Origin: Lachnospiraceae bacterium
Lineage (GTDB): Bacteria > Bacillota > Clostridia > Lachnospirales > Lachnospiraceae
DNA: 64,000 nt
NCBI GenBank assembly: GCA_910575255.1
Contig: CAJTEM010000007.1
Span: forward strand, 62,001 to 126,000
Reading direction: 5' to 3'
Part shown: one piece after another, positions 1 to 64,000 of the stretch
Numbering within the stretch: the first letter of the stretch is position 1
How the letters are laid out: each line of letters starts with the position of its first letter
The notes under the pieces: model-generated
Told to the model about the DNA's origin: nothing
Databases searched by the model: none
What the model saw: only the letters and a program-made list of their open reading frames with translations
Translations under genes and position numbers: made by a program

Positions 1-383
1 TTTCTCTCCGGTCCCGGTTTTTCTTCTTTTCGGCTGTCCGCTGCTTTGCCAAACCTCTCTGCCGGGGACGACATCCGTTCGAACCGGTAATCCTGCGCCG
101 CATCCGGATATTTCGCCCGATCCACCTTGCCGGCAAACTGCTCATATGGTCTGACATACACCTGGAAGTCTCCATACAGCGCCTGATAGACTACCATCGT
201 TTCCGCAGTCTCCGAATGAACAGCCATTGCCACGATCTGATACAGATTCCCTTTAAAATGCCGGTAAATTTCACCCGGACATACGGCCCTCTCCTTACAA
301 TCTCCCATCCGTTTCTTCCTCCCTGTCTCAGCGCGTGCCGAAGATTCATTTCCTCCGCCAGACGATTCCTTCTCTGTAATCAT
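1..383 (-). CDS. DUF1653 domain protein, 3' end cut by window edge
   Basis: This reading frame is open from position 383 to the window edge, so only the N-terminal part is visible. It contains the motifs [19 protein letters not shown] and VRPYEQF, which I recognise as DUF1653, a small domain of unknown function. Two starts are possible. The ATG at 383 has GGAAGG about 9 nt upstream and adds a 25-residue polar leader. The ATG at 308 has GGGAGG at similar spacing and sits just before the domain. The sequence turns charged (KEEKPGPER) towards the edge, so a linker or a second domain may follow outside the window. The domain call is firm; the function is unknown. Confidence 0.75.
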
Positions 384-469
384 ACAAAAGACCTTCCGAT
401 TTTTCAAGTCCCTGGTTTTTCTTTTCCAGAGGTTGCCTTTTTTACAGGGCGGGGATTCCGGGAGGTACG

Positions 470-561
470 CCTTGGACCAGGGGAGGGCCGCAGCGGGAAA
501 GAGTCTGCGAAGTCAACATCTGCAGACCCTTTCCCGCTGCGGCCCTCCCCTGGTTCCAAGG
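470..561. repeat. Long inverted repeat, family 1 module A, copy 1
   Basis: Two arms of about 39-40 bases (470-508 and 522-561) are nearly perfect reverse complements around a 13-base loop. The arms carry CCTTGG, GGGGAGGGCCGCAGCGGG and their complements. The copy is preceded by GGTACGC and followed by GCTGAATATCCC, flanks that recur at other copies. It lies upstream of the DUF1653 gene. There is no T-run directly after the stem, so it is not an ordinary terminator. Confidence 0.85.
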
Positions 562-684
562 CTGAATATCCCTTTCCCCTAAATTAACTAAAATTATTTC
601 ACAGATTCATTACTGTTTATGCTTAATGTCAGTTAAGAAAACCGTCATTCCAATTCAAACGACATTACCCTATCAGCCAATGTC

Positions 685-731
685 ATGATGTTGGGGCCAA
701 AAGGTCTTTTGACCCCTCTGATACCGAATTG
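685..731. repeat. 47-bp repeat with a GGGGCCAAAAG/CTTTTGACCCC palindrome, copy 1
   Basis: A 47-bp sequence starting ATGATGTTGGGG is repeated at 2583-2629 with two mismatches. Its core is a palindrome of an AAAAG/CTTTT centre with GACCCC-type arms. It sits in the intergenic space downstream of the DUF4015 gene. The rest of 588-836 holds no gene that I can support. Confidence 0.75.
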
Positions 732-836
732 TTCCGCACTTTGTGCTCCCGCAATCCTCATGTCATTTAGTTTAGCTCAAAGAATACGCAGCCTTGGAAA
801 AGGGAGAGGGAAGAAGCCGGAAAATGTGCCTGCTAT

Positions 837-2264
837 TCAATCCTCTCCCATGTAAGCCCCTACCGTCGGCCCTGCCGATCCGGTAGGCACGGGCGGCCCT
901 GCCTCCAGTCCTGTATACTGGGCCCCGGCCGACGGTTGTGCTGTCTCTGTCGGCGCTTCTCCGACCGTATCCGCGACAAAGGTGCTCTCCGGCAATGCAG
1001 CCCTTGACTGGGCGATCCAGTCCGCCTCTGCCTTTGCCTCCTCCGGGGAAAGCAGGCCGTCCCAGTCATAGCGGCAGGATGCGTCCCACAAGAGCCATTC
1101 GTCATACCCGGCATCATAGGTCGCCTGAATCTGCTCCCGGACCTGATCCGCCCCATAGGGAATATAGTGCATCAGCCAGGAGGCGGTAAAATCCTGCAGC
1201 CATGGCCGCACGATTGCGATATGCTCCTGTCCGTCTCTGGCAAAATAAATCTCCTTGCGGGATGCCTGCAGTGCCGCTGTAATCGTCTCGTAGGGATGCA
1301 TGTCCGGATAATCAATCCCATAATATCCGTCTCCGTAATGGGACGGATAGATCATTGGACTGATGTAGTCCACATGCTTGGCCAGCTCTCCATAGATCTG
1401 ACCTACCGCATTGGCATTGACATCACTGTTGATAATCGCCCCAAACACGTCTGCGGACACAAACAGTCCCTGCTCCCGCAGCTTCCTGTAGGCATACTCC
1501 ATGAATTCACAGATCACATCCGTCCGGGAACGTCCCCGGGTATCCTCTTCCCGAAATACCACATCCTCCATGGAACTCTCGGTACAGAAACGTACATAGT
1601 CAAACTGCACCTCCTGGAAACCCAGCTTCTTTGCCTGTATGCCGATCTCCACCAGGTAATCCCAGGCCTCTTCCCGATAAGGATTCACCCAGGAATTGCC
1701 GTCCTTATCCGTGAATACGGAGCCGTCCGCATACTGGACGCACCACTCCGGGCGTACGGTCCCCAGCCAGGCATCCCGAAAAGCAGGAATCCGGGCAATC
1801 GCATAGATGTCACGTTCTCTCAGCTTATTCATCAAGCCTTCCATATCCTGGATATGAACCCGGACGGACCCCAGTTCCTGGATCAGCGGGGAATCTACCT
1901 CACAGGACACCCGCCCGAAATCATCTTTTAAATCGATCACCAGGGTGTTGATCTCTGTCTTATCAATCTCCTCCAGCAGGGTATCAACCATGCTGGGAGT
2001 TCCTGCCACATATGCAGAAATATAGATTCCCTTCACTTTTACCGGTTTCCTTTCCGGCTCATAATCAATCACGATCTCTCCGATCTGCAATTCAGGTTCT
2101 GTCTCATCTTCCCTGCCGCTCTCCGGTCTCTCTCCTGGTGCCGTCTGTCCCTGCCCTACTACTACGGGCGCCGGCGTGGTGGCAATCTCATTCATATCAT
2201 TCAATCTTCCACATCCGGTCAGGAGAAACAGACATACGAAAAGCAGTATTTTGCTTCTCTTCAT
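837..2264 (-). CDS. DUF4015-family glycoside-hydrolase-like lipoprotein
   Basis: A 475-residue predicted lipoprotein. The N-terminus MKRSKILLFVCLFLLTGCG is a signal peptide with a lipobox cysteine. A short acidic linker follows, then a TIM-barrel-like domain from about residue 70 onward with the motifs KGIYISAY, TLVIDLKDD, VQFDYVRF, SADVFG and DYISPMIYPSHY. These match the DUF4015 putative glycosyl hydrolases. The enzyme is probably surface-anchored and polysaccharide-directed; its substrate is unknown. The ATG at 2264 was chosen because AGGAAAG precedes it and the lipoprotein signal starts there. A longer frame to 2459 would run through the promoter at 2401-2429. The tail is Pro/Thr/Gly-rich and may be a linker. 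Confidence 0.82.
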   Translation of the reverse strand: MKRSKILLFVCLFLLTGCGRLNDMNEIATTPAPVVVGQGQTAPGERPESGREDETEPELQIGEIVIDYEPERKPVKVKGIYISAYVAGTPSMVDTLLEEIDKTEINTLVIDLKDDFGRVSCEVDSPLIQELGSVRVHIQDMEGLMNKLRERDIYAIARIPAFRDAWLGTVRPEWCVQYADGSVFTDKDGNSWVNPYREEAWDYLVEIGIQAKKLGFQEVQFDYVRFCTESSMEDVVFREEDTRGRSRTDVICEFMEYAYRKLREQGLFVSADVFGAIINSDVNANAVGQIYGELAKHVDYISPMIYPSHYGDGYYGIDYPDMHPYETITAALQASRKEIYFARDGQEHIAIVRPWLQDFTASWLMHYIPYGADQVREQIQATYDAGYDEWLLWDASCRYDWDGLLSPEEAKAEADWIAQSRAALPESTFVADTVGEAPTETAQPSAGAQYTGLEAGPPVPTGSAGPTVGAYMGED

Positions 2265-2400
2265 GATTCTCTTTCCTCGCGTTTTCCTGTACTGCCGTTT
2301 TCTTTGATGGTGCCGGAGCATACGAAGTGTTTCGCTTGCAATTGCAAGGGCGACTCCGCAGTGTGCGCTCGCTTCCGCACTGCTCTTTGCTTTCGTGTAC

Positions 2401-2429
2401 ATTATACCACACCTTCCAGAAAATAGCAA
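2401..2429 (-). promoter_or_regulatory. Sigma-A-type promoter of the DUF4015 gene
   Basis: TTGCTA (2424-2429) and TATAAT (2401-2406) are separated by 17 bp on the minus strand. The predicted leader of about 130 nt contains several small palindromes: GCAGTG/CACTGC at 2358-2383, TTGCAATTGCAA at 2336-2347, and a CGAA/TTCG pair. This may be a structured 5' UTR. Confidence 0.7.
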
Positions 2430-2582
2430 AATTTTAGGCTTGTTTCTCCCACTTTTCATAAAAAAAGATGCTTTTTCCAGGATTAAAATACATATTTCGT
2501 CACATTTCTTCCACTTTTCCCATCCATTTCAGCAGACAATATGATTTTCTGCTCTTGAGAATCCCCTCCCTCTTGCTATGTT

Positions 2583-2712
2583 ATGATGTTGGGGTCAAAA
2601 GGTCTTTTGACCCCTCTGATACCGGATTGCGTTTGCAGGATGCATAAAACCCGAGGTCCGGGGAAGATTTTTTCCAGAGCGAACCTTTCGGAGCCCCTCG
2701 GAAAAGCAACAC
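2583..2712. repeat. 47-bp palindromic repeat (copy 2) fused to half of a family 1 hairpin
   Basis: Bases 2583-2629 repeat 685-731. Immediately after, 2621-2712 carries GGATTGCGTTTGCAGGATG, CCGGGGAAG, TTTTTCCAGAGCG and ACCTTTCGGAG. These correspond to one arm of the module B/C hairpins seen at 25429-25495 and 39480-39507. The opposing arm is absent, so this is a decayed or half element. Confidence 0.7.
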
Positions 2713-2749
2713 CCTCCGCTTCCTGGACGGAGATCGGGAACTTCCTATC

Positions 2750-2777
2750 TTGATTTTTTCACACACAGGCTTATAAT
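2750..2777 (+). promoter_or_regulatory. Promoter of the two-domain lipoprotein gene
   Basis: TTGATT (2750-2755) and TATAAT (2772-2777) have a 16-bp spacer on the plus strand, about 45 bp before the start codon at 2821. Confidence 0.6.
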
Positions 2778-2820
2778 ATAGCTTATCGGAATTTGCAAAA
2801 CAAAAAAGGAGAGCCAAACA

Positions 2821-3840
2821 ATGAAAAAACACTTACAACTTGCCGCTATAATCCTGTTAGCTTTTTCCCTTACGGGATGTGCAGAAAGCAGCGCCCCGAC
2901 GGAAGAGACCCCGTCCCAGACCCAAGCCCTTCTCCCGGAAAGCGATGCGCCGCTGCTGAAGGAGGGGGAAACAGTAACGATTTCTGGTGAATGTCAGTTC
3001 CATGTAGACTATGTGGCCATATCAGAACACCCAGAACTTTATTATGAAGCCGATGCGGGCAAGACATACGCGGAGTTTTGTATTACCTTCCAGAATCTTG
3101 CCGATTATACCGTCAATGCAAGTAATGTCATGAGGGGAAAGCTGATTTATTCCGGGATGTATGAATATGGCGGCAATGACACGGTGACAGACGAGGATGG
3201 CCTGTTTTCATCTCCGGCACACTGGTTTGACATGGATCCTTCGGACAGCATGCAGATACATTACTTTTTCCTCGTGCCAAAAGAGGTGCAGGATAGCAGC
3301 CGTACGGTGGAACTGAATATGAACATATGTGAAAACGAATACCGCGTTATTGTGAGGGAAGGCGAGAAGGGGGTTGTTCCTGCCAGTGGAAGCGCCAGTA
3401 TTTCTGACAAGACATCCGGAGAGATCGGATCTGAAGATGTGGTGGTCACGGACAATGCGGAATTCTATGTAGAACATGCAGTCTTCACGAAAAAGGCAAC
3501 GCCGCTGTCACCAGGAACCGCCTATAACTATTATGAAGCTGAGGACGGAAAGATCTTCCTGGATTTTTGCGTCGCCTATACGAACAGAGCGTCACAGAAA
3601 ATGGAGGCCGGCAAAGCCGTCTCTGCCGATCTGGATCAGGCAGAGGCAGCCGTCAGTGTGACAGAACTGAGCAACAGAAGTGCGTTTGAAGATTATTCCA
3701 ATGTGGCAGTTGTCCTTCCGCTGTGTACGGAATATATCCACTGCATCTTCCAGGTTCCCGAAGAACTGGAAACAAACAGTGAGCCGGTGACGGTTTCTTT
3801 TAAGATAGATGGCAACCGCTATACATATTCCGTAAAGTAG
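2821..3840 (+). CDS. Lipoprotein with two related Ig-like (DUF4352/DUF5067-like) domains
   Basis: A 339-residue exported protein. The N-terminus has a lipoprotein signal (AFSLTGC at about residue 20), then a Ser/Pro/Glu linker, then two similar domains of roughly 120 residues each (about 55-175 and 215-339). Both begin with a strand ending in FYVE/FHVDY, followed by YYEA, an AEFC or LDFC strand, a long loop and a closing VPKE/VPEE strand. This suggests internal duplication. The overall pattern resembles small beta-sandwich DUF4352/DUF5067 lipoproteins, but I cannot name a family with certainty. The ATG at 2821 has AGGAG 9 nt upstream. The gene appears monocistronic. Its function is unknown and is probably ligand or cell-wall binding. 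Confidence 0.7.
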   Translation: MKKHLQLAAIILLAFSLTGCAESSAPTEETPSQTQALLPESDAPLLKEGETVTISGECQFHVDYVAISEHPELYYEADAGKTYAEFCITFQNLADYTVNASNVMRGKLIYSGMYEYGGNDTVTDEDGLFSSPAHWFDMDPSDSMQIHYFFLVPKEVQDSSRTVELNMNICENEYRVIVREGEKGVVPASGSASISDKTSGEIGSEDVVVTDNAEFYVEHAVFTKKATPLSPGTAYNYYEAEDGKIFLDFCVAYTNRASQKMEAGKAVSADLDQAEAAVSVTELSNRSAFEDYSNVAVVLPLCTEYIHCIFQVPEELETNSEPVTVSFKIDGNRYTYSVK

Positions 3841-3918
3841 GAGTGCCTCCCGGTTCAAGCCAGGACTCCGCGGCCCATTGCGTTCTCCAAATGACAAAAA
3901 TCATCGATTTTGTCAGTG

Positions 3919-3972
3919 CAAAATTCCCCCGTCTGTGCTACAATCATTACCAGAATATGGAGGGGAATTTTG
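3919..3972 (+). promoter_or_regulatory. Inverted repeat in front of the DUF1846 gene
   Basis: CAAAATTCCCC (3919-3929) and GGGGAATTTTG (3962-3972) are perfect reverse complements 32 bases apart. A TACAAT sequence (3939-3944) lies between them. The element could be an operator around a promoter or a stem-loop in the leader. A second small palindrome (TGACAAAA/TTTTGTCA, 3891-3914) lies just upstream. Confidence 0.5.
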
Positions 3973-4018
3973 TCTGTTCCCAAGAGACCTTCATTACGGA
4001 AAGGAGTCATTGATAACT

Positions 4019-5497
4019 ATGAACCCAGGATTTGACAACCAGAAATATCTCATCACACAATCAGAACATATCCGCAACCGTATCAGTCAGTTTGGGAATA
4101 AGCTGTATCTCGAATTCGGAGGAAAGCTTTTTGACGACTATCACGCCTCCCGGGTCCTTCCCGGGTTTCAGCCGGACAGTAAGCTGAAGATGCTGCTGCA
4201 GCTTGCCGATCAGGCAGAGATCGTGATCACAATCCATGCCGCTGATATTGAAAAGAACAAGATCCGCCATGATCTTGGGATCTCCTATGACATGGATGTG
4301 CTGCGTCTGATCCAGGAGTTTCGGGATAAGGGACTCTATGTGGGAAGTGTGGTTATCACCCGCTATGCCGGCCAGCCGGCTGCTGACCAGTTCAAGTCCA
4401 AGCTGGAGAAGCTGGGCATCCGCGTCTACCGCCACTATCCCATTAATGGATATCCCAACAATGTCTCCTATATCGTCAGTGATGACGGCTATGGCAAAAA
4501 TGATTATATCGAGACTACCCGGCCGCTGGTTATCATCACTGCGCCGGGTCCCGGCAGCGGCAAGATGGCTGCCTGCCTGTCCCAGCTTTATCACGAGAAT
4601 AAGCGTGGCATCAAGGCCGGTTATGCCAAGTTTGAGACCTTTCCCATCTGGAACATTCCCCTGAAGCACCCGGTCAACCTGGCTTATGAGGCAGCTACGG
4701 CTGATCTCAACGATGTGAATATGATTGACCCCTTTCATCTGGACGCCTATGGCGTTACCACAGTCAACTATAACCGCGATGTGGAGATCTATCCGGTCCT
4801 CGCGGCTATGTTTGAGGGCATATACGGACATTGTCCCTACAAATCGCCCACCGATATGGGAGTAAATATGGCCGGCAACTGTATCATTGACGATGAGGTC
4901 TGCCGGGAGGCCTCCCGCCAGGAGATCCTTCGGCGCTATTATCAGGCTCTCAACCGCCTGGCCAAGGATGAAGGAACCCGGGATGAGGTCTATAAAATCG
5001 AGCTTTTAATGAAGCAGGCGAAAATCAATGTAAATATGCGTTCCGTAGTCCCTGCTGCCAATGAGCTTTCTCAGAAAAATGGTTCCCCGGCCGCTGCCCT
5101 TAAGCTGCCTGACGGCCGTATTGTCACTGGCAAGACCAGCGCCCTTTTAGGTGCATCTGCCGCTGCGCTCCTGAATGCCGTCAAGGAGCTCGGCGGGATC
5201 GCTGACCAGATTCATCTGATCTCCCCGGCCTTTATCGAGCCGATCCAGGGTTTGAAAATCCGCTACTTAGGCAGCCACAACCCACGCCTGCACACCGACG
5301 AGGTGCTGATTGCCCTCTCCATGTGCGCAGCCACAGATGAAAATGCCCGCATTGCCTTAGAGCAGCTCCCCAAACTGCGCGGCTGCCAGGTGCATACCTC
5401 TGTGATGTTGTCCTCTGTAGACATCAAGGTCTTTTCCAAGCTGGGGCTGGAGCTGACCTCCGAACCCTGTTACGAGACCGACAAGATCTACCACTAA
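4019..5497 (+). CDS. DUF1846 family protein
   Basis: A 492-residue cytosolic protein that matches the DUF1846 family over its length, with the motifs QKYLITQSEHI, GKLFDDYHASRVLPGF, ITAPGPGSGKMA, KFETFPIWN and HCPYKSPTDMGVNMAGN. The glycine-rich PGPGSGK segment resembles a nucleotide-binding loop. The family is widespread in Firmicutes and of unknown function. The ATG at 4019 was chosen because it opens the conserved N-terminus and AGGAG lies 12 nt upstream; the frame runs back to 3878 without family similarity. The gene ends just before a hairpin shared with convergent ribF. Confidence 0.88.
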   Translation: MNPGFDNQKYLITQSEHIRNRISQFGNKLYLEFGGKLFDDYHASRVLPGFQPDSKLKMLLQLADQAEIVITIHAADIEKNKIRHDLGISYDMDVLRLIQEFRDKGLYVGSVVITRYAGQPAADQFKSKLEKLGIRVYRHYPINGYPNNVSYIVSDDGYGKNDYIETTRPLVIITAPGPGSGKMAACLSQLYHENKRGIKAGYAKFETFPIWNIPLKHPVNLAYEAATADLNDVNMIDPFHLDAYGVTTVNYNRDVEIYPVLAAMFEGIYGHCPYKSPTDMGVNMAGNCIIDDEVCREASRQEILRRYYQALNRLAKDEGTRDEVYKIELLMKQAKINVNMRSVVPAANELSQKNGSPAAALKLPDGRIVTGKTSALLGASAAALLNAVKELGGIADQIHLISPAFIEPIQGLKIRYLGSHNPRLHTDEVLIALSMCAATDENARIALEQLPKLRGCQVHTSVMLSSVDIKVFSKLGLELTSEPCYETDKIYH

Positions 5498-5503
5498 AAT
5501 AAA

Positions 5504-5554
5504 CAGCAGGGCTGTCTGATATCACTTGTTAAGCAATATCAGACAGCCCTGCTG
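5504..5554. terminator. Bidirectional terminator between DUF1846 gene and ribF
   Basis: A perfect 19-bp stem (CAGCAGGGCTGTCTGATAT at 5504-5522, complement at 5536-5554) surrounds a 13-base loop. On the minus strand it is followed by TTTATTTTAG, which fits termination of the ribF operon. It also lies 7 bp after the plus-strand stop codon. Confidence 0.85.
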
Positions 5555-5555
5555 C

Positions 5556-6509
5556 TTATCCCAGTTGCCATTCCGGATGCCTCTCAAAATATTCCGCCGC
5601 ATACTGCTTGTCCAGCTCGATCCGGGCCTTAAGCTCCTTAAGCCCGGCAAACTTCTGCTCCGGGCGCTCAAAATCCAGCAGCTGCACTTCGATATTCTTG
5701 CCATACAGATCGACCCCTGACTCCAATCCCAGAACAAAGGTTTCCACCCCTACTGGATTTTCTCCGGTGATGGTTGGCTTAGCGCCGATGTTGCTGACAC
5801 CGCCGTAATACTTTCCGTCAATCAGCACCCGGGAGGCATAAACTCCGAACCGGGGAAGGTACTTTTCCGGCGGAGGCAGAAGATTGGCAGTCGGAAAGCC
5901 CAGCAGAGGCGCTCCGATGTGATTGCCATGAACTACCTCTCCGTGAATGGCATAGGGCTCCCCCAACAACTCATTGGCTTTCCCGATATGCCCCTCATCC
6001 AGCTGCTCGCGGATATAGGTGCTGCTGATGTCCCGGTGTTCATCCTGCTCCTTCTCGATAATCACGGCCTCATAGCCGTAATCCGGCGCCAGCCTCTGCA
6101 GCAATGCCGCATCTCCTGCCCGGCGATAGCCAAAACCGCAATCCGTTCCGGCCACAATCGCCTGTGCCTTCATCTGGCCTACTAAAATCCGCTCCACGAA
6201 TTCCTCCGGCGGCATCTGCGCCACCTCCTGATTAAAGGGATACTCTACCAGATAATCGATCCCTGTTTTTTCCATATTGTTCCGTCGTTCCGCATTTGTC
6301 GTAATCAGCGACTGCTTCTTCCCTGACACCACACCAGCCGGCGCCATGTCAAAAGTAAAGATCGCCGTACGAAACCCCTTCTGCTTGCCCAAAAGCAACA
6401 TCCTCTGCAGCAGCTTCTGATGACCCTTATGGCGGCCGTCAAATTTACCGATGGTGACTACCGTAGGCTCCTTGATCTGAAATTCTCTTGTTCCGGCAAT
6501 TACCTGCAT
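5556..6509 (-). CDS. ribF: Bifunctional riboflavin kinase / FAD synthetase
   Basis: A 317-residue protein that makes FMN from riboflavin and then FAD. The N-terminal FAD synthetase domain shows TIGKFDGRHKGHQKLL near residue 20 and GTDCGFGYRRAGD near 120. The C-terminal riboflavin kinase domain shows GFPTANL near residue 205 and NIGAKPT, followed by a conserved helix. The length is normal for RibF. It is the last gene of the rimP-to-ribF operon, 3 bp after the truB stop, and its own stop abuts the terminator hairpin at 5504-5554. Confidence 0.95.
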   Translation of the reverse strand: MQVIAGTREFQIKEPTVVTIGKFDGRHKGHQKLLQRMLLLGKQKGFRTAIFTFDMAPAGVVSGKKQSLITTNAERRNNMEKTGIDYLVEYPFNQEVAQMPPEEFVERILVGQMKAQAIVAGTDCGFGYRRAGDAALLQRLAPDYGYEAVIIEKEQDEHRDISSTYIREQLDEGHIGKANELLGEPYAIHGEVVHGNHIGAPLLGFPTANLLPPPEKYLPRFGVYASRVLIDGKYYGGVSNIGAKPTITGENPVGVETFVLGLESGVDLYGKNIEVQLLDFERPEQKFAGLKELKARIELDKQYAAEYFERHPEWQLG

Positions 6510-6512
6510 CTC

Positions 6513-7439
6513 TTAGCTGCCTCCCAGAAATATTTTCTGCGGCTGATACCGCCCCTTTTTTTCCTCATACCGATAGATTCCGATAAATTCCCCTTTGCTG
6601 TCATAGACTCGCACGTTTCCTCCGGCCTTCGGCACCTTTTCTTCTGTCTTCGGGTCTGCCTCTGCAAACTCCGGCCCAAAAGGGTTCCCGTTGTGCACCA
6701 GCCTGTCTCCCGCCGGCAGCATCACAAGTCCCGGAAGGCCGGCAAACACCGCATCCACCGGCCACACATATCGATCCAGCTCTCCCAGATCCCGCAGTCT
6801 CTCAATCTCACTCAGCCGCAGGCTTTCCCGGATGCCGAACCGATCCACCCGGGTGCGCACCAGGCTCTCCATACAGCCCCCGCAGCCTGCCTTCCTGCCA
6901 ATATCATGGCAGAGCGTCCGGATGTAGGTTCCCTTTGAGCACATGACTCGCATGGTCACCCGCGGCAGCTCCAGCTTTTCGATTTCCAGCTCCAGAATCT
7001 CCACCGGCCTTGGCTGCCGTTCTACCTCCTTACCGGCACGCGCCAGCTCATAAAGCTTTTTGCCGTTGACCTTTAAGGCAGAATACATCGGCGGCACCTG
7101 CAGGTATGGTCCTAAAAAGCTCATGACAGCTTCTGTTACCGTCTGCCCCATCTCCTCCGACCGTTCCACCTCCTGCTCTGCAAGAACCCTCCCTGTGAGG
7201 TCCTGAGTATCGGTCTCCCGCCCCAAAAGCAGCACTGCACGGTACTCCTTCGTTTTATCGGTCAGCAGATCGCACAGCTTTGTCCCTTTGCCAAGACAGA
7301 CTGGTAATACCCCCTCCGCCTCCGGATCCAGGGTTCCTGTGTGTCCGATTTTTTTCATTCGCAAAATACCTCTCATTTTCGCTACCACGTCATGAGAGGT
7401 ATATCCCTTTTCCTTATAAACATTGATGATTCCGTCCAT
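6513..7439 (-). CDS. truB: tRNA pseudouridine(55) synthase
   Basis: A 308-residue enzyme that forms pseudouridine 55 in the T-loop of tRNA. The start ATG at 7439 (MDGIINVYKEKGYTSHD) has GGGAG just upstream; a longer frame begins at 7457. The catalytic Asp lies in HTGTLDPEAEG near residue 40. GKGTKLC, KTKEYRA and the later VRCSKGTYIRTL-like segment (CSKGTYIRTLCHDIG near 180) are typical. The C-terminal PUA-like region is short. The gene follows nrnA by 14 bp and precedes ribF by 3 bp, a common clostridial arrangement. Confidence 0.95.
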   Translation of the reverse strand: MDGIINVYKEKGYTSHDVVAKMRGILRMKKIGHTGTLDPEAEGVLPVCLGKGTKLCDLLTDKTKEYRAVLLLGRETDTQDLTGRVLAEQEVERSEEMGQTVTEAVMSFLGPYLQVPPMYSALKVNGKKLYELARAGKEVERQPRPVEILELEIEKLELPRVTMRVMCSKGTYIRTLCHDIGRKAGCGGCMESLVRTRVDRFGIRESLRLSEIERLRDLGELDRYVWPVDAVFAGLPGLVMLPAGDRLVHNGNPFGPEFAEADPKTEEKVPKAGGNVRVYDSKGEFIGIYRYEEKKGRYQPQKIFLGGS

Positions 7440-7453
7440 GCAAGCTCCCCCTG

Positions 7454-8440
7454 TCACTTCCGGGCCGTCTCTTCCTTTGTCGCTGGTTCTTCCGGAAGCT
7501 GCTCCGCGATATGTACGGACAGGTTATTGATCACATCATGGACGCTTCCGTTCATGGTACAGCCCGCCGCCCGGATATGCCCGCCGCCGCCGAAATAGGA
7601 AGCCACCTTACTGACATCTACCAGACTGTTCGAACGCATGCTGACCTTATACACATGGTTCTCGGTCTCATGCAGAAAGATCGCGCATTCCACTCCGTCC
7701 GTCACCCGCAACTGATCCACGATTCCCTCCAGATCCGTATGATCCGCACCATAAAAATCCAGATCCTTCTGACGCACTGCCGCAAAGATGCAGCGCCCAT
7801 CCATAAAGGAAATACTTTCCAGCAGAGCCCGCCCCAGAATCTGATTCTGGACATAGCTCTTCTTAAAAAAAGTATCATCAATTATTTTTCCAAAAGGAAT
7901 CCCTTTTGCCATCAGCTTTCCGGCAATCTCCATGGTATAAGCTGAGGTATTGCTGTTCTTAAACACATTCGTGTCATGAATGATTCCTGTATACAGGCAT
8001 TCTGCCACCGATGTGCTGATCTTCTCCTCTTCCAGGAACTGATACAGCACCTCACAGGTGGAGCTGGCATCCGCCAGAACCACATTTTCCTCCGCATAGC
8101 CACGATTGGTCACATGATGATCCAGGCAAATGCTGTGCTTTGCCCTATCAAGGTATCCCAAAAAGCTCCCCAGACGTGTCTTGTCTCCACTGTCCAGGCA
8201 GATACACAAATCATAATCCTGCCCGGCCTGCGCATCCTGGCTGATGGTATCAAAACGCTTCAGATAACAAAATTTGTCCGCCGGCTTCTCCAGATAAACC
8301 TGGACGGTTTTCTCCGGATATTGCTCCAGCAGGTAGTTGCAGACAGCCAGGCAGGATCCCACGCAATCCCCGTCCGGACGTGTATGTCCAAGGATCGCAA
8401 TGGTATCCGCTTCCCTTGCCATTTCCATCAATCTGCTCAT
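7454..8440 (-). CDS. nrnA: DHH/DHHA1 phosphoesterase, NrnA-type oligoribonuclease/pAp phosphatase
   Basis: A 328-residue DHH-family enzyme. HTRPDGDCVGS near residue 20 and LDHHVTN near 110 carry the metal-binding Asp/His ligands. The C-terminal DHHA1 domain ends in GGGGHIRAAGC. NrnA proteins degrade short RNAs and dephosphorylate 3'-phosphoadenosine 5'-phosphate. The ATG at 8440 has a perfect AGGAGGTGATTGC in front; the frame extends upstream to 8470 without a ribosome site. The gene sits between rbfA and truB, its usual place in Clostridia. A 13-bp hairpin separates it from rbfA. Confidence 0.9.
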   Translation of the reverse strand: MSRLMEMAREADTIAILGHTRPDGDCVGSCLAVCNYLLEQYPEKTVQVYLEKPADKFCYLKRFDTISQDAQAGQDYDLCICLDSGDKTRLGSFLGYLDRAKHSICLDHHVTNRGYAEENVVLADASSTCEVLYQFLEEEKISTSVAECLYTGIIHDTNVFKNSNTSAYTMEIAGKLMAKGIPFGKIIDDTFFKKSYVQNQILGRALLESISFMDGRCIFAAVRQKDLDFYGADHTDLEGIVDQLRVTDGVECAIFLHETENHVYKVSMRSNSLVDVSKVASYFGGGGHIRAAGCTMNGSVHDVINNLSVHIAEQLPEEPATKEETARK

Positions 8441-8481
8441 GCAATCACCTCCTAGTATGAGCCTATTCATTACTGTTCACA

Positions 8482-8513
8482 CCATGACTAATCACTTCGC
8501 TGATTAGTCATGG
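8482..8513 (-). other. Intra-operon hairpin between rbfA and nrnA
   Basis: CCATGACTAATCA (8482-8494) pairs perfectly with 8501-8513 around a 6-base CTTCGC loop. On the minus strand no T-run follows. It therefore looks like an mRNA processing or stability element inside the operon rather than a terminator. Confidence 0.7.
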
Positions 8514-8537
8514 CCTGTATGGTTATGAGGCTGACGC

Positions 8538-8942
8538 TTATTCGTCTTGTTCCCCTGTGTCCGAACCGTTATCTTCCTCTTTCAGATCTTTCGTCACTTC
8601 ATCAATCAGCCTCGACATATGCACACCATATTCAATGGACTGATCCAGAATAAAACTGATCTCCGGAGTATTGCGCAGGTTGATCCGGTTTGCCAGCTCC
8701 CGGCGAATATAGCCTACCGCGCTCTTAAGTCCTGCAAGAGCGTCCTCGGCAGCGGCATCCTCGCCGCCCAGGACACTGATATAAGCCTTGCAGTATTTCA
8801 GATCCGGTGTCACATCCGCCGATACCACACTGATCATTGTTCCCGCTACCCGCGGATCCTTGATCTCTGTGCGGATAATCTCACTCAGCTCTCTCTGCAC
8901 TTCTCCGTTGATTCTTATATTCTTAATGCTGTTTTTCCGCAT
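8538..8942 (-). CDS. rbfA: 30S ribosome-binding factor A
   Basis: A 134-residue cold-adaptation and 16S rRNA maturation factor that binds the 30S subunit. The KH-like fold is seen in the order RINGEVQRELSEII, VSADVTPDLKYCKAYISV and RTPEISFILDQSIEYG-like segments. The acidic tail EEDNGSDTGEQDE is short and nonconserved. The gene follows infB by 30 bp in the translation operon. Size and order are typical, so the call is firm. Confidence 0.95.
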   Translation of the reverse strand: MRKNSIKNIRINGEVQRELSEIIRTEIKDPRVAGTMISVVSADVTPDLKYCKAYISVLGGEDAAAEDALAGLKSAVGYIRRELANRINLRNTPEISFILDQSIEYGVHMSRLIDEVTKDLKEEDNGSDTGEQDE

Positions 8943-8972
8943 AAAATATCCTTTCCTGACCGTATGCGTCCT

Positions 8973-11900
8973 TTAGCGCGGAACCTCGACCATGATATAG
9001 GCCTCAATGACATCGTCCTCCTGAATATCATTAAATTTCTCAAATACCAGTCCGCACTCGTAACCGGTCGCAACTTCTTTTACCGCATCCTTAAACCGCT
9101 GCAGGGAAGCCAGAGGACCATCGAATATCTGATCCTTGCCGCGAGTGATCCGGCAGGAACAGCCCCGCTGGAACTTTCCGTCGGTCACATAGGATCCGGC
9201 AATGGTTCCCACCCCGGAAGCCTTGAACAGCTGACGCACTACGGCATGGCCGATCACCTGCTCCTCGAAAACCGGATCCAGCATGCCCTTCATGGCAGCC
9301 TCCACATCCTCGATCGCCTGATAGATCACCCGATACAACCGCAGATCCACCTTTTCCCGCTCCGCAATCGACTTTGCCGTCACATCCGGCCTTACGTTAA
9401 ACCCTATGATAATGGCGTTCGAAGCGGATGCCAGTGTCACGTCAGACTCGTTGATCGCTCCTACACCGCCATGGATCACCTTGACCATCACTTCTTCGTT
9501 GGAAAGCTTCAGCAGGCTCTCCTTCACAGCCTCCACGGATCCCTGCACGTCTGCTTTCACAATGATTGGCAGTTCCTTTACATTACCGGCCTTAATCTGA
9601 CTGAACAGATCATCCAGAGACAGGCGGGACTTGGTGTCCTCAAGCAGCTTGTTCTTGCTCTCGGCAATGAAGGTCTCTGCATAGCTTCTGGCTTCTTTCT
9701 CGTTCTCTGTCGCCATCAGCACGTCTCCGGCCCCCGGCACATCATTTAATCCTAAAATCTCCACCGGCTGAGAAGGACCAGCCTCCTTTACCCTGCGTCC
9801 CTTGTCGTCCATCATAGCCCGCACCTTGCCATAGCAGGCTCCTGCTGTCACGCTGTCTCCGACCCGCAGGGTTCCCTTCTGCACCAGGATGGTTGCCACC
9901 GGGCCTTTTCCTTTGTCCAGCTCCGCCTCAATGACCAGGCCTCTGGCCTTCCGGTTGGGATTCGCCTTCAGTTCCTTCACCTCTGCTGCCAGCAAAATCA
10001 TCTCCAGAAGCTCCGGAATGCCCTCCTTCGTATGGGCAGATACCGGCACAAAGATGGTGCTGCCGCCCCAGTCCTCGGGAACCAGCTCATACTCGGACAA
10101 TTCCTGCTTCACCCGGTCAATATTGGCGCTGGGTTTATCGATCTTGTTAATTGCCACAATGATCTCTACCTCTGCGGCCTTGGCATGGTTGATCGCTTCT
10201 ACGGTCTGCGGCATCACACCGTCATCTGCAGCTACTACCAGAATCGCAATATCCGTAGACTGTGCGCCTCGCATACGCATGGCAGTAAATGCCTCATGTC
10301 CCGGAGTATCCAGAAACGTGATCTGCTGTTCATTGATCTCTACGGTATAAGCACCGATATGCTGGGTAATGCCGCCGGCCTCACGGGAGGTCACATTGGT
10401 CGAACGGATCGCATCCAAAAGCGAGGTCTTACCGTGATCTACGTGGCCCATGACACAGACAACCGGAGATCTCTGCACCATATCTGCCTCGTCCTCTGCA
10501 TCCTCCTTTAAAAGCTCGGCAATGACATCGATCTTCTCCTCCTTCTCACAGAGGACCTCGTATTCCATGGCGATCTCTTCTGCCTTCTCAAAATCAATCT
10601 CCGAATTCACTGTCACTACCTGCCCCTGCAAAAACAGCTTCTTGATGATCACGGAAGGCTGCATCTTCATCTTATCCGCCAGCTCCTTGATGGTAAGCAC
10701 CTCCGGCAGGGTGATAACCTTTACCACTTCCTCCGCCTGCTTCTGGGCTGTCTTCTGAGGCATGGAAAGATTATGCCTGGAAACCTTTCCTCCCTTACTT
10801 CTCGGGCCGTCTTCATTCACATTCTTTTTATCATAACGGTCGTTCTTATAGTTATTATTGTTATTCTTCCGATTACTGGTCGGCTTTGCCTGAATCGGTG
10901 TGTCAAAGCTCTTGGAACCGGAATCTCTCTGGCCGGGACGTGCTGCTCCCGGACGATTCCCGCCAAAGCCCTGGCCTCTCTGGCCGTCACGGCTCTGTCC
11001 TCCTGGCCCGCGGTTCCCGTCACGATTGCCGCCAAAACCGCCGCTGCGGTTCCCATCACGGCCTGCTCCTGGTCCGCGGTTTCCATCACGGCCGCCTCCG
11101 TAGCTGCCGCGGTTCCCGTCACGGTTCTGTCCTCCAAAGCCCGATCCACGGCTTCCGTCACGGCCCTGTCCTCCCGGTCCGCGATTTCCGTCACGATTGC
11201 CTCCAAAACCACCGCTGCGGTTCCCGTCACGGCCCGCTCCCGGTCCGCGGTTTCCGTCACGGCCGCCTCCGTAGCCTCCGCGATTCCCGTCACGGCTTCC
11301 CTCCCGGTTTCCGCCGTAGCCTCCGCGGTTCCCTTCCCGGCCGCCTCCGTAGCTGCCACGGTTTCCATCACGGCCGCCTTCCCGGCCACTCCCCTGAGGT
11401 CTGCCGACGTCACGGAAGGACTGGCTCTGGGATCTGGTGCCATTCTGAGAGTCCGCCGTCTGTCCCTGAGGTCTTGATGAGGTTCCCGGATTCTGAGTAG
11501 TCTGAGACTTCGCGGTTCCGGATGATTGCCCCTGGCTCTGAGACGGATCCGGAGTCTGAACGGCCTGAGGTTTTGCAGTTGCGGACGACTGAGCGGAATT
11601 CGGATTCAAAGCAGCCTGGGGCTTCACGGTTCCGGAGACAATTGTCTGAGTCTGTGCCGGCTGGGATCCCGCAGTCCCCGGAACGCTCTGCGTCTTGCCA
11701 GACATTGTGCCTGTCAGCGGCTGCTGCCGCGCTGCCACATTCTGGCTTTGAGACGTATGGGGCTTCGCCACTCCGGCTGTCAGCCCCTGTCCCTGCGGCC
11801 TTGCTGCTCCGGACGTCGTGCCACCCTGGCCGGCCTGCGGCTTTGCAGTTCCTGTTGTACCCGGTGTTCTGCCCGAAGCCGCACCACGTCCCTGCTGCTG

Positions 11901-12353
11901 TGTCTTGGGACGTGCCGGTCTCTGCTGGGAATTCTGCGGACGATATACGGCCGCGATCTTCTTCTTAGGCGCTCCGGCCGCGGCTGCCTGTGTTCCCGCA
12001 GCCGCCTGTTTCGCTGAAGCTGCCGCACCTGCACCAGCGCCTGCCACAGGCCTTGGCTCCGCCGAAGAACCACCTGCCGCCGCAGGCTTCGCCTCTGCAG
12101 AACCGCCTGCCGCCGCCTTCATCTCTGCCGGAGAGCCGCCCGCCGCAGGCTTCGCCTCCATCCCGCTCTTGCCTCCCGATACCGACTTTGTCTCCGCATT
12201 TGCTGCCGGCTTTGCAGCCCGCCTTACCATCTGAATCTGGTCTTCGTTGATGTTGGAAGAATGTGATTTCACATCCTGATTCTGCTTTTGCAATATTTCC
12301 AAAACCTCCTTGCTGGTTTTTCCTAACTCCTTTGCAAGCTCATTCACTCTCAT
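8973..12353 (-). CDS. infB: Translation initiation factor IF-2 with a very long Arg/Gly-rich insert
   Basis: A 1126-residue GTPase that places fMet-tRNA on the 30S subunit. It has an N-terminal IF2_N domain ([20 protein letters not shown]), a long Ala/Pro/Gln-rich stretch, an Arg/Gly/Asn-rich block at about residues 300-475 built from RDGNRG and GGNRDGNRG units, a second IF2_N domain, and a G domain from about 630 with [16 protein letters not shown] and NKID. The beta-barrel and IF2 C-terminal domains follow. The start is the ATG at 12353, with GGAGG 8 nt upstream; a GTG two codons earlier is too close to that site. The start overlaps ylxQ by 14 bp. The disordered N-region is unusually long for the family. 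Confidence 0.96.
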
Positions 12354-12675
12354 ACTCACTACCTCCGATTGTATTCATTTGTTTTACGATTGCCCTGGCA
12401 AAGCCCTCGTCCACGACCGCTAAGGATGCCCTCAGCTCCTTGCCCATCGCGTGTCCCAGCTCGCCCTTTCCGCCGAAATAACAGATAGGAACCTTATAAT
12501 AAGTACACATATTCATAAACATTTTTTTAGTGTTATCAGATGCTTCCTCCGAAACCACCACCAGGTGCGCTTTTCCTGTCTTTATCGCTTTCTCTGTTGA
12601 AAACTCTCCGCTGGCAGTCTTCCCCGCCTTTGTGGCCAGCCCAATCAGGTTCAAAGCTTTCTGTCTGTTATCCAA
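12340..12675 (-). CDS. L7Ae/L30e-like ribosomal protein YlxQ
   Basis: A 111-residue L7Ae-fold RNA-binding protein. The frame opens well upstream, inside ylxR. The TTG at 12675 is preferred: it lies 10 nt after AGGAG and is followed directly by [18 protein letters not shown], the conserved YlxQ N-terminus. [16 protein letters not shown] is also typical. The start overlaps the ylxR stop by 8 bp and the stop overlaps infB by 14 bp, so the three genes are probably translationally coupled. The precise function is unknown; related proteins bind kink-turn RNA. Confidence 0.85.
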
Positions 12676-12937
12676 GATGCTCCATCTCCTTTTCCAGAGT
12701 CTCATAGACCTCTTGGGGGATCGCCATCTTGAAAGACCTTTCCAGCCCCTTTCCTCTGGCCGCTTTCCGGAAACACTCCATGGATCGGCACAGATAAGCT
12801 CCACGTCCGTTCTTTCTGCCGGTAGCATCCAGTGTAAATTCCCCTTCCGGAGTCTTCAATACCCGAATCATCTCTTTCTTGCTCTTCATCTCACCACAGC
12901 CGATACACTGCCTCTGCGGAATCTTCTTTGTACTCAC
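12668..12937 (-). CDS. YlxR (DUF448) RNA-binding protein
   Basis: An 89-residue protein of the YlxR/DUF448 family. The CIGCGEMKSKKEMIRV motif near the N-terminus and GRGAYLC near residue 45 are diagnostic. YlxR family members are small nucleic-acid-binding proteins encoded between nusA and infB in Firmicutes; a role in regulation and in RNase P binding has been reported. The gene lies 31 bp after nusA and overlaps ylxQ. Confidence 0.92.
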   Translation of the reverse strand: MSTKKIPQRQCIGCGEMKSKKEMIRVLKTPEGEFTLDATGRKNGRGAYLCRSMECFRKAARGKGLERSFKMAIPQEVYETLEKEMEHLG

Positions 12938-12968
12938 CAGTTCCTCACTCCCTATCTGTCATACGCCG

Positions 12969-14207
12969 TTATTCATTTTCCTGCTCTTCGTAATCCTCTA
13001 CGGGGTAGTTCTCATCCGGAGACTCTTCCAAAATCTCATCCGGCAGTCCGGCATCCGCGGACTCCTCGCTCATCGGCTCTTCCTCCAATGACCCAAGTCC
13101 GAAGTCCGCTGGAAAATCATCATATACGCCTTCCTCCTGGTCATCAATACCCATCTGTTCAAACAGCCCCATCTCTCTTGCCTGGGTCTCACTCTTAATA
13201 TCAATCTTATAGCCGGTCAGCCGTGCTGCCAGCCGGGCATTTTGCCCCTCTTTGCCGATGGCCAGCGACAGCTGGTAATCCGGCACGATCACCTGTGCTT
13301 CCCTCATCTCCTCATCTGCCACCACGCAGATCACCTTAGCCGGGCTCAGCGCATTCTCAATCAGAAACGCCGCATTTTCATCCCAGGTGATGATATCGAT
13401 CTTCTCTCCCCGCAGCTCATTCACGATCGAATTGACACGGGCGCCGTTCATTCCCACACAGGCTCCCACCGGATCCACATTGGGATCATTCGAGCACACG
13501 GCAATCTTGGTCCGGGAGCCGGCCTCACGGGCGATCGCCTTAATCTCCACCGTACCGTCCCTCACCTCTGCCACCTCTGCCTCAAACAGCCGCTTCACCA
13601 GATCCGGATGAGTTCGGGAAACGGAAATCCGCGGTCCCTTGGGCGTATCCTTCACCTCCAGAACGAATACCTTGATCCGTTCCGTGGGTTTAAACACTTC
13701 GCCCCTGACCTGCTCCGCCTCACTTAAAACAGCATCCACCCGTCCTAAATTGATGCTTACATTTCTCCCCAGATTTCTCTGTACAATGCCGGTCACCACA
13801 TCCTTTTCCTTCTGGTACCACTCATTGAACTGCATGCTCCGCTCTTCCTCGCGAATCTTCTGCAGGATCACATTCTTTGCATTCTGGGTGGCAATCCGTC
13901 CAAACGACTTAGACTCGATCGGAAAATGAACCACATCCCCCAGCTCATACTTGGGATCCTTCATTCTCGCTTCCGCAAGGCTCACCTGCAAGACCGGATC
14001 CTCTACCTCTTCCACTACCTCTTTATCCGCAAATACGGCAAAATCCCCGGTCTGCGGATTAATATTTACCCTAACATTATCTGCCTTGCCGAAGTGGTTT
14101 TTGCAGGCGGTAATCAGAGAATTCTCAATCGCTTCCAGCAGAGTCGCTTTGCTGATATTCTTCTCCTTCTCCAGCAGCTCCAGCGCCTCAATCAGTTCCT
14201 TGTTCAT
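12969..14207 (-). CDS. nusA: Transcription termination/antitermination factor NusA
   Basis: A 412-residue RNA polymerase-binding factor. The N-terminal polymerase-binding domain covers about residues 1-125, followed by an S1 domain (KDVVTGIVQRNLGRNVSINL) and two KH domains. KH1 shows DPVGACVGMNGARVNSIVNE and KH2 shows AIGKEGQNARLAARLTGY. A 65-residue acidic tail replaces the acidic repeats of proteobacterial NusA. The start ATG has AGGAGG 9 nt upstream. Second gene of the operon, 40 bp after rimP. Confidence 0.97.
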   Translation of the reverse strand: MNKELIEALELLEKEKNISKATLLEAIENSLITACKNHFGKADNVRVNINPQTGDFAVFADKEVVEEVEDPVLQVSLAEARMKDPKYELGDVVHFPIESKSFGRIATQNAKNVILQKIREEERSMQFNEWYQKEKDVVTGIVQRNLGRNVSINLGRVDAVLSEAEQVRGEVFKPTERIKVFVLEVKDTPKGPRISVSRTHPDLVKRLFEAEVAEVRDGTVEIKAIAREAGSRTKIAVCSNDPNVDPVGACVGMNGARVNSIVNELRGEKIDIITWDENAAFLIENALSPAKVICVVADEEMREAQVIVPDYQLSLAIGKEGQNARLAARLTGYKIDIKSETQAREMGLFEQMGIDDQEEGVYDDFPADFGLGSLEEEPMSEESADAGLPDEILEESPDENYPVEDYEEQENE

Positions 14208-14247
14208 GATATTTTCCTCCTAATGATACTTCCTCTTCTTTCCTTTT

Positions 14248-14715
14248 CTAAAAGTCGAATGCCAGCCGGATCAATGCGATCTCCGAGCGGGTAAATACCT
14301 CTTCCCGGCCATCCTCTGTCTCAATCGTTACCGTCCCTTTGTCATATGCCTTTAAAACCCCGGCAAATTCCTTCTGCTTCTCCCGCGGCTTATAAAGCCG
14401 GATCTCTACCTCTTCTCCCAGACTTCTCTCAAAATCCTTATCCTTCTTCAGCGGTCTGCCAAGCCCCGGTGAGCTGACCTCCAGCGTGTAGCTGTCATCA
14501 ATGAAATCCTCCTGATCCAGCCAGTCGCTCAGTGCTCTGCTGATCACCTCACAGTCATCCACAGTAATGCCGCCTTCCTTATCTATATAGGCCCGCAGAT
14601 ACCAGTTCCCCGCTTCCTTCACATACTCGACATCCACCAGCTCAAACTGGTGCTTCTTAAGAAGCGGCAGCAAAAAATGTTCTGTTCGGGACTCGTACTC
14701 CTCTCTTCTTGCCAT
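14248..14715 (-). CDS. rimP: Ribosome maturation factor RimP
   Basis: A 155-residue 30S maturation factor and first gene of the translation operon. The motifs ELVDVEYVKEAGNWYLRAYI, GGITVDDCE, YTLEVSSPGLGRPLK and a C-terminal SH3-like barrel are typical. The start ATG at 14715 follows AGGTGAGGTGACAGG. It is preceded by the leader hairpin at 14789-14810 and the promoter at 14842-14870. Confidence 0.96.
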   Translation of the reverse strand: MARREEYESRTEHFLLPLLKKHQFELVDVEYVKEAGNWYLRAYIDKEGGITVDDCEVISRALSDWLDQEDFIDDSYTLEVSSPGLGRPLKKDKDFERSLGEEVEIRLYKPREKQKEFAGVLKAYDKGTVTIETEDGREEVFTRSEIALIRLAFDF

Positions 14716-14779
14716 CCTGTCACCTCACCTTTCCCTGCTGACCACAGTCCGGCACCGCCTCACCGCAGTCTCCTCACAC

Positions 14780-14812
14780 CAAAAAGTAAGAGTGGACGTC
14801 TGCCCACTCTGT
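14780..14812 (-). promoter_or_regulatory. rimP leader hairpin, attenuator-like
   Basis: On the minus strand AGAGTGG, an 8-base loop (GCAGACGT) and CCACTCT form a stem (14789-14810) followed three bases later by TTTTT. It lies in the leader between the operon promoter and rimP, so it looks like a terminator that must be read through. A conserved hairpin before rimP is known in Firmicutes (rimP leader). Confidence 0.65.
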
Positions 14813-14841
14813 TGTTTGTCGTCTATCATGTTATCATATGT

Positions 14842-14870
14842 ATTATAGCACCAGGAAATGCCAAATGCAA
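14842..14870 (-). promoter_or_regulatory. Promoter of the rimP-nusA-infB-ribF operon
   Basis: TTGCAT (14865-14870) and TATAAT (14842-14847) have a 17-bp spacer on the minus strand. It is the only good promoter seen before the nine-gene operon. Confidence 0.75.
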
Positions 14871-14925
14871 GAGGTTTCTTCTATAAAGTCAGCATAATTT
14901 TTACTTTTTACGGGGGTTTTGAGGG

Positions 14926-14970
14926 GTACGCCTTGGAACCAGGGGAGGGCCGCAGCAGGAAATGGTCCGC
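14926..14970. repeat. Half copy of family 1 module A
   Basis: GTACGCCTTGGAACCAGGGG followed by AGGGCCGCAGCAGGAAA matches the left arm at 470-508. The right arm is absent: the sequence runs straight into the stop codon of the AEC transporter gene. The upstream flank TTACTTTTTACGGGGG also matches other copies. Confidence 0.75.
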
Positions 14971-15900
14971 CTAGATCATCCCCTCCGCCAGGAATATCAC
15001 CGCAGGAATCGTCACCAGTGACAGCAGTGTCGAGATCACAAACAGTTCCGAGGCATAGTTACTGTCTTTATTATACTGCAAGGCAAACATGGTTCCCATA
15101 GCTCCGGAAGGGCAGGCAATCGCTGCCAGGATCGTCATGCGGTAAATGCGCTCTGTCGGGATCCACGACAACAGCAATGCGCTCACAAGCGGCACCAGCA
15201 AAAGCTTCAGAAAGACCACCCGGTATACCCGTGGCTTTCTTAAGGCCACGCGCAGATTGCTCTCCGCCAGATTGCAGCCTGCCACCAGCATTGCCATAGG
15301 GGTGTTCATGCCTGCTATCATGTTCAATGTGTTATGTACCACCTCCGGTACCTGGATCCGCAGCAAAAAGAACAAAATCCCCAGGCTGATCGCGATTGTA
15401 GCCGGCTGAATGAAATTCTTCAGGACTGCCTTTGGCTGTACAGTACCGCACATCAGTGACAGGCCATGAGACCAGATCATCAGGTTGAGCGCCGTGATAT
15501 ATGCCGTAAGGTAGAATACTCCCTCTTCCCCGAAGATCCCTCCGATCAGGGGGATTCCGATAAATCCGCTGTTGGAGTAGATGGATGCGATCCGCTCAAT
15601 TGCCACCGCGCCCTCCCTTCCCTTTTTCATAGGAAGCAGCAAATTGACCAACAGGATAGACCACAGATAGCTGAGCAATGACAGGGCCAGGGTAATCGCC
15701 AGCCCTCGCAGCCTCTCTGGTTGGAACCCGATCTGATAGGACATGAACATCGTTACCGGCGCTATCACATTCAGTGTAAGGCCTGACATCCTTTTATTGG
15801 CAGGACCATCCACGATCCGACACCGGAATGCCGCCATGCCGATCATCATAATCAAAAACATCTCTGTGATCTTCTTTATGGTAATGATTGCCAGCTCCAT
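14971..15900 (-). CDS. AEC-family (auxin efflux carrier-like) transporter
   Basis: A 309-residue membrane protein with about ten hydrophobic segments, arranged as two groups of five. The pattern (MFLIMMIGMAAF at the start, NVIAPVTMFMSYQ in segment 2, GFIGIPLIGGIFG in segment 4, ACPSGAMGTMFALQY near the end) matches the AEC/PF03547 family, which exports organic acids or similar anions. The ATG at 15900 follows GAGGGGAAGAAG; the frame extends to 15924. The gene is monocistronic and its 3' end abuts a half copy of the hairpin repeat. The substrate cannot be deduced. Confidence 0.85.
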   Translation of the reverse strand: MELAIITIKKITEMFLIMMIGMAAFRCRIVDGPANKRMSGLTLNVIAPVTMFMSYQIGFQPERLRGLAITLALSLLSYLWSILLVNLLLPMKKGREGAVAIERIASIYSNSGFIGIPLIGGIFGEEGVFYLTAYITALNLMIWSHGLSLMCGTVQPKAVLKNFIQPATIAISLGILFFLLRIQVPEVVHNTLNMIAGMNTPMAMLVAGCNLAESNLRVALRKPRVYRVVFLKLLLVPLVSALLLSWIPTERIYRMTILAAIACPSGAMGTMFALQYNKDSNYASELFVISTLLSLVTIPAVIFLAEGMI

Positions 15901-16282
15901 CTTCTTCCCCTCTGTATTCCGCACCGGTTTCTCTTCTTTTGCCGGCTTTCGATGAGTCCTGCACAGCTTCTTCCTGTTGCCAGCTTCTTTATCCGGCAGA
16001 CAGGAGCGATTGCAGGTAACCGTTCAATCCTGATCTGAACCGTTACGATTTCAGTCTATCACAATCCATCCTGCCCTGCAATCAGTATTGTGTCGGAAGG
16101 TTTGTCTATTTTTTGTCAATATATTCTCCGTCATTTTTATCGTTTGATAATTTCATCCTTTGCAGAATATAGAGTGTTCTTCATAAAACGGAACCTTTAT
16201 CCTTGTGCATTTTGTCAAGATTGGACAATATTTTCCATAATTGTTAGCATATCTATCAATAGCTTTTTTATAAAAATTTTAT

Positions 16283-16335
16283 TATAATGAATTCGGTTGT
16301 CAACAAATTAACATAGATGCTATTTTATTGACAAC
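16283..16335 (+). promoter_or_regulatory. Control region of the YeiH-family gene
   Basis: A TATAAT (16283-16288) lies in an A+T-rich stretch; I find no good -35 at the usual distance. It is followed by the perfect inverted repeat GTTGTCAA (16296-16303) / TTGACAAC (16328-16335). The segment TTGTCAACAAATTAACAT (16298-16315) resembles a Rex-type redox operator with mismatches. The remainder of 15901-16282 shows no gene. Confidence 0.4.
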
Positions 16336-16363
16336 ACATTATTATTCCATACAGGAGGTTTCT

Positions 16364-17761
16364 ATGAGTAAAAAAGTTTCAACTGTCAGCCCGGCTCCCA
16401 TCAATGATGATGTGGTAGTCGCAGAGAAGTTCCAGCTGTCGGACATGCTGCACAAGGAAGACTGGTTATCCATCTGGGGCGCGTTTATTATCATTGCCAT
16501 TGCTTCCCTTGGTGTCATCAGCGGGGCCTTTGCTTTTAAAGCCGGCACTTTCGGAAAATGGGGCAATGCCGAAAACGGTTCCCTCTTGAAATTCTTCAAC
16601 GGAAGCGAAGCCTGCCTTTCTGCCTGGAGCGGAATCCTGTTAACTCTGGTTGCTCTGATTATCATTTTTGCCGTTTCCAATCAACTCATGGGAAAAAACA
16701 TCACCAGATATGCGGTTGCTTTTCTGGCTCTGTTTGCACTGACCTGTGTGGTACGTCTGATTTCTTCGCAGGTTACCTTTAGCAAATATTTGGAATACGC
16801 TTTCTGGGCCTTGATTCTCGGACTCGTCATTTCCAACTTACTGAAGGTTCCGGACTGGCTGAAACCGGCCATTCAGACAGAATTCTACATAAAGACCGGA
16901 CTGGTTCTCATGGGAGCTTCGGTGCTGTTCTCCAATATCCAGAAATTCGGCCTTTACGGTCTGGGCATTGCCTGGGCAGTAACACCGGTTGTTATCATTT
17001 TCATGTGGCTTCTGGGAACCAAATATTTAAAAATGGAAAATAAGAGAATGGTCATGACGATTGCCGCTGCCACCTCGGTCTGCGGAACCTCTGCCGCCAT
17101 TGCCACAGCTGCTGCCTGTAAGGCAAAAAAGACAGATCTGACCTTTGCCGTCGGCATTTCTCTGATCTTTACTGTGCTGATGATGGTTGGCATGCCGCTG
17201 TTCTGTAAGGTAGTTGCTCTGGATCCCATGGTCGGCGGTGCCTGGATCGGCGGTACGGTTGACTCTACCGGAGCCGTGGTTCTGGCCGGAAATGCCCTGG
17301 GCGAGCTTGCCGGACAGGTAGCCGCTCTGGTCAAGATGATCCAGAACATCCTGATCGGTTTTGTAGCCTTTGCCGTAGCAGTATTCTTCACCACCAAGGT
17401 AGATAAGACAGAGAATCAGACCGTAGGCGCTTCTGAGATCTGGCATAGATTCCCCAAGTTCATCCTGGGCTTTTTAGGCGCCTCCCTTTTCTTCTCCTTT
17501 GTATTCCAGAATACCATCGGCGTGGAAGCTACTGCCAAAATTCTGTCGGATATCAAGGAATTCCAGACCTGGTGCTTTGCTCTTGCCTTCACCTGCATCG
17601 GCCTGGAGACCAACTTCAAAGAGATGGCAGAGCAGTTCCAGGGCGGCAAGCCCTTCGTCCTCTATATCGTAGGACAGGTATTCAACCTGGTACTGACTTT
17701 TGTCGTGGCATGGCTTCTGCTGTCCGGAAGAATCTTCCCGATTCCGAACATCACAGTCTGA
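16364..17761 (+). CDS. YeiH family putative sulfate exporter
   Basis: A 465-residue integral membrane protein of the YeiH family (PF03601). It has about eleven hydrophobic segments after a 35-residue soluble N-terminus. The conserved core includes FYIKTGLVLMGASVLF, AATSVCGTSAAIATAAA and WIGGTVDSTGAVVLAG. Members are annotated as sulfate or sulfonate-linked anion exporters, mostly without biochemical proof. The ATG at 16364 has a perfect AGGAGG 7 nt upstream; the frame extends to 16328. A small membrane protein gene follows 21 bp downstream and shares the terminator at 18151-18190. No LysR gene is adjacent, unlike many yeiH loci. Confidence 0.85.
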   Translation: MSKKVSTVSPAPINDDVVVAEKFQLSDMLHKEDWLSIWGAFIIIAIASLGVISGAFAFKAGTFGKWGNAENGSLLKFFNGSEACLSAWSGILLTLVALIIIFAVSNQLMGKNITRYAVAFLALFALTCVVRLISSQVTFSKYLEYAFWALILGLVISNLLKVPDWLKPAIQTEFYIKTGLVLMGASVLFSNIQKFGLYGLGIAWAVTPVVIIFMWLLGTKYLKMENKRMVMTIAAATSVCGTSAAIATAAACKAKKTDLTFAVGISLIFTVLMMVGMPLFCKVVALDPMVGGAWIGGTVDSTGAVVLAGNALGELAGQVAALVKMIQNILIGFVAFAVAVFFTTKVDKTENQTVGASEIWHRFPKFILGFLGASLFFSFVFQNTIGVEATAKILSDIKEFQTWCFALAFTCIGLETNFKEMAEQFQGGKPFVLYIVGQVFNLVLTFVVAWLLLSGRIFPIPNITV

Positions 17762-17782
17762 TTAAAAAGAAAGGGCACAGTC

Positions 17783-18085
17783 ATGAAAAAAGAAAAATCC
17801 GCCAAGCCCCGGACTCCCATGCGCGTGGTATGCACCACTGGGATCCTCCTTTTTGTGGCCGCAGTTTTTGTCGCCATTTACATGATGTACCACAACATGG
17901 GACAGGTCCCTGGAATCGACTTCGGGCCAGGCCAGTATTATTATACCGATATCCCCGGCTGGCAGAAATATTTCCTGCCTGATCCATATGACAATCCGGT
18001 TCCTCTGGGGGTTCTCATTGCCCTGTTTTTTGCCTGGGGATTTTTGATGTACCGACTGTGGATCTATCTGGACCGGAAGCTATAG
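17783..18085 (+). CDS. Small two-segment membrane protein, partner of the YeiH-type exporter
   Basis: A 100-residue protein with a basic N-terminus, a membrane segment at about residues 15-35, a soluble loop with PGIDFGPGQYYYTDIPGW (residues 42-60), and a second membrane segment at 74-95 ending RLWIYLDRKL. It starts 21 bp after the exporter stop with GAAAGG upstream, and a terminator follows, so the two genes form an operon. I do not recognise the family. The Gly/Tyr-rich loop between the segments is the most distinctive part and would face outside if the basic N-terminus is cytoplasmic. Confidence 0.75.
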   Translation: MKKEKSAKPRTPMRVVCTTGILLFVAAVFVAIYMMYHNMGQVPGIDFGPGQYYYTDIPGWQKYFLPDPYDNPVPLGVLIALFFAWGFLMYRLWIYLDRKL

Positions 18086-18088
18086 TCA

Positions 18089-18143
18089 AATGTACTCCCG
18101 GAGTCTCCTTGTTCCTGGATTTGTGAGATTCCGAGAGTACATT
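18089..18143. repeat. Inverted repeat, family 2 (TGTACTC/GAGTACA), short copy
   Basis: AATGTACTCCCGGAGTCTC (18089-18107) pairs with GAGATTCCGAGAGTACATT (18125-18143) with one mismatch around a 17-base loop. A half copy (TATGTACTCCCGGAATCTCT) occurs near 18890, between trkA and trkH. A much longer relative is at 41909-42073. Confidence 0.75.
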
Positions 18144-18150
18144 CAATATA

Positions 18151-18192
18151 AACGGGTGGCCGCAAGTTCTGTCTTGTAACCACCCGTTTTCT
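18151..18192 (+). terminator. Terminator of the YeiH operon
   Basis: AACGGGTGG (18151-18159) pairs with CCACCCGTT (18180-18188), followed by TTCTGCTTTT. It lies 65 bp after the small membrane protein gene, just before the convergent trkA stop. Confidence 0.75.
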
Positions 18193-18212
18193 GCTTTTGG
18201 AACTCCGGCTCT

Positions 18213-18866
18213 CTAACGCAGCTGCTTCAGAATTTTGTCTACATCCTCATTTTTCCCAATGACCATCAGATGCTCGTCTGCCCGGATCACATAATCCGCC
18301 GGCGGCATCAGCTTCGCCCGCTCTCCTTCCTTTGTCGCCAGAATACTGATGTGATACTTATTCCGAATCGACAAATCGATAATGCTTTTCCCCACCCATT
18401 CCGGCAAAGGCGGAATCTCATAGATAGAAAATTCCTCGGTCAGTTCAATATAATCAAACACATGATTGGCGCTGTAACGCACTGCCAGCTTCTCTGCAAT
18501 GTCCCGGTCCGGATAGATGACCTCGTCGGCGCCGTTGCGCAGCAGAAACTTGGCATGGATATCCCGGTTGGCCTTGCTGACCACATAGCGGCCTCCTAAC
18601 TCCTTCACCATGCTGGTAATCTCCAGGCTGCTCTGGAAATTCGTCCCGATACAGATAAAACAAATATCAAAATTATCAATCCCCAGACTTTTGAGCACTG
18701 CCTCGTTGGTACAGTCTCCAATCTTGGCGCTGACCACATAATCCAGCATATCCTCCAGTGTCTCCTCATTCTCGTCCACAATCATAATCTGGTTGCCTAA
18801 CTTTGCCAGATTGGTACACAGATGACGGCCAAACCGTCCCATACCGATAATTAATATAGATTTCAT
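18213..18866 (-). CDS. Potassium uptake regulatory subunit TrkA/KtrA
   Basis: A 217-residue cytosolic RCK protein that gates the neighbouring potassium channel subunit. The N-terminal Rossmann (TrkA-N) domain has IIGMGRFGRHL, DENEETLEDM and IGDCTNEAVL. The C-terminal TrkA-C domain begins near residue 135 (SIYEIPPLPEWVGKSI) and ends RADEHLMVIGKNED. The ATG at 18866 follows AGGAGG by 7 nt; a TTG two codons upstream is less likely. The single N-plus-C module is the KtrA size rather than the double-length TrkA. It is encoded 58 bp after trkH. Confidence 0.92.
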   Translation of the reverse strand: MKSILIIGMGRFGRHLCTNLAKLGNQIMIVDENEETLEDMLDYVVSAKIGDCTNEAVLKSLGIDNFDICFICIGTNFQSSLEITSMVKELGGRYVVSKANRDIHAKFLLRNGADEVIYPDRDIAEKLAVRYSANHVFDYIELTEEFSIYEIPPLPEWVGKSIIDLSIRNKYHISILATKEGERAKLMPPADYVIRADEHLMVIGKNEDVDKILKQLR

Positions 18867-18924
18867 AAGCAATCCTCCTTGTTCATAGTATGTACTCCCG
18901 GAATCTCTCCTTCACCTGCCCCCT

Positions 18925-20298
18925 CTATCCGATGGAGATCCGCCCCATCGGCTGCTGCACACGCGCCACCTTTTTTCGCTGAGTAAAGGACAGTGCAAAA
19001 GACAGACTTCCCACCCGGCCACAATACATCAGAAATACCACGGCAAGCCGCGAGGCCGCATTCAGACCACGGGTGATTCCTGTCGTCATGCCGGCTGTAC
19101 CGATCGCGGAAAAGGTTTCGAACAGCACATCCATCACCGGATATTTCTGTGTTGCCATGATAAACATGGACACTGTCATCGCCAACGTCAGATTGATCAT
19201 AAATATGGCGCTGGACTGTTTTAGCACCTCATCCTCCAGCCGTCTGCCAAAGGCATTGACTCCATGAGTTCTCTGAATCGTTGACCACAGATGCAGATAG
19301 ATCACGATCATGGTAGTCGTCTTCACCCCGCCTGCCGTAGAACCAGGACTTCCGCCGACAAACATCAAAAGTACGGTCAGCATCTTGCTGGCATCTGTCA
19401 GCGCTCCGGTATCCACAGTATTAAAGCCTGCCGTCCGGGCTGTGACAGAAGAAAACAGAGAAGTAAGGATCTTTCCGCTCGTATCCATTCCCACCAGCAG
19501 ATTCCCTGACTCGAACCGGTAAAACAGCCAGGCGCTTCCGAATATCAGAGCCACGGTAGTCAGAAGCACGATCTTGGTGTGAAGCATATAGCGGCGAAAA
19601 TGCAGCCGGTGCCGGCTCAGATCCTCCCACACAATAAAGCCGATTCCTCCGATCACGATCAGGGACATAATTACCAGATTGACCAGCCAGTCATTATAAT
19701 ATCCCACCAGAGAGCTGTAAGGACCCTGCCAGCCCATCAGATCAAACCCCGCATTACAAAAGGCCGAAACTGCATGAAAAATGCTGTAATAAATCCCCCT
19801 GCCCGGCCCATACTGCGGTACAAAGCGAATCGCCAGCAGCCCTGCCCCGAGGCCTTCAAAGAATACGGTTCCGATCACGATCTTCTTTGCCAGACGCACG
19901 ACTCCGCCGATCTGCAGTGTATTGACGCTTTCCTGCATCAGCCCCCGCTCCTTCAGTCCGATGCGACGGCGCAGGACAATGGAAAGGAACACGCCGATGG
20001 TCACAAATCCCAGACCTCCGATCTGAATCAGTGACAGGATCACCAGCTGGCCAAACAATGACCAATGGCTCCAGGTATCATAAACTACCAGTCCGGTCAC
20101 GCACGAGGCACTGGTTGCCGTAAACAGGCAGTTCAGAAAACTGCTGACCTCGCCGGTGCGGCTGGACACAGGCAGCATCAGAAGCAGTGTGCCTGTCAGA
20201 ATGATCCCCAGAAAGCCGCTGGCAATAAATTGCGTCTGGGTCAGATGACTACGGACATGATATAATTTTTGAAACAGATTTTTGCCAGGAACAGACAT
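18925..20298 (-). CDS. Potassium channel subunit TrkH/KtrB
   Basis: A 457-residue membrane protein forming the potassium-conducting subunit. Four pore-loop repeats can be seen: TSASCVTGL, FCNAGFDL, ARTAGFNTVD and GTAGMTTGI, each supplying a selectivity-filter glycine. About eight to ten hydrophobic helices surround them, and VGGSPGSTAGGVKTTT is characteristic. The start ATG has GGAGG 10 nt upstream. With trkA downstream this is a complete Trk/Ktr system. A family 2 half repeat lies between the two genes. Confidence 0.93.
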   Translation of the reverse strand: MSVPGKNLFQKLYHVRSHLTQTQFIASGFLGIILTGTLLLMLPVSSRTGEVSSFLNCLFTATSASCVTGLVVYDTWSHWSLFGQLVILSLIQIGGLGFVTIGVFLSIVLRRRIGLKERGLMQESVNTLQIGGVVRLAKKIVIGTVFFEGLGAGLLAIRFVPQYGPGRGIYYSIFHAVSAFCNAGFDLMGWQGPYSSLVGYYNDWLVNLVIMSLIVIGGIGFIVWEDLSRHRLHFRRYMLHTKIVLLTTVALIFGSAWLFYRFESGNLLVGMDTSGKILTSLFSSVTARTAGFNTVDTGALTDASKMLTVLLMFVGGSPGSTAGGVKTTTMIVIYLHLWSTIQRTHGVNAFGRRLEDEVLKQSSAIFMINLTLAMTVSMFIMATQKYPVMDVLFETFSAIGTAGMTTGITRGLNAASRLAVVFLMYCGRVGSLSFALSFTQRKKVARVQQPMGRISIG

Positions 20299-20334
20299 GA
20301 AACAGTAACCTCCGTATTCAAAAAATTCATTTCC

Positions 20335-21150
20335 CTATCGGCGGCATACATGCGCAGCCAGGCTAAACAGGCCGTACATTGCCAGATTGACCAGCACAAT
20401 ACTGGCCCCTGCCGGCGTGGACAGCAGATAGGATAATACGATGCCGATGCAAAAACACACAACTGACAAAACACCGGAACACACCACCACGCCGCGAAAG
20501 CTTTTGAACAATCGCATCGCTGTCAGTGCCGGAAAAATCACCAGACTGGATATCAGCATGGCGCCCATCATCCGCATCCCCAGCACAATGGTAATCGCTG
20601 TCAGGACAGCAATCAGAGTATTGTAAAAATCTACCCGGATCCCGGTGGCCCTCGCAAAGCTTTCATCAAAGGTAATCGCAAACAGCTTGTTGTAGCAGGA
20701 TACAAACAGACAAAGCACAATCACCGAGAGAACCGCGCTCAGAACCACATCCTCGCGGCTCATGGCCAGAATACTGCCAAACATGTAGCTGCTGACATCC
20801 GTAGTCATGCCAGTGGTCAGTGAAGTCACCACAATCCCGGCAGCCAGCGCTGAAGCGGAGATCATGGCAATGGCCGCGTCGCTCCGGATATGGCTGTTCT
20901 CTGTGAGGCGCAGAAGCCAGAAGGCGGCCAGTGTTACCACCGGAATTGAAACCCACAGCGGCTGCCAGCCCACTGCCACAGCGACAGATAACGCACCGAA
21001 TGATACATGAGACAGCCCGTCCCCGATCATGGAATAGCGCTTCAGTACCAGACTGACTCCCAGAAGCGCTGCGCACAGCGACACCATCACGCCGCCCAGC
21101 AAAGCCCTTACCAGAAACGGATAGGACAGCATTTCCCGTATGATTCCCAC
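20335..21150 (-). CDS. ZnuB-type metal ABC transporter permease
   Basis: A 271-residue membrane permease of the ABC-3 family. It has about eight hydrophobic segments, with GDGLSHVSFGALSVAVA near residue 45, the conserved FDESFARATG loop near 170 and GAMLISSLVIFPALTA near 205. The GTG at 21150 follows AGGAGG by 7 nt. It is the last gene of the metal importer operon; the region between it and the ATPase gene is filled by a 36-bp tandem repeat. The metal is most likely zinc, judged from the binding protein. Confidence 0.9.
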   Translation of the reverse strand: MGIIREMLSYPFLVRALLGGVMVSLCAALLGVSLVLKRYSMIGDGLSHVSFGALSVAVAVGWQPLWVSIPVVTLAAFWLLRLTENSHIRSDAAIAMISASALAAGIVVTSLTTGMTTDVSSYMFGSILAMSREDVVLSAVLSVIVLCLFVSCYNKLFAITFDESFARATGIRVDFYNTLIAVLTAITIVLGMRMMGAMLISSLVIFPALTAMRLFKSFRGVVVCSGVLSVVCFCIGIVLSYLLSTPAGASIVLVNLAMYGLFSLAAHVCRR

Positions 21151-21202
21151 TTGCCCACCTCCTTGTCAGCTATTTCCTCCCGGCCGGATTCTTTCCATGA
21201 TT

Positions 21203-21381
21203 CCCAGAATATCTTCCCCGCCGCATTCTCCTCATCCCCCAGGAATGCCTTCCCCGCCGCATTCTCCTCATCCCCCAGGAATGCCTTCCCCGCCGCATTC
21301 TCCTCATCCCCCAGAATGCCTTCCCCGCCGCATTCTCCTCATTCTCCCAGGAAGGCCTTCCCGGCCGCACTCTTTTCATAG
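21203..21381 (-). repeat. 36-bp tandem repeat at the 3' end of the ABC ATPase gene
   Basis: Five consecutive units begin at about 21203, 21239, 21275, 21311 and 21347. Two (21239-21274 and 21275-21310) are identical and the others differ by a few bases or one-base indels. The rightmost unit encodes the ATPase C-terminus (SAAGKAFLGE). Read in that frame the internal units would encode EENAAGKAFLGD repeats, but a one-base difference at the unit junction near 21341 creates the TGA stop at 21339-21341. Confidence 0.9.
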
Positions 21382-22040
21382 TCAGCCGCTGCACCGAAGA
21401 ACAGCATCCGCTGTTGTATATGCAGAATCTTATTCGCCTGACTGAGGATACTTCGGATATCATGCGATACCATCACGATAGTAATGTGATCCTCCCGGTT
21501 CAGATCCCGAATCAGGCGGTAAAGCTCCTGAATCGCTGAAGGGTCCAGACCGGTAATCGGCTCGTCCAATATCAGCATCTGCTCCGTCGCACACAATGCA
21601 CGGGCAATCAGCACCCGCTGCTGCTGTCCGCCGGACAGCTCTCGGTAACAACAGCCCTCAAGCTCTGTGATTCCCAGACGCTCCATACTCTGCTTTGCCA
21701 GCCGCTTCTCTGACTGAGAATAAAATGGCCGGTTTCCTCGTCGGCTCAGTGTGCCGGACAATACCACCTCCCGGACCGTAGCCGGAAAATCCCGCTGGGC
21801 AGCTGTCTGCTGAGGCAGATAACCGATCCCTCCCCGCCGCAGCTCCTCCGCCACGGTAAGCGTCCCGGCTGTCGGTGCGAGCAGTCCCAGAAGCCCCTTA
21901 ATCAGAGTGCTCTTGCCGGAGCCGTTCGCCCCCACAATGCAAAGGTAATCTCCGGGATCAATGGTAAGACTCAAATCAATGACCGCATCCTGATTCTCAT
22001 ACCCCAAATCCACATGCTCACATACGATAAACGGCTTCAT
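21339..22040 (-). CDS. ZnuC-type metal ABC transporter ATP-binding protein
   Basis: A 233-residue ATPase. Walker A is GANGSGKSTL near residue 38, the signature is LSGGQQQRVLIARAL near 138, Walker B is MLILDEP near 158, and the switch is VMVSHD near 190. The start overlaps the binding-protein stop by 4 bp (ATGA). The C-terminal tail AAGKAFLGE belongs to the first unit of a 36-bp tandem repeat that continues past the stop codon, so the C-terminus probably varies between strains. Confidence 0.92.
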   Translation of the reverse strand: MKPFIVCEHVDLGYENQDAVIDLSLTIDPGDYLCIVGANGSGKSTLIKGLLGLLAPTAGTLTVAEELRRGGIGYLPQQTAAQRDFPATVREVVLSGTLSRRGNRPFYSQSEKRLAKQSMERLGITELEGCCYRELSGGQQQRVLIARALCATEQMLILDEPITGLDPSAIQELYRLIRDLNREDHITIVMVSHDIRSILSQANKILHIQQRMLFFGAAADYEKSAAGKAFLGE

Positions 22041-23146
22041 TCATCCAATCCTTTTCTCAGATTCTCCACATTCCGTTCCATCAAATCCACATAAGTAATC
22101 CCGGACTCCAGCTCCCTCCTGGTCACATTATGGCAGGAATGCAAAAGCAGCGGCTGTGCCCCGGTCTCCTCTTCGATGATCTCTGCCACCCGCGTACTGC
22201 TAAGCTCCAGATAATAAACCACTGGTATCCGCTGCTCCTTTACCTTATCGATCAGATAAGCAATGGTCCTGGCACTTGGTTCCGTGTCCGTACTGCAGCC
22301 GGAAAATGCCGCACGATAATCCAGGCCGTATTCCTCTGCCAGGTAACGGAACGGGAACTTGTCCCCCACCACGATCAGACTGCGTTTTCGCTGCCCGGAC
22401 ACCTCCCGCAGTTCGCGGTCAATCCGCGCAAGCTCAGACTGATACTCTCCTGCCGCCCTCTGATACTCTGTCCGATGCACCGGATCTCTCTGCACCAGCG
22501 CCTCGCAGATGGCCTCTGTCAGCCGCATGGCATTCACCGGTGACGTCCAGATATGTTCGTCATATTCGATCTCCACATGATGTCCGTCGTCATCGATCTC
22601 TATATGCTGTCCCCTGTCATCGTTCTTTGCATGACGCCTGTCATCCCCGGTCTCACTGGCAGCAGCCTGATAACCCTCATGCTCCCCATGGGAGGCATCT
22701 TCCATGCCCTCCACCAGCTCCTCCTCCACAGTGTCCACAGCATCCATCAATGTCACTACTGTTATTTTCGACACGTCAATTGCATCCAATACCTGATCCA
22801 ACCAGTGCTCCATGGCGCCGCCGTTGCAGATCAGTACATCTGCCTGCTGGATCGTGCGCATATCCGCCGGCGTCGGCTCAAAGGAATGACTGTCCATCCC
22901 CGCCGGCACTACCAGCGTCAGATTCACCCGGTCACCGGCAATCTGCCGCGCAAAATCATAATAAGGAAAGATTGTGGTGACCACATTCAGCCTGTCATCC
23001 ACAGCTTCTGCCTGCGAACGCTCTTTTCCCTGCTCCCGTCCGCACCCGGACAATGCCAGAACCAGAAAAACAGCCAGCACCCTCCAACGCTTTCTCTGCA
23101 GCAGCTGTTCTGATACCCAGCTGCTCCATGTACGCATCCTCTTCAT
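22037..23146 (-). CDS. ZnuA-type zinc-binding lipoprotein
   Basis: A 369-residue solute-binding lipoprotein. After a long basic N-region the signal ends LVLALSGCG. The mature protein has VPAGMDSHSFEPTPADM (first ligand His), a His/Asp-rich loop between about residues 150 and 205 (HGEHEGY, RRHAKND, DDGHHVEIEYDEHIW), DEHIWTSPVNAM (second His) and VVVGDKFPFRYLAEEY. The His-rich loop is typical of zinc binders rather than manganese binders. The ATG at 23146 is preferred because the promoter (23183-23211) lies inside the longer frame that opens at 23206. An ATG three codons later is also possible. Confidence 0.9.
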   Translation of the reverse strand: MKRMRTWSSWVSEQLLQRKRWRVLAVFLVLALSGCGREQGKERSQAEAVDDRLNVVTTIFPYYDFARQIAGDRVNLTLVVPAGMDSHSFEPTPADMRTIQQADVLICNGGAMEHWLDQVLDAIDVSKITVVTLMDAVDTVEEELVEGMEDASHGEHEGYQAAASETGDDRRHAKNDDRGQHIEIDDDGHHVEIEYDEHIWTSPVNAMRLTEAICEALVQRDPVHRTEYQRAAGEYQSELARIDRELREVSGQRKRSLIVVGDKFPFRYLAEEYGLDYRAAFSGCSTDTEPSARTIAYLIDKVKEQRIPVVYYLELSSTRVAEIIEEETGAQPLLLHSCHNVTRRELESGITYVDLMERNVENLRKGLDE

Positions 23147-23182
23147 AACCTTCCTGCTTTCTGATGCATTGTTTTCCTGCCT

Positions 23183-23211
23183 ATTATATGCCACACTTCT
23201 TTCCATTTCAA
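23183..23211 (-). promoter_or_regulatory. Promoter of the ZnuACB-type operon
   Basis: TTGAAA (23206-23211) and TATAAT (23183-23188) have a 17-bp spacer on the minus strand. I see no clear Zur palindrome overlapping it. Confidence 0.75.
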
Positions 23212-23290
23212 GTGTTTTTCGAAATACGGCTGTGATTCTGCCGGAAAAGGATTACTTTTCACGGGATGGGGTGAGGTTTTAGAAGGTACG

Positions 23291-23425
23291 CCTTGAAACA
23301 AGGGGAGGGCCGCAGCGGAAAATGGTCTGTGGATGTTTCCGGTTTCGAGATCAAGAATTCCTAAAATTTCTGCAAAGTCAACATCCGCAGACCATTTTCC
23401 GCTGCGGCCCTCCCCTTGTTCCAAG
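23291..23425. repeat. Long inverted repeat, family 1 module A, copy 3
   Basis: Arms of about 45 bases (23291-23336 and 23381-23425) pair almost perfectly around a 44-base loop. The arms contain AAGGGGAGGGCCGCAGCGG and a GGTCTG-GGATGT extension. The left flank TTACTTTTCACGGG and the right flank GGCTGAATATCCC are shared with copies at 470 and 39430. Confidence 0.88.
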
Positions 23426-23468
23426 GCTGAATATCCCGTTCCCTGTTCTTTCGAGGCGGGTCAATACC

Positions 23469-23538
23469 AGCTCTGGAAAAAAGGATTCTCCAGATTGCAT
23501 CCGAAACCCGCAAGCCGGGGAACCTTTTTTTCAGAGCT
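23469..23538. repeat. Inverted repeat, family 1 module B
   Basis: AGCTCTGGAAAAAAGG (23469 onward) and CCTTTTTTTCAGAGCT (ending 23538) form the outer stem. The inside carries CCAGATTGC and GCAAGCCGGGGAA. Module B directly follows module A copy 3, so the two form a composite element of about 250 bp between the zinc operon and the DUF3793 gene. Confidence 0.8.
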
Positions 23539-23632
23539 GATATCTGTCAGACACGAAGAAAACACGCCATAAAATAATGTTAGTAAAAATGATGCGAAAA
23601 AGGCTGTCAAGGATAGAGTTTCACCTCCCACA

Positions 23633-24220
23633 TCATACCGTCACCTCCCGCAGAGAGGATCCCTGCACGATCTCCTGCAGTGTCTGCTCCCTGGCCTCGT
23701 CATACATGCGGAAAACCCGTTCTGCCTCCTGGCGGTTATGGTACACCTTCCAGTAGCGTGTCATCAGACTGTTCTGCCCCTGATTGGCAATAAAGCCCTC
23801 CACATCCTCCACCGGATATTCCAAAAGGACTCCCAGTTCATGAGGGAAGTCTCCTCCGGCTGCATGATACTGCCGGTAACGTTTCCTCAGAAGCTTCAGC
23901 ACCTCGGCAATTCCATACTCCTCATAGCCGCAGCTGTGCAGAAACCCCCGTACCTGCCGTTTTTGCAGATGCTCCTTCAGGCGGTCAAAACGGTAAAGAA
24001 ACAGAACCTCCTTCTGCCTGTCCTGATAAAGCGGCACACAGATCACCCGGCTCTGCCTCAGCCTTTCCCGGATATACTGCCGGCTTCCTGGCCGTGCAGT
24101 CATGAGATTAGATATCTTCACGCCCTTGAGAACCGGTGCGCATTGTACCGCTACCTGAAAACCCAGCCTTCCCTCTGGATCACAGCCTTGCAAAAATAAA
24201 AGCATTGTCTCCACAGACAC
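23633..24220 (-). CDS. DUF3793 family protein
   Basis: A 195-residue cytosolic protein of the DUF3793 family, with the characteristic FLHSCGYEEYG near residue 90 and HELGVLLEYPVEDVEGFI near 125. The function is unknown; related genes are often found with iron or flavodoxin genes in clostridia. The GTG at 24220 was chosen because AGGGGGCG lies 7 nt upstream. The promoter (24450-24478) overlaps a DtxR-like palindrome, so iron- or manganese-dependent repression is likely. The leader of about 220 nt includes two 52-bp direct repeats. Confidence 0.82.
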   Translation of the reverse strand: MSVETMLLFLQGCDPEGRLGFQVAVQCAPVLKGVKISNLMTARPGSRQYIRERLRQSRVICVPLYQDRQKEVLFLYRFDRLKEHLQKRQVRGFLHSCGYEEYGIAEVLKLLRKRYRQYHAAGGDFPHELGVLLEYPVEDVEGFIANQGQNSLMTRYWKVYHNRQEAERVFRMYDEAREQTLQEIVQGSSLREVTV

Positions 24221-24298
24221 GATTTACGCCCCCTTTTCATTTTCTGCTTTTACTATTCCCCCTGCTTTTGATTCCATGCAGCCGCTTTTTTCCTCTTT

Positions 24299-24402
24299 TT
24301 GTCCATGTTTTCCGGACATCCTGGTACACTTCTTGAGTGTTTCCTCTTTTTTGTCCATGTTTTCCGGACATTCTGGTACACTTCTTGAGTGTTTCCTCCT
24401 TT
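24299..24402 (-). repeat. Two 52-bp direct repeats in the DUF3793 leader
   Basis: Units 24299-24350 and 24351-24402 share GTCCATGTTTTCCGGACAT, CTGGTACACTTCTTGAGTG and a TTTCCTC end, with only a few differences. Each contains a TGTCC/GGACA inverted repeat. They lie downstream of the promoter and would be transcribed as part of the 5' UTR. Confidence 0.8.
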
Positions 24403-24449
24403 TTAAGTTTTCTTCTTTTCTTTTTCTGGCCTGTCTGTAATCTTTTAAT

Positions 24450-24478
24450 ATGTTAGCACTGGCTAACTTCAGTGTCAA
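24450..24478 (-). promoter_or_regulatory. Promoter with DtxR-like palindrome upstream of the DUF3793 gene
   Basis: TTGACA (24473-24478) and TAACAT (24450-24455) are 17 bp apart on the minus strand. A perfect palindrome GTTAGC-N4-GCTAAC (24452-24467) covers the -10 box and spacer. The TTAGNNNNNNCTAA core resembles DtxR/IdeR-family metal-regulator sites. The regulator is not encoded in the window. Confidence 0.7.
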
Positions 24479-24481
24479 GAA

Positions 24482-24512
24482 AGGCTGCTGAATAAAATTT
24501 CTCAACAGCCTC
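24482..24512 (-). terminator. Terminator after the DUF624 remnant
   Basis: On the minus strand AGGCTGTTGA pairs with TCAGCAGCCT (one mismatch) and is followed by TTCTT. It lies 26 bp after the DUF624 stop codon and just upstream of the DUF3793 promoter. Confidence 0.6.
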
Positions 24513-24537
24513 TGAAAATACTACGTTTCCCAAGCTC

Positions 24538-25104
24538 TTACCTTTTCCCTTCGACAAGAACAAATATATTAGAAAGCAAACAGGAGCACAAAAGGGCGCA
24601 AAGCCCCTCCCCGAAAATAACTGCAGGAGTAAAAACGCGGATAATGACCACTGCCATAATAAAATAAACCAAAGCCATCAGCACGGTACACAAAAGGAAG
24701 CGCATACCGATCATCAGCGAGTTCTTAAACATGGCCCATATGGTATTCTCAAACCTTGCCATAAGAGGGAATATGTACATCAATATCATGGCATAAGCAG
24801 CAAGAGCTACCATGAATATGGCTGTCCCCAAAGTCCACAGCAAACTGTCAAACCTCATATGGTAAAAAATATATCCGTCTATCCCGAGAAGGATTCCCGC
24901 TGCCAGAAGAATCAGCCAGGCCACGGTTGCCTGGCTGAAATTTTCCTTAAAAGAGCGGAAAAACGCCCGGGTGACGGCGCCCTCCTCATTTTTAACAATT
25001 ATTGTGCATATGTCAAGTATTTTTGATTTTGCTCTTGTTTTTTGGTGTAATTGATCTGTTTTTGTTGAATTTTTTGTGCAGAATCCATAAACAGAATTCA
25101 GCAT
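24538..25104 (-). pseudogene. 5'-truncated DUF624 (YesL-like) membrane protein gene
   Basis: The frame encodes 188 residues, but family similarity starts only at residue 36 with IVKNEEGAVTRAFFRSFKEN, the middle of the usual DUF624/YesL N-terminal half. The expected first membrane helix and PIVTIGAS-type motif are missing. The 35 residues before this point (rich in K, T, N and Q) come from A+T-rich DNA unlike the rest. The remaining part keeps four or five hydrophobic segments and a normal C-terminus. A direct repeat (24988-25012 and 25165-25190) marks the break. The product is probably nonfunctional. Confidence 0.65.
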
Positions 25105-25164
25105 TTGCAGATTATCTTATTTTCTGCACTGCGTTTATTGTGTATTTGCAAAAATTATATTTTA

Positions 25165-25190
25165 CATTTTTTAATCATTATTGTGCAGAT
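25165..25190. repeat. Direct repeat of the DUF624 break sequence
   Basis: CATTTTTTAATCATTATTG followed by TGCAGAT repeats, with a few changes, the sequence CATTTTTAACAATTATTG followed by TGCATAT at 24988-25012. The 150 bp between is A+T-rich and holds no gene. The arrangement suggests insertion or deletion at the 5' end of the DUF624 gene. Confidence 0.5.
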
Positions 25191-25219
25191 ATCATTTAAT
25201 TTAGCTCTGAGGAAATTCA

Positions 25220-25495
25220 GCCTTGGGAAAAGAGGGGAGAGGCGCTCCGAAAGGTACGCTCTGGAAAAAGGGTTCCCCGGTTTGCGTTTGCAGGATGTTT
25301 AGAAACTCTTAGCTCGCAGGAATCTGCGTCAGGAACAAAAATACAGCTGTCTGAGCGCAGCGAGTTCTGTATTTTTGTTCCTGCTTTTAGCAGATTCCTG
25401 CAAGCTTAGAGTTTCTGCATCCGAAACTCGCAAACCGGGGAACCCTTTTTCCAGAGCGTACCTTTCGGAGCGCCTCTCCCCTCTTTTTCCAAGGC
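25220..25495. repeat. 276-bp near-perfect palindrome, family 1 composite
   Basis: The outer arms of about 67 bases (25220-25286 and 25429-25495) pair almost perfectly and combine GCCTTGG, GAGGGGAGAGGCGCTCCG, GGTACGCTCTGG and GGTTCCCCGG modules. The inner arms also pair: AGAAACTCTTAGCT, GCAGGAATCTGC and AGGAACAAAAATACAG match their complements at 25361-25416. Only about 20 bases remain unpaired at the centre. It occupies the intergenic region between the DUF624 remnant and the MerR gene. Confidence 0.9.
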
Positions 25496-25655
25496 GTACC
25501 CTTCGATAAAACCTACCCAAATGACATCCGGCATTGATCTTTACACATTTCTTAATTCCCTTTTCATTCTCTCTTACATTTTATTACAGTTTCATTACCT
25601 GTATTGATTTTCCCCGTTTTTCCTGCTATACCAATAAATGGAGGTGAACGCAACT

Positions 25656-26471
25656 ATGAATAACACAAGATATAAGATCGGTGATGTGGCGAATCTGATG
25701 GGCCTGAGCCGTGACACACTCCGCCACTATGAGAAACGCGGTATCCTTACTTCCCAGAGGGAAGAGAACGGCTATCGTTACTATACAGACCAGGATATTT
25801 CGCGCCTGATCAGCATCCTGTATCAAAGAAAGATGAACATCCGCTTAGGCGACATGAAGACCCTGCAGCATTCCGAGAATTCGATCGATGACCTGACTGC
25901 TATCATGGATATCCGTCTGCGGGAGGAAGAGCAAAGCATCCGCATGCATCAGCAGAATATTGCCCGACTCCAGCTGACCCGGACCGATTGCGAGGATATC
26001 CGCCGGAACATCGGGAAGATCTCCCTGCAGGATTTCCCGGCTGCCTATATTATTGTGCCCCACACGGATGTCTCGCAAAGCATCCAGCAGTGGTTTGCCT
26101 ATTCGAGCCAGTATTCCGGACTTGACATGATGTATACCTTCAGTGAGTTCACCTGGCGCCGGGAGGAATCGCCTGCCCTGCACATGGAACACAAGAACTC
26201 GCAGCTTGTGCTCTTCGAGCACCTGAAGGAATATGTGGATTACCCGATCTCGCCGGATACTCCCCGGACCCCGCATTCTCTTTTGTGCGTGAGCACCTGC
26301 TGTGCCTGTGACTCCATCGTCCCCTCTCCGGAGAATCTGCTTCCCCTGATTGACTGGGCTGAACAGCAGGGATTTCTCGTATCCCGGCAGTTTTATTCCA
26401 CCTACACCACCCGCGGACGCATCGACGGACAGGACAGCTATTTTCTGCGGATCTATCTTCCTGTTTTCTAA
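25656..26471 (+). CDS. MerR-family transcriptional regulator
   Basis: A 271-residue regulator. The N-terminal winged helix has YKIGDVANLMGLSRDTLRHYE and the NGYRYYTDQDI wing; a dimerisation coiled coil (about 75-115) follows. The C-terminal 150 residues look like an effector-binding domain, although weak in GyrI-type motifs; CVSTCCACDS is a cysteine-rich stretch that might bind a metal or sense redox state. The ATG at 25656 has GGAGG 11 nt upstream; an in-frame ATG at 25638 lacks a site. A MerR-type promoter in front of the surface-protein gene (28434-28464) is a candidate target. Confidence 0.88.
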   Translation: MNNTRYKIGDVANLMGLSRDTLRHYEKRGILTSQREENGYRYYTDQDISRLISILYQRKMNIRLGDMKTLQHSENSIDDLTAIMDIRLREEEQSIRMHQQNIARLQLTRTDCEDIRRNIGKISLQDFPAAYIIVPHTDVSQSIQQWFAYSSQYSGLDMMYTFSEFTWRREESPALHMEHKNSQLVLFEHLKEYVDYPISPDTPRTPHSLLCVSTCCACDSIVPSPENLLPLIDWAEQQGFLVSRQFYSTYTTRGRIDGQDSYFLRIYLPVF

Positions 26472-26486
26472 AATGTATTTCATAAA

Positions 26487-26556
26487 AGAATCCTGCCCCG
26501 CAGGATTCTCCGCCTGCGGCGGGTCGCTTCAGCGACATGATTCCTTCCCGCCGCAG
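26487..26556 (+). other. Two strong hairpins downstream of the MerR gene
   Basis: AGAATCCTGC-CCC-GCAGGATTCT (26487-26509) is followed by CTGCGGCGGG/CCCGCCGCAG (26514-26523 and 26547-26556), with an inner GTCGC/GCGAC pair. Neither is followed by a T-run. The nearest terminator is 220 bp further on, so the interval could be a long 3' UTR or a small RNA. From 26557 to 26774 I see no supported gene. Confidence 0.6.
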
Positions 26557-26774
26557 TGCGATCCAGACCGACAGTCTTACCAGGATACCGGTACAGATAT
26601 TCCATACTTTTTTCAATGTTCCGTTCATAGTTCCTCACTTTCGCACTGTTTTTTGGATCTTTCTTTCCTTTGTTTATTTACTTTAACAAACATCAAAAAT
26701 TATGAATATGAAATTAATCGAAAAAATGATTGTAAAAAAACGACTTTTAACCTTTTCCCATAATACGGATTAAA

Positions 26775-26806
26775 TGGCGCCGCACAGTAGTGCGGCGCCA
26801 CTTTTT
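26775..26806 (+). terminator. Intrinsic terminator downstream of the MerR region
   Basis: TGGCGCCGCA (26775-26784) pairs perfectly with TGCGGCGCCA (26791-26800) around a 6-base loop, followed by CTTTTTATG. It faces the plus strand, 300 bp after the MerR stop. Confidence 0.85.
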
Positions 26807-26908
26807 ATGTTCAAAGAGAGTACATACTTTCGATTTGGAACACTTTGTGATGGTTTTCCTTCTGGCAGCAGCCTTCGCAGCCGCCGCCCTTACTCATGAG
26901 CCTCCTGC

Positions 26909-28321
26909 TTAGTCCTCCTCTCCCTTCTTCTCGCTCCCTTCATAGGTTACGATCCCGTTGCTGTCCGTGCAGTAATACTTATCATCCGCGTCTTTCACAT
27001 TTGTCTTCTTTTTCTGGATCTTGCCTGAGGTATTGACCAGGTATTCCTCACCTGCATAGCTCACCTTTTCCAGCTTTGCATCCCTGTCTGCTTTCAGAAG
27101 CCGACCTTTGATATAGATCGAGCCGTCATGGATTCCGTCATATCCGGCTCCCCGGTCGCTTCCTGACTTTTTAAACTCATAGGTATACTCCTCGCCGTCC
27201 ACATCCAGCCGCGTGGTTCCGGTCTTCATCGCACCCTCCTTGGGGGTATCTCCGAAATAGTATACCTGCCAGGCCTCATCCTCCTCCGGAAGATCCGTCT
27301 CACTCTCGATCTCTTCATAGCTCTGGATATCGCGGTCATTGACCGACAGCTTGTATAACCCGTGAAGCATCTTGCCGTATTCGTCAAAGCCATAATACTG
27401 GCCATTAATCTTCTTGATCTGGCTCTTTACCAGTTCTCCGTTCTTCTGCGCATAATACCAGTACTCATCTCCGTCGTCATAACCTTCCGGATCGATATTC
27501 TGATCCGGAACGGACTTGAACCAGCCGTCTGCCCGCCAGCATTGCTCCGGACTATTGAAATACATATCGCTTCCCGAAGCCGTGGCTGTGCTCGCTATCG
27601 AATAAAAGTTAAATATGGCATTGCCGTTTTCCGTAAACTTGTACTTCTTTCCATTGATGGTCTTGGTGGAATCTGCGGCCTTCTTTCCGTTAGCGCCAAA
27701 CCAGAACCAGTAATAGCCGTCGAATGCGTCGTCCTCGTTCTCGTCATCATCCGCCTCCAGACGCTCCCACTGATTCGAACGCATCGCCCCGTCGCCATTG
27801 GCGCCCAGATAATACACACTGGTTCTCCAGGCATCCTCATCCGTCACCCGGCCGGATTCCTCATCCACCCAGCCGTACAGCATCCGGGCCTCCTCATCAA
27901 AAGCATACTTCTTGCCATTGATCGTCTTAAAAGTGGTCTTGCCGGAGCTGGCAGCTTTGTAAGCCTTACCGTTCGGCCCCAGATAATACCAGCAGGTATC
28001 CGCTGCATCGTCACTGTCATCCGTGTTGTCCAGCTCCCGCCATTCATTCTTCACCATGGCGCCGCTTTCATTGACATAGTAATAATCCTCGTCATCCTCT
28101 ACCAGGCTGTCTGTCAGCATCTCTCCGTCCCCGTCCAGCCAGAACCAGTGGTCACCCGATTTCTTCCATGCCTCTGTGACCGGCTCTCCGTCCGAACTGT
28201 AGTACCGCCAGATCCCGTCCTCCTCCTGCCATCCGGTCGCTGCCCAGGATATCATCGAAGCTCCTATGGTAAGTACCGCCGCTGTACACGGAATCAAAAG
28301 CTTTCTGGTCTGTTTTCTCAT
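26909..28321 (-). CDS. Secreted cell-wall-binding repeat protein
   Basis: A 470-residue exported protein. A signal peptide (KLLIPCTAAVLTIGASMISWA) leads into repeated aromatic/glycine motifs of the cell-wall-binding (choline-binding-like) type: WRYYSSDGEPV, HWFWLDGDGEM, TINGKKYAFDEEARM, YYWFWFGANGKK and YYGFDEYGKM. Long acidic insertions (Asp/Glu-rich) separate several repeats. No catalytic domain is visible, so it may be a scaffold or adhesin. The ATG at 28321 follows AAAGGGGAAC; the GTG-initiated frame at 28435 would begin inside the promoter. A MerR-type promoter controls it. Confidence 0.87.
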   Translation of the reverse strand: MRKQTRKLLIPCTAAVLTIGASMISWAATGWQEEDGIWRYYSSDGEPVTEAWKKSGDHWFWLDGDGEMLTDSLVEDDEDYYYVNESGAMVKNEWRELDNTDDSDDAADTCWYYLGPNGKAYKAASSGKTTFKTINGKKYAFDEEARMLYGWVDEESGRVTDEDAWRTSVYYLGANGDGAMRSNQWERLEADDDENEDDAFDGYYWFWFGANGKKAADSTKTINGKKYKFTENGNAIFNFYSIASTATASGSDMYFNSPEQCWRADGWFKSVPDQNIDPEGYDDGDEYWYYAQKNGELVKSQIKKINGQYYGFDEYGKMLHGLYKLSVNDRDIQSYEEIESETDLPEEDEAWQVYYFGDTPKEGAMKTGTTRLDVDGEEYTYEFKKSGSDRGAGYDGIHDGSIYIKGRLLKADRDAKLEKVSYAGEEYLVNTSGKIQKKKTNVKDADDKYYCTDSNGIVTYEGSEKKGEED

Positions 28322-28433
28322 GTTATGTTCCCCTTTCTGATTGCTTCTCTCTTGCAACCGTCCCGATACCCGGGCGGCTGCTTCCTTTCTGCATTTCCAT
28401 CTGCACTCAGCAGTGATTTCTGCCGATGACGTC

Positions 28434-28464
28434 ACTTTACACCCTGGAACGCTTCCAAGGTCAA
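28434..28464 (-). promoter_or_regulatory. MerR-type promoter of the cell-wall-binding protein gene
   Basis: TTGACC (28459-28464) and TAAAGT (28434-28439) are separated by 19 bp, the long spacer typical of MerR-activated promoters. The spacer region holds the dyad ACCCTGGAA-CGC-TTCCAAGGT (28441-28461), with 8 of 9 positions symmetric. Confidence 0.75.
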
Positions 28465-28535
28465 TGGATGGGGGGATTCTGTAAGAAAGCGTAAATTTCT
28501 CTTCAGATATTCAGAAAAAAGAAAGATTCCGCACA

Positions 28536-28567
28536 GAAAAGCCGGACAGCTTATCCCTGCCCGGCTC
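28536..28567 (-). terminator. Terminator of the 2HCT-esterase operon
   Basis: On the minus strand AGCCGGGCAG pairs with CTGTCCGGCT (one mismatch, 8-base loop) and is followed by TTTC. It lies 24 bp after the esterase stop. Confidence 0.75.
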
Positions 28568-28590
28568 TCTTTCCTGTATGTAATTTTTTC

Positions 28591-29397
28591 TTACTTCCCG
28601 TCGAAAAATACCCAGCGGAGAGCATCCGGAAAACGCAGTCTCCATTCTCTCTGAGCATGGATCGCATCCTGGTACACATTGTATTTCATAATTTCTTTCG
28701 TCAGCCCGTGACCGGTAAAATACCTGCAAATGGTCTCAGCGCCTTCCAAAAACTCCTCCTTTGTGGTCATACGGCCAAACTCATTGGTCCCGGTATCCAA
28801 ATACAATCGTTTGATATGAGAGCAGTCCGCCGTTTTCAACACTTCCTCCAGCTTATCCATCCAGATACACACCGCCGCGCTCATGATAATCGCCCTGTGG
28901 AAAATATGTCCGTATTTTAGTATGGCATAAGTGCTGATAAGGCCTCCTGTACTGTACCCGCAGATTCCAGTATGGTCAGCATCCATGAAAGTCCGATAAG
29001 TTCTGTCAATCTGCTCTTTCAGTTCCCCTGTCATCCAATCCAGATATTCCACGCCCTTTCCCTCAATATGAGGTTCGAACGTCTTTCCCTCAGGTACCAC
29101 AAAATCTTTGGTAAAAGGAGAATACTGAGCCGTGCGCTCCCCGTGATCCTCAGGCGCCTCCACAGCCACCAGAATCACCTCCGGAAGAAAATGACCGTAG
29201 TCCCGATAATACTGTTCAAACCGCAGGCTCTCCGCCCCCCAGAACGCCTGCTCATCACAGAATACATCCTGACCGTCATTCACATACAATACAGGATAAC
29301 GCTTCTTACCTGTCTCATACCCATCCGGCAAAAACACCCACACACACACCTTTCGATCCAGAGGGGTAATCTTTGTCTCTATCACGTCAATTCTCAT
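28591..29397 (-). CDS. Esterase-D/Fes-type alpha/beta-hydrolase
   Basis: A 268-residue hydrolase of the putative esterase family (PF00756). The N-terminus has VWVFLPDGYETGKKRYPVLY, then NDGQDVF. The nucleophile elbow is GYSTGG near residue 148, a catalytic Asp is likely in LDTGTNEFG near 205, and the His is in DAIHAQREW near 250. There is no signal peptide, so it acts inside the cell. The gene overlaps the upstream unknown gene by 4 bp (ATGA) and is the last gene of an operon with a 2-hydroxycarboxylate carrier. It may hydrolyse an imported ester, but the substrate is unknown. Confidence 0.85.
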   Translation of the reverse strand: MRIDVIETKITPLDRKVCVWVFLPDGYETGKKRYPVLYVNDGQDVFCDEQAFWGAESLRFEQYYRDYGHFLPEVILVAVEAPEDHGERTAQYSPFTKDFVVPEGKTFEPHIEGKGVEYLDWMTGELKEQIDRTYRTFMDADHTGICGYSTGGLISTYAILKYGHIFHRAIIMSAAVCIWMDKLEEVLKTADCSHIKRLYLDTGTNEFGRMTTKEEFLEGAETICRYFTGHGLTKEIMKYNVYQDAIHAQREWRLRFPDALRWVFFDGK

Positions 29398-30167
29398 ATC
29401 GTCACCAGTCCTCTCCTAAAAATTCTTTCCCCACATCCAGGTTCTCTTAAATCCTCCAGTGCCTCTCCTGTCACATAAAGCCTTACATTATCTTCCAGAT
29501 TCGCCCTCCAGACATCTTCATGGCGCAGGCTGTCAATACCGGAATCCATGGCTATCATCCCGGTCAGTTCCCTTTTCTCCATCTGTTTCAAAAAACGCTG
29601 GTAAATATATCCTTCCACCACGGACAATCTCTGCCATAAAAGCCCTTTTTCTCGCAGAAACAGCTGATGGTTCTCTTCCATCTTTTCAAATTTTACTGCA
29701 GAAACATCTGATATTTGAAAAATCATCTCCGCCGCAGGATCCATGGAAAGCAGATAATAAAAAATGCCATTGACTCGAAACACAAAATGGGACTTTATCA
29801 CCTGGTTTGTCAAAATAAACCGGTTTCCCTCTGCAAACACCATTACATTGTAAAACCCATCCTCCGTTTCCAGATATCCGCAGGCCATTCTGCGCCATTT
29901 TTCTCCTCCACATAGCCTGCTCCCATACTCCAGAAAACGGTTCTCAAACTCTGTCTGCTCTTCCAAAAACCGCCTTCTCCGGCTCTCATTCTGCTTACGG
30001 ACATTCCAGAGAACTCCGGCCAGAACTGCTGCTGCAGAGAACATAAGCACATCGGCCTGGCAAATAACATAACTCACACAGAGCACCGCAAGTACCGCAA
30101 ATCCTATATGATTCTGTTTTCTTCCATATTCCTCTGCCTGCTTCAATCTGGCAATCCGCTCTTCCAT
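29394..30167 (-). CDS. Unknown protein with two N-terminal membrane helices
   Basis: A 257-residue protein I do not recognise. The first 25 residues are charged, two hydrophobic helices follow (about 22-37 and 40-55), then an Arg-rich stretch (RKQNESRRRRF) and a soluble alpha/beta-looking region with many aromatic residues (FVFRVNGIFYYLLSMDP near 135). It is coupled to the esterase by a 4-bp overlap and lies 10 bp after the carrier gene, so it belongs to the same operon. It may be a membrane-anchored sensor or accessory protein of the carrier; this is inference from context. Confidence 0.7.
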   Translation of the reverse strand: MEERIARLKQAEEYGRKQNHIGFAVLAVLCVSYVICQADVLMFSAAAVLAGVLWNVRKQNESRRRRFLEEQTEFENRFLEYGSRLCGGEKWRRMACGYLETEDGFYNVMVFAEGNRFILTNQVIKSHFVFRVNGIFYYLLSMDPAAEMIFQISDVSAVKFEKMEENHQLFLREKGLLWQRLSVVEGYIYQRFLKQMEKRELTGMIAMDSGIDSLRHEDVWRANLEDNVRLYVTGEALEDLREPGCGERIFRRGLVTI

Positions 30168-30177
30168 AAATTATCTC

Positions 30178-31479
30178 CTACAAAAACCTGCTGAAAGCAA
30201 AACTGGCAATTACCAGCATGATAGCCCCGCCGATCCGGGAAGAAATCTGTGCATAGGACATCAGATCCATACGTTTCGATGCTCCCAGTACCTGAATATC
30301 TCCGGCTCCCCCGCCATTTGCCATACAAAGTGCTGCCGTGATTGTAGCCTCCACCTGATAAAATTTGAACAGAGGCGCCATCAGCCACGCACCAATGGTC
30401 GCACCTGTGACCACTGCGAGAATCACAGCCAGGCTTCTGAGATTAAACACCTTCACATAATCCATCAGGTTAGTTCCTATGCCAACAGTAATCATCAGAG
30501 GCAGGGACATATATTTTACAAAAAACTGCTGCATCCCTCTTGTCCCTGCACGAACCGTATCAGGAACCAGACCTGACACATTCAAGAGAGCTACCAGAAT
30601 AATCATAAATGCAAACTGATGAATGGTAAATCCCAGCCCTGCATGATTGATGATCGAAAGTTTGGAAGAATAAAATCCGCTGAATACAAAGCAGAACAAC
30701 CCCAGCCCCAGACCAGAAGCATAATCTCCCACAGCAGGCTTTATTTCCTTTTCTGCAGCCAACTCCGTTTTGGAAAGCTTTAACAATTCCCCATGGCCTG
30801 TCAGTTCTGGCTTCAATTCCCCAACCCGGTGCATCAGCGCTCCGAATATAACTGCAACCAGATTTCCCAGACTTGTAATTGCAAATGCAGTAGCATACCA
30901 GGGCTGCGGATCCTGTCCGGTTACCTCTCCCCATATTTTACTCATGGGAATACACCCGGCTCCGTTGCCGCCACCCATAATGGGTATCGCATAGGTTAAA
31001 ACTGCGTCAACCGGCCCCAGGCCAACCACCGCGCCCACGATACCTGCCAGCACAAAGGAACATACGATAGCTGACAGAATGCAGGGAATATATCCGCCAA
31101 AAGAACGTATCAGCAATTTCCTGTTGACAGAAAGCACGGAACCTGTCACCAGCACAAGAATATACAGATTCAGAAATCCTGTGGCGCCATTAAATGTATT
31201 CAGGGACTCAATAAGCGATTCCGGTAAAACATGAAAGGTGGCAAATGCCCCTGACACCAGACAGGTCAGCAGCATACCGCCTCCCAGCCAATCCTTCCAG
31301 ACAGGAATCCTGTCCCCCACAAACCCGATAAATGTCCCAACAATCAATGCAAAACAAAGGGCTCCCACCATATCTCCGGGCATTGCCTCCATAACGGAAA
31401 TCGTCCATACTCCAGCCAGCAGAATCAAATACATCCACAAAGGCATCCCCAATATCTTTGTCTCTTTCCATCTACTCAT
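30178..31479 (-). CDS. 2-hydroxycarboxylate (citrate/malate-type) transporter
   Basis: A 433-residue membrane protein of the 2HCT family (CitS/MaeN-like) with about eleven hydrophobic segments. The two re-entrant loops with conserved GGXG motifs are visible as IPIMGGGNGAGCIPMS near residue 165 and ANGGGAGDIQVLG near 400. IPVWKDWLGGG near 60 is also typical. It likely imports citrate, malate or a similar acid with sodium or protons. The promoter is at 31576-31605, and a LysR gene lies immediately upstream on the same strand. Confidence 0.9.
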   Translation of the reverse strand: MSRWKETKILGMPLWMYLILLAGVWTISVMEAMPGDMVGALCFALIVGTFIGFVGDRIPVWKDWLGGGMLLTCLVSGAFATFHVLPESLIESLNTFNGATGFLNLYILVLVTGSVLSVNRKLLIRSFGGYIPCILSAIVCSFVLAGIVGAVVGLGPVDAVLTYAIPIMGGGNGAGCIPMSKIWGEVTGQDPQPWYATAFAITSLGNLVAVIFGALMHRVGELKPELTGHGELLKLSKTELAAEKEIKPAVGDYASGLGLGLFCFVFSGFYSSKLSIINHAGLGFTIHQFAFMIILVALLNVSGLVPDTVRAGTRGMQQFFVKYMSLPLMITVGIGTNLMDYVKVFNLRSLAVILAVVTGATIGAWLMAPLFKFYQVEATITAALCMANGGGAGDIQVLGASKRMDLMSYAQISSRIGGAIMLVIASFAFSRFL

Positions 31480-31575
31480 TTTCTTTATCCTTCCTGCTTT
31501 ATTAAGCTTACAGCGGGCTGATCAGCTTCCCTCTGTATTTTCTCCTGCAGATTCTACCGGTAAAATTCTGGTCTT

Positions 31576-31605
31576 ATTATAGTAAAATCCACCGCCGTTT
31601 TTCAA
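31576..31605 (-). promoter_or_regulatory. Promoter of the 2HCT transporter operon
   Basis: TTGAAA (31600-31605) and TATAAT (31576-31581) are 18 bp apart on the minus strand, about 100 bp before the transporter start. A LysR site would be expected just upstream; I could not identify a clear T-N11-A dyad. Confidence 0.65.
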
Positions 31606-31664
31606 GTGTCTTGCTATTCTTCTCCTGTCCCATGTCTATAACCATCTGGAATGGCGCCTCAGGC

Positions 31665-31692
31665 AAAAAAAGGAACAGCCGCAACAGTTCCT
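31665..31692 (-). terminator. Terminator of the LysR gene
   Basis: On the minus strand AGGAAC pairs with GTTCCT around a 10-base loop, followed by seven T residues. It separates the LysR gene from the transporter promoter. Confidence 0.75.
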
Positions 31693-31731
31693 CCAAACAA
31701 TGCCGCAGCTATTCCAAATAACCCTATCTCC

Positions 31732-32670
31732 TTATTCCTGTTTGTCATAAGCAAAACGCCGCCCCACCATGAATTTCCAGAAATACTCTGCTCCCCTGGA
31801 TAAACGCCTTCCTTTTTTCCTTGCAATGACCACATACCGGTACAGTTCATCCCCTTTCACTTTACAGTACACGACATGGTCGCCCCCGCCTTTATGCCGT
31901 GCTGTAACTACAGGCGACACCATAATCCCGCCGCCGCCCGATGCCACCGCATATCGGGTATCCACAAAATCCACCCGCAAGACATTTTTCGGCTGAATCC
32001 TGTATTTTTTCAAAAATTCGCATTCCGCATAGTATAAACTATGTTCCTCCGTGGACAACACATAACGGATATCCGGTCTTCGCAGGCGTACGGGATCCAC
32101 CTCCAGCGGATGCTCCAGACTGCTGCCGCCCGTATCCATTTCCTCCAAAAGGGGGCTTTTCTTCGGTACAATAAGAATCAGCGGATCCTCCTCCACGGGC
32201 ATATACTCCACTTTATCTGAAAAAACCGGATCCGTATAGATCGCCAGTTCAATTCTCTCCTCCACCAGAGATTTCTCGCACATCCTGGCGCTCATATCCA
32301 GATATTCCAGCTCCACCTGCGGATACTCTTCTAAAAAGGCTGCTGTATGATCGCCGCAATAGGCGCCTCCCCGGTGAGTGGTACCAATGCTGATATGTTC
32401 TGTCCGATTCTGTTCCCCTTTTCCCATCTCCTCAAGAAAATCCTTTTCCACCTCCAAAAACCGTTCCGCAAACCGCAGAAAATGTTCCCCGCCCGGTGTC
32501 ACATTCAACGGGGTCTTACTTCGGTCAAACAACTCAAACCCCAGTTCTGCCTCCAGCCTGGAGAGCTGTTTTGACAGAGCCGACTGAGACATAAAAAGCC
32601 TCCTGGCAGCACCAGATATGCTCCCGCTTTCCGCAATGGTCAGAACGTAGCGAAATAAAATCGTGTCCAT
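31732..32670 (-). CDS. LysR-family transcriptional regulator
   Basis: A 312-residue regulator. The N-terminal winged helix has LTIAESGSISGAARRLFMSQ and LSKQLSRLEAELG; a type-2 periplasmic-binding-like effector domain follows from about residue 90 (ISIGTTHRGG). The ATG at 32670 has AGGAGG 6 nt upstream; the GTG at 32685 lies within that site's 5' side. The gene sits directly upstream of the 2HCT operon on the same strand, so it probably controls the uptake of an organic acid, in the manner of clostridial citrate or malate systems. Confidence 0.9.
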   Translation of the reverse strand: MDTILFRYVLTIAESGSISGAARRLFMSQSALSKQLSRLEAELGFELFDRSKTPLNVTPGGEHFLRFAERFLEVEKDFLEEMGKGEQNRTEHISIGTTHRGGAYCGDHTAAFLEEYPQVELEYLDMSARMCEKSLVEERIELAIYTDPVFSDKVEYMPVEEDPLILIVPKKSPLLEEMDTGGSSLEHPLEVDPVRLRRPDIRYVLSTEEHSLYYAECEFLKKYRIQPKNVLRVDFVDTRYAVASGGGGIMVSPVVTARHKGGGDHVVYCKVKGDELYRYVVIARKKGRRLSRGAEYFWKFMVGRRFAYDKQE

Positions 32671-32925
32671 ATTCATCCTCCTCACCGTTCCCGGCAGCTT
32701 TCTCGCTCTTTCTTTCCCTTCATCCGTATTTCTGCTTCTATTATATTCTGCCCTGATAAAATCCGCAATTCCTAAATATATCTGCCGTAGGCAATTCCAA
32801 ATGGGCCTATACTGTTACGTTCACAGGATACCTGTGAATGAACCCGCCGGATAGAAACCACCATGAACAAAGGACAGATATGACTCGCATGAATCACACC
32901 TGCCCCTGTAATCTTTCTTGTTTAA

Positions 32926-35244
32926 TTATCTTTCGCTTCCATGAATTGCATTCACCTGCTTTTGCTTCTCCGGTTCCTGCACAGCTTCTCCGTTCAGCTT
33001 CCAGATATCCCGGTTATATTCTGCAATTGTCCGGTCAGAGGAGAAGAAGCCTGCCTTGCTGATATTGACCAGCATCTTTCTGGCCCAGCCCAGGCGATCC
33101 TCATAATCTTTGTAGGCCTGTTCACGCACCCGTGCATAATCTTCATAATCCAGAAGTGTCATAAACCAGTCCTTGTTCATCAGTTCGTCGTAAAGCCGCT
33201 GCAGGTTCTCCTTTCTGCCGATTGCCATCAGTTCCTTGCCGATGATAAAATCCACAGCCTCTTTGATATCTGCATTTTTCTCATAATAATCCTTTGACAC
33301 ATAATCCGCTTTTTCATAGTGTTCGATCACAGTCTCGCTGGACTCTCCGAAGATATAGATATTCTCCTTCCCCACCAGCTCGGCAATCTCCACATTGGCC
33401 CCGTCCATGGTTCCCAGAGTCACCGCCCCGTTGAGCATGAACTTCATGTTCCCGGTACCGCTCGCCTCCTTGGATGCCAGTGAAATCTGCTCGGAAATGT
33501 CACAGGCCGGGATCAGTTTCTCCGCCTCTGTCACATTGTAATTCTCCACCATCACTACTTTCAGATATGGGCTGACCTTCGGATCATGGTTCACCAGCTT
33601 TTCCAGGCAAAGAATCAGGTGAATGATATCCTTGGCAATCACATAAGCCGGCGCTGCCTTGGCTCCGAAGATCACGGTGATCGGAGTAGAGGGAAGCTTC
33701 CCCTTCCGGATTTCCAGGTACTTATGAATCACATACAGCACATTCATCTGCTGCCGCTTATACTCATGAAGCCGCTTGACCTGAATGTCAAAGATGGAAT
33801 TCTCGTCAATCTCGATTCCCTGGGTTTCTTTCAGGTGACGCTTCAGAGCCAGCTTATTCTGATGCTTGATTTCCAGAAGTTCACGAAGCGACGTCTCATC
33901 ATCAAAGCTTCCGAACTTCTCCAGCTCCGCCACATCCTTTTTATAACCGGCTCCGATCTTTCCGGTGATATAATCCGCCAGCGGATGGTTGCAGTGCAAA
34001 AGCCAGCGCCGGAAGGTAATGCCGTTTGTCTTGTTGTTGAACTTCTCCGGATACAGCTCGTAAAAATCCTTCAGCTCCGTATTCTTTAAAATCTCTGTGT
34101 GCAGGTATGCCACGCCATTGACACTGAAGCCGTAATGGATATCCATATGAGCCATATGAACCCGATCCTCACAGTCAATGATCGCCACGGACTCCTTCGG
34201 GTATTTGCGGCGGATCCGGTCGTCCAGAATCTCAATGATAGGCACAAGCTGCGGCACTACCTCCTTTAAATAGGAGATCGGCCATTTCTCCAGCGCCTCC
34301 GCCAGAATCGTGTGATTCGTGTAGGCACAGGTTTTCTTCACAATCTCTGTCGCCTCGTCAAAATCAATCCCCCGCAGAGTCAGAAGCCGGATCAGTTCCG
34401 GAATAATCATCGACGGATGGGTATCATTGATCTGAATCACTGCATAATCCGGCAGATCATGCAGGGTGCAGCCCTTCTTCACACACTCATCCAATATCAT
34501 CTGCGCCCCGTTGCTGACCATAAAATACTGTTGATAGATCCGCAGCTTCCGCCCTGCCTCATCACTGTCATCCGGATACAAAAACAGGGTCAGGTTCCTG
34601 GCAATGTCATTCTTGTCAAAAGAGATTCCCTCTTCGACAATCCCCTCATCCACACTCTCCACATCAAACAGATGCAGCCAGTCTGTCCGGTTCCGGTATC
34701 CTGTCACAGCGACATCATACAGCCGGGAATGCACGGTCAGATTGCCGAACTGCACCGGGTAAGACACCTCCCGGCGGATCAGCCAGCTTTTCTCTTCGAT
34801 CCAGGGATTCGGAGTCTCCTTCTGCAGTTCCTTTTCAAATTTCTGTTTAAACAGGCCCAGATGATAGTTCAGGCCGATTCCGGCTCCGTTCATTCCCAGA
34901 CCGGCCATGGAATCCAAAAAGCATGCCGCCAGACGTCCCAGGCCGCCATTTCCCAGAGACGGCTCCGGCTCTGCCTCCTCCACCTCGCAGATATCCTTGC
35001 CGTTGGCTGCCAGAACCTCTCTCACCTCATCGTACCAGCCCAGATTGATCAGATTGTTCGACAAAAGCTTCCCGATCAGGAATTCCGCCGATACATAATA
35101 GATCTTCTTTTTTCCCTCTTCCCTCTCTCTGCCTGCTGCCTCCTTCTGCACCAGGGCCAGCAGCGCCTCATATAACTCCCGGTTCCCGCACTGAGCAATA
35201 TCCCTGCCGCACTGCTCCTTCAACTTCACTGCTAAATTTCCCAT
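32926..35244 (-). CDS. glgP: Glycogen/starch phosphorylase
   Basis: A 772-residue pyridoxal phosphate enzyme that releases glucose 1-phosphate from alpha-1,4-glucans. The sequence shows [17 protein letters not shown] near residue 48, [20 protein letters not shown] near 92, the [16 protein letters not shown] core near 270, and the PLP-lysine region [19 protein letters not shown] near 605. The length is typical of clostridial phosphorylases, which lack the longer N-terminal regulatory extension. The ATG at 35244 has GAGGAGGAACC upstream. It is transcribed divergently from an AraC gene and is monocistronic. Confidence 0.95.
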
Positions 35245-35404
35245 CCTGGTTCCTCCTCATATCATAGATCCCTGTATGTAACTGCGCACACCTCTTCGTA
35301 TCACCTTATGTTCTCCCATTCCTGGTTTTTCATACCCATCCCGTCTTCCAATCATTACATACTCTGATCTTTCCTCCATTATATTTCCCACCCCCGATTT
35401 TTTC

Positions 35405-35434
35405 TTGCATTATTCTGGAAAAACATGATACAAT
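35405..35434 (+). promoter_or_regulatory. Promoter of the AraC-family gene
   Basis: TTGCAT (35405-35410) and TACAAT (35429-35434) are 18 bp apart on the plus strand, 40 bp before the start codon. The divergent glgP promoter is probably near TATAAT at 35380, with a weak -35. Confidence 0.55.
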
Positions 35435-35473
35435 CCTATCATAGTAACACATATTCCAAAAAAGGACAATTTT

Positions 35474-36385
35474 ATGAACATTATCGAATATGAAAGCTAT
35501 CAGGAAAAACCCCATCACAGCAGCCCGTTCCCCTACCTGACCTATCCCTGTTCCATTCCCCACGACTTTTGCCGCGTCCCGCTCCACTGGCACGACGAGA
35601 TGGAGCTTGTCTATATCAAAAAAGGCTCCGGCATCGTATCCGTAGACTTTTCCGATCTAAAGACATCTGCCGGAGATATCATCTTCATCTGTCCCGGACA
35701 GCTGCACTCTATCCGGCAGTTTGAGCAGGAATCCATGGAATACGAAAATATCATCTTCCCCTTGTCGCTGCTGAGTGACCGTCAGGCGGATTCTGCCTGG
35801 GAGACCTATCTTGCCCCTATTGCTCTCCGGCAGCGCTGGCTTCTCACCTGCCTCCGTCCGGCTATGCCTTCCTATCCGGCCATCGCCTCCTGTATCGATC
35901 ACATTGACGATATCCGCCGCACCTTTCCGGATGCCTACGAGCTGCTGATCAAGGGAAAGCTTTTTGAACTCTTTTTTCAGCTATATCACCATGGTCTGGT
36001 AAGCACCCCCGTTTTCGCGGATCCCACCCATCGCTGCTTGCGGGAGAAGGCCCTGGAAAAATCCCGTCAGATCCTGAAATACGTGGAACAGCATTATCAG
36101 GAACCTCTCTCCATAGAAAAACTGGCCAAAACCATCGGCTTCAGCCAGTCCCATTTCATGAAATTCTTCAAAAACACCTTCGGTACATCCTTCATCGCCT
36201 ACCTGAATGATTACCGGCTTACCATGGCTTCCCGCCTGCTATTGGCTTCCGAGGATTCCATCCTCACTGTGGCGGCAGAATGCGGCTTTGAAAACCTTTC
36301 TTATTTTAACCGCCGGTTCAAGGATCGGTTCGCCATGACTCCCAGCGAATTCCGCCGCCAGGCGTCGTTTTCCTTGCCTGACTGA
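35474..36385 (+). CDS. AraC-family transcriptional regulator with cupin sensor
   Basis: A 303-residue regulator. The N-terminal cupin-like domain (residues 20-120) has HWHDEMELVYIKKGSGIVSV and IFICPGQLHSI, a typical sugar-sensing fold. The C-terminal 100 residues contain two helix-turn-helix motifs (LSIEKLAKTIGFSQSHFMKFFK and a ILTVAAECGFENLSYFNRRFK-type second helix, split here for length). Its position divergent from glycogen phosphorylase suggests control of carbohydrate use, but no operator could be assigned. Confidence 0.88.
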   Translation: MNIIEYESYQEKPHHSSPFPYLTYPCSIPHDFCRVPLHWHDEMELVYIKKGSGIVSVDFSDLKTSAGDIIFICPGQLHSIRQFEQESMEYENIIFPLSLLSDRQADSAWETYLAPIALRQRWLLTCLRPAMPSYPAIASCIDHIDDIRRTFPDAYELLIKGKLFELFFQLYHHGLVSTPVFADPTHRCLREKALEKSRQILKYVEQHYQEPLSIEKLAKTIGFSQSHFMKFFKNTFGTSFIAYLNDYRLTMASRLLLASEDSILTVAAECGFENLSYFNRRFKDRFAMTPSEFRRQASFSLPD

Positions 36386-36389
36386 TGTA

Positions 36390-37751
36390 TCAGCCTCGAT
36401 AAAAGTCGCATCCGCAGCGCCCATGCTCCTTCACCTGATAAAGCGCGCTGTCGCTGTTGCGATACAAATCGTCCGTGAAGCCTGCCTTTGAAAATGCCAC
36501 TCCCACACTCAGGGAAACCTCCGGGCAGCCCTCCTCGGGATTCTTCAGGATACTGTTGATATGGCTGATCTTTTCCCGGATCAGATCTTCCTGCTCCGGC
36601 GTGCCGTCAACCATGATCACTGCAAATTCATCTCCGCCCAGGCGGGCAACATGGTCATTGGAACGAAAGCTGTCCCGCAAAAGCCCGGCCACTTTTTTAA
36701 GGACCTGATCCCCCATCTCATGCCCGTAATTGTCATTGACCTGTTTGAATTTGTCAACATCAATCAAAAGCAGCGCCATCGGAGATTTCTGAACCTTCAA
36801 AAGCTGGCTCATCTGGTCAAAGCCTCCCCGGTTGATCACACCGGTCAGCGGATCATGCTCCGCCTTATGCCGCAGCATTGCTTCATTGGCTATGTTGACT
36901 TCATAAATGTCATTATAGGTCAGTGCCAGGTATTTGAATTCATAGGATCCGGCAATCTCCAGCATCTTATCTTCCTTGATACAGCGGATATAGATCTGCA
37001 AAGGTTTCACAATCAGGATAATCACCATGAAAAACGTAACTATATTCAATACAAACAAAATACTGATGCAGATCCGCTGTCTCACCAGGCTTTTCTCCAG
37101 CATCTGTGCGCTCTGGATCTGTTCCTGGCGTGCGGACTCCACCGCATTTTCAAAGAAATAGGAAATATTGCTCATGATCAGGGCTCTGGCATCCTGATAA
37201 GCAGAGCCGAACACCATATCTCTTGCCTTCTCCCGCATATCATCCGGACTCAGCCGCCGATCTTCTTCTGTAAGCTCTGTCTCTCTTACCTCCTGCGGCA
37301 ATGCATCCATATCCTGGCCTGCAGCCGTGGCAACCATCTTCATGGAATATATCTCCCGCTCCATCAGTTCGTTTGATTTTTCCAACGCCAGCTCCAGATA
37401 ACGGTGCTTCTCCGGATCATCCTGATGTCCCTCCAGTCCTTCCACGCCTTTCTCCCGGCGCCTGCTCACATGAAGCTCCGTAAAATAATCCTCTGCCTGC
37501 TTAATATCCGCAGTAGCCGCATACAGTCTCACTTTCGTGGTGAGATAATCCGACCCCTCAGTCACGAGGTCACCCGCCTTCATGCATTCCATATAATGCT
37601 CCATAGCCATACTCAGGCGCTTGTATTCCATAGAAATGTGAACCGTTACAACAATGACGATCACATATAAAATACAGGCCGCCAGAATCATGCCATAATT
37701 CATTGTGCGGATACGGACTCCCTTTATATTTTTCTTTTCTTTGCTTTCCAT
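36390..37751 (-). CDS. Membrane-bound diguanylate cyclase (GGDEF)
   Basis: A 453-residue enzyme predicted to make cyclic di-GMP. Membrane helices at about residues 18-38 and 240-262 enclose a roughly 200-residue extracytoplasmic helical sensor. The GGDEF domain starts near residue 300 (HDPLTGVINRGGFDQM). The active site is RLGGDEFAVIM near 370, and an RSND inhibitory I-site lies five residues before it, so product inhibition is likely. No EAL domain. It is 36 bp downstream of a metallophosphoesterase gene on the same strand, and they are probably cotranscribed. It converges with the AraC gene. Confidence 0.92.
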   Translation of the reverse strand: MESKEKKNIKGVRIRTMNYGMILAACILYVIVIVVTVHISMEYKRLSMAMEHYMECMKAGDLVTEGSDYLTTKVRLYAATADIKQAEDYFTELHVSRRREKGVEGLEGHQDDPEKHRYLELALEKSNELMEREIYSMKMVATAAGQDMDALPQEVRETELTEEDRRLSPDDMREKARDMVFGSAYQDARALIMSNISYFFENAVESARQEQIQSAQMLEKSLVRQRICISILFVLNIVTFFMVIILIVKPLQIYIRCIKEDKMLEIAGSYEFKYLALTYNDIYEVNIANEAMLRHKAEHDPLTGVINRGGFDQMSQLLKVQKSPMALLLIDVDKFKQVNDNYGHEMGDQVLKKVAGLLRDSFRSNDHVARLGGDEFAVIMVDGTPEQEDLIREKISHINSILKNPEEGCPEVSLSVGVAFSKAGFTDDLYRNSDSALYQVKEHGRCGCDFYRG

Positions 37752-37787
37752 TGCATCGTTCCCCCTTTTTGTGGTAAGGAGCTGTCC

Positions 37788-39296
37788 TCATCTGCTCCAA
37801 TCGTGCTGGGCCTGTCTCACATCCTCCATCATCTGGTTCATTTCCTTTACATACCGGCTGTCCGGAGCAAGCCGGTCCCACAGCCGGCAGGCCCTGGAAT
37901 CATTCACCTCGTCACGCCTCATTCGGTTCCCTGCACAGTAATCATAGTACAAAAGGGCGTAAAGATCCGCCATCTCGTCTTTTAAGTCCTCTGGTATCGC
38001 ATGAAAGCTTGTGCGAACCTGATTCCGAAGGATGCCTTTCACATACTCCTGTCCATATTCCCCAAATTGCAGCAGTTTCTCATCTTTAAGCTTTTGCCGG
38101 CGGGCATATGCCTCCACATCGGCCTTCCTTGTCTCAAACGCCATCCCGCCGTCCGTCTGCCACTTTAGCCATCCGTACTGACAGGGCGGAATGCTGTAGG
38201 GCGGGAGTACAATCTCCTCAATTCCGTAAGCGCCGTCGCTCACTCCTGGTTCCCTCTTGTGCTTCTTGATTCGCTGTGCATGCAGATGTCCGCTGATATA
38301 CAGCGGAAGCCGGTATTCCTCAAAAATACGAATGATATCCAGATGGTTCTCCATGGTGCATTCTGTCGTATAAAGACGGCTCTCCGAAAGCAGATTATGA
38401 TGCCCCGCCGGCACAACCGCAATCCCCTGCTCCTGCGCCTGCTTCAGGCCGCTTTCCAGCCACTCCATGGTCTCTGGCTTCAGCCTTCCATTAACATGAT
38501 TATAATCCTCATACTGACAGGTGTCCAGCATCAGCATCCAATGCAGATCGTCCAATGCATAAAAATAGCTGAGTGATGCCTCATCCCGGCTGAATGCCTG
38601 GTCGTATCCAAATTCATGATAGATCTCATAGAAATCCTCAGCATCCTCCAGATACTGCGCCGGCTCTCTGGCTCCTTCAAAATACGTAGCGGCATTGCCG
38701 TTCTTAATATCGTGATTGCCGGGAACCACCAGCACTGCCACGCCTGCCTCTGTGACCCGCCGCAGCTTTTCTGCCAGATCCCGGTGGTTCTCCCTCTCGC
38801 CATTCAAAGTGATATCTCCGGTCAGAACCAGTGCGGATGGCTTCCCTGCTATCGCTTCCTCCACCAGGGTGTCAAGCAGCACATCACTGTATTCACTGAT
38901 CTTTCCGTCATCCCGCGCCACCATCTCCCTGAATGCCGTCCCGCCATCATGGGTATTCTGACTGATATAATGGAGATCCGATGCCAGCATAAGCGTCGGC
39001 GGGCAATATGGCTCTTCCGGAAGCTCCTCCGCTTCCTCTTGCCATTCCTGCCGGGCTTCGCGGCATTCTGGTTCGCTCTCAGGAACCGGCGGCCCGCTCT
39101 CAGCCTCTGTCTCCCTTTCCAGATCGTCCTCCGGCTCAGACGGCTCCTCTGGTACCGGACGCACCGTCTCCCATGCGGACGAGGTCTCTTCTGGCTCCCC
39201 TGGTTCTGCCAGCTTTCCGGTCAGCCTGACGATCAGCAGACAGCCCAGAATCAGCAGCAGATAGATCAGCAGCGGTATGTATTTTTTGAATCTCAT
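37788..39296 (-). CDS. Membrane-anchored calcineurin-like metallophosphoesterase
   Basis: A 502-residue protein. A signal anchor (YIPLLIYLLLILGCLLIV) leads to an acidic Pro/Glu/Ser linker of about 70 residues. The phosphoesterase domain follows with the metal ligands in ASDLHYIS, VLTGDITLNG, VPGNHDIKNG, VPAGHHNLLS and ISGHLHAQ. It is therefore an extracytoplasmic phosphoesterase; the substrate is unknown. The ATG at 39296 was chosen for AAAGG upstream and the position of the signal; the frame opens at 39323. It is followed by the GGDEF gene. Confidence 0.85.
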   Translation of the reverse strand: MRFKKYIPLLIYLLLILGCLLIVRLTGKLAEPGEPEETSSAWETVRPVPEEPSEPEDDLERETEAESGPPVPESEPECREARQEWQEEAEELPEEPYCPPTLMLASDLHYISQNTHDGGTAFREMVARDDGKISEYSDVLLDTLVEEAIAGKPSALVLTGDITLNGERENHRDLAEKLRRVTEAGVAVLVVPGNHDIKNGNAATYFEGAREPAQYLEDAEDFYEIYHEFGYDQAFSRDEASLSYFYALDDLHWMLMLDTCQYEDYNHVNGRLKPETMEWLESGLKQAQEQGIAVVPAGHHNLLSESRLYTTECTMENHLDIIRIFEEYRLPLYISGHLHAQRIKKHKREPGVSDGAYGIEEIVLPPYSIPPCQYGWLKWQTDGGMAFETRKADVEAYARRQKLKDEKLLQFGEYGQEYVKGILRNQVRTSFHAIPEDLKDEMADLYALLYYDYCAGNRMRRDEVNDSRACRLWDRLAPDSRYVKEMNQMMEDVRQAQHDWSR

Positions 39297-39429
39297 ATGC
39301 AAGCCTTTCTTTTCTGTACGCATGACATCATATCACATTTCCTGTAAAAAAGAAAGACGGGAATGCGCACTTTTCACGAGCAAGGCCGTTTAAGGATTAC
39401 TTTTTATGGGGTGGGGTTTCGAAAAGTAC

Positions 39430-39594
39430 GCTCTGAAAAAAAGGTTCCCCGGATTGCGGTTTTCTAGATATCCTGCAAACGCAATCCGGGGAACCTTTTT
39501 CCAAAGCTGACACCTGCCGACATCGAAAGAAGAATCAACCTGTGAAACAATATCAGTTCATTTAGGGGAAATGGGATATTCAGCCTTGGAATAG
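39430..39594. repeat. Inverted repeat, family 1 module B with an outer module A remnant
   Basis: GCTCTGAAAAAAAGGTTCCC (from 39430) and GGGAACCTTTTTCCAAAGC (to 39507) form a stem of about 28 bp that includes CCGGATTGCG / CGCAATCCGG. The left flank TTACTTTTTATGGGGTGGGG and the distal TTTAGGGGAAATGGGATATT (39560 onward, then CAGCCTTGG) match flanks at 23243 and 555-588. It lies just after the galactokinase stop. Confidence 0.82.
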
Positions 39595-39599
39595 CCATA

Positions 39600-40889
39600 T
39601 CAGATCAGGTCATTGATGCAGACTGCGCCGTAAGGGCGGATGCTCATACGATATGCGCTCCCCTCTCCCAAGGCTGCCTCCATATATGTCACATATTCAT
39701 CTACCAGATCGTTCGGCAGCATTGCCATGATTACACCGGCAAAGCCCCCGCCATGAACCCGGCAGGCGCCTCGCTTTTTCTCCGCGATAAAAAGCTCTGT
39801 CAGCGCCAGCGCCACGGTAATCCCCTGCTCCTGACAGCTCGCATTCGTATAGCAGTTCTGCAGCCATTTCCATGAGGAATTGCCGGATGCCGTGATCCCG
39901 GACAAAAAGTCCTCAAACCGGCCTTCCTTTAAGGCCGCAACCTCTGCTTCCACCCGCTTATTCTCTTCAAAGAAATGCAGTGCACGCATCACAGACCTGT
40001 CGCCGGCGAATTCACGCACGCCCTTCAGCTGCCGGATCACCTGCTCCTCGGTAATCTCGGCACAGACCTCCTTGCCGAAATACTCTGCCACCTTTTTCAT
40101 CTCATTCGGCACAGAGGAATAATCCGCACTCAGATCCGCATGTCCCTTTCCTGTCTGCACAATGATCAGGCTATGATTTTGGGAGGCAAAATCAAAATCA
40201 ATCTTTTCCACCACCGGAGCTGCCGGATCCAGAAAATCGATGGTGATCAGGCCGCCTACCGCACATGCCATCTGATCCAGAAGGCCGGATGCTTTATCCC
40301 AGTAGACATTCTCCGCATATTTTCCCACATGGGCATAGGCTACCGTATCCATGCTTCCCTTATTGAAAAATGTGTTGATCATGGAACACAAAAGCATCTC
40401 GAAAGCAGCAGACGAACTTACCCCGGCCGAGCTGATCACATTACTGGTGATGTATGCATCAAAACCGCCGATCTCATAACCGAACTCCCGAAACCCCTGT
40501 AAAAGTCCCCTTACGAGATCTTCGGTTCCAGCCTTTCTCTCGCTGGGTGTCAGATCTGTCAGATCAATGCTGAAGTTCTGGTTAAAGGTCTCGCTGACCA
40601 GGTTAACTGTCGAGGTATCATTCTTTGCCGCAATTCCCACACAGTCCAGGTTAATGCTTCCCGCCAGCACCTTGCCATGATTGTGGTCCGTATGGTTGCC
40701 GCTGATCTCCGTTCTGCCGGGGGAGCTGAACATCAGAATATCCTTGTCCCCATAGGTCTTTTGAAACTTTTTTATCATATCGCGATACCGGCCGGCGTTC
40801 TCCTCCGCCCGCTCCTCACCGTAAAGTTTAACCATCAGCGTTTTTGCTGACTCTCCCTCCAACAGCTGTAATGTCTCTCCTGCTTTCAT
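39600..40889 (-). CDS. galK: Galactokinase
   Basis: A 429-residue GHMP kinase that phosphorylates galactose for the Leloir pathway. The galactokinase signature is present as GRTEISGNHTDHNHG near residue 55, a variant of the usual GEHTDYN. The phosphate loop is VISSAGVSSSAAFE near 155, and the third motif GACRVHGGGFAG is near 378. The ATG at 40889 follows AGGAG; the longer frame to 41030 runs through the promoter. It is monocistronic, with no other gal gene nearby. Confidence 0.92.
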   Translation of the reverse strand: MKAGETLQLLEGESAKTLMVKLYGEERAEENAGRYRDMIKKFQKTYGDKDILMFSSPGRTEISGNHTDHNHGKVLAGSINLDCVGIAAKNDTSTVNLVSETFNQNFSIDLTDLTPSERKAGTEDLVRGLLQGFREFGYEIGGFDAYITSNVISSAGVSSSAAFEMLLCSMINTFFNKGSMDTVAYAHVGKYAENVYWDKASGLLDQMACAVGGLITIDFLDPAAPVVEKIDFDFASQNHSLIIVQTGKGHADLSADYSSVPNEMKKVAEYFGKEVCAEITEEQVIRQLKGVREFAGDRSVMRALHFFEENKRVEAEVAALKEGRFEDFLSGITASGNSSWKWLQNCYTNASCQEQGITVALALTELFIAEKKRGACRVHGGGFAGVIMAMLPNDLVDEYVTYMEAALGEGSAYRMSIRPYGAVCINDLI

Positions 40890-40986
40890 ACTTCTCCTTT
40901 CTGACGACGGCAGCAGTTTTTTCCATGAATCTGCCGGAAACTGTCTCAATATTTCTATAAAAAGATAGGACGTTGCCATTGTGAAA

Positions 40987-41015
40987 AGTATATCACAGTT
41001 TTCCCTGACCGACAA
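40987..41015 (-). promoter_or_regulatory. Promoter of galK
   Basis: TTGTCG (41010-41015) and TATACT (40987-40992) are 17 bp apart on the minus strand. A TGTGA/TTCACA dyad overlaps the -10 region (about 40980-40997). Confidence 0.6.
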
Positions 41016-41052
41016 CAGGAAATCTCGCAACGGACATGGTAAAGGTAAGCTT

Positions 41053-41883
41053 CTACCGTGATATTTTTATAAAGAATTCCCGTATGCCCTCATAGAACCC
41101 TACCGTGACAACCGTCTGTTCCTCCCCCTCTCCGGGAATGATATATTTTTTGAAAAAGGGGGTTGATTCGGACAGCGGATTGTCATCCTCAAGCCTGAAT
41201 GGTTCCGGAAGTCCCAGATAGGAACACCAATTTTGCACGATTGTGTCCGGATCGATATCCTCCCATTCCCATTGTGTCCGAACATAGAACTCATAGATCT
41301 TCCCATCATCTGCATCCAGATAGAGATCCATCGGACGGTTCTCTTTACGTATCCCCCGGATGTCATCTGCCAGGCTCAGCTTCCAGACCGGCACATAATT
41401 TCGAGGTTCCCGCACATCAATGGCAGAATACAGTACAGCGTCATAAAGCCCGGGATCCACCTCTGCCACGGATTCCGGAAGCAGGCCTGCGGACTTCAAT
41501 ACCCGAAGCCCCTCATTGCAGGTTTCACAAACCTCCTCCCCGGAAGCCGCATCCTCTGCGGTCTCCTCAAGGCCTCTGTGGTTGATAATCAAGGCATAAT
41601 TCCCTCCGGATTCCTGGTACTGTGCGCCCCCGTTCCAGGCTCCGTACTGCCCGCTCTCCGGAAAATTCCTGCTTCCCAAAGCCTGGGAAAGCACATACAG
41701 CTTTTCCGACGCGCTCATTTCATAGCGATAGCCCTCTCCTGACAGCTCCACCTCCTGACGGTGGATCCTTCCTAACAGGGAACGGTCCTTCCACCTGGAA
41801 AATGCTTCCGGCCCCCAGACTGACAATCCGGTAGTCAGCAATACCAATGCCAGAAAGAAAAGGCTGATAATCCTTTTCCCCAT
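41053..41883 (-). CDS. Unknown exported protein downstream of the two-component system
   Basis: A 276-residue protein with an N-terminal signal anchor (ISLFFLALVLLTTGLSVWG). The extracytoplasmic part contains a CETC pair, and the later segment VWKLSLADDIRGI with DLYLDADDGKIYEFYV resembles beta-strand-rich regulatory proteins such as YycI-like partners of histidine kinases. I cannot assign a family. The ATG has AGGAGGGG upstream. It lies on the same strand as the HK-RR genes but is separated from them by a 165-bp palindromic element. Confidence 0.65.
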   Translation of the reverse strand: MGKRIISLFFLALVLLTTGLSVWGPEAFSRWKDRSLLGRIHRQEVELSGEGYRYEMSASEKLYVLSQALGSRNFPESGQYGAWNGGAQYQESGGNYALIINHRGLEETAEDAASGEEVCETCNEGLRVLKSAGLLPESVAEVDPGLYDAVLYSAIDVREPRNYVPVWKLSLADDIRGIRKENRPMDLYLDADDGKIYEFYVRTQWEWEDIDPDTIVQNWCSYLGLPEPFRLEDDNPLSESTPFFKKYIIPGEGEEQTVVTVGFYEGIREFFIKISR

Positions 41884-41908
41884 GGTGGCCGCCCCTCCTT
41901 TCTCCTTT

Positions 41909-42073
41909 AATGTACTCTCGGAATCTCTCTTGCACCTGCCTTTGTGGATGATTTTCCGTCATATGCACATAAATTTAATCAACGTACGTTCCACGTACGC
42001 CTCATAAATTTATGCACATCTGACAAAAAACCATCTCACAAAATCAGGCACAAAGAGACTCCGAGAGTACATT
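41909..42073. repeat. 165-bp nested palindrome, family 2 long copy
   Basis: The outer arms AATGTACTCTCGGAATCTCT (41909-41928) and AGAGACTCCGAGAGTACATT (42054-42073) pair with one mismatch. The inner part pairs imperfectly throughout: CTGCCTTTGTG with CACAAAG-type sequence, CATAAATTTA with TAAATTTATG, and a central ACGTACGT / ACGTACG. The element ends one base from the kinase stop codon. Confidence 0.85.
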
Positions 42074-43477
42074 TTAACGTTCCTCCTCTGGCCTTCCCTG
42101 CAGTACAAAGCTCATGCGGGTCCCCTTTCCCGGCTCGCTGGCAATCTCCAACCGGCTTTTGTGGAGAGCCAGAATCTCCGCACACAGCGCCAGCCCCAGC
42201 CCCGCGCCGTTACGGCTCCGGGATCGGGACTTATCCACCATGTAGAATGCCTGTGTAATCTTGTCCTGCTCCTCTTTGGGAATCCCCATGCCATGATCCC
42301 GTATAACAAAACGATACCGTCCCTTTTTCAGAAAACCGCGGATCTCAATCACGCTTCCCGGCTCGGATGCCTTACAGGCATTATCAACCAGGTTGAGCAG
42401 CACGGATTTGATGAGATTCGGTTCTGCCTGCACCACTGCGCTGTCATATTTCAGACGAAAACCCATGGTCCGGTTCGTCGCATACATATCACGAAGGTAT
42501 TGGAACAACATATCCGCGGAAACCTCCTGCAAATCCAGCTCTCCATGACGGGTAACCATGATTTCCAGCAAACGAAAAGACATTGCCTCCAGACGCTTTC
42601 CCTCCGTATAGATATAATTTGCTGAAAGAAAGCTCTTCTCCTCATCCAGACGATGCGAACGCAGCAGGTCAGCATAACCGATGATCGCTGTCAAAGGCGT
42701 CTTCAGCTCATGTGCAAAAGCAGCAACAAAATTCTCTCTGGACTCGATTTCCTCCTCCAGCCTGGCAATATTGTCCTCCAGTGCATTGGCCATCCGGTTA
42801 AAATCCATCGTCAGCTGCCCCAGCTCATCATCGCTGATCTTTCTCGCCCGATAATCATACTCTCCCTCTGCCATCCGCCGGGTCGCCCGGGTCAAAAGCC
42901 GGATCGGCCGGGTCAGCCAGGAAGAAATACCGTGCATAATGAACGTGCCAAGCACCAGCATGAGCACGGTCACCCGCCGGTAAACCAGAAATCCCAGCGC
43001 CCGCTCACGAAACACTCCGGTCACATCCCGCATGGTTTCCAGGTATAAGGCCCGGTCCATGGCATTTGCCATCCTGCACGTCTGAACATAATAATGTTCT
43101 CCCTGCCGGACGACCTGCCAGGTATTGACTCCGTCCTCTGTCTGATTCCTCAGCAGATCATCCCCCTCAAAACCGCTGCTTTTGTAGATTACCTGCCTGT
43201 CTTCATCCGAAATCCGCAAAAGGCGGCTTCCCCCGTTCTCCAGGTTTCGTCCGATCTCCTCAATGGTACGATCCGCCAGCACATCATACCTGGCAGGAGC
43301 ATTGAGCGCTGCCGTCTCAAAGGCAAACCGAAGAATCCGGCTCTCATCCATAGCCTGTCCGGTCTCCCTCCCGATCGAGGTCTCGAATACATAATTCACA
43401 AAATAGAATCCGCTGATCCCCAGAGCCAGAGCCAGCACGATCACCGTCCAGAGCAACAGCTTAAATGAAAATTTCAT
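42074..43477 (-). CDS. Sensor histidine kinase
   Basis: A 467-residue membrane kinase. A first membrane helix at about residues 7-27, a roughly 140-residue extracytoplasmic sensor and a second helix precede a HAMP domain (ARRMAEGEYDYRARKISDDE). The HisKA box FAHELKTPLTAIIGY holds the phospho-acceptor His near residue 258. The ATPase domain shows NLVDNACKAS, RDHGMGIPKEEQDK and GAGLGLAL. The ATG at 43477 overlaps the response regulator stop by 4 bp (ATGA), indicating coupling. The stimulus is unknown. Confidence 0.93.
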   Translation of the reverse strand: MKFSFKLLLWTVIVLALALGISGFYFVNYVFETSIGRETGQAMDESRILRFAFETAALNAPARYDVLADRTIEEIGRNLENGGSRLLRISDEDRQVIYKSSGFEGDDLLRNQTEDGVNTWQVVRQGEHYYVQTCRMANAMDRALYLETMRDVTGVFRERALGFLVYRRVTVLMLVLGTFIMHGISSWLTRPIRLLTRATRRMAEGEYDYRARKISDDELGQLTMDFNRMANALEDNIARLEEEIESRENFVAAFAHELKTPLTAIIGYADLLRSHRLDEEKSFLSANYIYTEGKRLEAMSFRLLEIMVTRHGELDLQEVSADMLFQYLRDMYATNRTMGFRLKYDSAVVQAEPNLIKSVLLNLVDNACKASEPGSVIEIRGFLKKGRYRFVIRDHGMGIPKEEQDKITQAFYMVDKSRSRSRNGAGLGLALCAEILALHKSRLEIASEPGKGTRMSFVLQGRPEEER

Positions 43478-44133
43478 TGAGGCACCTCTAACCGGTATCC
43501 TACCCTGTAGACCGTTACCAGGCACTGTTCCCAGCCCAGCTTTTTTCTGAGTCTCTGCACATGGAGATCCACAGTCCGGCTGTCACCGGAATATTCTCCT
43601 TCCCATACATTCTCATACAAGGTTTCCCGAAACAGGGCCACATTCTTATTCCGGATAAATAAAAGCAGCAGCCCGAATTCCTTGTTGGTCAGCTCCACCG
43701 CCACTCCCGCCCGGGTGACCTGACGCGCCTCCACATCCACTGCCACATCAAAGGCAGACAGGATATTCTCCGCCTTGTGATAGCGCCGCAGCACAGCCTC
43801 CACCCGGGCCACCAGCTCCACCACATCAAAGGGCTTTACCAGATAATCATCCGCCCCCAGCTTCAGCCCCCGGACCCGGTCTTTCACCTCATACCGGGCT
43901 GTAATAAATATCACCGGAATCTTCAAAGGACGGATATACTCCATAATATCATACCCGTCCACTCCTGGCAGCATTACATCCAGAAGAATCAGATCGTATC
44001 TGCCGTTTTCAATCTTTTCCAGAGCCGCTATCCCGTCCTGCACTGCCGTACAATGGTATCCTGCCGCCGACAGATTCAAGTCAATCAGGTCGCAGATCGG
44101 CTTCTCGTCATCCACAATCAGAATCCTAATCAT
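43474..44133 (-). CDS. OmpR-family response regulator
   Basis: A 219-residue regulator. The receiver domain has IRILIVDDEKPICDL at the start, the phospho-acceptor Asp in LILLDVMLPGVDG near residue 54, and YLVKPFD near 103. The C-terminal winged helix (Trans_reg_C) contains LTNKEFGLLLLFIRNKN and DLHVQRLRKKLG. The ATG at 44133 overlaps the upstream VCBS-like gene by 8 bp. It forms a cognate pair with the kinase. Confidence 0.94.
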   Translation of the reverse strand: MIRILIVDDEKPICDLIDLNLSAAGYHCTAVQDGIAALEKIENGRYDLILLDVMLPGVDGYDIMEYIRPLKIPVIFITARYEVKDRVRGLKLGADDYLVKPFDVVELVARVEAVLRRYHKAENILSAFDVAVDVEARQVTRAGVAVELTNKEFGLLLLFIRNKNVALFRETLYENVWEGEYSGDSRTVDLHVQRLRKKLGWEQCLVTVYRVGYRLEVPQ

Positions 44134-45478
44134 TCTCTGTTCCCCATCCCCAGTAAGACCGGGCCAGCTCCACCAGCTCATCCATAACCGTATCTTCCGT
44201 ACACTGATACCGGCTCTTCAGCTCCGTATCCTCCAGAAAGCCACCCGTCCTCTGGTAATATATTGTATAATCCTTTTCCGTTATCATGCTCCCATCCGGT
44301 GCATCACTGGTATATCGGGCCAGCACCGTAAGATCCTTAAGCCCGTCCCCGTCGATATCCTGGCTGTCGATTTCCAGAATCTCATAAAGATTCTCAAACT
44401 CTCCCATGGGCTGTCCGCTCCACACCAGATTCCCCTGTTCGTTGACCAGGCACACCATACAGATATGATACTCGGCCATCCGATAATACCCCGGCACCAC
44501 AAGAAGATCCCCCAGCTTCTCAAAGCTCTGCCGAAAGGAATGTCTCTCATCCACGGTAAACCCATGCTCTTTCAGATCCTTCATGGCCGCCGCCCGGTAA
44601 AAAACTCCCGCAAAGTCTCCTTCCCGGACAAAGGACAGAATCATCTTAACGCTTTTATTCATGCCAAACCGGTTAATCCTGTCTGAAAGCCGCCAGTCCT
44701 GATAAAAGCCCCCCTGTCTCTGAAACAGCACATCTCCTACCTTGGCAGTCATCCCTGTCCCGTCCTCGCGAGTGTTGCACAGGGCGACGAGCACCACGTC
44801 ATTGAGTCCGTCCCCGTCCAGGTCCGGAAAGGAAACCGCCGCAACTTCCCTGGTTCCCTGCTTCCAGCTTCCCGGAATCTGCTGGTTGGCCTCCAGCTGT
44901 TCTGTCCGAAATGCAATCTCATCCTCCTGGCCGACGAAAAACAGAACCAGCCTTCGGCTCTCCCTGTCTATGGCCGGAACCAGAGATACCTCCCTTCCTC
45001 CTTCCATGGTAAAAGGAAAGATCTGTTCCTCAATGACAATAAAGCCATACTCTGCTGTCTCCCGGATGTTCTTTACTGCCTCCAACCGCTCTAAAAAGTC
45101 CCGATACCTCTGCGCCTCTTCCCTCTCCTGCTGCTTATCTTCGTCCGGCAGCCCTGACTGACCGGCCCTGAGGCCTGTCCCTGACCGGCTGTCCTCCATG
45201 TCCTTTCCCGGCTCACCGCCTGACAGACTTCCCGCTCGCTCTGTACCTGATAAATCTCCCGCCGCCTCTGCACCAGGAATTCTCTCCCCGCTCCCTGCCG
45301 GTTCCGTTCCCAAGCCGCTCTGCCAGCTCTTCCCTCCGGCAATCTCTCCGGACAGGCTTCGATATAACAGGAAAAGGATCACACACAGACTGATCACCAC
45401 AACACTGGCTGCTTTGGCCAGCCGCCCCGGATTCCCTGCTGCCTTTTCCACTGGCCGACGCCTGCTTCTCCCCCTCAT
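44126..45478 (-). CDS. Membrane-anchored FG-GAP/VCBS-like protein upstream of a two-component system
   Basis: A 450-residue protein with a basic N-terminus, a membrane anchor (VVISLCVILFLLY) and a Gly/Ser/Glu-rich linker to about residue 115. The extracytoplasmic domain contains two calcium-loop-like motifs, SFPDLDGDGLNDVVLVAL near residue 220 and DIDGDGLKDLTVLA near 375, as in FG-GAP/VCBS beta-propeller repeats. It overlaps the response regulator gene by 8 bp, so it is the first gene of the three-gene operon. It may sense or present the kinase ligand; this is inference from context. Confidence 0.75.
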   Translation of the reverse strand: MRGRSRRRPVEKAAGNPGRLAKAASVVVISLCVILFLLYRSLSGEIAGGKSWQSGLGTEPAGSGERIPGAEAAGDLSGTERAGSLSGGEPGKDMEDSRSGTGLRAGQSGLPDEDKQQEREEAQRYRDFLERLEAVKNIRETAEYGFIVIEEQIFPFTMEGGREVSLVPAIDRESRRLVLFFVGQEDEIAFRTEQLEANQQIPGSWKQGTREVAAVSFPDLDGDGLNDVVLVALCNTREDGTGMTAKVGDVLFQRQGGFYQDWRLSDRINRFGMNKSVKMILSFVREGDFAGVFYRAAAMKDLKEHGFTVDERHSFRQSFEKLGDLLVVPGYYRMAEYHICMVCLVNEQGNLVWSGQPMGEFENLYEILEIDSQDIDGDGLKDLTVLARYTSDAPDGSMITEKDYTIYYQRTGGFLEDTELKSRYQCTEDTVMDELVELARSYWGWGTEND

Positions 45479-45607
45479 AGCCTTGCAAACATTCCCTTTC
45501 TTCAGGCACTGCCTGTCCTTATCCTGATAGAATTATATACCAGATTTCCGGCCATTGCCATATCTATTTCATCAAAACCTTTCCTCGCGGAAAGTAACAA
45601 GCAGCTT

Positions 45608-45647
45608 CTTTTCGCGGGATGTGGCCAAAGGTATGCCTTGAAACAAG
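45608..45647. repeat. Degraded family 1 left-flank fragment
   Basis: CTTTTCGCGGGATGTGG followed by AAAGGTATGCCTTGAAACAA matches the left flank and first arm of copy 3 (23250-23302). No opposing arm is present. Confidence 0.55.
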
Positions 45648-45657
45648 CTAACTTCTC

Positions 45658-45686
45658 TTGCCATTTCTGATTTTCCTGGCTATAAT
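45658..45686 (+). promoter_or_regulatory. Promoter of the YhcC-type radical SAM gene
   Basis: TTGCCA (45658-45663) and TATAAT (45681-45686) are 17 bp apart on the plus strand. It lies inside the longer open frame and so supports the later start at 45745. Confidence 0.75.
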
Positions 45687-45744
45687 AGCCGTAACACCTG
45701 CCATCGAAGGTATTACTGATATCTGTAAGGAGTACCGTATCCAT

Positions 45745-46740
45745 ATGACAAACACAAGCCCACACCCCTACCACTCTCTGAACGACGAAATGAAACAGCG
45801 TTTTGGCACCAAAGTTTATAAGATCGCCTTAGATGGCGGCATGACCTGTCCGAACCGGGACGGCACTCTGGGCAGACGCGGCTGTATTTTCTGCAGTGCC
45901 GGAGGATCCGGGGACTTTGCCACCGCTCTGATTCCCTCGGCTGATTCCCGCAGCCTCTCTCCTGCTTCCCTTTCCCCGTCCGCAATGCCCTCCGCCAGCC
46001 TTATCCGCCGACAAATCGACCATGCCGCTTTCCGCATCTGCAAAAAATTCGGAGCTTCCCCCAAAGCCTATATTGCTTATTTCCAGTCCTACACCAACAC
46101 ATACGGCCCGCTGCCCTATCTGCGCACTCTGTTTACTGCCGCGCTTGAGCATCCGGATGTAAAAGTGCTTTCTATCGCCACCCGGCCTGACTGTCTTTGC
46201 GAGGATGTCCTGGATCTGTGCGCAGAACTCAATCAGACCAAGCCTGTATGGCTGGAACTGGGCCTCCAGACCATCCACGAAGACACGGCTCGTTACATCC
46301 GCCGTGGATACTCCCTGTCCTGCTTTGAAGACACCCTGAAACGTCTGCGCCGCCGAAATCTGGAAACCATTGTCCATATCATTCTGGGACTCCCGGGAGA
46401 AAGCCGCAGGCAGATGCTTGAGACCGCAGACTACCTGGCTCATCAGGATGTTCAGGGAATCAAACTACAGCTGCTTCATATCCTCAAAGAAACCGACCTT
46501 GCTGAAGAATATCGGAAGCATCCCTTCCCGGTTCTCTCCATGGAAGAGTATATTGACTTAGTGATTGATTGTATTGCCCTGCTTCCGCCGGAAATGGTCA
46601 TCCACCGGATCACCGGGGACGGCCCGAAAAAATTATTGATAGCGCCCTTGTGGAGCAGCAACAAACGCCAGGTACTCAATGCCATGACAAGAAGATTTAA
46701 AGAAAAAGGGATTACCCAGGGATGTCTTTTTAAGCCATGA
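45745..46740 (+). CDS. TIGR01212-family radical SAM protein (YhcC-like)
   Basis: A 331-residue radical SAM enzyme. The iron-sulfur cysteines lie in MTCPNRDGTLGRRGCIFCSAG near residue 35, written here as CPNRDGT and GCIFC. AYFQSYTNTYGPLPYL near 100, ELGLQTIHEDTARYI near 160 and HIILGLPGE near 200 are typical of the family. The function is unknown; the family is found in most bacteria. The ATG at 45745 was chosen because the promoter lies upstream of it and AAGGAG precedes it by 12 nt. It converges with the CapA-like gene. Confidence 0.88.
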   Translation: MTNTSPHPYHSLNDEMKQRFGTKVYKIALDGGMTCPNRDGTLGRRGCIFCSAGGSGDFATALIPSADSRSLSPASLSPSAMPSASLIRRQIDHAAFRICKKFGASPKAYIAYFQSYTNTYGPLPYLRTLFTAALEHPDVKVLSIATRPDCLCEDVLDLCAELNQTKPVWLELGLQTIHEDTARYIRRGYSLSCFEDTLKRLRRRNLETIVHIILGLPGESRRQMLETADYLAHQDVQGIKLQLLHILKETDLAEEYRKHPFPVLSMEEYIDLVIDCIALLPPEMVIHRITGDGPKKLLIAPLWSSNKRQVLNAMTRRFKEKGITQGCLFKP

Positions 46741-46829
46741 CGGCTTGTTTGTGTTGCCCCGGTTCCGGCACCCAACCATCCCACAAGGTTTTCTCCCAGT
46801 ACCGCCAGGTCTGCCCTTTGTCCCCAAGG

Positions 46830-48038
46830 TCATTCCCCGGATGCCGCCACAGTCCCGTCCTTCTCAAAGGACACGCCGTAGGAAATGCTTTCCATATGCC
46901 GAAAAAACTCCTGCCGCTTCCCGTCCTCTGTCAGCATCCGGGTATATCCTGCACCGGAAGTTCCCGGAATCAAACGCAAGACCAAAGTCTCCTCCTCCAA
47001 AACCGCCTGCAACAGGGCTGTGCGGGGAATTGAGCTTCCAAAAACAAAGTTTCCCAGACTATACACAATCGGTTTCCCCTCATAGTACTCGATTCCCTGC
47101 AGCACATGAGGATGGGATCCCACCACCAGATCCGCCCCGGCATCGATCATCTGCCTGCCCATTGTTCTCTGATACTCCTCAGGCCTTTCCTCTCTCTCGA
47201 TTCCCCAATGGATACACACCACCACAAAATCATTCTCCTGCTTCTGTCTGGAGATTTCCTCCAAAAGCACCGTCATGTCATAAGCTGCTAACATTCCTGG
47301 ATGAGCTTTTCCAGCCGCCCAGTCTGCCACCGGTATCACCCGGGTTGCGCCAATTATGGCAATCCTTTTCCCCTTTAGCTCCACGCGCACCGGCTGTCTG
47401 GCCATTTCCAGATCCGAACCTGCCCCCGTGTGAAGAATCCCTGCCTCATCCAACACTTCACAGGAATCAAGAAGGGCCTCCTGTCCAAAATCCAGGGCAT
47501 GATTATTGGCCAGAGTCACCCCGTCAATCTCCATCTCCCGAAACAGAGATATCTTGTCCGTTGGCAGGCGAAAGGTGTATTGCTTATCCTTTGCTGCTGT
47601 CCCTCTGTCACTAAAAGGGAACTCCTGATTCACCAGGAAAAAGTCCGCCTCACGGATCTGTTTTCGATATTCCTCATCCAACACCCCATGAATCCCTCCT
47701 GCCTTTTCATAGGCATTGAGAACGTGGTCAGAAAGGAGAACATCTCCGGAAAATAAAAGGGTCAAAGGGTCTTCTTTATCGTCTGCCGGAGTATCTGCAT
47801 CCCCCTCCGCTTCCTGATTGTCTGAAACCGCATTGTCCGGAATCATATCCTCCGAAATCACGATTTGCGATACGGCTTCTTTTGTATTATTTTCTTGTCC
47901 CGATTCTTGCCCTGTCTTGTTTTCCTGCGTTATCTTATCCTCGCTGATACCTTCAATTTTTTCATATTTCCTTCCCCCGCATCCCACAAGAAAAATAATC
48001 ACAAGGGAAAACATCCATACACTGCATTTTTTTATCAT
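46830..48038 (-). CDS. CapA-family (poly-gamma-glutamate synthesis-type) lipoprotein
   Basis: A 402-residue lipoprotein. The signal ends SLVIIFLVGCGG; a Glu/Asp/Ala-rich linker follows. The metallophosphatase-like CapA domain has LLFSGDVLLSD near residue 120, NQEFPFSDRG, LANNHALDFG near 205, HWGIERE, GSHPHVLQGIE near 325 and YSLGNFVFGS. Such proteins are calcineurin-like and often linked to capsule or anionic polymer metabolism; many isolated copies have no proven role. The ATG at 48038 has AAGGA upstream; the frame opens at 48170 inside the Rpn remnant. Confidence 0.88.
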   Translation of the reverse strand: MIKKCSVWMFSLVIIFLVGCGGRKYEKIEGISEDKITQENKTGQESGQENNTKEAVSQIVISEDMIPDNAVSDNQEAEGDADTPADDKEDPLTLLFSGDVLLSDHVLNAYEKAGGIHGVLDEEYRKQIREADFFLVNQEFPFSDRGTAAKDKQYTFRLPTDKISLFREMEIDGVTLANNHALDFGQEALLDSCEVLDEAGILHTGAGSDLEMARQPVRVELKGKRIAIIGATRVIPVADWAAGKAHPGMLAAYDMTVLLEEISRQKQENDFVVVCIHWGIEREERPEEYQRTMGRQMIDAGADLVVGSHPHVLQGIEYYEGKPIVYSLGNFVFGSSIPRTALLQAVLEEETLVLRLIPGTSGAGYTRMLTEDGKRQEFFRHMESISYGVSFEKDGTVAASGE

Positions 48039-48276
48039 GAACCTTATTCCTTCCACTCTGTATTCCCAATTGCCAACAGGCAGACTTATGTTTTTCCTCT
48101 TGTATTGCCAGCTTTCCCTTCTGCTGCTCCGCAAACATTTTGCTGGTAATGTCCTTATTCTGGTAAGCAATGTCTGATCCCGACTTTTTCCCCGAATTTT
48201 CTCCGTCTGTTTTTCCCTTTGCGGTCTTAAAGCTTCCTGCGCCAGGAGGTTCCGCTCTGCGCTTTTCTCTTCCCAC
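47962..48276 (-). pseudogene. N-terminal remnant of an Rpn-family nuclease/transposase gene
   Basis: A GTG at 48276 has a strong AGGAGG 8 nt upstream. The product begins with a polar stretch and then SDIAYQNKDITSKMFAEQQKGK, which matches the start of Rpn/PDDEXK-type recombination-promoting nucleases of Lachnospiraceae. Similarity ends near 48135; the rest of the frame is unrelated and overlaps the CapA gene in another frame. The promoter at 48412-48440 would now serve the CapA-like gene. Confidence 0.5.
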
Positions 48277-48411
48277 GTTTTTCCTCCTGCCTTTATTTAT
48301 TTTGTATGGATTTTTAAAAGCAGGATTTCATATAGAAAGAATAGAATCTTCGTAGATGCAGCACGCTGCAGAACCGGTCTCTCAGACCGCAGAAATCTTT
48401 GCTTTGAATAC

Positions 48412-48440
48412 ATTATATCATCCGAAGCCAGATAAAGCAA
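48412..48440 (-). promoter_or_regulatory. Promoter upstream of the Rpn remnant and CapA-like gene
   Basis: TTGCTT (48435-48440) and TATAAT (48412-48417) are 17 bp apart on the minus strand. The leader contains GCAGC-rich and CGGTC/GACCG palindromes near 48361-48390. Bases 48441-48545 hold no gene. Confidence 0.65.
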
Positions 48441-48545
48441 TATTTATATAAAAATCAATGTTGAAAGGTTTCCGCAACGGTTACTGTTCACAGGTCAATG
48501 TCAGTTAGTTAAGAAATCGCGAAACACAGCCAGGGAAACGCTTAA

Positions 48546-48590
48546 TTAAAAAATGCCGCTCTGCATCATCTTTCTGCATTGCGGCATAAA
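48546..48590 (-). terminator. Terminator of the DegV gene
   Basis: On the minus strand ATGCCGCAATGCAG pairs with CTGCA-N-GCGGCAT-type sequence (ends 48587 and 48553) and is followed by TTTTTTAATTAAG. It lies about 70 bp after the stop codon. Confidence 0.8.
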
Positions 48591-48655
48591 TTATCTCCAT
48601 CTGAAAAGCATCCTCATTGAAACGGCAAGGTATTTAAATTGGGTTATATCAGCCT

Positions 48656-49492
48656 TCACATGGCCAGGATAATTCCTCCGTCTCCTGCGTATAATGTAGC
48701 AACCCCGGCCGTCTCTGTGATCACAATCTCCCTGGAAAGGCCAAGTCTTTCCAGCTCCTTCTTCACCTGCTCGGCTCTCTCCCTTGCATTGCAGTGAGCA
48801 ATCACTGCACGCTTTTCCTCCCGGTCTCCCCGCTCACGGACCGCAATCTCACACATTCTGGCAAAGGCCTTTCCCACTCCTCTTGCCTGGTCCAGCTTGA
48901 TAATCACCCCATGGTCTGCTCCCATCACCGGCTTAATATTCAATGCTGTGGCAAAAAAGGCCTGCAGGCCCGTGAGCCGTCCGTTCTTGCGAAGGTATTC
49001 CAGGGAATCCAGAACAAAATAGGTTTTCTGCCGGTCACGCATGGCAAGGATCTTCTGAGAAATCTCCTCAAACCCCATCCCTATATCCGCCATGTCGCAA
49101 ATCGCCATGGCCAGATTCACTTCACCGGAGGAGGCGGACTCCGAATCAATTATCAGAATATTCTTGTGGCCATGCTCCTCCTCATATAAATTCTTTCCCA
49201 CCATGGCACTGTTGTAGGAACCGCTTAAATGGCTGGAAAGGGTGATCACATAAACATCCTCTTCCTCACATTCATATGCCTTCTTAAATGCCTCCGGGGA
49301 TGGACATGCAGTCTTGGGACACTCTTTACTCTCTCTGACCAGCTTTAAGAATGCTGCCTGGTCAAAGCCCTCGTTATCCACGATCATTGCATCATCTACC
49401 TGCAACGTCAGCGGTACAAGCTGAAATCGTAAATCTTCTCTCATCTCCCTTGTCAAATCCAAACAGCTGTCCCCGACAATCTTATAGCTCAT
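48656..49492 (-). CDS. DegV family fatty-acid-binding protein
   Basis: A 278-residue DegV protein. The family binds fatty acids and in Gram-positive bacteria can act as the FakB subunit that presents them to a fatty acid kinase. The motifs IVGDSCLDLT at the start, VYVITLSSHLSGSYNSA near 85, IIDSESASSGEV near 115 and DSLEYLRKNGRLTG near 160 are typical. The ATG at 49492 was chosen because AGGAGG is 6 nt upstream. The C-terminal ETAGVATLYAGDGGI fits the family. Monocistronic. Confidence 0.92.
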   Translation of the reverse strand: MSYKIVGDSCLDLTREMREDLRFQLVPLTLQVDDAMIVDNEGFDQAAFLKLVRESKECPKTACPSPEAFKKAYECEEEDVYVITLSSHLSGSYNSAMVGKNLYEEEHGHKNILIIDSESASSGEVNLAMAICDMADIGMGFEEISQKILAMRDRQKTYFVLDSLEYLRKNGRLTGLQAFFATALNIKPVMGADHGVIIKLDQARGVGKAFARMCEIAVRERGDREEKRAVIAHCNARERAEQVKKELERLGLSREIVITETAGVATLYAGDGGIILAM

Positions 49493-49613
49493 GTTCATCC
49501 TCCTGAAATCGCCTCTATATTACGTAGTTTTAATTACTACTTATTATAGCATATATTTCAGATATTTCAATACTCGGATGACAACATATCGCTGTTCTAT
49601 CTATTTTTCAGAA

Positions 49614-49899
49614 TTACCGGAATTTTCCTTTTCCTACAGTTTTCCCTATGGTAAGCAAATTATTAATGACCTTCTCAATTTTTTCAGAATTTAATATTTT
49701 TTCTAATATTTTCTCAAATTCCTCCTGGTTGACACATTCCATACTTTCTTCTGCACCTAATTCCAAAGCAATACTTTCATCCAAGGTGAGATAAACCGGG
49801 AAAAACGCAATTCCATATTCCACAAACATAACACGATATTTATAGTTAGGAGTAGCCACAGATGTTATAAAAAACTCAAAGGTAACGCTTCCCTCACCG
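49614..49899 (-). pseudogene. 3' fragment of an unknown gene
   Basis: The frame is open from just after a TAA near 49900 to the stop at 49614. Its sequence (SVTFEFFITSVATPNYKYR, FVEYGIAFFPVYLTLDESIA, QEEFEKILEKILNSEKIEKV) looks like a genuine protein C-terminus but has no ribosome site and no start with family support. The A+T content is clearly higher than in neighbours. It ends where the truncated oxidoreductase begins, so both genes were probably cut by the same rearrangement. Confidence 0.5.
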
Positions 49900-49905
49900 A
49901 TTTAT

Positions 49906-50985
49906 TTGAAAAACATGAAGGAACTGTTTGAGATCCTGGAATTGACCGGCTGCTGCGATCTCAATCCCCGGCTGGCCCAAAAAGCAGCCGAAAATTACGG
50001 AATCCGCCCAATGAGTATGGAGGAGATCCTGGCGGATCCGGAGATCGAAATCGTGGTGAATCTGACTAATCCCTCTGCCCATTATTCCGTTATCAAAACC
50101 TTGCTGGAGCACAAAAAGCATGTATATACAGAAAAGGTTTTGGCTGTGGATATCGCCCAGGCAAAGGAACTGGCCCGGTTGGCAAATAAAAGTCACTGTC
50201 TACTGTGCAGCGCTCCTGACACCTTTTTGGGTGCGGCCGTCCAGACTGCCCGGTATCTGATCGATTCCGGCCTGATCGGACAGGTAACCTCTTGTGTCTC
50301 CCTTTTACAGAGAGACGGCTCTCTTCTGGCTGAGAAATTTCCCTACACCGTAAAGCCGGGAGGCGGAATCGGCATTGATGTGGGCATCTATTACACCACT
50401 GCCATGATTCAGATTTTGGGGGAGGCTGCCACGGTCTGCGGCATGGCAGGCATCATGGGACAAAAGCAGACCCACTATTTTACCAAAAATGACGATTTCG
50501 GCCAGCCCTACCTTCAGGAATCGGAGACCTATCTGGCCGGGATTATCCGCTTTAAAAACGGCTGTATCGGGAATGTGCATTTTAACGCCAGAAGTATTCG
50601 GACGGAAAAGCCTTATGTGGCATTTTACGGAACCCACGGCATCCTGATGTTAGAGGATCCCAATTTCTTCGGCGGCGATGTAAAGGTTATTCTGAAAGGC
50701 CAGACAGAGCCGGCAGTCTTCCCCCACACCCACGGATATAAGGGAAATTGCCGGGGACTGGGAGTGGCTGAGATGGCCTGGTCCCTGAGAATGAACCGAA
50801 CCCCCAGAACCAATGCGGACATGGCGGTTCATGCCCTGGAAATCCTCACAGGAATCATGGAAAGCAGCCGGACGGGCCGGTTTTATGAGCTGGAATCCGG
50901 ATTCTCTCTCCAGCCCATGCTTCCCAAAGGCTTTCTGGGACCGGAATATGCTCAGAATCAGCCGGAAGGGGCGCTGTACTTTTGA
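49906..50985 (+). CDS. 5'-truncated Gfo/Idh/MocA oxidoreductase, probable pseudogene
   Basis: The frame encodes 359 residues that match Gfo/Idh/MocA sugar dehydrogenases from CCDLNPRLAQKAAENYGI onward, with NLTNPSAHYSVI, KHVYTEKVLA (the catalytic EKP-type region, here EKV) and GGGIGIDVGIYY. The usual N-terminal 25-30 residues with the GxGxxG nucleotide-binding loop are missing. The in-frame sequence just upstream (SPIYLKNM) is still family-like, then similarity stops at about 49890. There is no promoter or ribosome site. The EKV in place of EKP also argues against normal activity. Confidence 0.7.
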   Translation: MKNMKELFEILELTGCCDLNPRLAQKAAENYGIRPMSMEEILADPEIEIVVNLTNPSAHYSVIKTLLEHKKHVYTEKVLAVDIAQAKELARLANKSHCLLCSAPDTFLGAAVQTARYLIDSGLIGQVTSCVSLLQRDGSLLAEKFPYTVKPGGGIGIDVGIYYTTAMIQILGEAATVCGMAGIMGQKQTHYFTKNDDFGQPYLQESETYLAGIIRFKNGCIGNVHFNARSIRTEKPYVAFYGTHGILMLEDPNFFGGDVKVILKGQTEPAVFPHTHGYKGNCRGLGVAEMAWSLRMNRTPRTNADMAVHALEILTGIMESSRTGRFYELESGFSLQPMLPKGFLGPEYAQNQPEGALYF

Positions 50986-51168
50986 AAACCACAGGGTAAA
51001 CACAAGTTTTTTATGGCTAAGAACATTTCATTAATCTTGAAGTAGTCAATGCTGACGCTTATGTCAATGCAAGGAGGCGAAAGGGACAGAGAGGGGGAAC
51101 CTGATCTGTCTCCCTCATCTTCGTCCCTCATTCTCCCAAAACCGGTGCCGAAAACCTCTTTCCCACCC

Positions 51169-52326
51169 TCAGCTTTCCATCCAGATCACCTCATATCCCT
51201 CCCAGGGCTCCGGCATTTCCAGCTTGTCAATCATCTGCTCTAACACCTTCTGGGGAATCTGCCGCTCCCTCTCCCGGTTTCGCTTTTTCAGCTCCTCATA
51301 GGGCGTTTCCAGATACAAAATATGCACCCGTGCGCCATACCCCGCAAACAATCCCACAAGGCGCTGCCTGGTCTCCTGCATCAGATTGGTGGCATTCCAG
51401 ATAAAGGGCTCTTTTTTCCGCAGCAGCTTTCTGGCCCGCTCTATGGCCAGATTGGCCACCTTACCCGATCCATCCCTGGGAGAAATCCCCAGCTCCCCGC
51501 GAATCTCATCCAGGGAAATCACCGCCATCCCTGCGCCGTTTTTCTCTATCCAGGTATCCTTTCCCGCCAGGGGAAGCCCTGCCATCATCCACACATCAAA
51601 CTCCGTATCATCGTAAAGCTGTGCCCCCGGCTGCATATCCTCCTTGTGAAAATACTGATACCTGGTACAGGCATTGGCAAAGGGATAGGGCTTCTCCCAA
51701 ACTCCCAGCTCCCTTGCGTACTCTGCGAACAGTTTCCCGTGCTCCTCTAACTCTCCCGGCGTCCGGCTTATCCTGCCTCTGGCATCTGCCTTTGCCAAAA
51801 TCCAGAGAAGCTTAAGTGGCGCCACCTCTGCTGCCCGCAAAAGATCATAGTCCATCCGTCTCTTTTTCCAGAACCACACCGGCAGTCCGTGAAAGCGCAC
51901 CAGCTTGGCCGCCAGCTCCCGCTCCCTAAAGCTCATTCCAAACCGCTTCCCGCCCCGATATGCCATCGCCCGAAACACCTTTTCCCCCACAATGGTATGC
52001 TTGGGCGAGGTCCATCTGCCGTCCTCAAATCTGGTGGCGGCCGGTTTTCCGATATCGTGAAATGCCGCAGCCAGAAATAAAAGCTCCTGTTTTCGTTCTG
52101 TAAGCCGGCTCCATTCTGCAAGACTGCACATTTGCCTGCAGACCAGTTCTGTGTGGATATACACATCCCCCTCAGCATGGTACTCCGGGTTCTGCTGTAC
52201 CCCCTTTAAAATTTCCAGTTCCGGATACTGCCCGGCCAGCTGTTCTAAAGAAAAACCACTTTCCCGAATCCAGCTTAAGATTCCCTCTTTTCCTGTCTTC
52301 CCAATTTTCTCTTTTTCCGCTTGCAA
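51169..52326 (-). CDS. HD-domain / polynucleotide kinase fusion (HD-Pnk) RNA end-healing enzyme
   Basis: A 385-residue two-domain protein. The N-terminal HD phosphohydrolase domain has HTELVCRQM, FLAAAFHDIGKPAATRF and SPKHTIVGEKV. The C-terminal P-loop kinase has GLPLAGKDTW near residue 245, SLDEIRGELG, and WNATNLMQETRQRLVGL, as in T4 polynucleotide kinase-like AAA_33 enzymes. HD-Pnk proteins of this architecture have been described as 3'-end phosphatase plus 5'-kinase. The TTG at 52326 is preferred: a perfect AGGAGG lies 6 nt upstream. The longer TTG frame at 52413 has no ribosome site. The gene follows the RNA ligase gene on the same strand, so together they can heal and seal broken RNA. 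Confidence 0.88.
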   Translation of the reverse strand: MQAEKEKIGKTGKEGILSWIRESGFSLEQLAGQYPELEILKGVQQNPEYHAEGDVYIHTELVCRQMCSLAEWSRLTERKQELLFLAAAFHDIGKPAATRFEDGRWTSPKHTIVGEKVFRAMAYRGGKRFGMSFRERELAAKLVRFHGLPVWFWKKRRMDYDLLRAAEVAPLKLLWILAKADARGRISRTPGELEEHGKLFAEYARELGVWEKPYPFANACTRYQYFHKEDMQPGAQLYDDTEFDVWMMAGLPLAGKDTWIEKNGAGMAVISLDEIRGELGISPRDGSGKVANLAIERARKLLRKKEPFIWNATNLMQETRQRLVGLFAGYGARVHILYLETPYEELKKRNRERERQIPQKVLEQMIDKLEMPEPWEGYEVIWMES

Positions 52327-52447
52327 GCTTTTCCTCCTCTCCGGCTCCTGTTCCTTACCTTCTCTGTCTTCCTGAATCTCTGATACTCCGTACTCAAAAT
52401 TTCCATGAATCAATTGCTTGATATCGGTATCATCTGTTCATTTTGTT

Positions 52448-53239
52448 TCACTCAAACAGCTCCGTCCCCTCTGCCAGCCGGTTGGCCACCAAGGGCCGGT
52501 TCATCCAATGGCTCTCCGAATCCAGAATGGAATTAAGAAAAGAGCGGCGGACAAATTTCAGCCGGTCCACCGTATAGTCCCCCTCCTCCACCTTGATATA
52601 GATTCCTTCCATAATCCCGCCAAGATCGGTCTGGTCTCTCGTTCTCTCTTCGTCCACGCCATATTTTTCGCACTGCTGCCGGAGCGTCTTTGCCGGATCC
52701 CCAGATATAAAATTACTATGCCCGATCAGCCGTGTTATATCCGAAAGCTTCTCATACCGCCCCGCTTCCAGCACCGGCACAGACCGGACAAAGGGCGCCC
52801 CTTTTAAGATTTCCCTTCTCCTTGCGGTGGAAAAGAACCGCTCCTCCTTCTTGTCAAACAGATCAAATTCCATAAAATAGTGAGGGAGTTCATCATAAAA
52901 CACCGTGTGCTTGGCAAACATCCACTCCCCGTACATCACATACCGGCTTCCCAACACCTGCCACAGCCCCTCCCGAAAGCACTCCGCCCACACCTTCAGC
53001 ATGTCAAACTGCCGCTCTCCGTATCCTCCGTTTAAAAAATGCCCCCGGCTCTGCAGATACAGCCTGCCGTCCTCCCCAAAGCTGATCCCGCAGTTGGCTC
53101 CGTCAATCTTCTCCTCCAGCACCAGGTATTTTCCCCGGATCTCCCCGAATTTCACACTGTTCAGATTCTCATCCCCTGCCTGCTTTCTCGATCCCTCCAC
53201 GTGGCGGGTTCTTGGATATTTATATATTTGTTCCATCAT
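52448..53239 (-). CDS. RNA ligase (Rnl2-like nucleotidyltransferase)
   Basis: A 263-residue ATP-dependent RNA ligase. Motif I is LEEKIDGANCGISF near residue 42, with the adenylated Lys in EKIDG. RGHFLNGG, motif III YVMYGEWMFAKH near 100, motif IIIa YFMEFDLFDKKE near 120, motif IV MEGIYIKVEE near 210 and motif V DRLKFVRR near 228 follow in order. ATG codons at 53239 and 53236 both suit GGGAGG upstream. It is the first gene of the operon with HD-Pnk (about 120 bp to the preferred HD-Pnk start) and has a consensus promoter. No toxin or nuclease gene is adjacent. Confidence 0.9.
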   Translation of the reverse strand: MMEQIYKYPRTRHVEGSRKQAGDENLNSVKFGEIRGKYLVLEEKIDGANCGISFGEDGRLYLQSRGHFLNGGYGERQFDMLKVWAECFREGLWQVLGSRYVMYGEWMFAKHTVFYDELPHYFMEFDLFDKKEERFFSTARRREILKGAPFVRSVPVLEAGRYEKLSDITRLIGHSNFISGDPAKTLRQQCEKYGVDEERTRDQTDLGGIMEGIYIKVEEGDYTVDRLKFVRRSFLNSILDSESHWMNRPLVANRLAEGTELFE

Positions 53240-53298
53240 CCTTCCCTCCCCTTACCTAAATTCCCCATTCTTAAAAATCCTGTCTGCATCTGTTTCTG

Positions 53299-53327
53299 AT
53301 TTTAGTACGATTTTTATCTTCTGTCAA
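53299..53327 (-). promoter_or_regulatory. Promoter of the RNA-repair operon
   Basis: TTGACA (53322-53327) and TAAAAT (53299-53304) are 17 bp apart on the minus strand. A divergent TTGACA-17-TATAAA (53338-53366) faces the MarR remnant 10 bp away. Confidence 0.75.
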
Positions 53328-53337
53328 ATAAAGAGGC

Positions 53338-53700
53338 TTGACAAATCCAAATGGTACCTGTATAAAAAGGCGGGTCATGGTGGTTCATCTGACGGAAAAG
53401 GGAAAAACAGTACAGCAGCCCCCATTGGATTATGAGGAAATCCTCGGTTGTTTATCCCAGAAGGAACTGCATCAATTCGGGAATTATTTAGAACGTATCA
53501 TTGTGGCCTTCCGGACGCAAGCGAGCGTTGGCCGGGAGGAAAATGCTATGGATGACTGGATGGAAAAGACAAGAGAGGTCATTGGCTTTGCCCTTGAGTT
53601 GGCGGAGTTGACGCAGTGGAGGCGGGCAATTTCTTGGTACAAGAAAAATAGCAGAGCATTGATTTTCATGCTCCGCTATTCGTATTTGGGAATCATATAA
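53338..53700 (+). pseudogene. C-terminal remnant of a MarR-family regulator
   Basis: The frame encodes RRVMVVHLTEKGKTVQ and then a helical region to ERIIVAFRTQ, which matches the wing and C-terminal dimerisation helix of MarR proteins. The DNA-recognition helix and the N-terminal half are missing. A consensus promoter (TTGACA at 53338, TATAAA at 53361) overlaps the beginning, but its predicted start lies only a few bases before the first ATG (53377). The last third may be out of the original frame. A hairpin (AATAGC...GCTATT, near 53647-53681) overlaps the end. Confidence 0.55.
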
Positions 53701-53722
53701 GTCAAATTGAAAATCTGTGTCC

Positions 53723-55726
53723 TTACTCCCCAGCCATCATCATCATAATCTCATTGCTCCGGGCAATAAACTTCGTCATCCGCTCCGGGTTCAGGGTGCC
53801 ATGGCTTAACAGGGCCAGATCATACAGCTGCTCACAGAACTTGGGCGTGTTCTCCCCGTCTTTATGGTTTAACACATACTGCACCAGCTTGTGGTTGGCA
53901 TTGAGTACCAGTGTCTCGCCGGCGCCGCCGAACATGGAGGGATCCATGCCGTACATATTGTACATCTTCATCATATCCTGCATCCGGCGGCTCTCCTCGG
54001 CCACAGTCAGCATGGAGGAGATATTCTCGTTCTTCAGCTTCTCCACCTTGACCTCCAGCTTGTCATTGCCCAAAGCCTTCTTAAAGATCTCCGTCAGGGT
54101 TTCCGCCGTCTTTTTAAACTCCTCGTCATCCTCCTTCACCTCTTCCTTGAAGGTGTCGTTGAGATCCGCATCAATCCGGAGGAATTTGAGACCCTCGTTC
54201 TTCTGCTCCAAGTGATTGATGAAGGGACTGTCAATATTGTGGGGAAGAATCACCGCATCCAGCCCTTCCTCCTTGAACATATTGATATACTGGCTCTGCT
54301 CCTTCTCGTCCGTCACATAGAACACCTTGTTCTCGTGCTTCTCCTTGTTCTCCTCCAGGCAGTCCTTCAGGGTCAGGTACTTTTTGTCCAAGTTCTTAAA
54401 GAGAATGTAATCATTCATCTTCTCGGCAAATTTCTCATCCTTGATGCAGCCGAACTTGATAAAGGGAGCAATGTCATCCCAGTACTTCTCGTAATTCTCC
54501 CGGTCGGTCTTGCACATGCCGGTCAGCTTGTCCGCCACCTTCTTGGTGATGTAATCGGAGATCTTCTTCACAAAACCATCGTTCTGCAGGGCGCTCCGGG
54601 AAACGTTCAGGGGCAGATCCGGACAGTCGATAGCGCCCTTTAAGAGCATCAAAAACTCCGGAATCACTTCCTTTATATTGTCCGCAATAAATACCTGGGT
54701 GTTGTAAAGCTTGATGGTGCCTTCAATAGAATCATACTCCGTGTTGATCTTGGGGAAGTAGAGAATTCCCTTCAGGTTAAACGGATAATCCATATTCAGG
54801 TGAATCCAGAACAGAGGTTCCTTGTAATCCATAAACACCTTCCGGTAGAAGCTTCTGTACTCCTCCTCCGTGCACTCATTGGGATGCTTGTTCCACAGCG
54901 GGGTGGTGTCATTAAGGGCCACCGGGCGCTTTAAGATCTTGTAGCGCTCCTTGGAGGGCTCGATCTCCACCGTCTCCTTCTCCCCGTTCTCGTTCTCCTT
55001 CTCCTCGGTCTTGGCCGGCTCCACCACGGTCTCCACAATGGTGTCCTTGTCCGTCAACTCTTCCTTGTCAATGGTCTCATACTCCGGCTCTGCCTTGGCA
55101 TTGCTTAAATAAATCGGAATCGGCATGAAGGAGCAGTACTTATCCAGCACCTCTCTGGCCCGGTATTCATTGGAAAACTCGTAGCTGTCCTCATTCAGAT
55201 ACAGGGTGATAACCGTGCCCTGGTCCTCCTTGTCCCCGTCCTTCATCTCAAAGGTCAGGCCGCCCTCAGACTCCCAGTGCACCGGCCTGCTGCCTTCCCT
55301 GTAGGAAAGGGAATCGATAGTCACCTTGTCCGCCACCATAAATGCCGAATAAAATCCCAACCCGAAATGCCCGATGATCTGATCCTCATTGGCCTTGTCC
55401 TTATATTTCTCTAAGAAATCCTGAGCGCCGGAAAATGCGATCTGATTGATATACTCTTCCACTTCCTCCGCCGTCATACCCAGACCATTGTCCTGCACCC
55501 GGATGGACTTTTCATCCGAATCCACAGTGATCTGAATCTTGTACTCCATATCCTCCGGCTTGGCGTACTCTCCCATCAGCTCCAGCTTCTTTAACTTGGT
55601 GATGGCATCGCAGCCATTGGACACCAGTTCCCGGTAGAAGATGTCATGGTCCGAATAAAGCCACTTTTTGATAATCGGAAATATGTTCTCACTGTTGATC
55701 GATAAATTGCCTGATTTGCTGCCCAT
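53723..55726 (-). CDS. htpG: Molecular chaperone HtpG (Hsp90)
   Basis: A 667-residue Hsp90 homologue. The N-terminal GHKL ATPase has ELVSNGCDAITKLKKL near residue 35, VQDNGLGMTAEEV near 78 and GHFGLGFYSAFMVA near 118. An acidic linker (TEEKENENGEKET) at about 240-255 and the middle and C-terminal dimerisation domains follow. The length exceeds the E. coli protein by about 40 residues, mainly from the linker. The ATG at 55726 has AGGAGTGATATGCG upstream. The promoter 55923-55951 is paired with a perfect CIRCE element, so HrcA repression is expected. Confidence 0.96.
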   Translation of the reverse strand: MGSKSGNLSINSENIFPIIKKWLYSDHDIFYRELVSNGCDAITKLKKLELMGEYAKPEDMEYKIQITVDSDEKSIRVQDNGLGMTAEEVEEYINQIAFSGAQDFLEKYKDKANEDQIIGHFGLGFYSAFMVADKVTIDSLSYREGSRPVHWESEGGLTFEMKDGDKEDQGTVITLYLNEDSYEFSNEYRAREVLDKYCSFMPIPIYLSNAKAEPEYETIDKEELTDKDTIVETVVEPAKTEEKENENGEKETVEIEPSKERYKILKRPVALNDTTPLWNKHPNECTEEEYRSFYRKVFMDYKEPLFWIHLNMDYPFNLKGILYFPKINTEYDSIEGTIKLYNTQVFIADNIKEVIPEFLMLLKGAIDCPDLPLNVSRSALQNDGFVKKISDYITKKVADKLTGMCKTDRENYEKYWDDIAPFIKFGCIKDEKFAEKMNDYILFKNLDKKYLTLKDCLEENKEKHENKVFYVTDEKEQSQYINMFKEEGLDAVILPHNIDSPFINHLEQKNEGLKFLRIDADLNDTFKEEVKEDDEEFKKTAETLTEIFKKALGNDKLEVKVEKLKNENISSMLTVAEESRRMQDMMKMYNMYGMDPSMFGGAGETLVLNANHKLVQYVLNHKDGENTPKFCEQLYDLALLSHGTLNPERMTKFIARSNEIMMMMAGE

Positions 55727-55922
55727 CGCATATCACTCCTGTTCTTTTATTTTCTTGCTTTTCCGGCATACCACGTTAATCCTGGTTCTCTCTGCACGTT
55801 GCTCTTCTTGCACTTTGTTTTGCTGCTCTTTGTTCTTCCTCCGCCCTCTCAAGGCATCCCCCGCATCCGAAACCAGAACCAGATTCCCTCCGCAATTCCC
55901 TGCCCTGGAATCTCTGGAGTAT

Positions 55923-55985
55923 ATTTTAATACGGAAGCAGCTAATTGTCAACAGAAAATTAGCACTCATTGAAAATGAGTGCTAA
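55923..55985 (-). promoter_or_regulatory. htpG promoter with CIRCE element
   Basis: TTGACA (55946-55951) and TAAAAT (55923-55928) are 17 bp apart. A perfect CIRCE, TTAGCACTC-N9-GAGTGCTAA (55959-55985), lies immediately upstream of the -35 box, the HrcA operator found at heat-shock genes of Firmicutes. Confidence 0.95.
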
Positions 55986-56388
55986 CAACACTGATTATGC
56001 AAAGTATTATCACAGCATAGAACAGGAACGAAAAACCGCATATTCCCAGAATACATAAGCATCGGATAATCCGGTTTTTCCGAATAAAGCCTAGATAATT
56101 CAGCACTCCGATCCCTGTCCAGAAAAGCAAATGTTTTATATCACACAGAATAAACTTCCAGGTATTCCAGTCCTTATAGGTTTCATAGTTGGGGTCGCTG
56201 ATGTCATCATACGAAATTAAAATATTCTCATGAATCAAAGCGGTAAAAAAACAGAAGCCGGCAATGCAGGCAAACAGCCATGTGTATTTTACCGTATTCT
56301 TCCATGCGGAATAAACAATTGCTGCAGGTATGCTCAGGAAAACTCCGGCAAGGCCAAGCAGACAGGTAATCTCTCCATATTTTTCCAT
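55966..56388 (-). CDS. Small unknown membrane protein ending inside CIRCE
   Basis: A 140-residue hydrophobic protein with four membrane segments (about 8-27, 35-50, 82-100 and 110-135). The family is not recognised. Its last codons (VSTHFQ and stop) are read from the CIRCE operator of htpG, so the C-terminus may be a rearrangement product. Upstream it is preceded by the duplicated htpG leader and its CIRCE promoter, so it may now be heat-shock regulated. AAGGAG is 14 nt before the ATG, a weak spacing. Confidence 0.6.
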   Translation of the reverse strand: MEKYGEITCLLGLAGVFLSIPAAIVYSAWKNTVKYTWLFACIAGFCFFTALIHENILISYDDISDPNYETYKDWNTWKFILCDIKHLLFWTGIGVLNYLGFIRKNRIIRCLCILGICGFSFLFYAVIILCIISVVSTHFQ

Positions 56389-56402
56389 AACGTGTCTGTC
56401 TC

Positions 56403-56450
56403 ACTCCTTGATATATGCAATCCCCTTTTCCTTCAAAAACTGCCCCATCC
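56403..56450. repeat. 48-bp copy of the DUF5721 gene 3' end
   Basis: This segment is identical to 61422-61469, the last codons of the DUF5721 gene (GQFLKEKGIAYIKE), except for the stop codon context. It is fused on its right to the start of a duplicated htpG leader. Confidence 0.9.
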
Positions 56451-56654
56451 CTGCCCATCGCATATCACTGTTCTTTTGTTTTCTTACTTTCTCGGCATAC
56501 CACGTCAGAACGTGTCTAAAAATTGCAGTTCGTGGGACACTGTAGGTACCCCTTGCGGGGATTTGGCTCAAATATACCGCTCTCAAAAAAGATCTTCTCC
56601 ATATTCTGAACCAGATTCCATCCGCAATTTCTTTCCCTGGAATCTCTGCAGTAT
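56451..56654 (-). repeat. Duplicated htpG leader with start codon
   Basis: The stretch repeats much of 55727-55922: CATATCACT, TGTTCTTTT, CGGCATACCACGT, ACCAGATTCC and CCTGGAATCTCTG in the same order, including the htpG ATGGGCAG start, after which the sequence switches to the DUF5721 end. The middle (about 56515-56600) is unrelated in the two copies; here it includes GTGTCTAAAAATTGCAG. Confidence 0.8.
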
Positions 56655-56715
56655 ATTTTAATACGGAAGCAGTTAATTGTCAACAAAATAAGCACTCGTT
56701 TTTATCGAGTGCTAA
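56655..56715 (-). promoter_or_regulatory. Second CIRCE-controlled promoter
   Basis: TTGACA (56678-56683) and TAAAAT (56655-56660) are 17 bp apart. TAAGCACTC-N9-GAGTGCTAA (56689-56715) is a CIRCE with one mismatch. The whole unit duplicates the htpG control region and now faces the 140-residue membrane protein gene. Confidence 0.9.
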
Positions 56716-56759
56716 TAGCCATTCTTTTGCCTCTTTTCAACGTCGCGTCTGTAATAGCA

Positions 56760-57824
56760 TTAATCAATAGCATAAATACCTAACAGTTCCTCAATATGAT
56801 TACCTTTAACCTTGATTCTTAAATTCATCCAATATTGTTTATGTGCATAAAAATCATCCAGCCACTCGGTAGCATTTTTTCCATTTACAGGAAAGCCATA
56901 ATCGCTTTCACTTTCAATAATTATTTTTGTTGTATCATCTACATAGAAATCCCCTTCTGTTAAATCATAAAATCCCTGTGTCCAATCCCCTCCTGCCGGA
57001 ATCCGAAATTCATCATATCCCTCAATAACCCCAGAATAATGATAGACACCGTTTTCCTTGACCAAATGACCACAAGAACCTTCATATATAGGTTCACTAT
57101 CATTTAGCACATGATTTGCCAGCCAAAGCTCCGTCTTTCCATCCCCTTCGGCTAAAACACCACCCGATGTATAAGCCTTGACCTTTTTCTCAAACAGGTC
57201 ATAGTCCTTTTCACCACGCACTGTATCATAAATAATATGAACCGAATATTCTTCAATGACGTTTTTCGTATAATCCGGTTTAAAATCATATAAAATGTAT
57301 GTCAAGTCTCCTTCCCCTTGATAAATGCCATTTGTTTTCTTCAACAAACAGGCTTTTCCATTCCTGATACACAAATGGAGTTCGCTGCGAAAATTTTGAT
57401 AAATTTCCCTTGATATTTCCTTTACCTGATTTTGAGAAATGGCATATATTCCGATATAGGTAGCATTATCAGAACCTTCTCTCCATCGCACCACCATTTC
57501 CTCATGCCCATTATTGCTCAGATCCACTAAAGCAATCTGCACATTTCTTCCCGCAAAATTCTGATTGATAAAACGCATATAAACTGCTTCGTCTGCTATT
57601 TCGTTTTGCTCGTTGCCTGTTTTAATCCAGTATCCATTCTTGTCAAACTGGTATAGTTTTCCCTCGATGAATTGAGATCTGCTGCAAGGGTAAGAACCAT
57701 CTCCATTTTGGTACCACCAGTATCCGCCATCTTGAACCCAGCCAGCTCCATAAGTATTCACAGCAGAAGCAGTAACAAATATCCCTGTCATCAATGTCAG
57801 ATAAAATCTTTTAAATTTTTTCAT
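56760..57824 (-). CDS. Secreted protein with an N-terminal cell-wall-binding motif
   Basis: A 354-residue exported protein. After the signal (FYLTLMTGIFVTASAVNTYG) one or two cell-wall-binding-type units are seen (WVQDGGYWWYQNGDGS, KLYQFDKNGYWI). The remaining 280 residues form a soluble domain with LVDLSNNGHEEMVVRW (a calcium-loop-like strand), LTYILYDFKPDYT and YGFPVNGKNATEWLDDFY. I do not recognise the domain. The ATG at 57824 follows GGAG. It is the last gene of an A+T-rich three-gene island and probably a surface protein. Confidence 0.75.
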   Translation of the reverse strand: MKKFKRFYLTLMTGIFVTASAVNTYGAGWVQDGGYWWYQNGDGSYPCSRSQFIEGKLYQFDKNGYWIKTGNEQNEIADEAVYMRFINQNFAGRNVQIALVDLSNNGHEEMVVRWREGSDNATYIGIYAISQNQVKEISREIYQNFRSELHLCIRNGKACLLKKTNGIYQGEGDLTYILYDFKPDYTKNVIEEYSVHIIYDTVRGEKDYDLFEKKVKAYTSGGVLAEGDGKTELWLANHVLNDSEPIYEGSCGHLVKENGVYHYSGVIEGYDEFRIPAGGDWTQGFYDLTEGDFYVDDTTKIIIESESDYGFPVNGKNATEWLDDFYAHKQYWMNLRIKVKGNHIEELLGIYAID

Positions 57825-57939
57825 TTCATTCTCCAATCTTGATTTTCTCCGTAATCCGCTAAAAACCCTGACTATCCGTATAATTAGTAACAATGCCAAT
57901 CTGGCCCGCTGTTAAACGCACATTTCTGATACCTCCCTT

Positions 57940-59247
57940 CTATTTTTGCATATTTATTTTCCTGACCATAAACAGTGCCAGGTTTTTTCCCTTATTAATG
58001 AGCAGCCCATACATGGTTTCCACCACTGTCACCACTAAATTATCTATCAAAAAGGCTATCCCAAAAGAAACCAGCAAAGTCACAATCAGAGATAACAATA
58101 TTCCGCCTATATAAAAATATTGGCTCACATCAATCCGAAAGACGGCTCTGGTAACAAAAAAGAGAACATACCAATGAATCAAAATAATTGAAAAACTGTA
58201 CCGACTCAATATTCGGAGAAACACATTTCCTTTAGAAAAAAAGCGGGGAATAGAAAAGACCAATGAAAATAAGCTCATAGCTATCATCAACATGGTAGGA
58301 GAACAGTTACAGCAAATATTGAGGAATTCCTCTCGGCTATAAGTATGTATACAATACATAGTAATGAAAATACTTACTCCTCCCATTGCCATAATCGGAC
58401 CATCATAGGATCTCGTTTCTTTTTGAGCAATCCAATAACCAGCAATTGCCACCCCGATCCAAGAAGACAGCAACGGGGTTACTGCACAAGGAATCGGACT
58501 ATAAGTAGTAAAATACATGCAAATTCCGCTAACAGCTACCATAGCTGTCAATGTTTTATATGGTATATTTCTGCACATATAGCGAAAAAATGGAATTACG
58601 ACATACAGTCCTAAGATCACATACATTAACCAATAGTGCGGTGACTCCGATGTATCCCCCATAAAAAATCGTCTTAGAACCCAACCTACAGTATAAAAAT
58701 TGATATGTTCCAACTCCCCATTAATCCACAAATAGAAAATAAAATATACCAGCATGGGGCTTACTATTTTCTCCATGCGATAAAGATAAAAATCCCATAG
58801 TTTATTCTCTTTATAAGGCAGTAGCAATGCTCCGCTCAGCATCACATAAAGCAAATTGCAAACCAGGCAAAACACATACAAAACCGTCATCCAATAAAAT
58901 ACCCTTCCTTCTGGCACCATTCCGCTATCCATATCCATTTGTATTGCATGTGTCGTAATTACCATAACTACTGCCATAAGCCGAAGCCAATCATATTCGT
59001 ATATCCTTTTCCTTCCAATCCCGGATTCCTTTCCAGACTCATTCTCTATTCCCAAAATTTTCTGAATATATTTTGGTGTTCTCTTGAGTCTTCGAATATG
59101 AATACTTACTGCCAATACCACCACTATACTCATAACCAACATTTTTTTTGGTCCTAAGCCCATCCTCTGCATCCACATTAACAGAAAAAAACCCAAAAAC
59201 CCCCAAAACAGGCAATCTATCAACTTCCTTTTTTTAATCCACATCAT
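57940..59247 (-). CDS. Acyltransferase 3 family membrane protein
   Basis: A 435-residue integral membrane acyltransferase (Acyl_transf_3 family). The family motif EYDWLRLMAVVMVITTHA lies near residue 85, with the catalytic His in TTHA. About ten hydrophobic segments follow, and YSFSIILIHWYVLFF is typical of the last third. These enzymes O-acetylate or O-acylate cell-wall or exopolysaccharide sugars. The ATG at 59247 was chosen for AAGG upstream; the frame opens at 59289. Second gene of the island. Confidence 0.85.
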   Translation of the reverse strand: MMWIKKRKLIDCLFWGFLGFFLLMWMQRMGLGPKKMLVMSIVVVLAVSIHIRRLKRTPKYIQKILGIENESGKESGIGRKRIYEYDWLRLMAVVMVITTHAIQMDMDSGMVPEGRVFYWMTVLYVFCLVCNLLYVMLSGALLLPYKENKLWDFYLYRMEKIVSPMLVYFIFYLWINGELEHINFYTVGWVLRRFFMGDTSESPHYWLMYVILGLYVVIPFFRYMCRNIPYKTLTAMVAVSGICMYFTTYSPIPCAVTPLLSSWIGVAIAGYWIAQKETRSYDGPIMAMGGVSIFITMYCIHTYSREEFLNICCNCSPTMLMIAMSLFSLVFSIPRFFSKGNVFLRILSRYSFSIILIHWYVLFFVTRAVFRIDVSQYFYIGGILLSLIVTLLVSFGIAFLIDNLVVTVVETMYGLLINKGKNLALFMVRKINMQK

Positions 59248-59326
59248 ATTACCAACCTTTTTCTCTATTGAGAACACGCTATTCCTCATTACTTATTATG
59301 AAAGTTCAGCATTGAAAAACCGGCGA

Positions 59327-60934
59327 TTATTGCGATAATTTTACTACAATCAGATCATCCAACTTAAAAACAGAACCTGCTTTCGGCCATATCGGTTTGT
59401 TTTTTCCTGCTTCCATAGCCTTTTCATAATCAGAAGCAGAAACCCTTCCTATGGGAATCCCTAAAGTTTGAAAGTACTCACAAACCCGAGCAGAAACACC
59501 TACTTCGCTAGTTGCATCCCACTGGAATACAGAATGCCCAATTACATCTCCGTAAGTAGGATGTCCGGCTAGTTCTACTCCTTTTGAACCGATAAATACT
59601 ACTTTACAATCTGCTAAATTCTCTTGTCTTGCAACATAACAGACCGTACTATAAATTCGGTTAGCCATTAAATTATCCGACACATAAACTTCATGGGCTG
59701 TTTCAAAAAGTTCATTAGTAGCAACCATCTGTTTCCATGCAAGAGAACAAGAAAAAAACACAGTAAACCAATATGCTGCCAAACGCAAGTGACTCCATTT
59801 TGCTAATAACTTAGGCAGTAAGGCACATATCAAAAACAGATATGCCGCAAATACCAGCGCAAATGTCAGATGGGCACGAATCGGCTGAGCCATTCCTGTA
59901 AGAAGTGTAATCATTATTGGTGTGGTAAATAATACAAAAAGGCCAAACAAGCAACATAACAGATTTTTCCTCCGCTTCCTCCACCCACACCAAATAACTA
60001 ACAAGGATGCAATAATAGCTACCCGCACAAAAAAACCAGAAAAAAACAAAGGCAATTCCGCCTGATATACTCTCCTAAAATCCATAGCTACAAAAAACAG
60101 ACAATCTCTCAATGCTTGTGTTTTCCAAGCAAACATAGAATCCACATAGGAAGTGTCACCCTGTACGTGCCACACAAAAAATAAAGCAAGAAACTGAGTA
60201 ATTAAAAATCCTGCCAGAAACAGAAGAACATTTAAAATTCCCTCACGCCAACCAATATTCACCTCTCCTGCCTGATACGAAATAAGATACGCTAATACCG
60301 TAAGTGCAATATAGAAAGCTGGAAAGGCCTGGTAAGTTCCCATGGACCAAACCATAAGTACTAATGCTGGCAAATACCAAATTGGTGATTGTCCTTTCCT
60401 AATTCCCATTTGGGCACAGTACATACCCATCACACTAAATATCATAGCCAAAGCAATTTCAAAAGCTTGAAGCACAAAATAGAACTGTTCTGCCAAACAG
60501 GGTGCTGATAAAAATAATGCTGAAAACGGAATCATTCCCCTATGGAAATATTTGTCATTCCCACTCAAACGCCAAAAGCAGAAGCCTGTCAACAGGATAA
60601 ACAGCCACAAAGCAATCATCATAAGCAAATTGGCCAAAGTAGGCGTAAGCCGCAAAAATGAAAACACTTTTTTTATCAAAACCATCCCAAAACGGTGACT
60701 TCCATACATAACAACTAAATATCCCTGAGGATCTATCAGCATATTATCGCTATCTATAAAAATATCCTCATGAAACAAGCGAATCCCATATAAAAGAAGT
60801 ATCCACACTGCCGTAAACCAACGCAGCAATTTGGTGGAATAAACATAGGTTCGGAATTCTTCAATTTCCCTATGAATCTCTGCTAAAAATAGAAACCATC
60901 TTTTTGCAATCTCATTTTTCCACATGTATTCCAT
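59327..60934 (-). CDS. GtrII-like membrane glucosyltransferase
   Basis: A 535-residue membrane protein with about eleven hydrophobic segments, similar to the Glucos_trans_II (GtrII) family that adds glucose to surface polysaccharide from a lipid carrier. The motifs IDSDNMLIDPQGYLVVMYGSH (shown in two parts here: IDSDNML and GYLVVMYGSH), WSMGTYQAFPAFYIAL and TTPIMITLLTGMAQPIRAHL are in the positions expected for the family. The soluble C-terminal domain of about 140 residues holds VVFIGSKG. The second Met (60925) has better spacing from AAAGG. First gene of the island. Confidence 0.75.
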   Translation of the reverse strand: MEYMWKNEIAKRWFLFLAEIHREIEEFRTYVYSTKLLRWFTAVWILLLYGIRLFHEDIFIDSDNMLIDPQGYLVVMYGSHRFGMVLIKKVFSFLRLTPTLANLLMMIALWLFILLTGFCFWRLSGNDKYFHRGMIPFSALFLSAPCLAEQFYFVLQAFEIALAMIFSVMGMYCAQMGIRKGQSPIWYLPALVLMVWSMGTYQAFPAFYIALTVLAYLISYQAGEVNIGWREGILNVLLFLAGFLITQFLALFFVWHVQGDTSYVDSMFAWKTQALRDCLFFVAMDFRRVYQAELPLFFSGFFVRVAIIASLLVIWCGWRKRRKNLLCCLFGLFVLFTTPIMITLLTGMAQPIRAHLTFALVFAAYLFLICALLPKLLAKWSHLRLAAYWFTVFFSCSLAWKQMVATNELFETAHEVYVSDNLMANRIYSTVCYVARQENLADCKVVFIGSKGVELAGHPTYGDVIGHSVFQWDATSEVGVSARVCEYFQTLGIPIGRVSASDYEKAMEAGKNKPIWPKAGSVFKLDDLIVVKLSQ

Positions 60935-61419
60935 ACCTTTTCAATGTAATGAAATATTCAAACATTTACCAAACGCCTCAGTCCATATAAAACCGTACCT
61001 TTTTCTTTGAAAAGCAATAAGAATTAATATCATGTTCATAATATAAATTATTAAAAGTAAATATAGGAAAATTGCCCGGATCCAGACAGAATGTATTGAG
61101 AAAAACAGATTTCTTTTTCAAAAAAATCTAAATAACACTTGCATCTTGAAACTGTATGGTGTATTATCATAGCGAAAACAAAAAATCCAAAAATTGTATG
61201 TTTTTCACTTGGTATAATTTATATTATAAGAAGTATAATATTTTTTCGTGAAATGACATTCATTTTTTAATATCAGACAATTAGTATTGTTCTTTATTTT
61301 CTATTCTTTTCCCTTTTTAATTAGCAGTTGCTATTTGAAACATTGTGTACCTGTGTATAGATATATAGATGAAGGACTTTCCGAAAAGTTCGGAAAGCCC
61401 AACGCAACATAAATGTTTT
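60935..61419. other. A+T-rich intergenic region with no supported gene
   Basis: This stretch of about 485 bp is markedly A+T-rich, with several TATAAT-like strings (for example near 61215 and 61250) but no convincing reading frame. A small hairpin CTTTCCGAA/TTCGGAAAG (61377-61397) lies downstream of the DUF5721 gene; no T-run follows it. Confidence 0.6.
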
Positions 61420-61917
61420 TTACTCCTTGATATATGCAATCCCCTTTTCCTTCAAAAACTGCCCCATCCATGCATCCCATCCCTGCTCGATCCGCTTATC
61501 CATGGTAAATACCTTCAGGGAAATACCGGTCACGCAGCGCAGGATCTGTTCCTCATAACGGATATTCAGATACAAGCCCCCCACCTGCTCTGCCCCGAAC
61601 TCCGGCTGCACAGACTGAAGGAAACTCTCTACCCCTTCTGCCGGAAGCTGCAGGGTAATCCGAAAACTCTCCGGCAAACGTTTTCCCCGAATCAGAGAAT
61701 AGCAGAAAGGCCGGATCAGCTTCCAGGGCGATAATTCTTTGATGTGGTTCTCCTCTGTCTCCTGCTCGGTAAAATATCCGCTCCGTATTCTTCCATCGAT
61801 GGAAAAGGTATTAAACGTAATGATTGATGCCTCCCGCACAAGCCATCGATCAAATCCCTCCCCCACAAACAAGGAGGAAGTAAAGCCTTTTAAATCCTCA
61901 ATTTTAAGCGCTGTCAT
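61420..61917 (-). CDS. DUF5721 family protein
   Basis: A 165-residue cytosolic protein. MTALKIEDLKGFTSSLFVGE at the start, FTEQETEENHIKELSPWKLI near 55 and the C-terminal WMGQFLKEKGIAYIKE match the DUF5721 family found in Lachnospiraceae. The function is unknown. The ATG at 61917 has GGAGGAG upstream; the frame opens at 62007. Its last 48 bp occur again at 56403-56450. It follows the foldase gene by about 110 bp and may be cotranscribed. Confidence 0.8.
   Translation of the reverse strand: MTALKIEDLKGFTSSLFVGEGFDRWLVREASIITFNTFSIDGRIRSGYFTEQETEENHIKELSPWKLIRPFCYSLIRGKRLPESFRITLQLPAEGVESFLQSVQPEFGAEQVGGLYLNIRYEEQILRCVTGISLKVFTMDKRIEQGWDAWMGQFLKEKGIAYIKE
61422..61469. repeat. 48-bp repeat, original copy within the DUF5721 gene
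   Basis: The 3' end of the DUF5721 gene is identical to 56403-56450. The two copies bound a block of about 5 kb that holds the glycan island and the second CIRCE promoter. Confidence 0.9.
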
Positions 61918-62025
61918 TTCTGACTCTCCTCCCTCATTCGAACCAAATCTCCCACAAATTATGACGCACATCTGACAGAAAGCAATTTTCAAACACACTC
62001 TGGACAATGCCTCAGGACTCTGCTC

Positions 62026-63057
62026 CTATTGCCCCATATAATCCCTGTACCACTCAAAGAAATCTGCGGTGGTTGAAGTATTTTCTTCCGAAAATGTAAT
62101 CCGCTCCCAGATATCTCCTCCCAGATCTACCGAGTGCTCTGCCACAAAAACATCATAAATCTTGTGAAACGCCAGATTTTTCCTCTGCAGAGCCAGCTTT
62201 TGCTTCCGCTCCAGCGTCGCTTCCTCATCGTATTCATCAATGCATTTTACAATGCAGAAAGCATCCCCGTCCCGGATAATCGGGCCGATCTCTCCGGTCA
62301 TCAGCGAGAACACGGCATCCTCGTATTCCTGAGAGCGTTCCCCGCGTCCTATGGATTTCTCGATCTCACTGTCTTCTGATACGGCCCTTGCCACAACGCT
62401 GAAATCCACACCCTCTGTCATAACCCTTGTGTGAATCTCCTGTGCCTCATTGGAATCACTGACCCGAAGCTCCTGCACGGTAATCACCTTTGCCTCGCTG
62501 TCACTGATCTCCAGATCGATGTCCTTCGTCAGCTCTTCTACCAGCTTATTGGCACGATAATATTCTGCATAAAGTCCGTAGACCTCCTCCTGACTGATCC
62601 TGGTATAATTTTTATCCGCCTCAGTCAGACTTTCATAGTAATCCTCCGTCAGCTCCTGAATCCGCTCACGTTCCTGGCTGCTCAGCCCGATCTCCCGCTC
62701 ATCAGCCATCAGGTTCATCATCTTGACTTCTTCCAGAAAAGAACGCACCTCACCGAGCAGATAACTTTGAAAAGTAGTCCCCTTATCATCTAACGGAACC
62801 TCCCAGATCTGATCTGTATATACTGCACGGTAACGATTCATCTCAGTTGTCGCTATCAGCAGGATCTGGGCATCCGTATACTCTTCTACTGTCTGCACCT
62901 CAGAAGCCATCTGCACGCTTTCTCTGCACCCTCCTGACAGCAAGGCCATCAAAACTATCAACAGAAAAGACAGTATTCTTTCCCGCATGCTCCGCTCCCC
63001 GGCACTCTTCCCGGTCTTACCGCAGCTATCCTCTCTCCGTTCTCTCTGTTTCTCCAT
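62026..63057 (-). CDS. PrsA/SurA-like peptidyl-prolyl isomerase lipoprotein
   Basis: A 343-residue lipoprotein foldase. The signal (ILSFLLIVLMALLSGGC) follows a 25-residue polar N-region. A helical N-domain covers about 60-170, and a parvulin-type rotamase domain with ITVQELRVSD, VDFSVVARAVSEDSE, GRGERSQEYEDAVFSL and GPIIRDGDAFCIVKC spans about 175-275. The C-terminal part is helical. It probably helps fold exported proteins. The ATG at 63057 was chosen for AGGAG 8 nt upstream; the frame opens at 63093, overlapping the HAD gene. Confidence 0.85.
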   Translation of the reverse strand: MEKQRERREDSCGKTGKSAGERSMRERILSFLLIVLMALLSGGCRESVQMASEVQTVEEYTDAQILLIATTEMNRYRAVYTDQIWEVPLDDKGTTFQSYLLGEVRSFLEEVKMMNLMADEREIGLSSQERERIQELTEDYYESLTEADKNYTRISQEEVYGLYAEYYRANKLVEELTKDIDLEISDSEAKVITVQELRVSDSNEAQEIHTRVMTEGVDFSVVARAVSEDSEIEKSIGRGERSQEYEDAVFSLMTGEIGPIIRDGDAFCIVKCIDEYDEEATLERKQKLALQRKNLAFHKIYDVFVAEHSVDLGGDIWERITFSEENTSTTADFFEWYRDYMGQ

Positions 63058-63080
63058 AAAAACAAGCTCCTGTCGGTCTG

Positions 63081-63881
63081 TCAATCCGTGCATCCGTCCT
63101 CTGTTAACAACTTCAGTACCTTTAACACACCGTCTCTTACATTCACATCTGTCTGAAAACGCGCCGCTGCCTTGACCTCTGGTCTGGCATTTCCTACCGC
63201 AAAGCTATAATACGCCTGCTGCAGCATCTCGATATCGTTCATCTGATCCCCGAAAGCAATGGTTTCCCTTGGTGAGATCCCCAGGCTCTCCTGAAGGAGG
63301 CGGACTGCCTCCCCTTTGCTGACTCCCGATGCCATGCAGTCCATCCACATATCTCCGGAAATCGCAATCTTCAGATCTCCCTGATACTTCTCCCGCAATT
63401 CTCTGCTAGCCGCGTCAATCCCCGTTTTCCGATAAGCAGAAACCTTGATATAGGGTTCCTCCACCTGCATCACATCTTCCACCCGCTGCACGCAAAACTG
63501 ATATCCATTGACCAGCCAGTCATAAAACTCTTCACTGCCCTGATCGATATACAAGACATCCGGCCCGCTTACCAGAGGAATCAGTCCCGCATTCCGGATA
63601 TCCCGTACCATCTGCCGCACCACCTCGGGTTCTATGGTATTCAGAAAAAGATTCCGGCCATGAATCCCCACATAGGCCCCATTATCCGACAAATAGAAAA
63701 TCTTCTCCTTCACCCGGTCAAAAGTTTTTTCTATACTGACCCACTGCCGCCCGCTGGCAGCCGCGAACTGCATTCCCTGATTCCGCAACCTCAGAATCAC
63801 CTCCGGCAGCTCCGGATTCAGCATATTGTTCCCATCCTCCAGAAGTGTTCCGTCAATATCTGATACGATTAACTTTATCAT
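63081..63881 (-). CDS. Cof-type HAD hydrolase
   Basis: A 266-residue phosphatase of the HAD IIB (Cof) type. The nucleophile motif is IVSDIDGTLLEDG at the start, followed by AAASGRQWVSI (motif II), a cap domain, GVSKGEAVRLL (motif III Lys) and IAFGDQMNDIEML (motif IV). These enzymes dephosphorylate sugar phosphates or flavin-related metabolites; the substrate is not predictable. It is 23 bp before the foldase gene, so the genes are probably in one operon from the promoter at 63941-63969. Confidence 0.92.
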   Translation of the reverse strand: MIKLIVSDIDGTLLEDGNNMLNPELPEVILRLRNQGMQFAAASGRQWVSIEKTFDRVKEKIFYLSDNGAYVGIHGRNLFLNTIEPEVVRQMVRDIRNAGLIPLVSGPDVLYIDQGSEEFYDWLVNGYQFCVQRVEDVMQVEEPYIKVSAYRKTGIDAASRELREKYQGDLKIAISGDMWMDCMASGVSKGEAVRLLQESLGISPRETIAFGDQMNDIEMLQQAYYSFAVGNARPEVKAAARFQTDVNVRDGVLKVLKLLTEDGCTD

Positions 63882-63940
63882 AAACCTGTCCTCTCAGCTG
63901 ATTTATTTCCATACCATTATCATTTGCTGTTTGCATATTT

Positions 63941-63969
63941 AATATAAACCATGCAACATGAAAATGCAA
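63941..63969 (-). promoter_or_regulatory. Promoter of the HAD-foldase operon
   Basis: TTGCAT (63964-63969) and TATATT (63941-63946) are 17 bp apart on the minus strand, 60 bp before the HAD start codon. Confidence 0.6.
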
Positions 63970-64000
63970 CACACAAATCTTTTGCAGTTGACGGTAAAGA

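Follow-up and report, generated by a model that had tools for sequence, protein, structure and literature searches.

Two stacked cargoes upstream of htpG, one behind a predicted invertible promoter, in a gut Lachnospiraceae bacterium

How did two different sets of genes, each preceded by the end of a DUF5721 gene and followed by a heat-shock promoter, come to lie in tandem upstream of a single htpG gene? The locus in question belongs to a Lachnospiraceae bacterium known from a 5.1-Mb draft genome of 106 contigs, and was analysed within a stretch of 64,000 nucleotides, here called the window. Moving along the minus strand from the DUF5721 gene, we see a GtrII-type glucosyltransferase, an acyltransferase and a secreted-type protein, followed by copies of the CIRCE operator, the htpG leader and the DUF5721 tail; beyond these lie a 140-aa gene and, finally, htpG with its own CIRCE (Table 1). 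The CIRCE inverted repeat, placed before the promoter, is found at two sites in the locus—that of htpG and the stacked copy. An initial annotation had described this stacked order; we recover both the gene order and the two CIRCE/leader units, and the stacked arrangement is real as assembled.

Table 1. Features of the DUF5721-htpG locus, in minus-strand order (positions are those of the window).
Feature	Position	Strand	Remarks
DUF5721 gene	61420-61917	-	PF18988, E 2.3e-51
Left inverted-repeat arm, predicted invertible promoter	61207-61234	-	28 bp, centre TATAAA
Promoter motif TTGCAT-N17-TATTAT, inside element	61139-61167	+	faces away from the glycan genes; predicted OFF
Right inverted-repeat arm	61031-61058	+	28 bp, centre also TATAAA
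GtrII-type glucosyltransferase, cargo of first unit	59327-60934	-	PF14264, E 1.6e-29
Acyltransferase	57940-59289	-	PF01757, E 5e-24
Secreted-type protein	56760-57824	-	N-terminal part like phage endolysin families, phrog_7854, E 1.9e-10; no Pfam match at E 0.01
Second CIRCE operator (copy)	56689-56715	-	one mismatch to the consensus used
htpG promoter and leader copy	56451-56688	-	ends at ATGGGCAG (56451-56458); ribosome-binding site lost
DUF5721 gene-end copy	56403-56450	-	48 bp, exact; repeats 61422-61469
140-aa gene, cargo of second unit	55966-56388	-	membrane-type by eye
CIRCE operator of htpG	55959-55985	-	–
htpG (Hsp90)	53723-55726	-	heat-shock gene

Comparison of the minus strand with itself (BLAST) returns three repeated segments: the DUF5721 end (52 bp at 98%), the CIRCE with promoter and early leader (110 bp at 86%), and the end of the leader (58 bp at 88%). 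The first of these is exact over 48 bp (61422-61469 against 56403-56450), just as the initial annotation had it. Queried with 401 bp of the inner unit, the whole genome yields three places only—the unit itself, the htpG leader and the DUF5721 end—in agreement with the self-comparison, and both bear out the earlier description of a [DUF5721 end, cargo, CIRCE, leader] unit that is present twice with different cargo. The inner leader extends as far as the htpG start, ATGGGCAG, with the copied DUF5721 tail directly after it. The two leaders had been said to have diverged; this holds for a middle section of about 100 bp, which is hardly alignable (its score lying some 1.8 s.d. above shuffles), but not for either end, where BLAST finds them 86-88% alike (95 matches, 13 mismatches and 2 gap bases from the CIRCE to GGTTC; 51 matches, 4 mismatches and 3 gap bases in the end part). 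The GGA of the ribosome-binding site, kept in 23 of 24 aligned leaders, has gone from the copy, which is therefore probably not a working htpG start any more.

In relatives, the interval between DUF5721 and htpG proves to be a ‘slot’ of changing content. Both genes are found in all 24 genomes of the genus (this one included) and share a contig in 17 of the other 23; in the remaining six (G002, G010, G012, G014, G019 and G021) the two genes are on separate contigs. Across the 17 the gap measures 117-236 bp in 11 and 520-16353 bp in 6, each interval holding exactly one CIRCE, with a second CIRCE or a DUF5721-tail repeat absent from them all. A homologue of the 140-aa gene is the sole cargo of the slot in two of these genomes (G004 and G018), making this the likely resident state; in G003 the homologue sits elsewhere in the genome and the slot is taken by a sugar-transport operon, and in G022 the cargo is an ATPase (names given by eye from the sequence). 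Further afield, other Lachnospiraceae carry thymidine-kinase-like and peptidase-like genes here, again named by eye. Among 80 named htpG loci, DUF5721 lies upstream on the same strand in 40, with more than 500 bp between the genes in 14 of these; all 14, on inspection, have one CIRCE each, no tail repeat and varied genes, the slot in two of them (L118 and L134) containing no frame of 80 codons or more. The content of the DUF5721-htpG slot thus varies: it may be empty of genes, hold just the 140-aa gene, or carry unrelated cargo. The comparison across strains that the initial annotation had called for yields the alternative cargoes it anticipated, in place of one arrangement common to all relatives, and finds the stack in this genome only, among the genus intervals and named loci compared.

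Where might the glycan island have come from? DNA and protein searches covered 397 genomes of the family, a sample of a larger group, and none of these holds the island in an unstacked slot, as judged by DNA search. Outside the genome itself, the island DNA finds a 71% match in G134, covering part of the secreted-protein gene and set among other neighbours than here, and a CIRCE-sized match in G227; at the protein level, too, G134 is the sole other carrier of the secreted protein among the other 396. GtrII is more widespread, occurring in 5 of the 23 other genus genomes, with the best relative (52%, in G022) lying upstream of relA/spoT. We regard the glycan-modification operon as probably acquired. 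A phage origin of the cargo was considered and rejected: the only phage matches to GtrII, at 23% identity, come from three Enterococcus phage records, of which two represent one phage, and GtrII has no relative in viral contigs in a search reaching close relatives only.

The two repeated parts of the unit have not diverged equally. The tail copies differ at 1 of 52 bases and the leader copies at 17 of 163, giving a binomial P of 0.02 for the tail given the leader rate, with equal rates assumed; in what is a small comparison, Fisher's test returns P 0.08 on alignable bases and 0.0004 when the poorly aligned middle is included. Slow evolution of the tail does not account for its near-identical copies, since this genome and G004 are 72% identical at the DUF5721 end and 76% in the leader. 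That the leader copy is the more diverged of the two is easier to explain if two lineages were joined than if the unit was duplicated on the spot, and the copy leader thus probably came from another, close lineage. It also has blocks in common with the genome's own leader that are absent or partial in other members of the genus. From the unequal divergence we infer a two-lineage origin for the stack.

In the reading that we favour, and hold to be fairly probable, a segment from a related lineage was joined at the DUF5721 end, stacking both cargoes and bringing with it a glycan operon under an invertible promoter. The donor segment would have run from the invertible promoter through GtrII, the acyltransferase and the secreted protein to the CIRCE and htpG leader, and would have entered the resident chromosome at the DUF5721 end; at one junction the DUF5721 tail would have been kept or used, and at the other the donor htpG start would have become fused to the resident DUF5721 tail, with no long homology between them. 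Both cargoes would then stand in tandem, with the stacked CIRCE promoter directly upstream of the 140-aa gene, whose transcription it probably drives. The initial annotation had spoken of the joining of two alleles of a variable slot: the alternative cargoes and the unequal divergence of leader and tail speak for this, whereas neither stacking in relatives nor a donor was found in the genomes searched.

The main competitor is a tandem duplication in situ of [DUF5721 tail - cargo - CIRCE - leader], after which the first cargo was replaced and the redundant leader decayed. The unit is indeed built like a tandem duplication, the genome's own leader is, among the 24 aligned, the closest to the copy leader (with lineage-specific blocks in common), and the loss of its ribosome-binding site is what decay would bring; we nevertheless regard such a history as rather unlikely, as a redundant tail and a redundant leader should diverge alike—which the counts above, and the poorly aligned middle, do not show—and as the replacement of a cargo is needed as a separate step. 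We give distinctly less weight to an artefact in which the assembler joined alleles from two strains: this is a draft in many contigs, and an exact repeat of 48 bp could mislead short k-mers, but the novel junction of htpG start and DUF5721 tail has no long shared sequence for an assembler to use, and there is no run of N in the stretch read. Least credible is a site-specific integrative element that uses the 48-bp DUF5721 end as its attachment site. In its favour, direct repeats at a gene's 3' end border a block of ~38% GC (flanks ~50%); it was rejected because gene annotation and profile searches of the block reveal no integrase, a viral contig collection contains no exact match to a 40-bp piece of the tail, the block ends with htpG's own regulatory leader, and no such repeat occurs in any of 17 relatives.

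If slots of this kind are filled and emptied, is htpG a special place for it, as the suggestion of a hotspot for exchanging surface genes implied? As a control, we compared 16 genome stretches in which genes were called mechanically and named by eye. The DUF5721-htpG gap spans 92-16340 bp (15 genomes); downstream of htpG, the distance to the next gene, DegV-like, is 29-5119 bp (8 genomes), and the HAD-SurA gap runs from -13 to 3833 bp (12 genomes), with the SurA-DUF5721 gap steady at -65 to 153 bp (14 genomes). The genes upstream of relA/spoT are likewise common to only 3 of 9 genomes inspected, with others in the remaining 6. Variation seems to be general at boundaries between transcription units, and htpG is accordingly not shown to be special; nor are its cargoes mainly surface genes, and the suggestion of a special hotspot finds no support in these controls.

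At the front of the island, DUF5721 and GtrII are separated by AT-rich sequence (29% GC at 61000-61499), in which a repeat search locates two arms of 43 nt (61019-61061 and 61204-61246), 72% complementary and with 142 nt between them. The resulting element, which the initial annotation did not include, consists of inverted repeats flanking an intergenic segment with a promoter, recognised by sequence motif only, inside. A consensus scan also places operon-strand promoter-like sites at the left arm (61252-61223, 10/12 bases; 61259-61232, 9/12); over the scanned region such sites are no more frequent than in shuffles (21 against 19.9).

The element has sisters. When 311 bp of the element stretch are compared with the 24 genus genomes, three more places appear in the same genome (on contigs C17, C9 and C5) and one in G004, all of them preceding a long reading frame (at least 1137 codons); alignment shows that the ends of the elements are conserved. 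A search pattern built from left arms only has 11 matches in the 24 genomes and none when read backwards. Seven of the 11 have an inverted partner 114-174 bp away, with 20-23 of 30 bases matching, and make up a set of four elements in this genome plus one each in G004, G012 and G013; the other four, each with one mismatch, are partner-less. At 6 of the 7 loci the best 26-nt inverted repeat exceeds all 12 shuffles, that of C5 only equalling the shuffle maximum. As the C9 and G004 elements share one genomic location, not every one of the seven counts as independent.

In all seven pairs the six-base centres of the two arms are identical, and they are of five kinds across the elements (TATAAA, TAAAGA, TATGGA three times, TAAGAA and TAAGGA); when the three-base centres are permuted, 6 of 5040 orders match in full. 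Each of the seven also contains one TTG-N17-TA promoter motif with a similar spacer, facing in every case away from the operon and towards the 3' end of the upstream gene (the operon side in G012 was set by hand). A scan for matched pairs in all retrieved sequence (2.8 Mb with overlaps) returns 24 overlapping pairs at 8 distinct places, and no pair with a reversed centre. The eighth place, C12, lies in the same genome, among loci retrieved through a tyrosine-recombinase search; its arms form a perfect 26-bp inverted repeat, its operon (a 182-aa protein, then one of 2227 aa) follows the plan of most other elements, and its promoter motif faces that operon. In viral contigs the left-arm pattern occurs at 11 places, none with a matched partner, which we took as chance. 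The C5 protein scores above the cut-off for an LPXTG anchor model, and the C17 protein above that for VWA domains; adhesin and pilus models match large proteins linked to the elements below their cut-offs. Judged, beyond C5 and C17, by likeness and by eye, the seven further elements thus each precede a large, probably surface, protein.

Across the eight sister loci, each seen in one state, the motif faces away at seven and towards the operon at one. A similar promoter in both orientations at sister loci is as expected of invertible promoters and, together with inverted repeats of matched centre, makes up the signature of an ‘inverton’; the glycan island is on these grounds probably phase-variable. 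We propose that a tyrosine recombinase, most likely of Xer type, would flip a segment of ~190 bp at two inverted sites of ~28 bp, the assembled state of the glycan-operon switch being the predicted OFF; by arithmetic, flipping would put the promoter ~160 bp before GtrII. The arms might instead be two operator sites or an RNA stem about a promoter motif. Like some operators, they are AT-rich and in part palindromic, and a helix in RNA would also yield matched arms. Two operators, however, need no common six-base centre that varies from locus to locus (here 7 of 7 agree), and the motif reads to the upstream gene's 3' end at seven loci but into the operon at the eighth; with no Rfam match at E 1 besides, we think this alternative improbable.

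Which enzyme might act on these sites? The island in the window was found to hold no recombinase gene, and contigs C5, C9 and C17 are without any of the genome's 45 PF00589 matches. Just upstream of the C12 element, a gene encodes a 421-aa Xer-like recombinase that passes the PF00589 cut-off and is matched by the XerA, XerC and XerD models below theirs. It is conceivable, and we offer it tentatively as something short of an even chance, that this one Xer-type recombinase flips dif-like promoters genome-wide (those of giant adhesins, pili and the glycan island), forming a stochastic surface regulon; the island would then have arrived as a ready-made phase-variable module, and its stacking would have brought the 140-aa gene under a second heat-shock promoter.

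It is well established that invertible promoters occur near surface genes, in Clostridia too (PMC11892184, PMC5903667); among the matches listed in the invertible-promoter literature, no title concerns this genus. A survey of gut-bacterial invertons links a group of tyrosine-type recombinases to a Clostridia inverton group (PMC11892184). The likeness in anatomy to our elements lies in short inverted repeats around a promoter near surface genes; by contrast, inversion here is predicted, and a recombinase gene is known beside one of eight elements. The switches of Clostridioides difficile, such as cwpV and the flagellar switch (PMC5903667), likewise number several per genome, with short repeats at the ends of the flipped segment; they are RecV-dependent, partly served by one tyrosine recombinase encoded elsewhere, and their repeats are mutually unrelated except for one pair, in contrast to the one site plan of our elements and to a candidate enzyme that is Xer-like. 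The XerCD/dif site, as outlined in PMC3025954, is of 28 bp with two half-sites around a canonical 6-bp centre, a plan that our sites share. They differ in forming inverted pairs around a promoter motif. Against what we take to be a B. subtilis dif sequence, its letters present once in the same paper, the seven left arms agree at 18-21 of 28 bases and the right arms at 14-19; as shuffled regions reach 19-20 of 28, the likeness to dif is modest. For the stack itself, homology-facilitated illegitimate recombination (PMC3240628) is the nearest precedent: homology at one end with an illegitimate join at the other would yield such a structure, and may have done so here.

The stack is probably the product of joining two alleles. 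Taken together, the locus provides a testable example, in a gut member of the Lachnospiraceae, of a probably acquired glycan-modification operon with its own predicted phase switch. Its site signature—pairs of ATAAT-NNNN-ATTAT with matched centres—allows predicted sister switches to be recognised by sequence alone, and was the path from the window element to C12; the stacked CIRCE leader, for its part, suggests how a resident gene may come under a new promoter when two slot alleles are joined.

On contig C12 of the genome that contains the window, a gene for an Xer-like tyrosine recombinase, a predicted invertible promoter (read in the ON orientation) and genes for a 182-aa and a 2227-aa protein follow one another consecutively; we regard this recombinase as a candidate master invertase. 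At six loci, proteins of 158–230 aa sharing a similar motif (approximately EP[YF]GxIxH) are located between such a promoter switch and a giant protein; the two checked against Pfam and NCBIfam at an E-value of 0.001 each returned no match.

Coordinates of the features discussed
Feature	Locus	Position	Orientation
Recombinase, predicted invertible promoter, 182-aa and 2227-aa proteins	L294 (G000:C12:20000-38000)	8706-17559	reverse complement
Motif protein	L240	6911-7462	
Motif protein	L239	5875-6567	reverse complement
Motif protein	L241	6088-6564	reverse complement
Motif protein	L276	548-1096	
Motif protein	L281	2714-3268	
Motif protein	L280	2217-2723	reverse complement
76-aa frame	window	56228-56458	

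Two cargo families of the window recur in the vicinity of relA/spoT in genus relatives (loci L177 and L209), GtrII lying immediately upstream of it in G022 and a homologue of the 140-aa gene two genes upstream in G003. The 520-bp DUF5721-htpG gap of a further relative (G009; L073), which holds no listed cargo gene, shows by eye an inverted repeat of considerable length (GGGAATCATATCC...GGATATGATTCCC), which may be a mobile element of the palindromic kind.

Within the window, a frame of 76 aa begins at the orphan htpG start codon and runs into the 140-aa gene in a different reading frame. Because of that overlap, selection may have favoured the copy of the htpG leader losing its ribosome-binding site.
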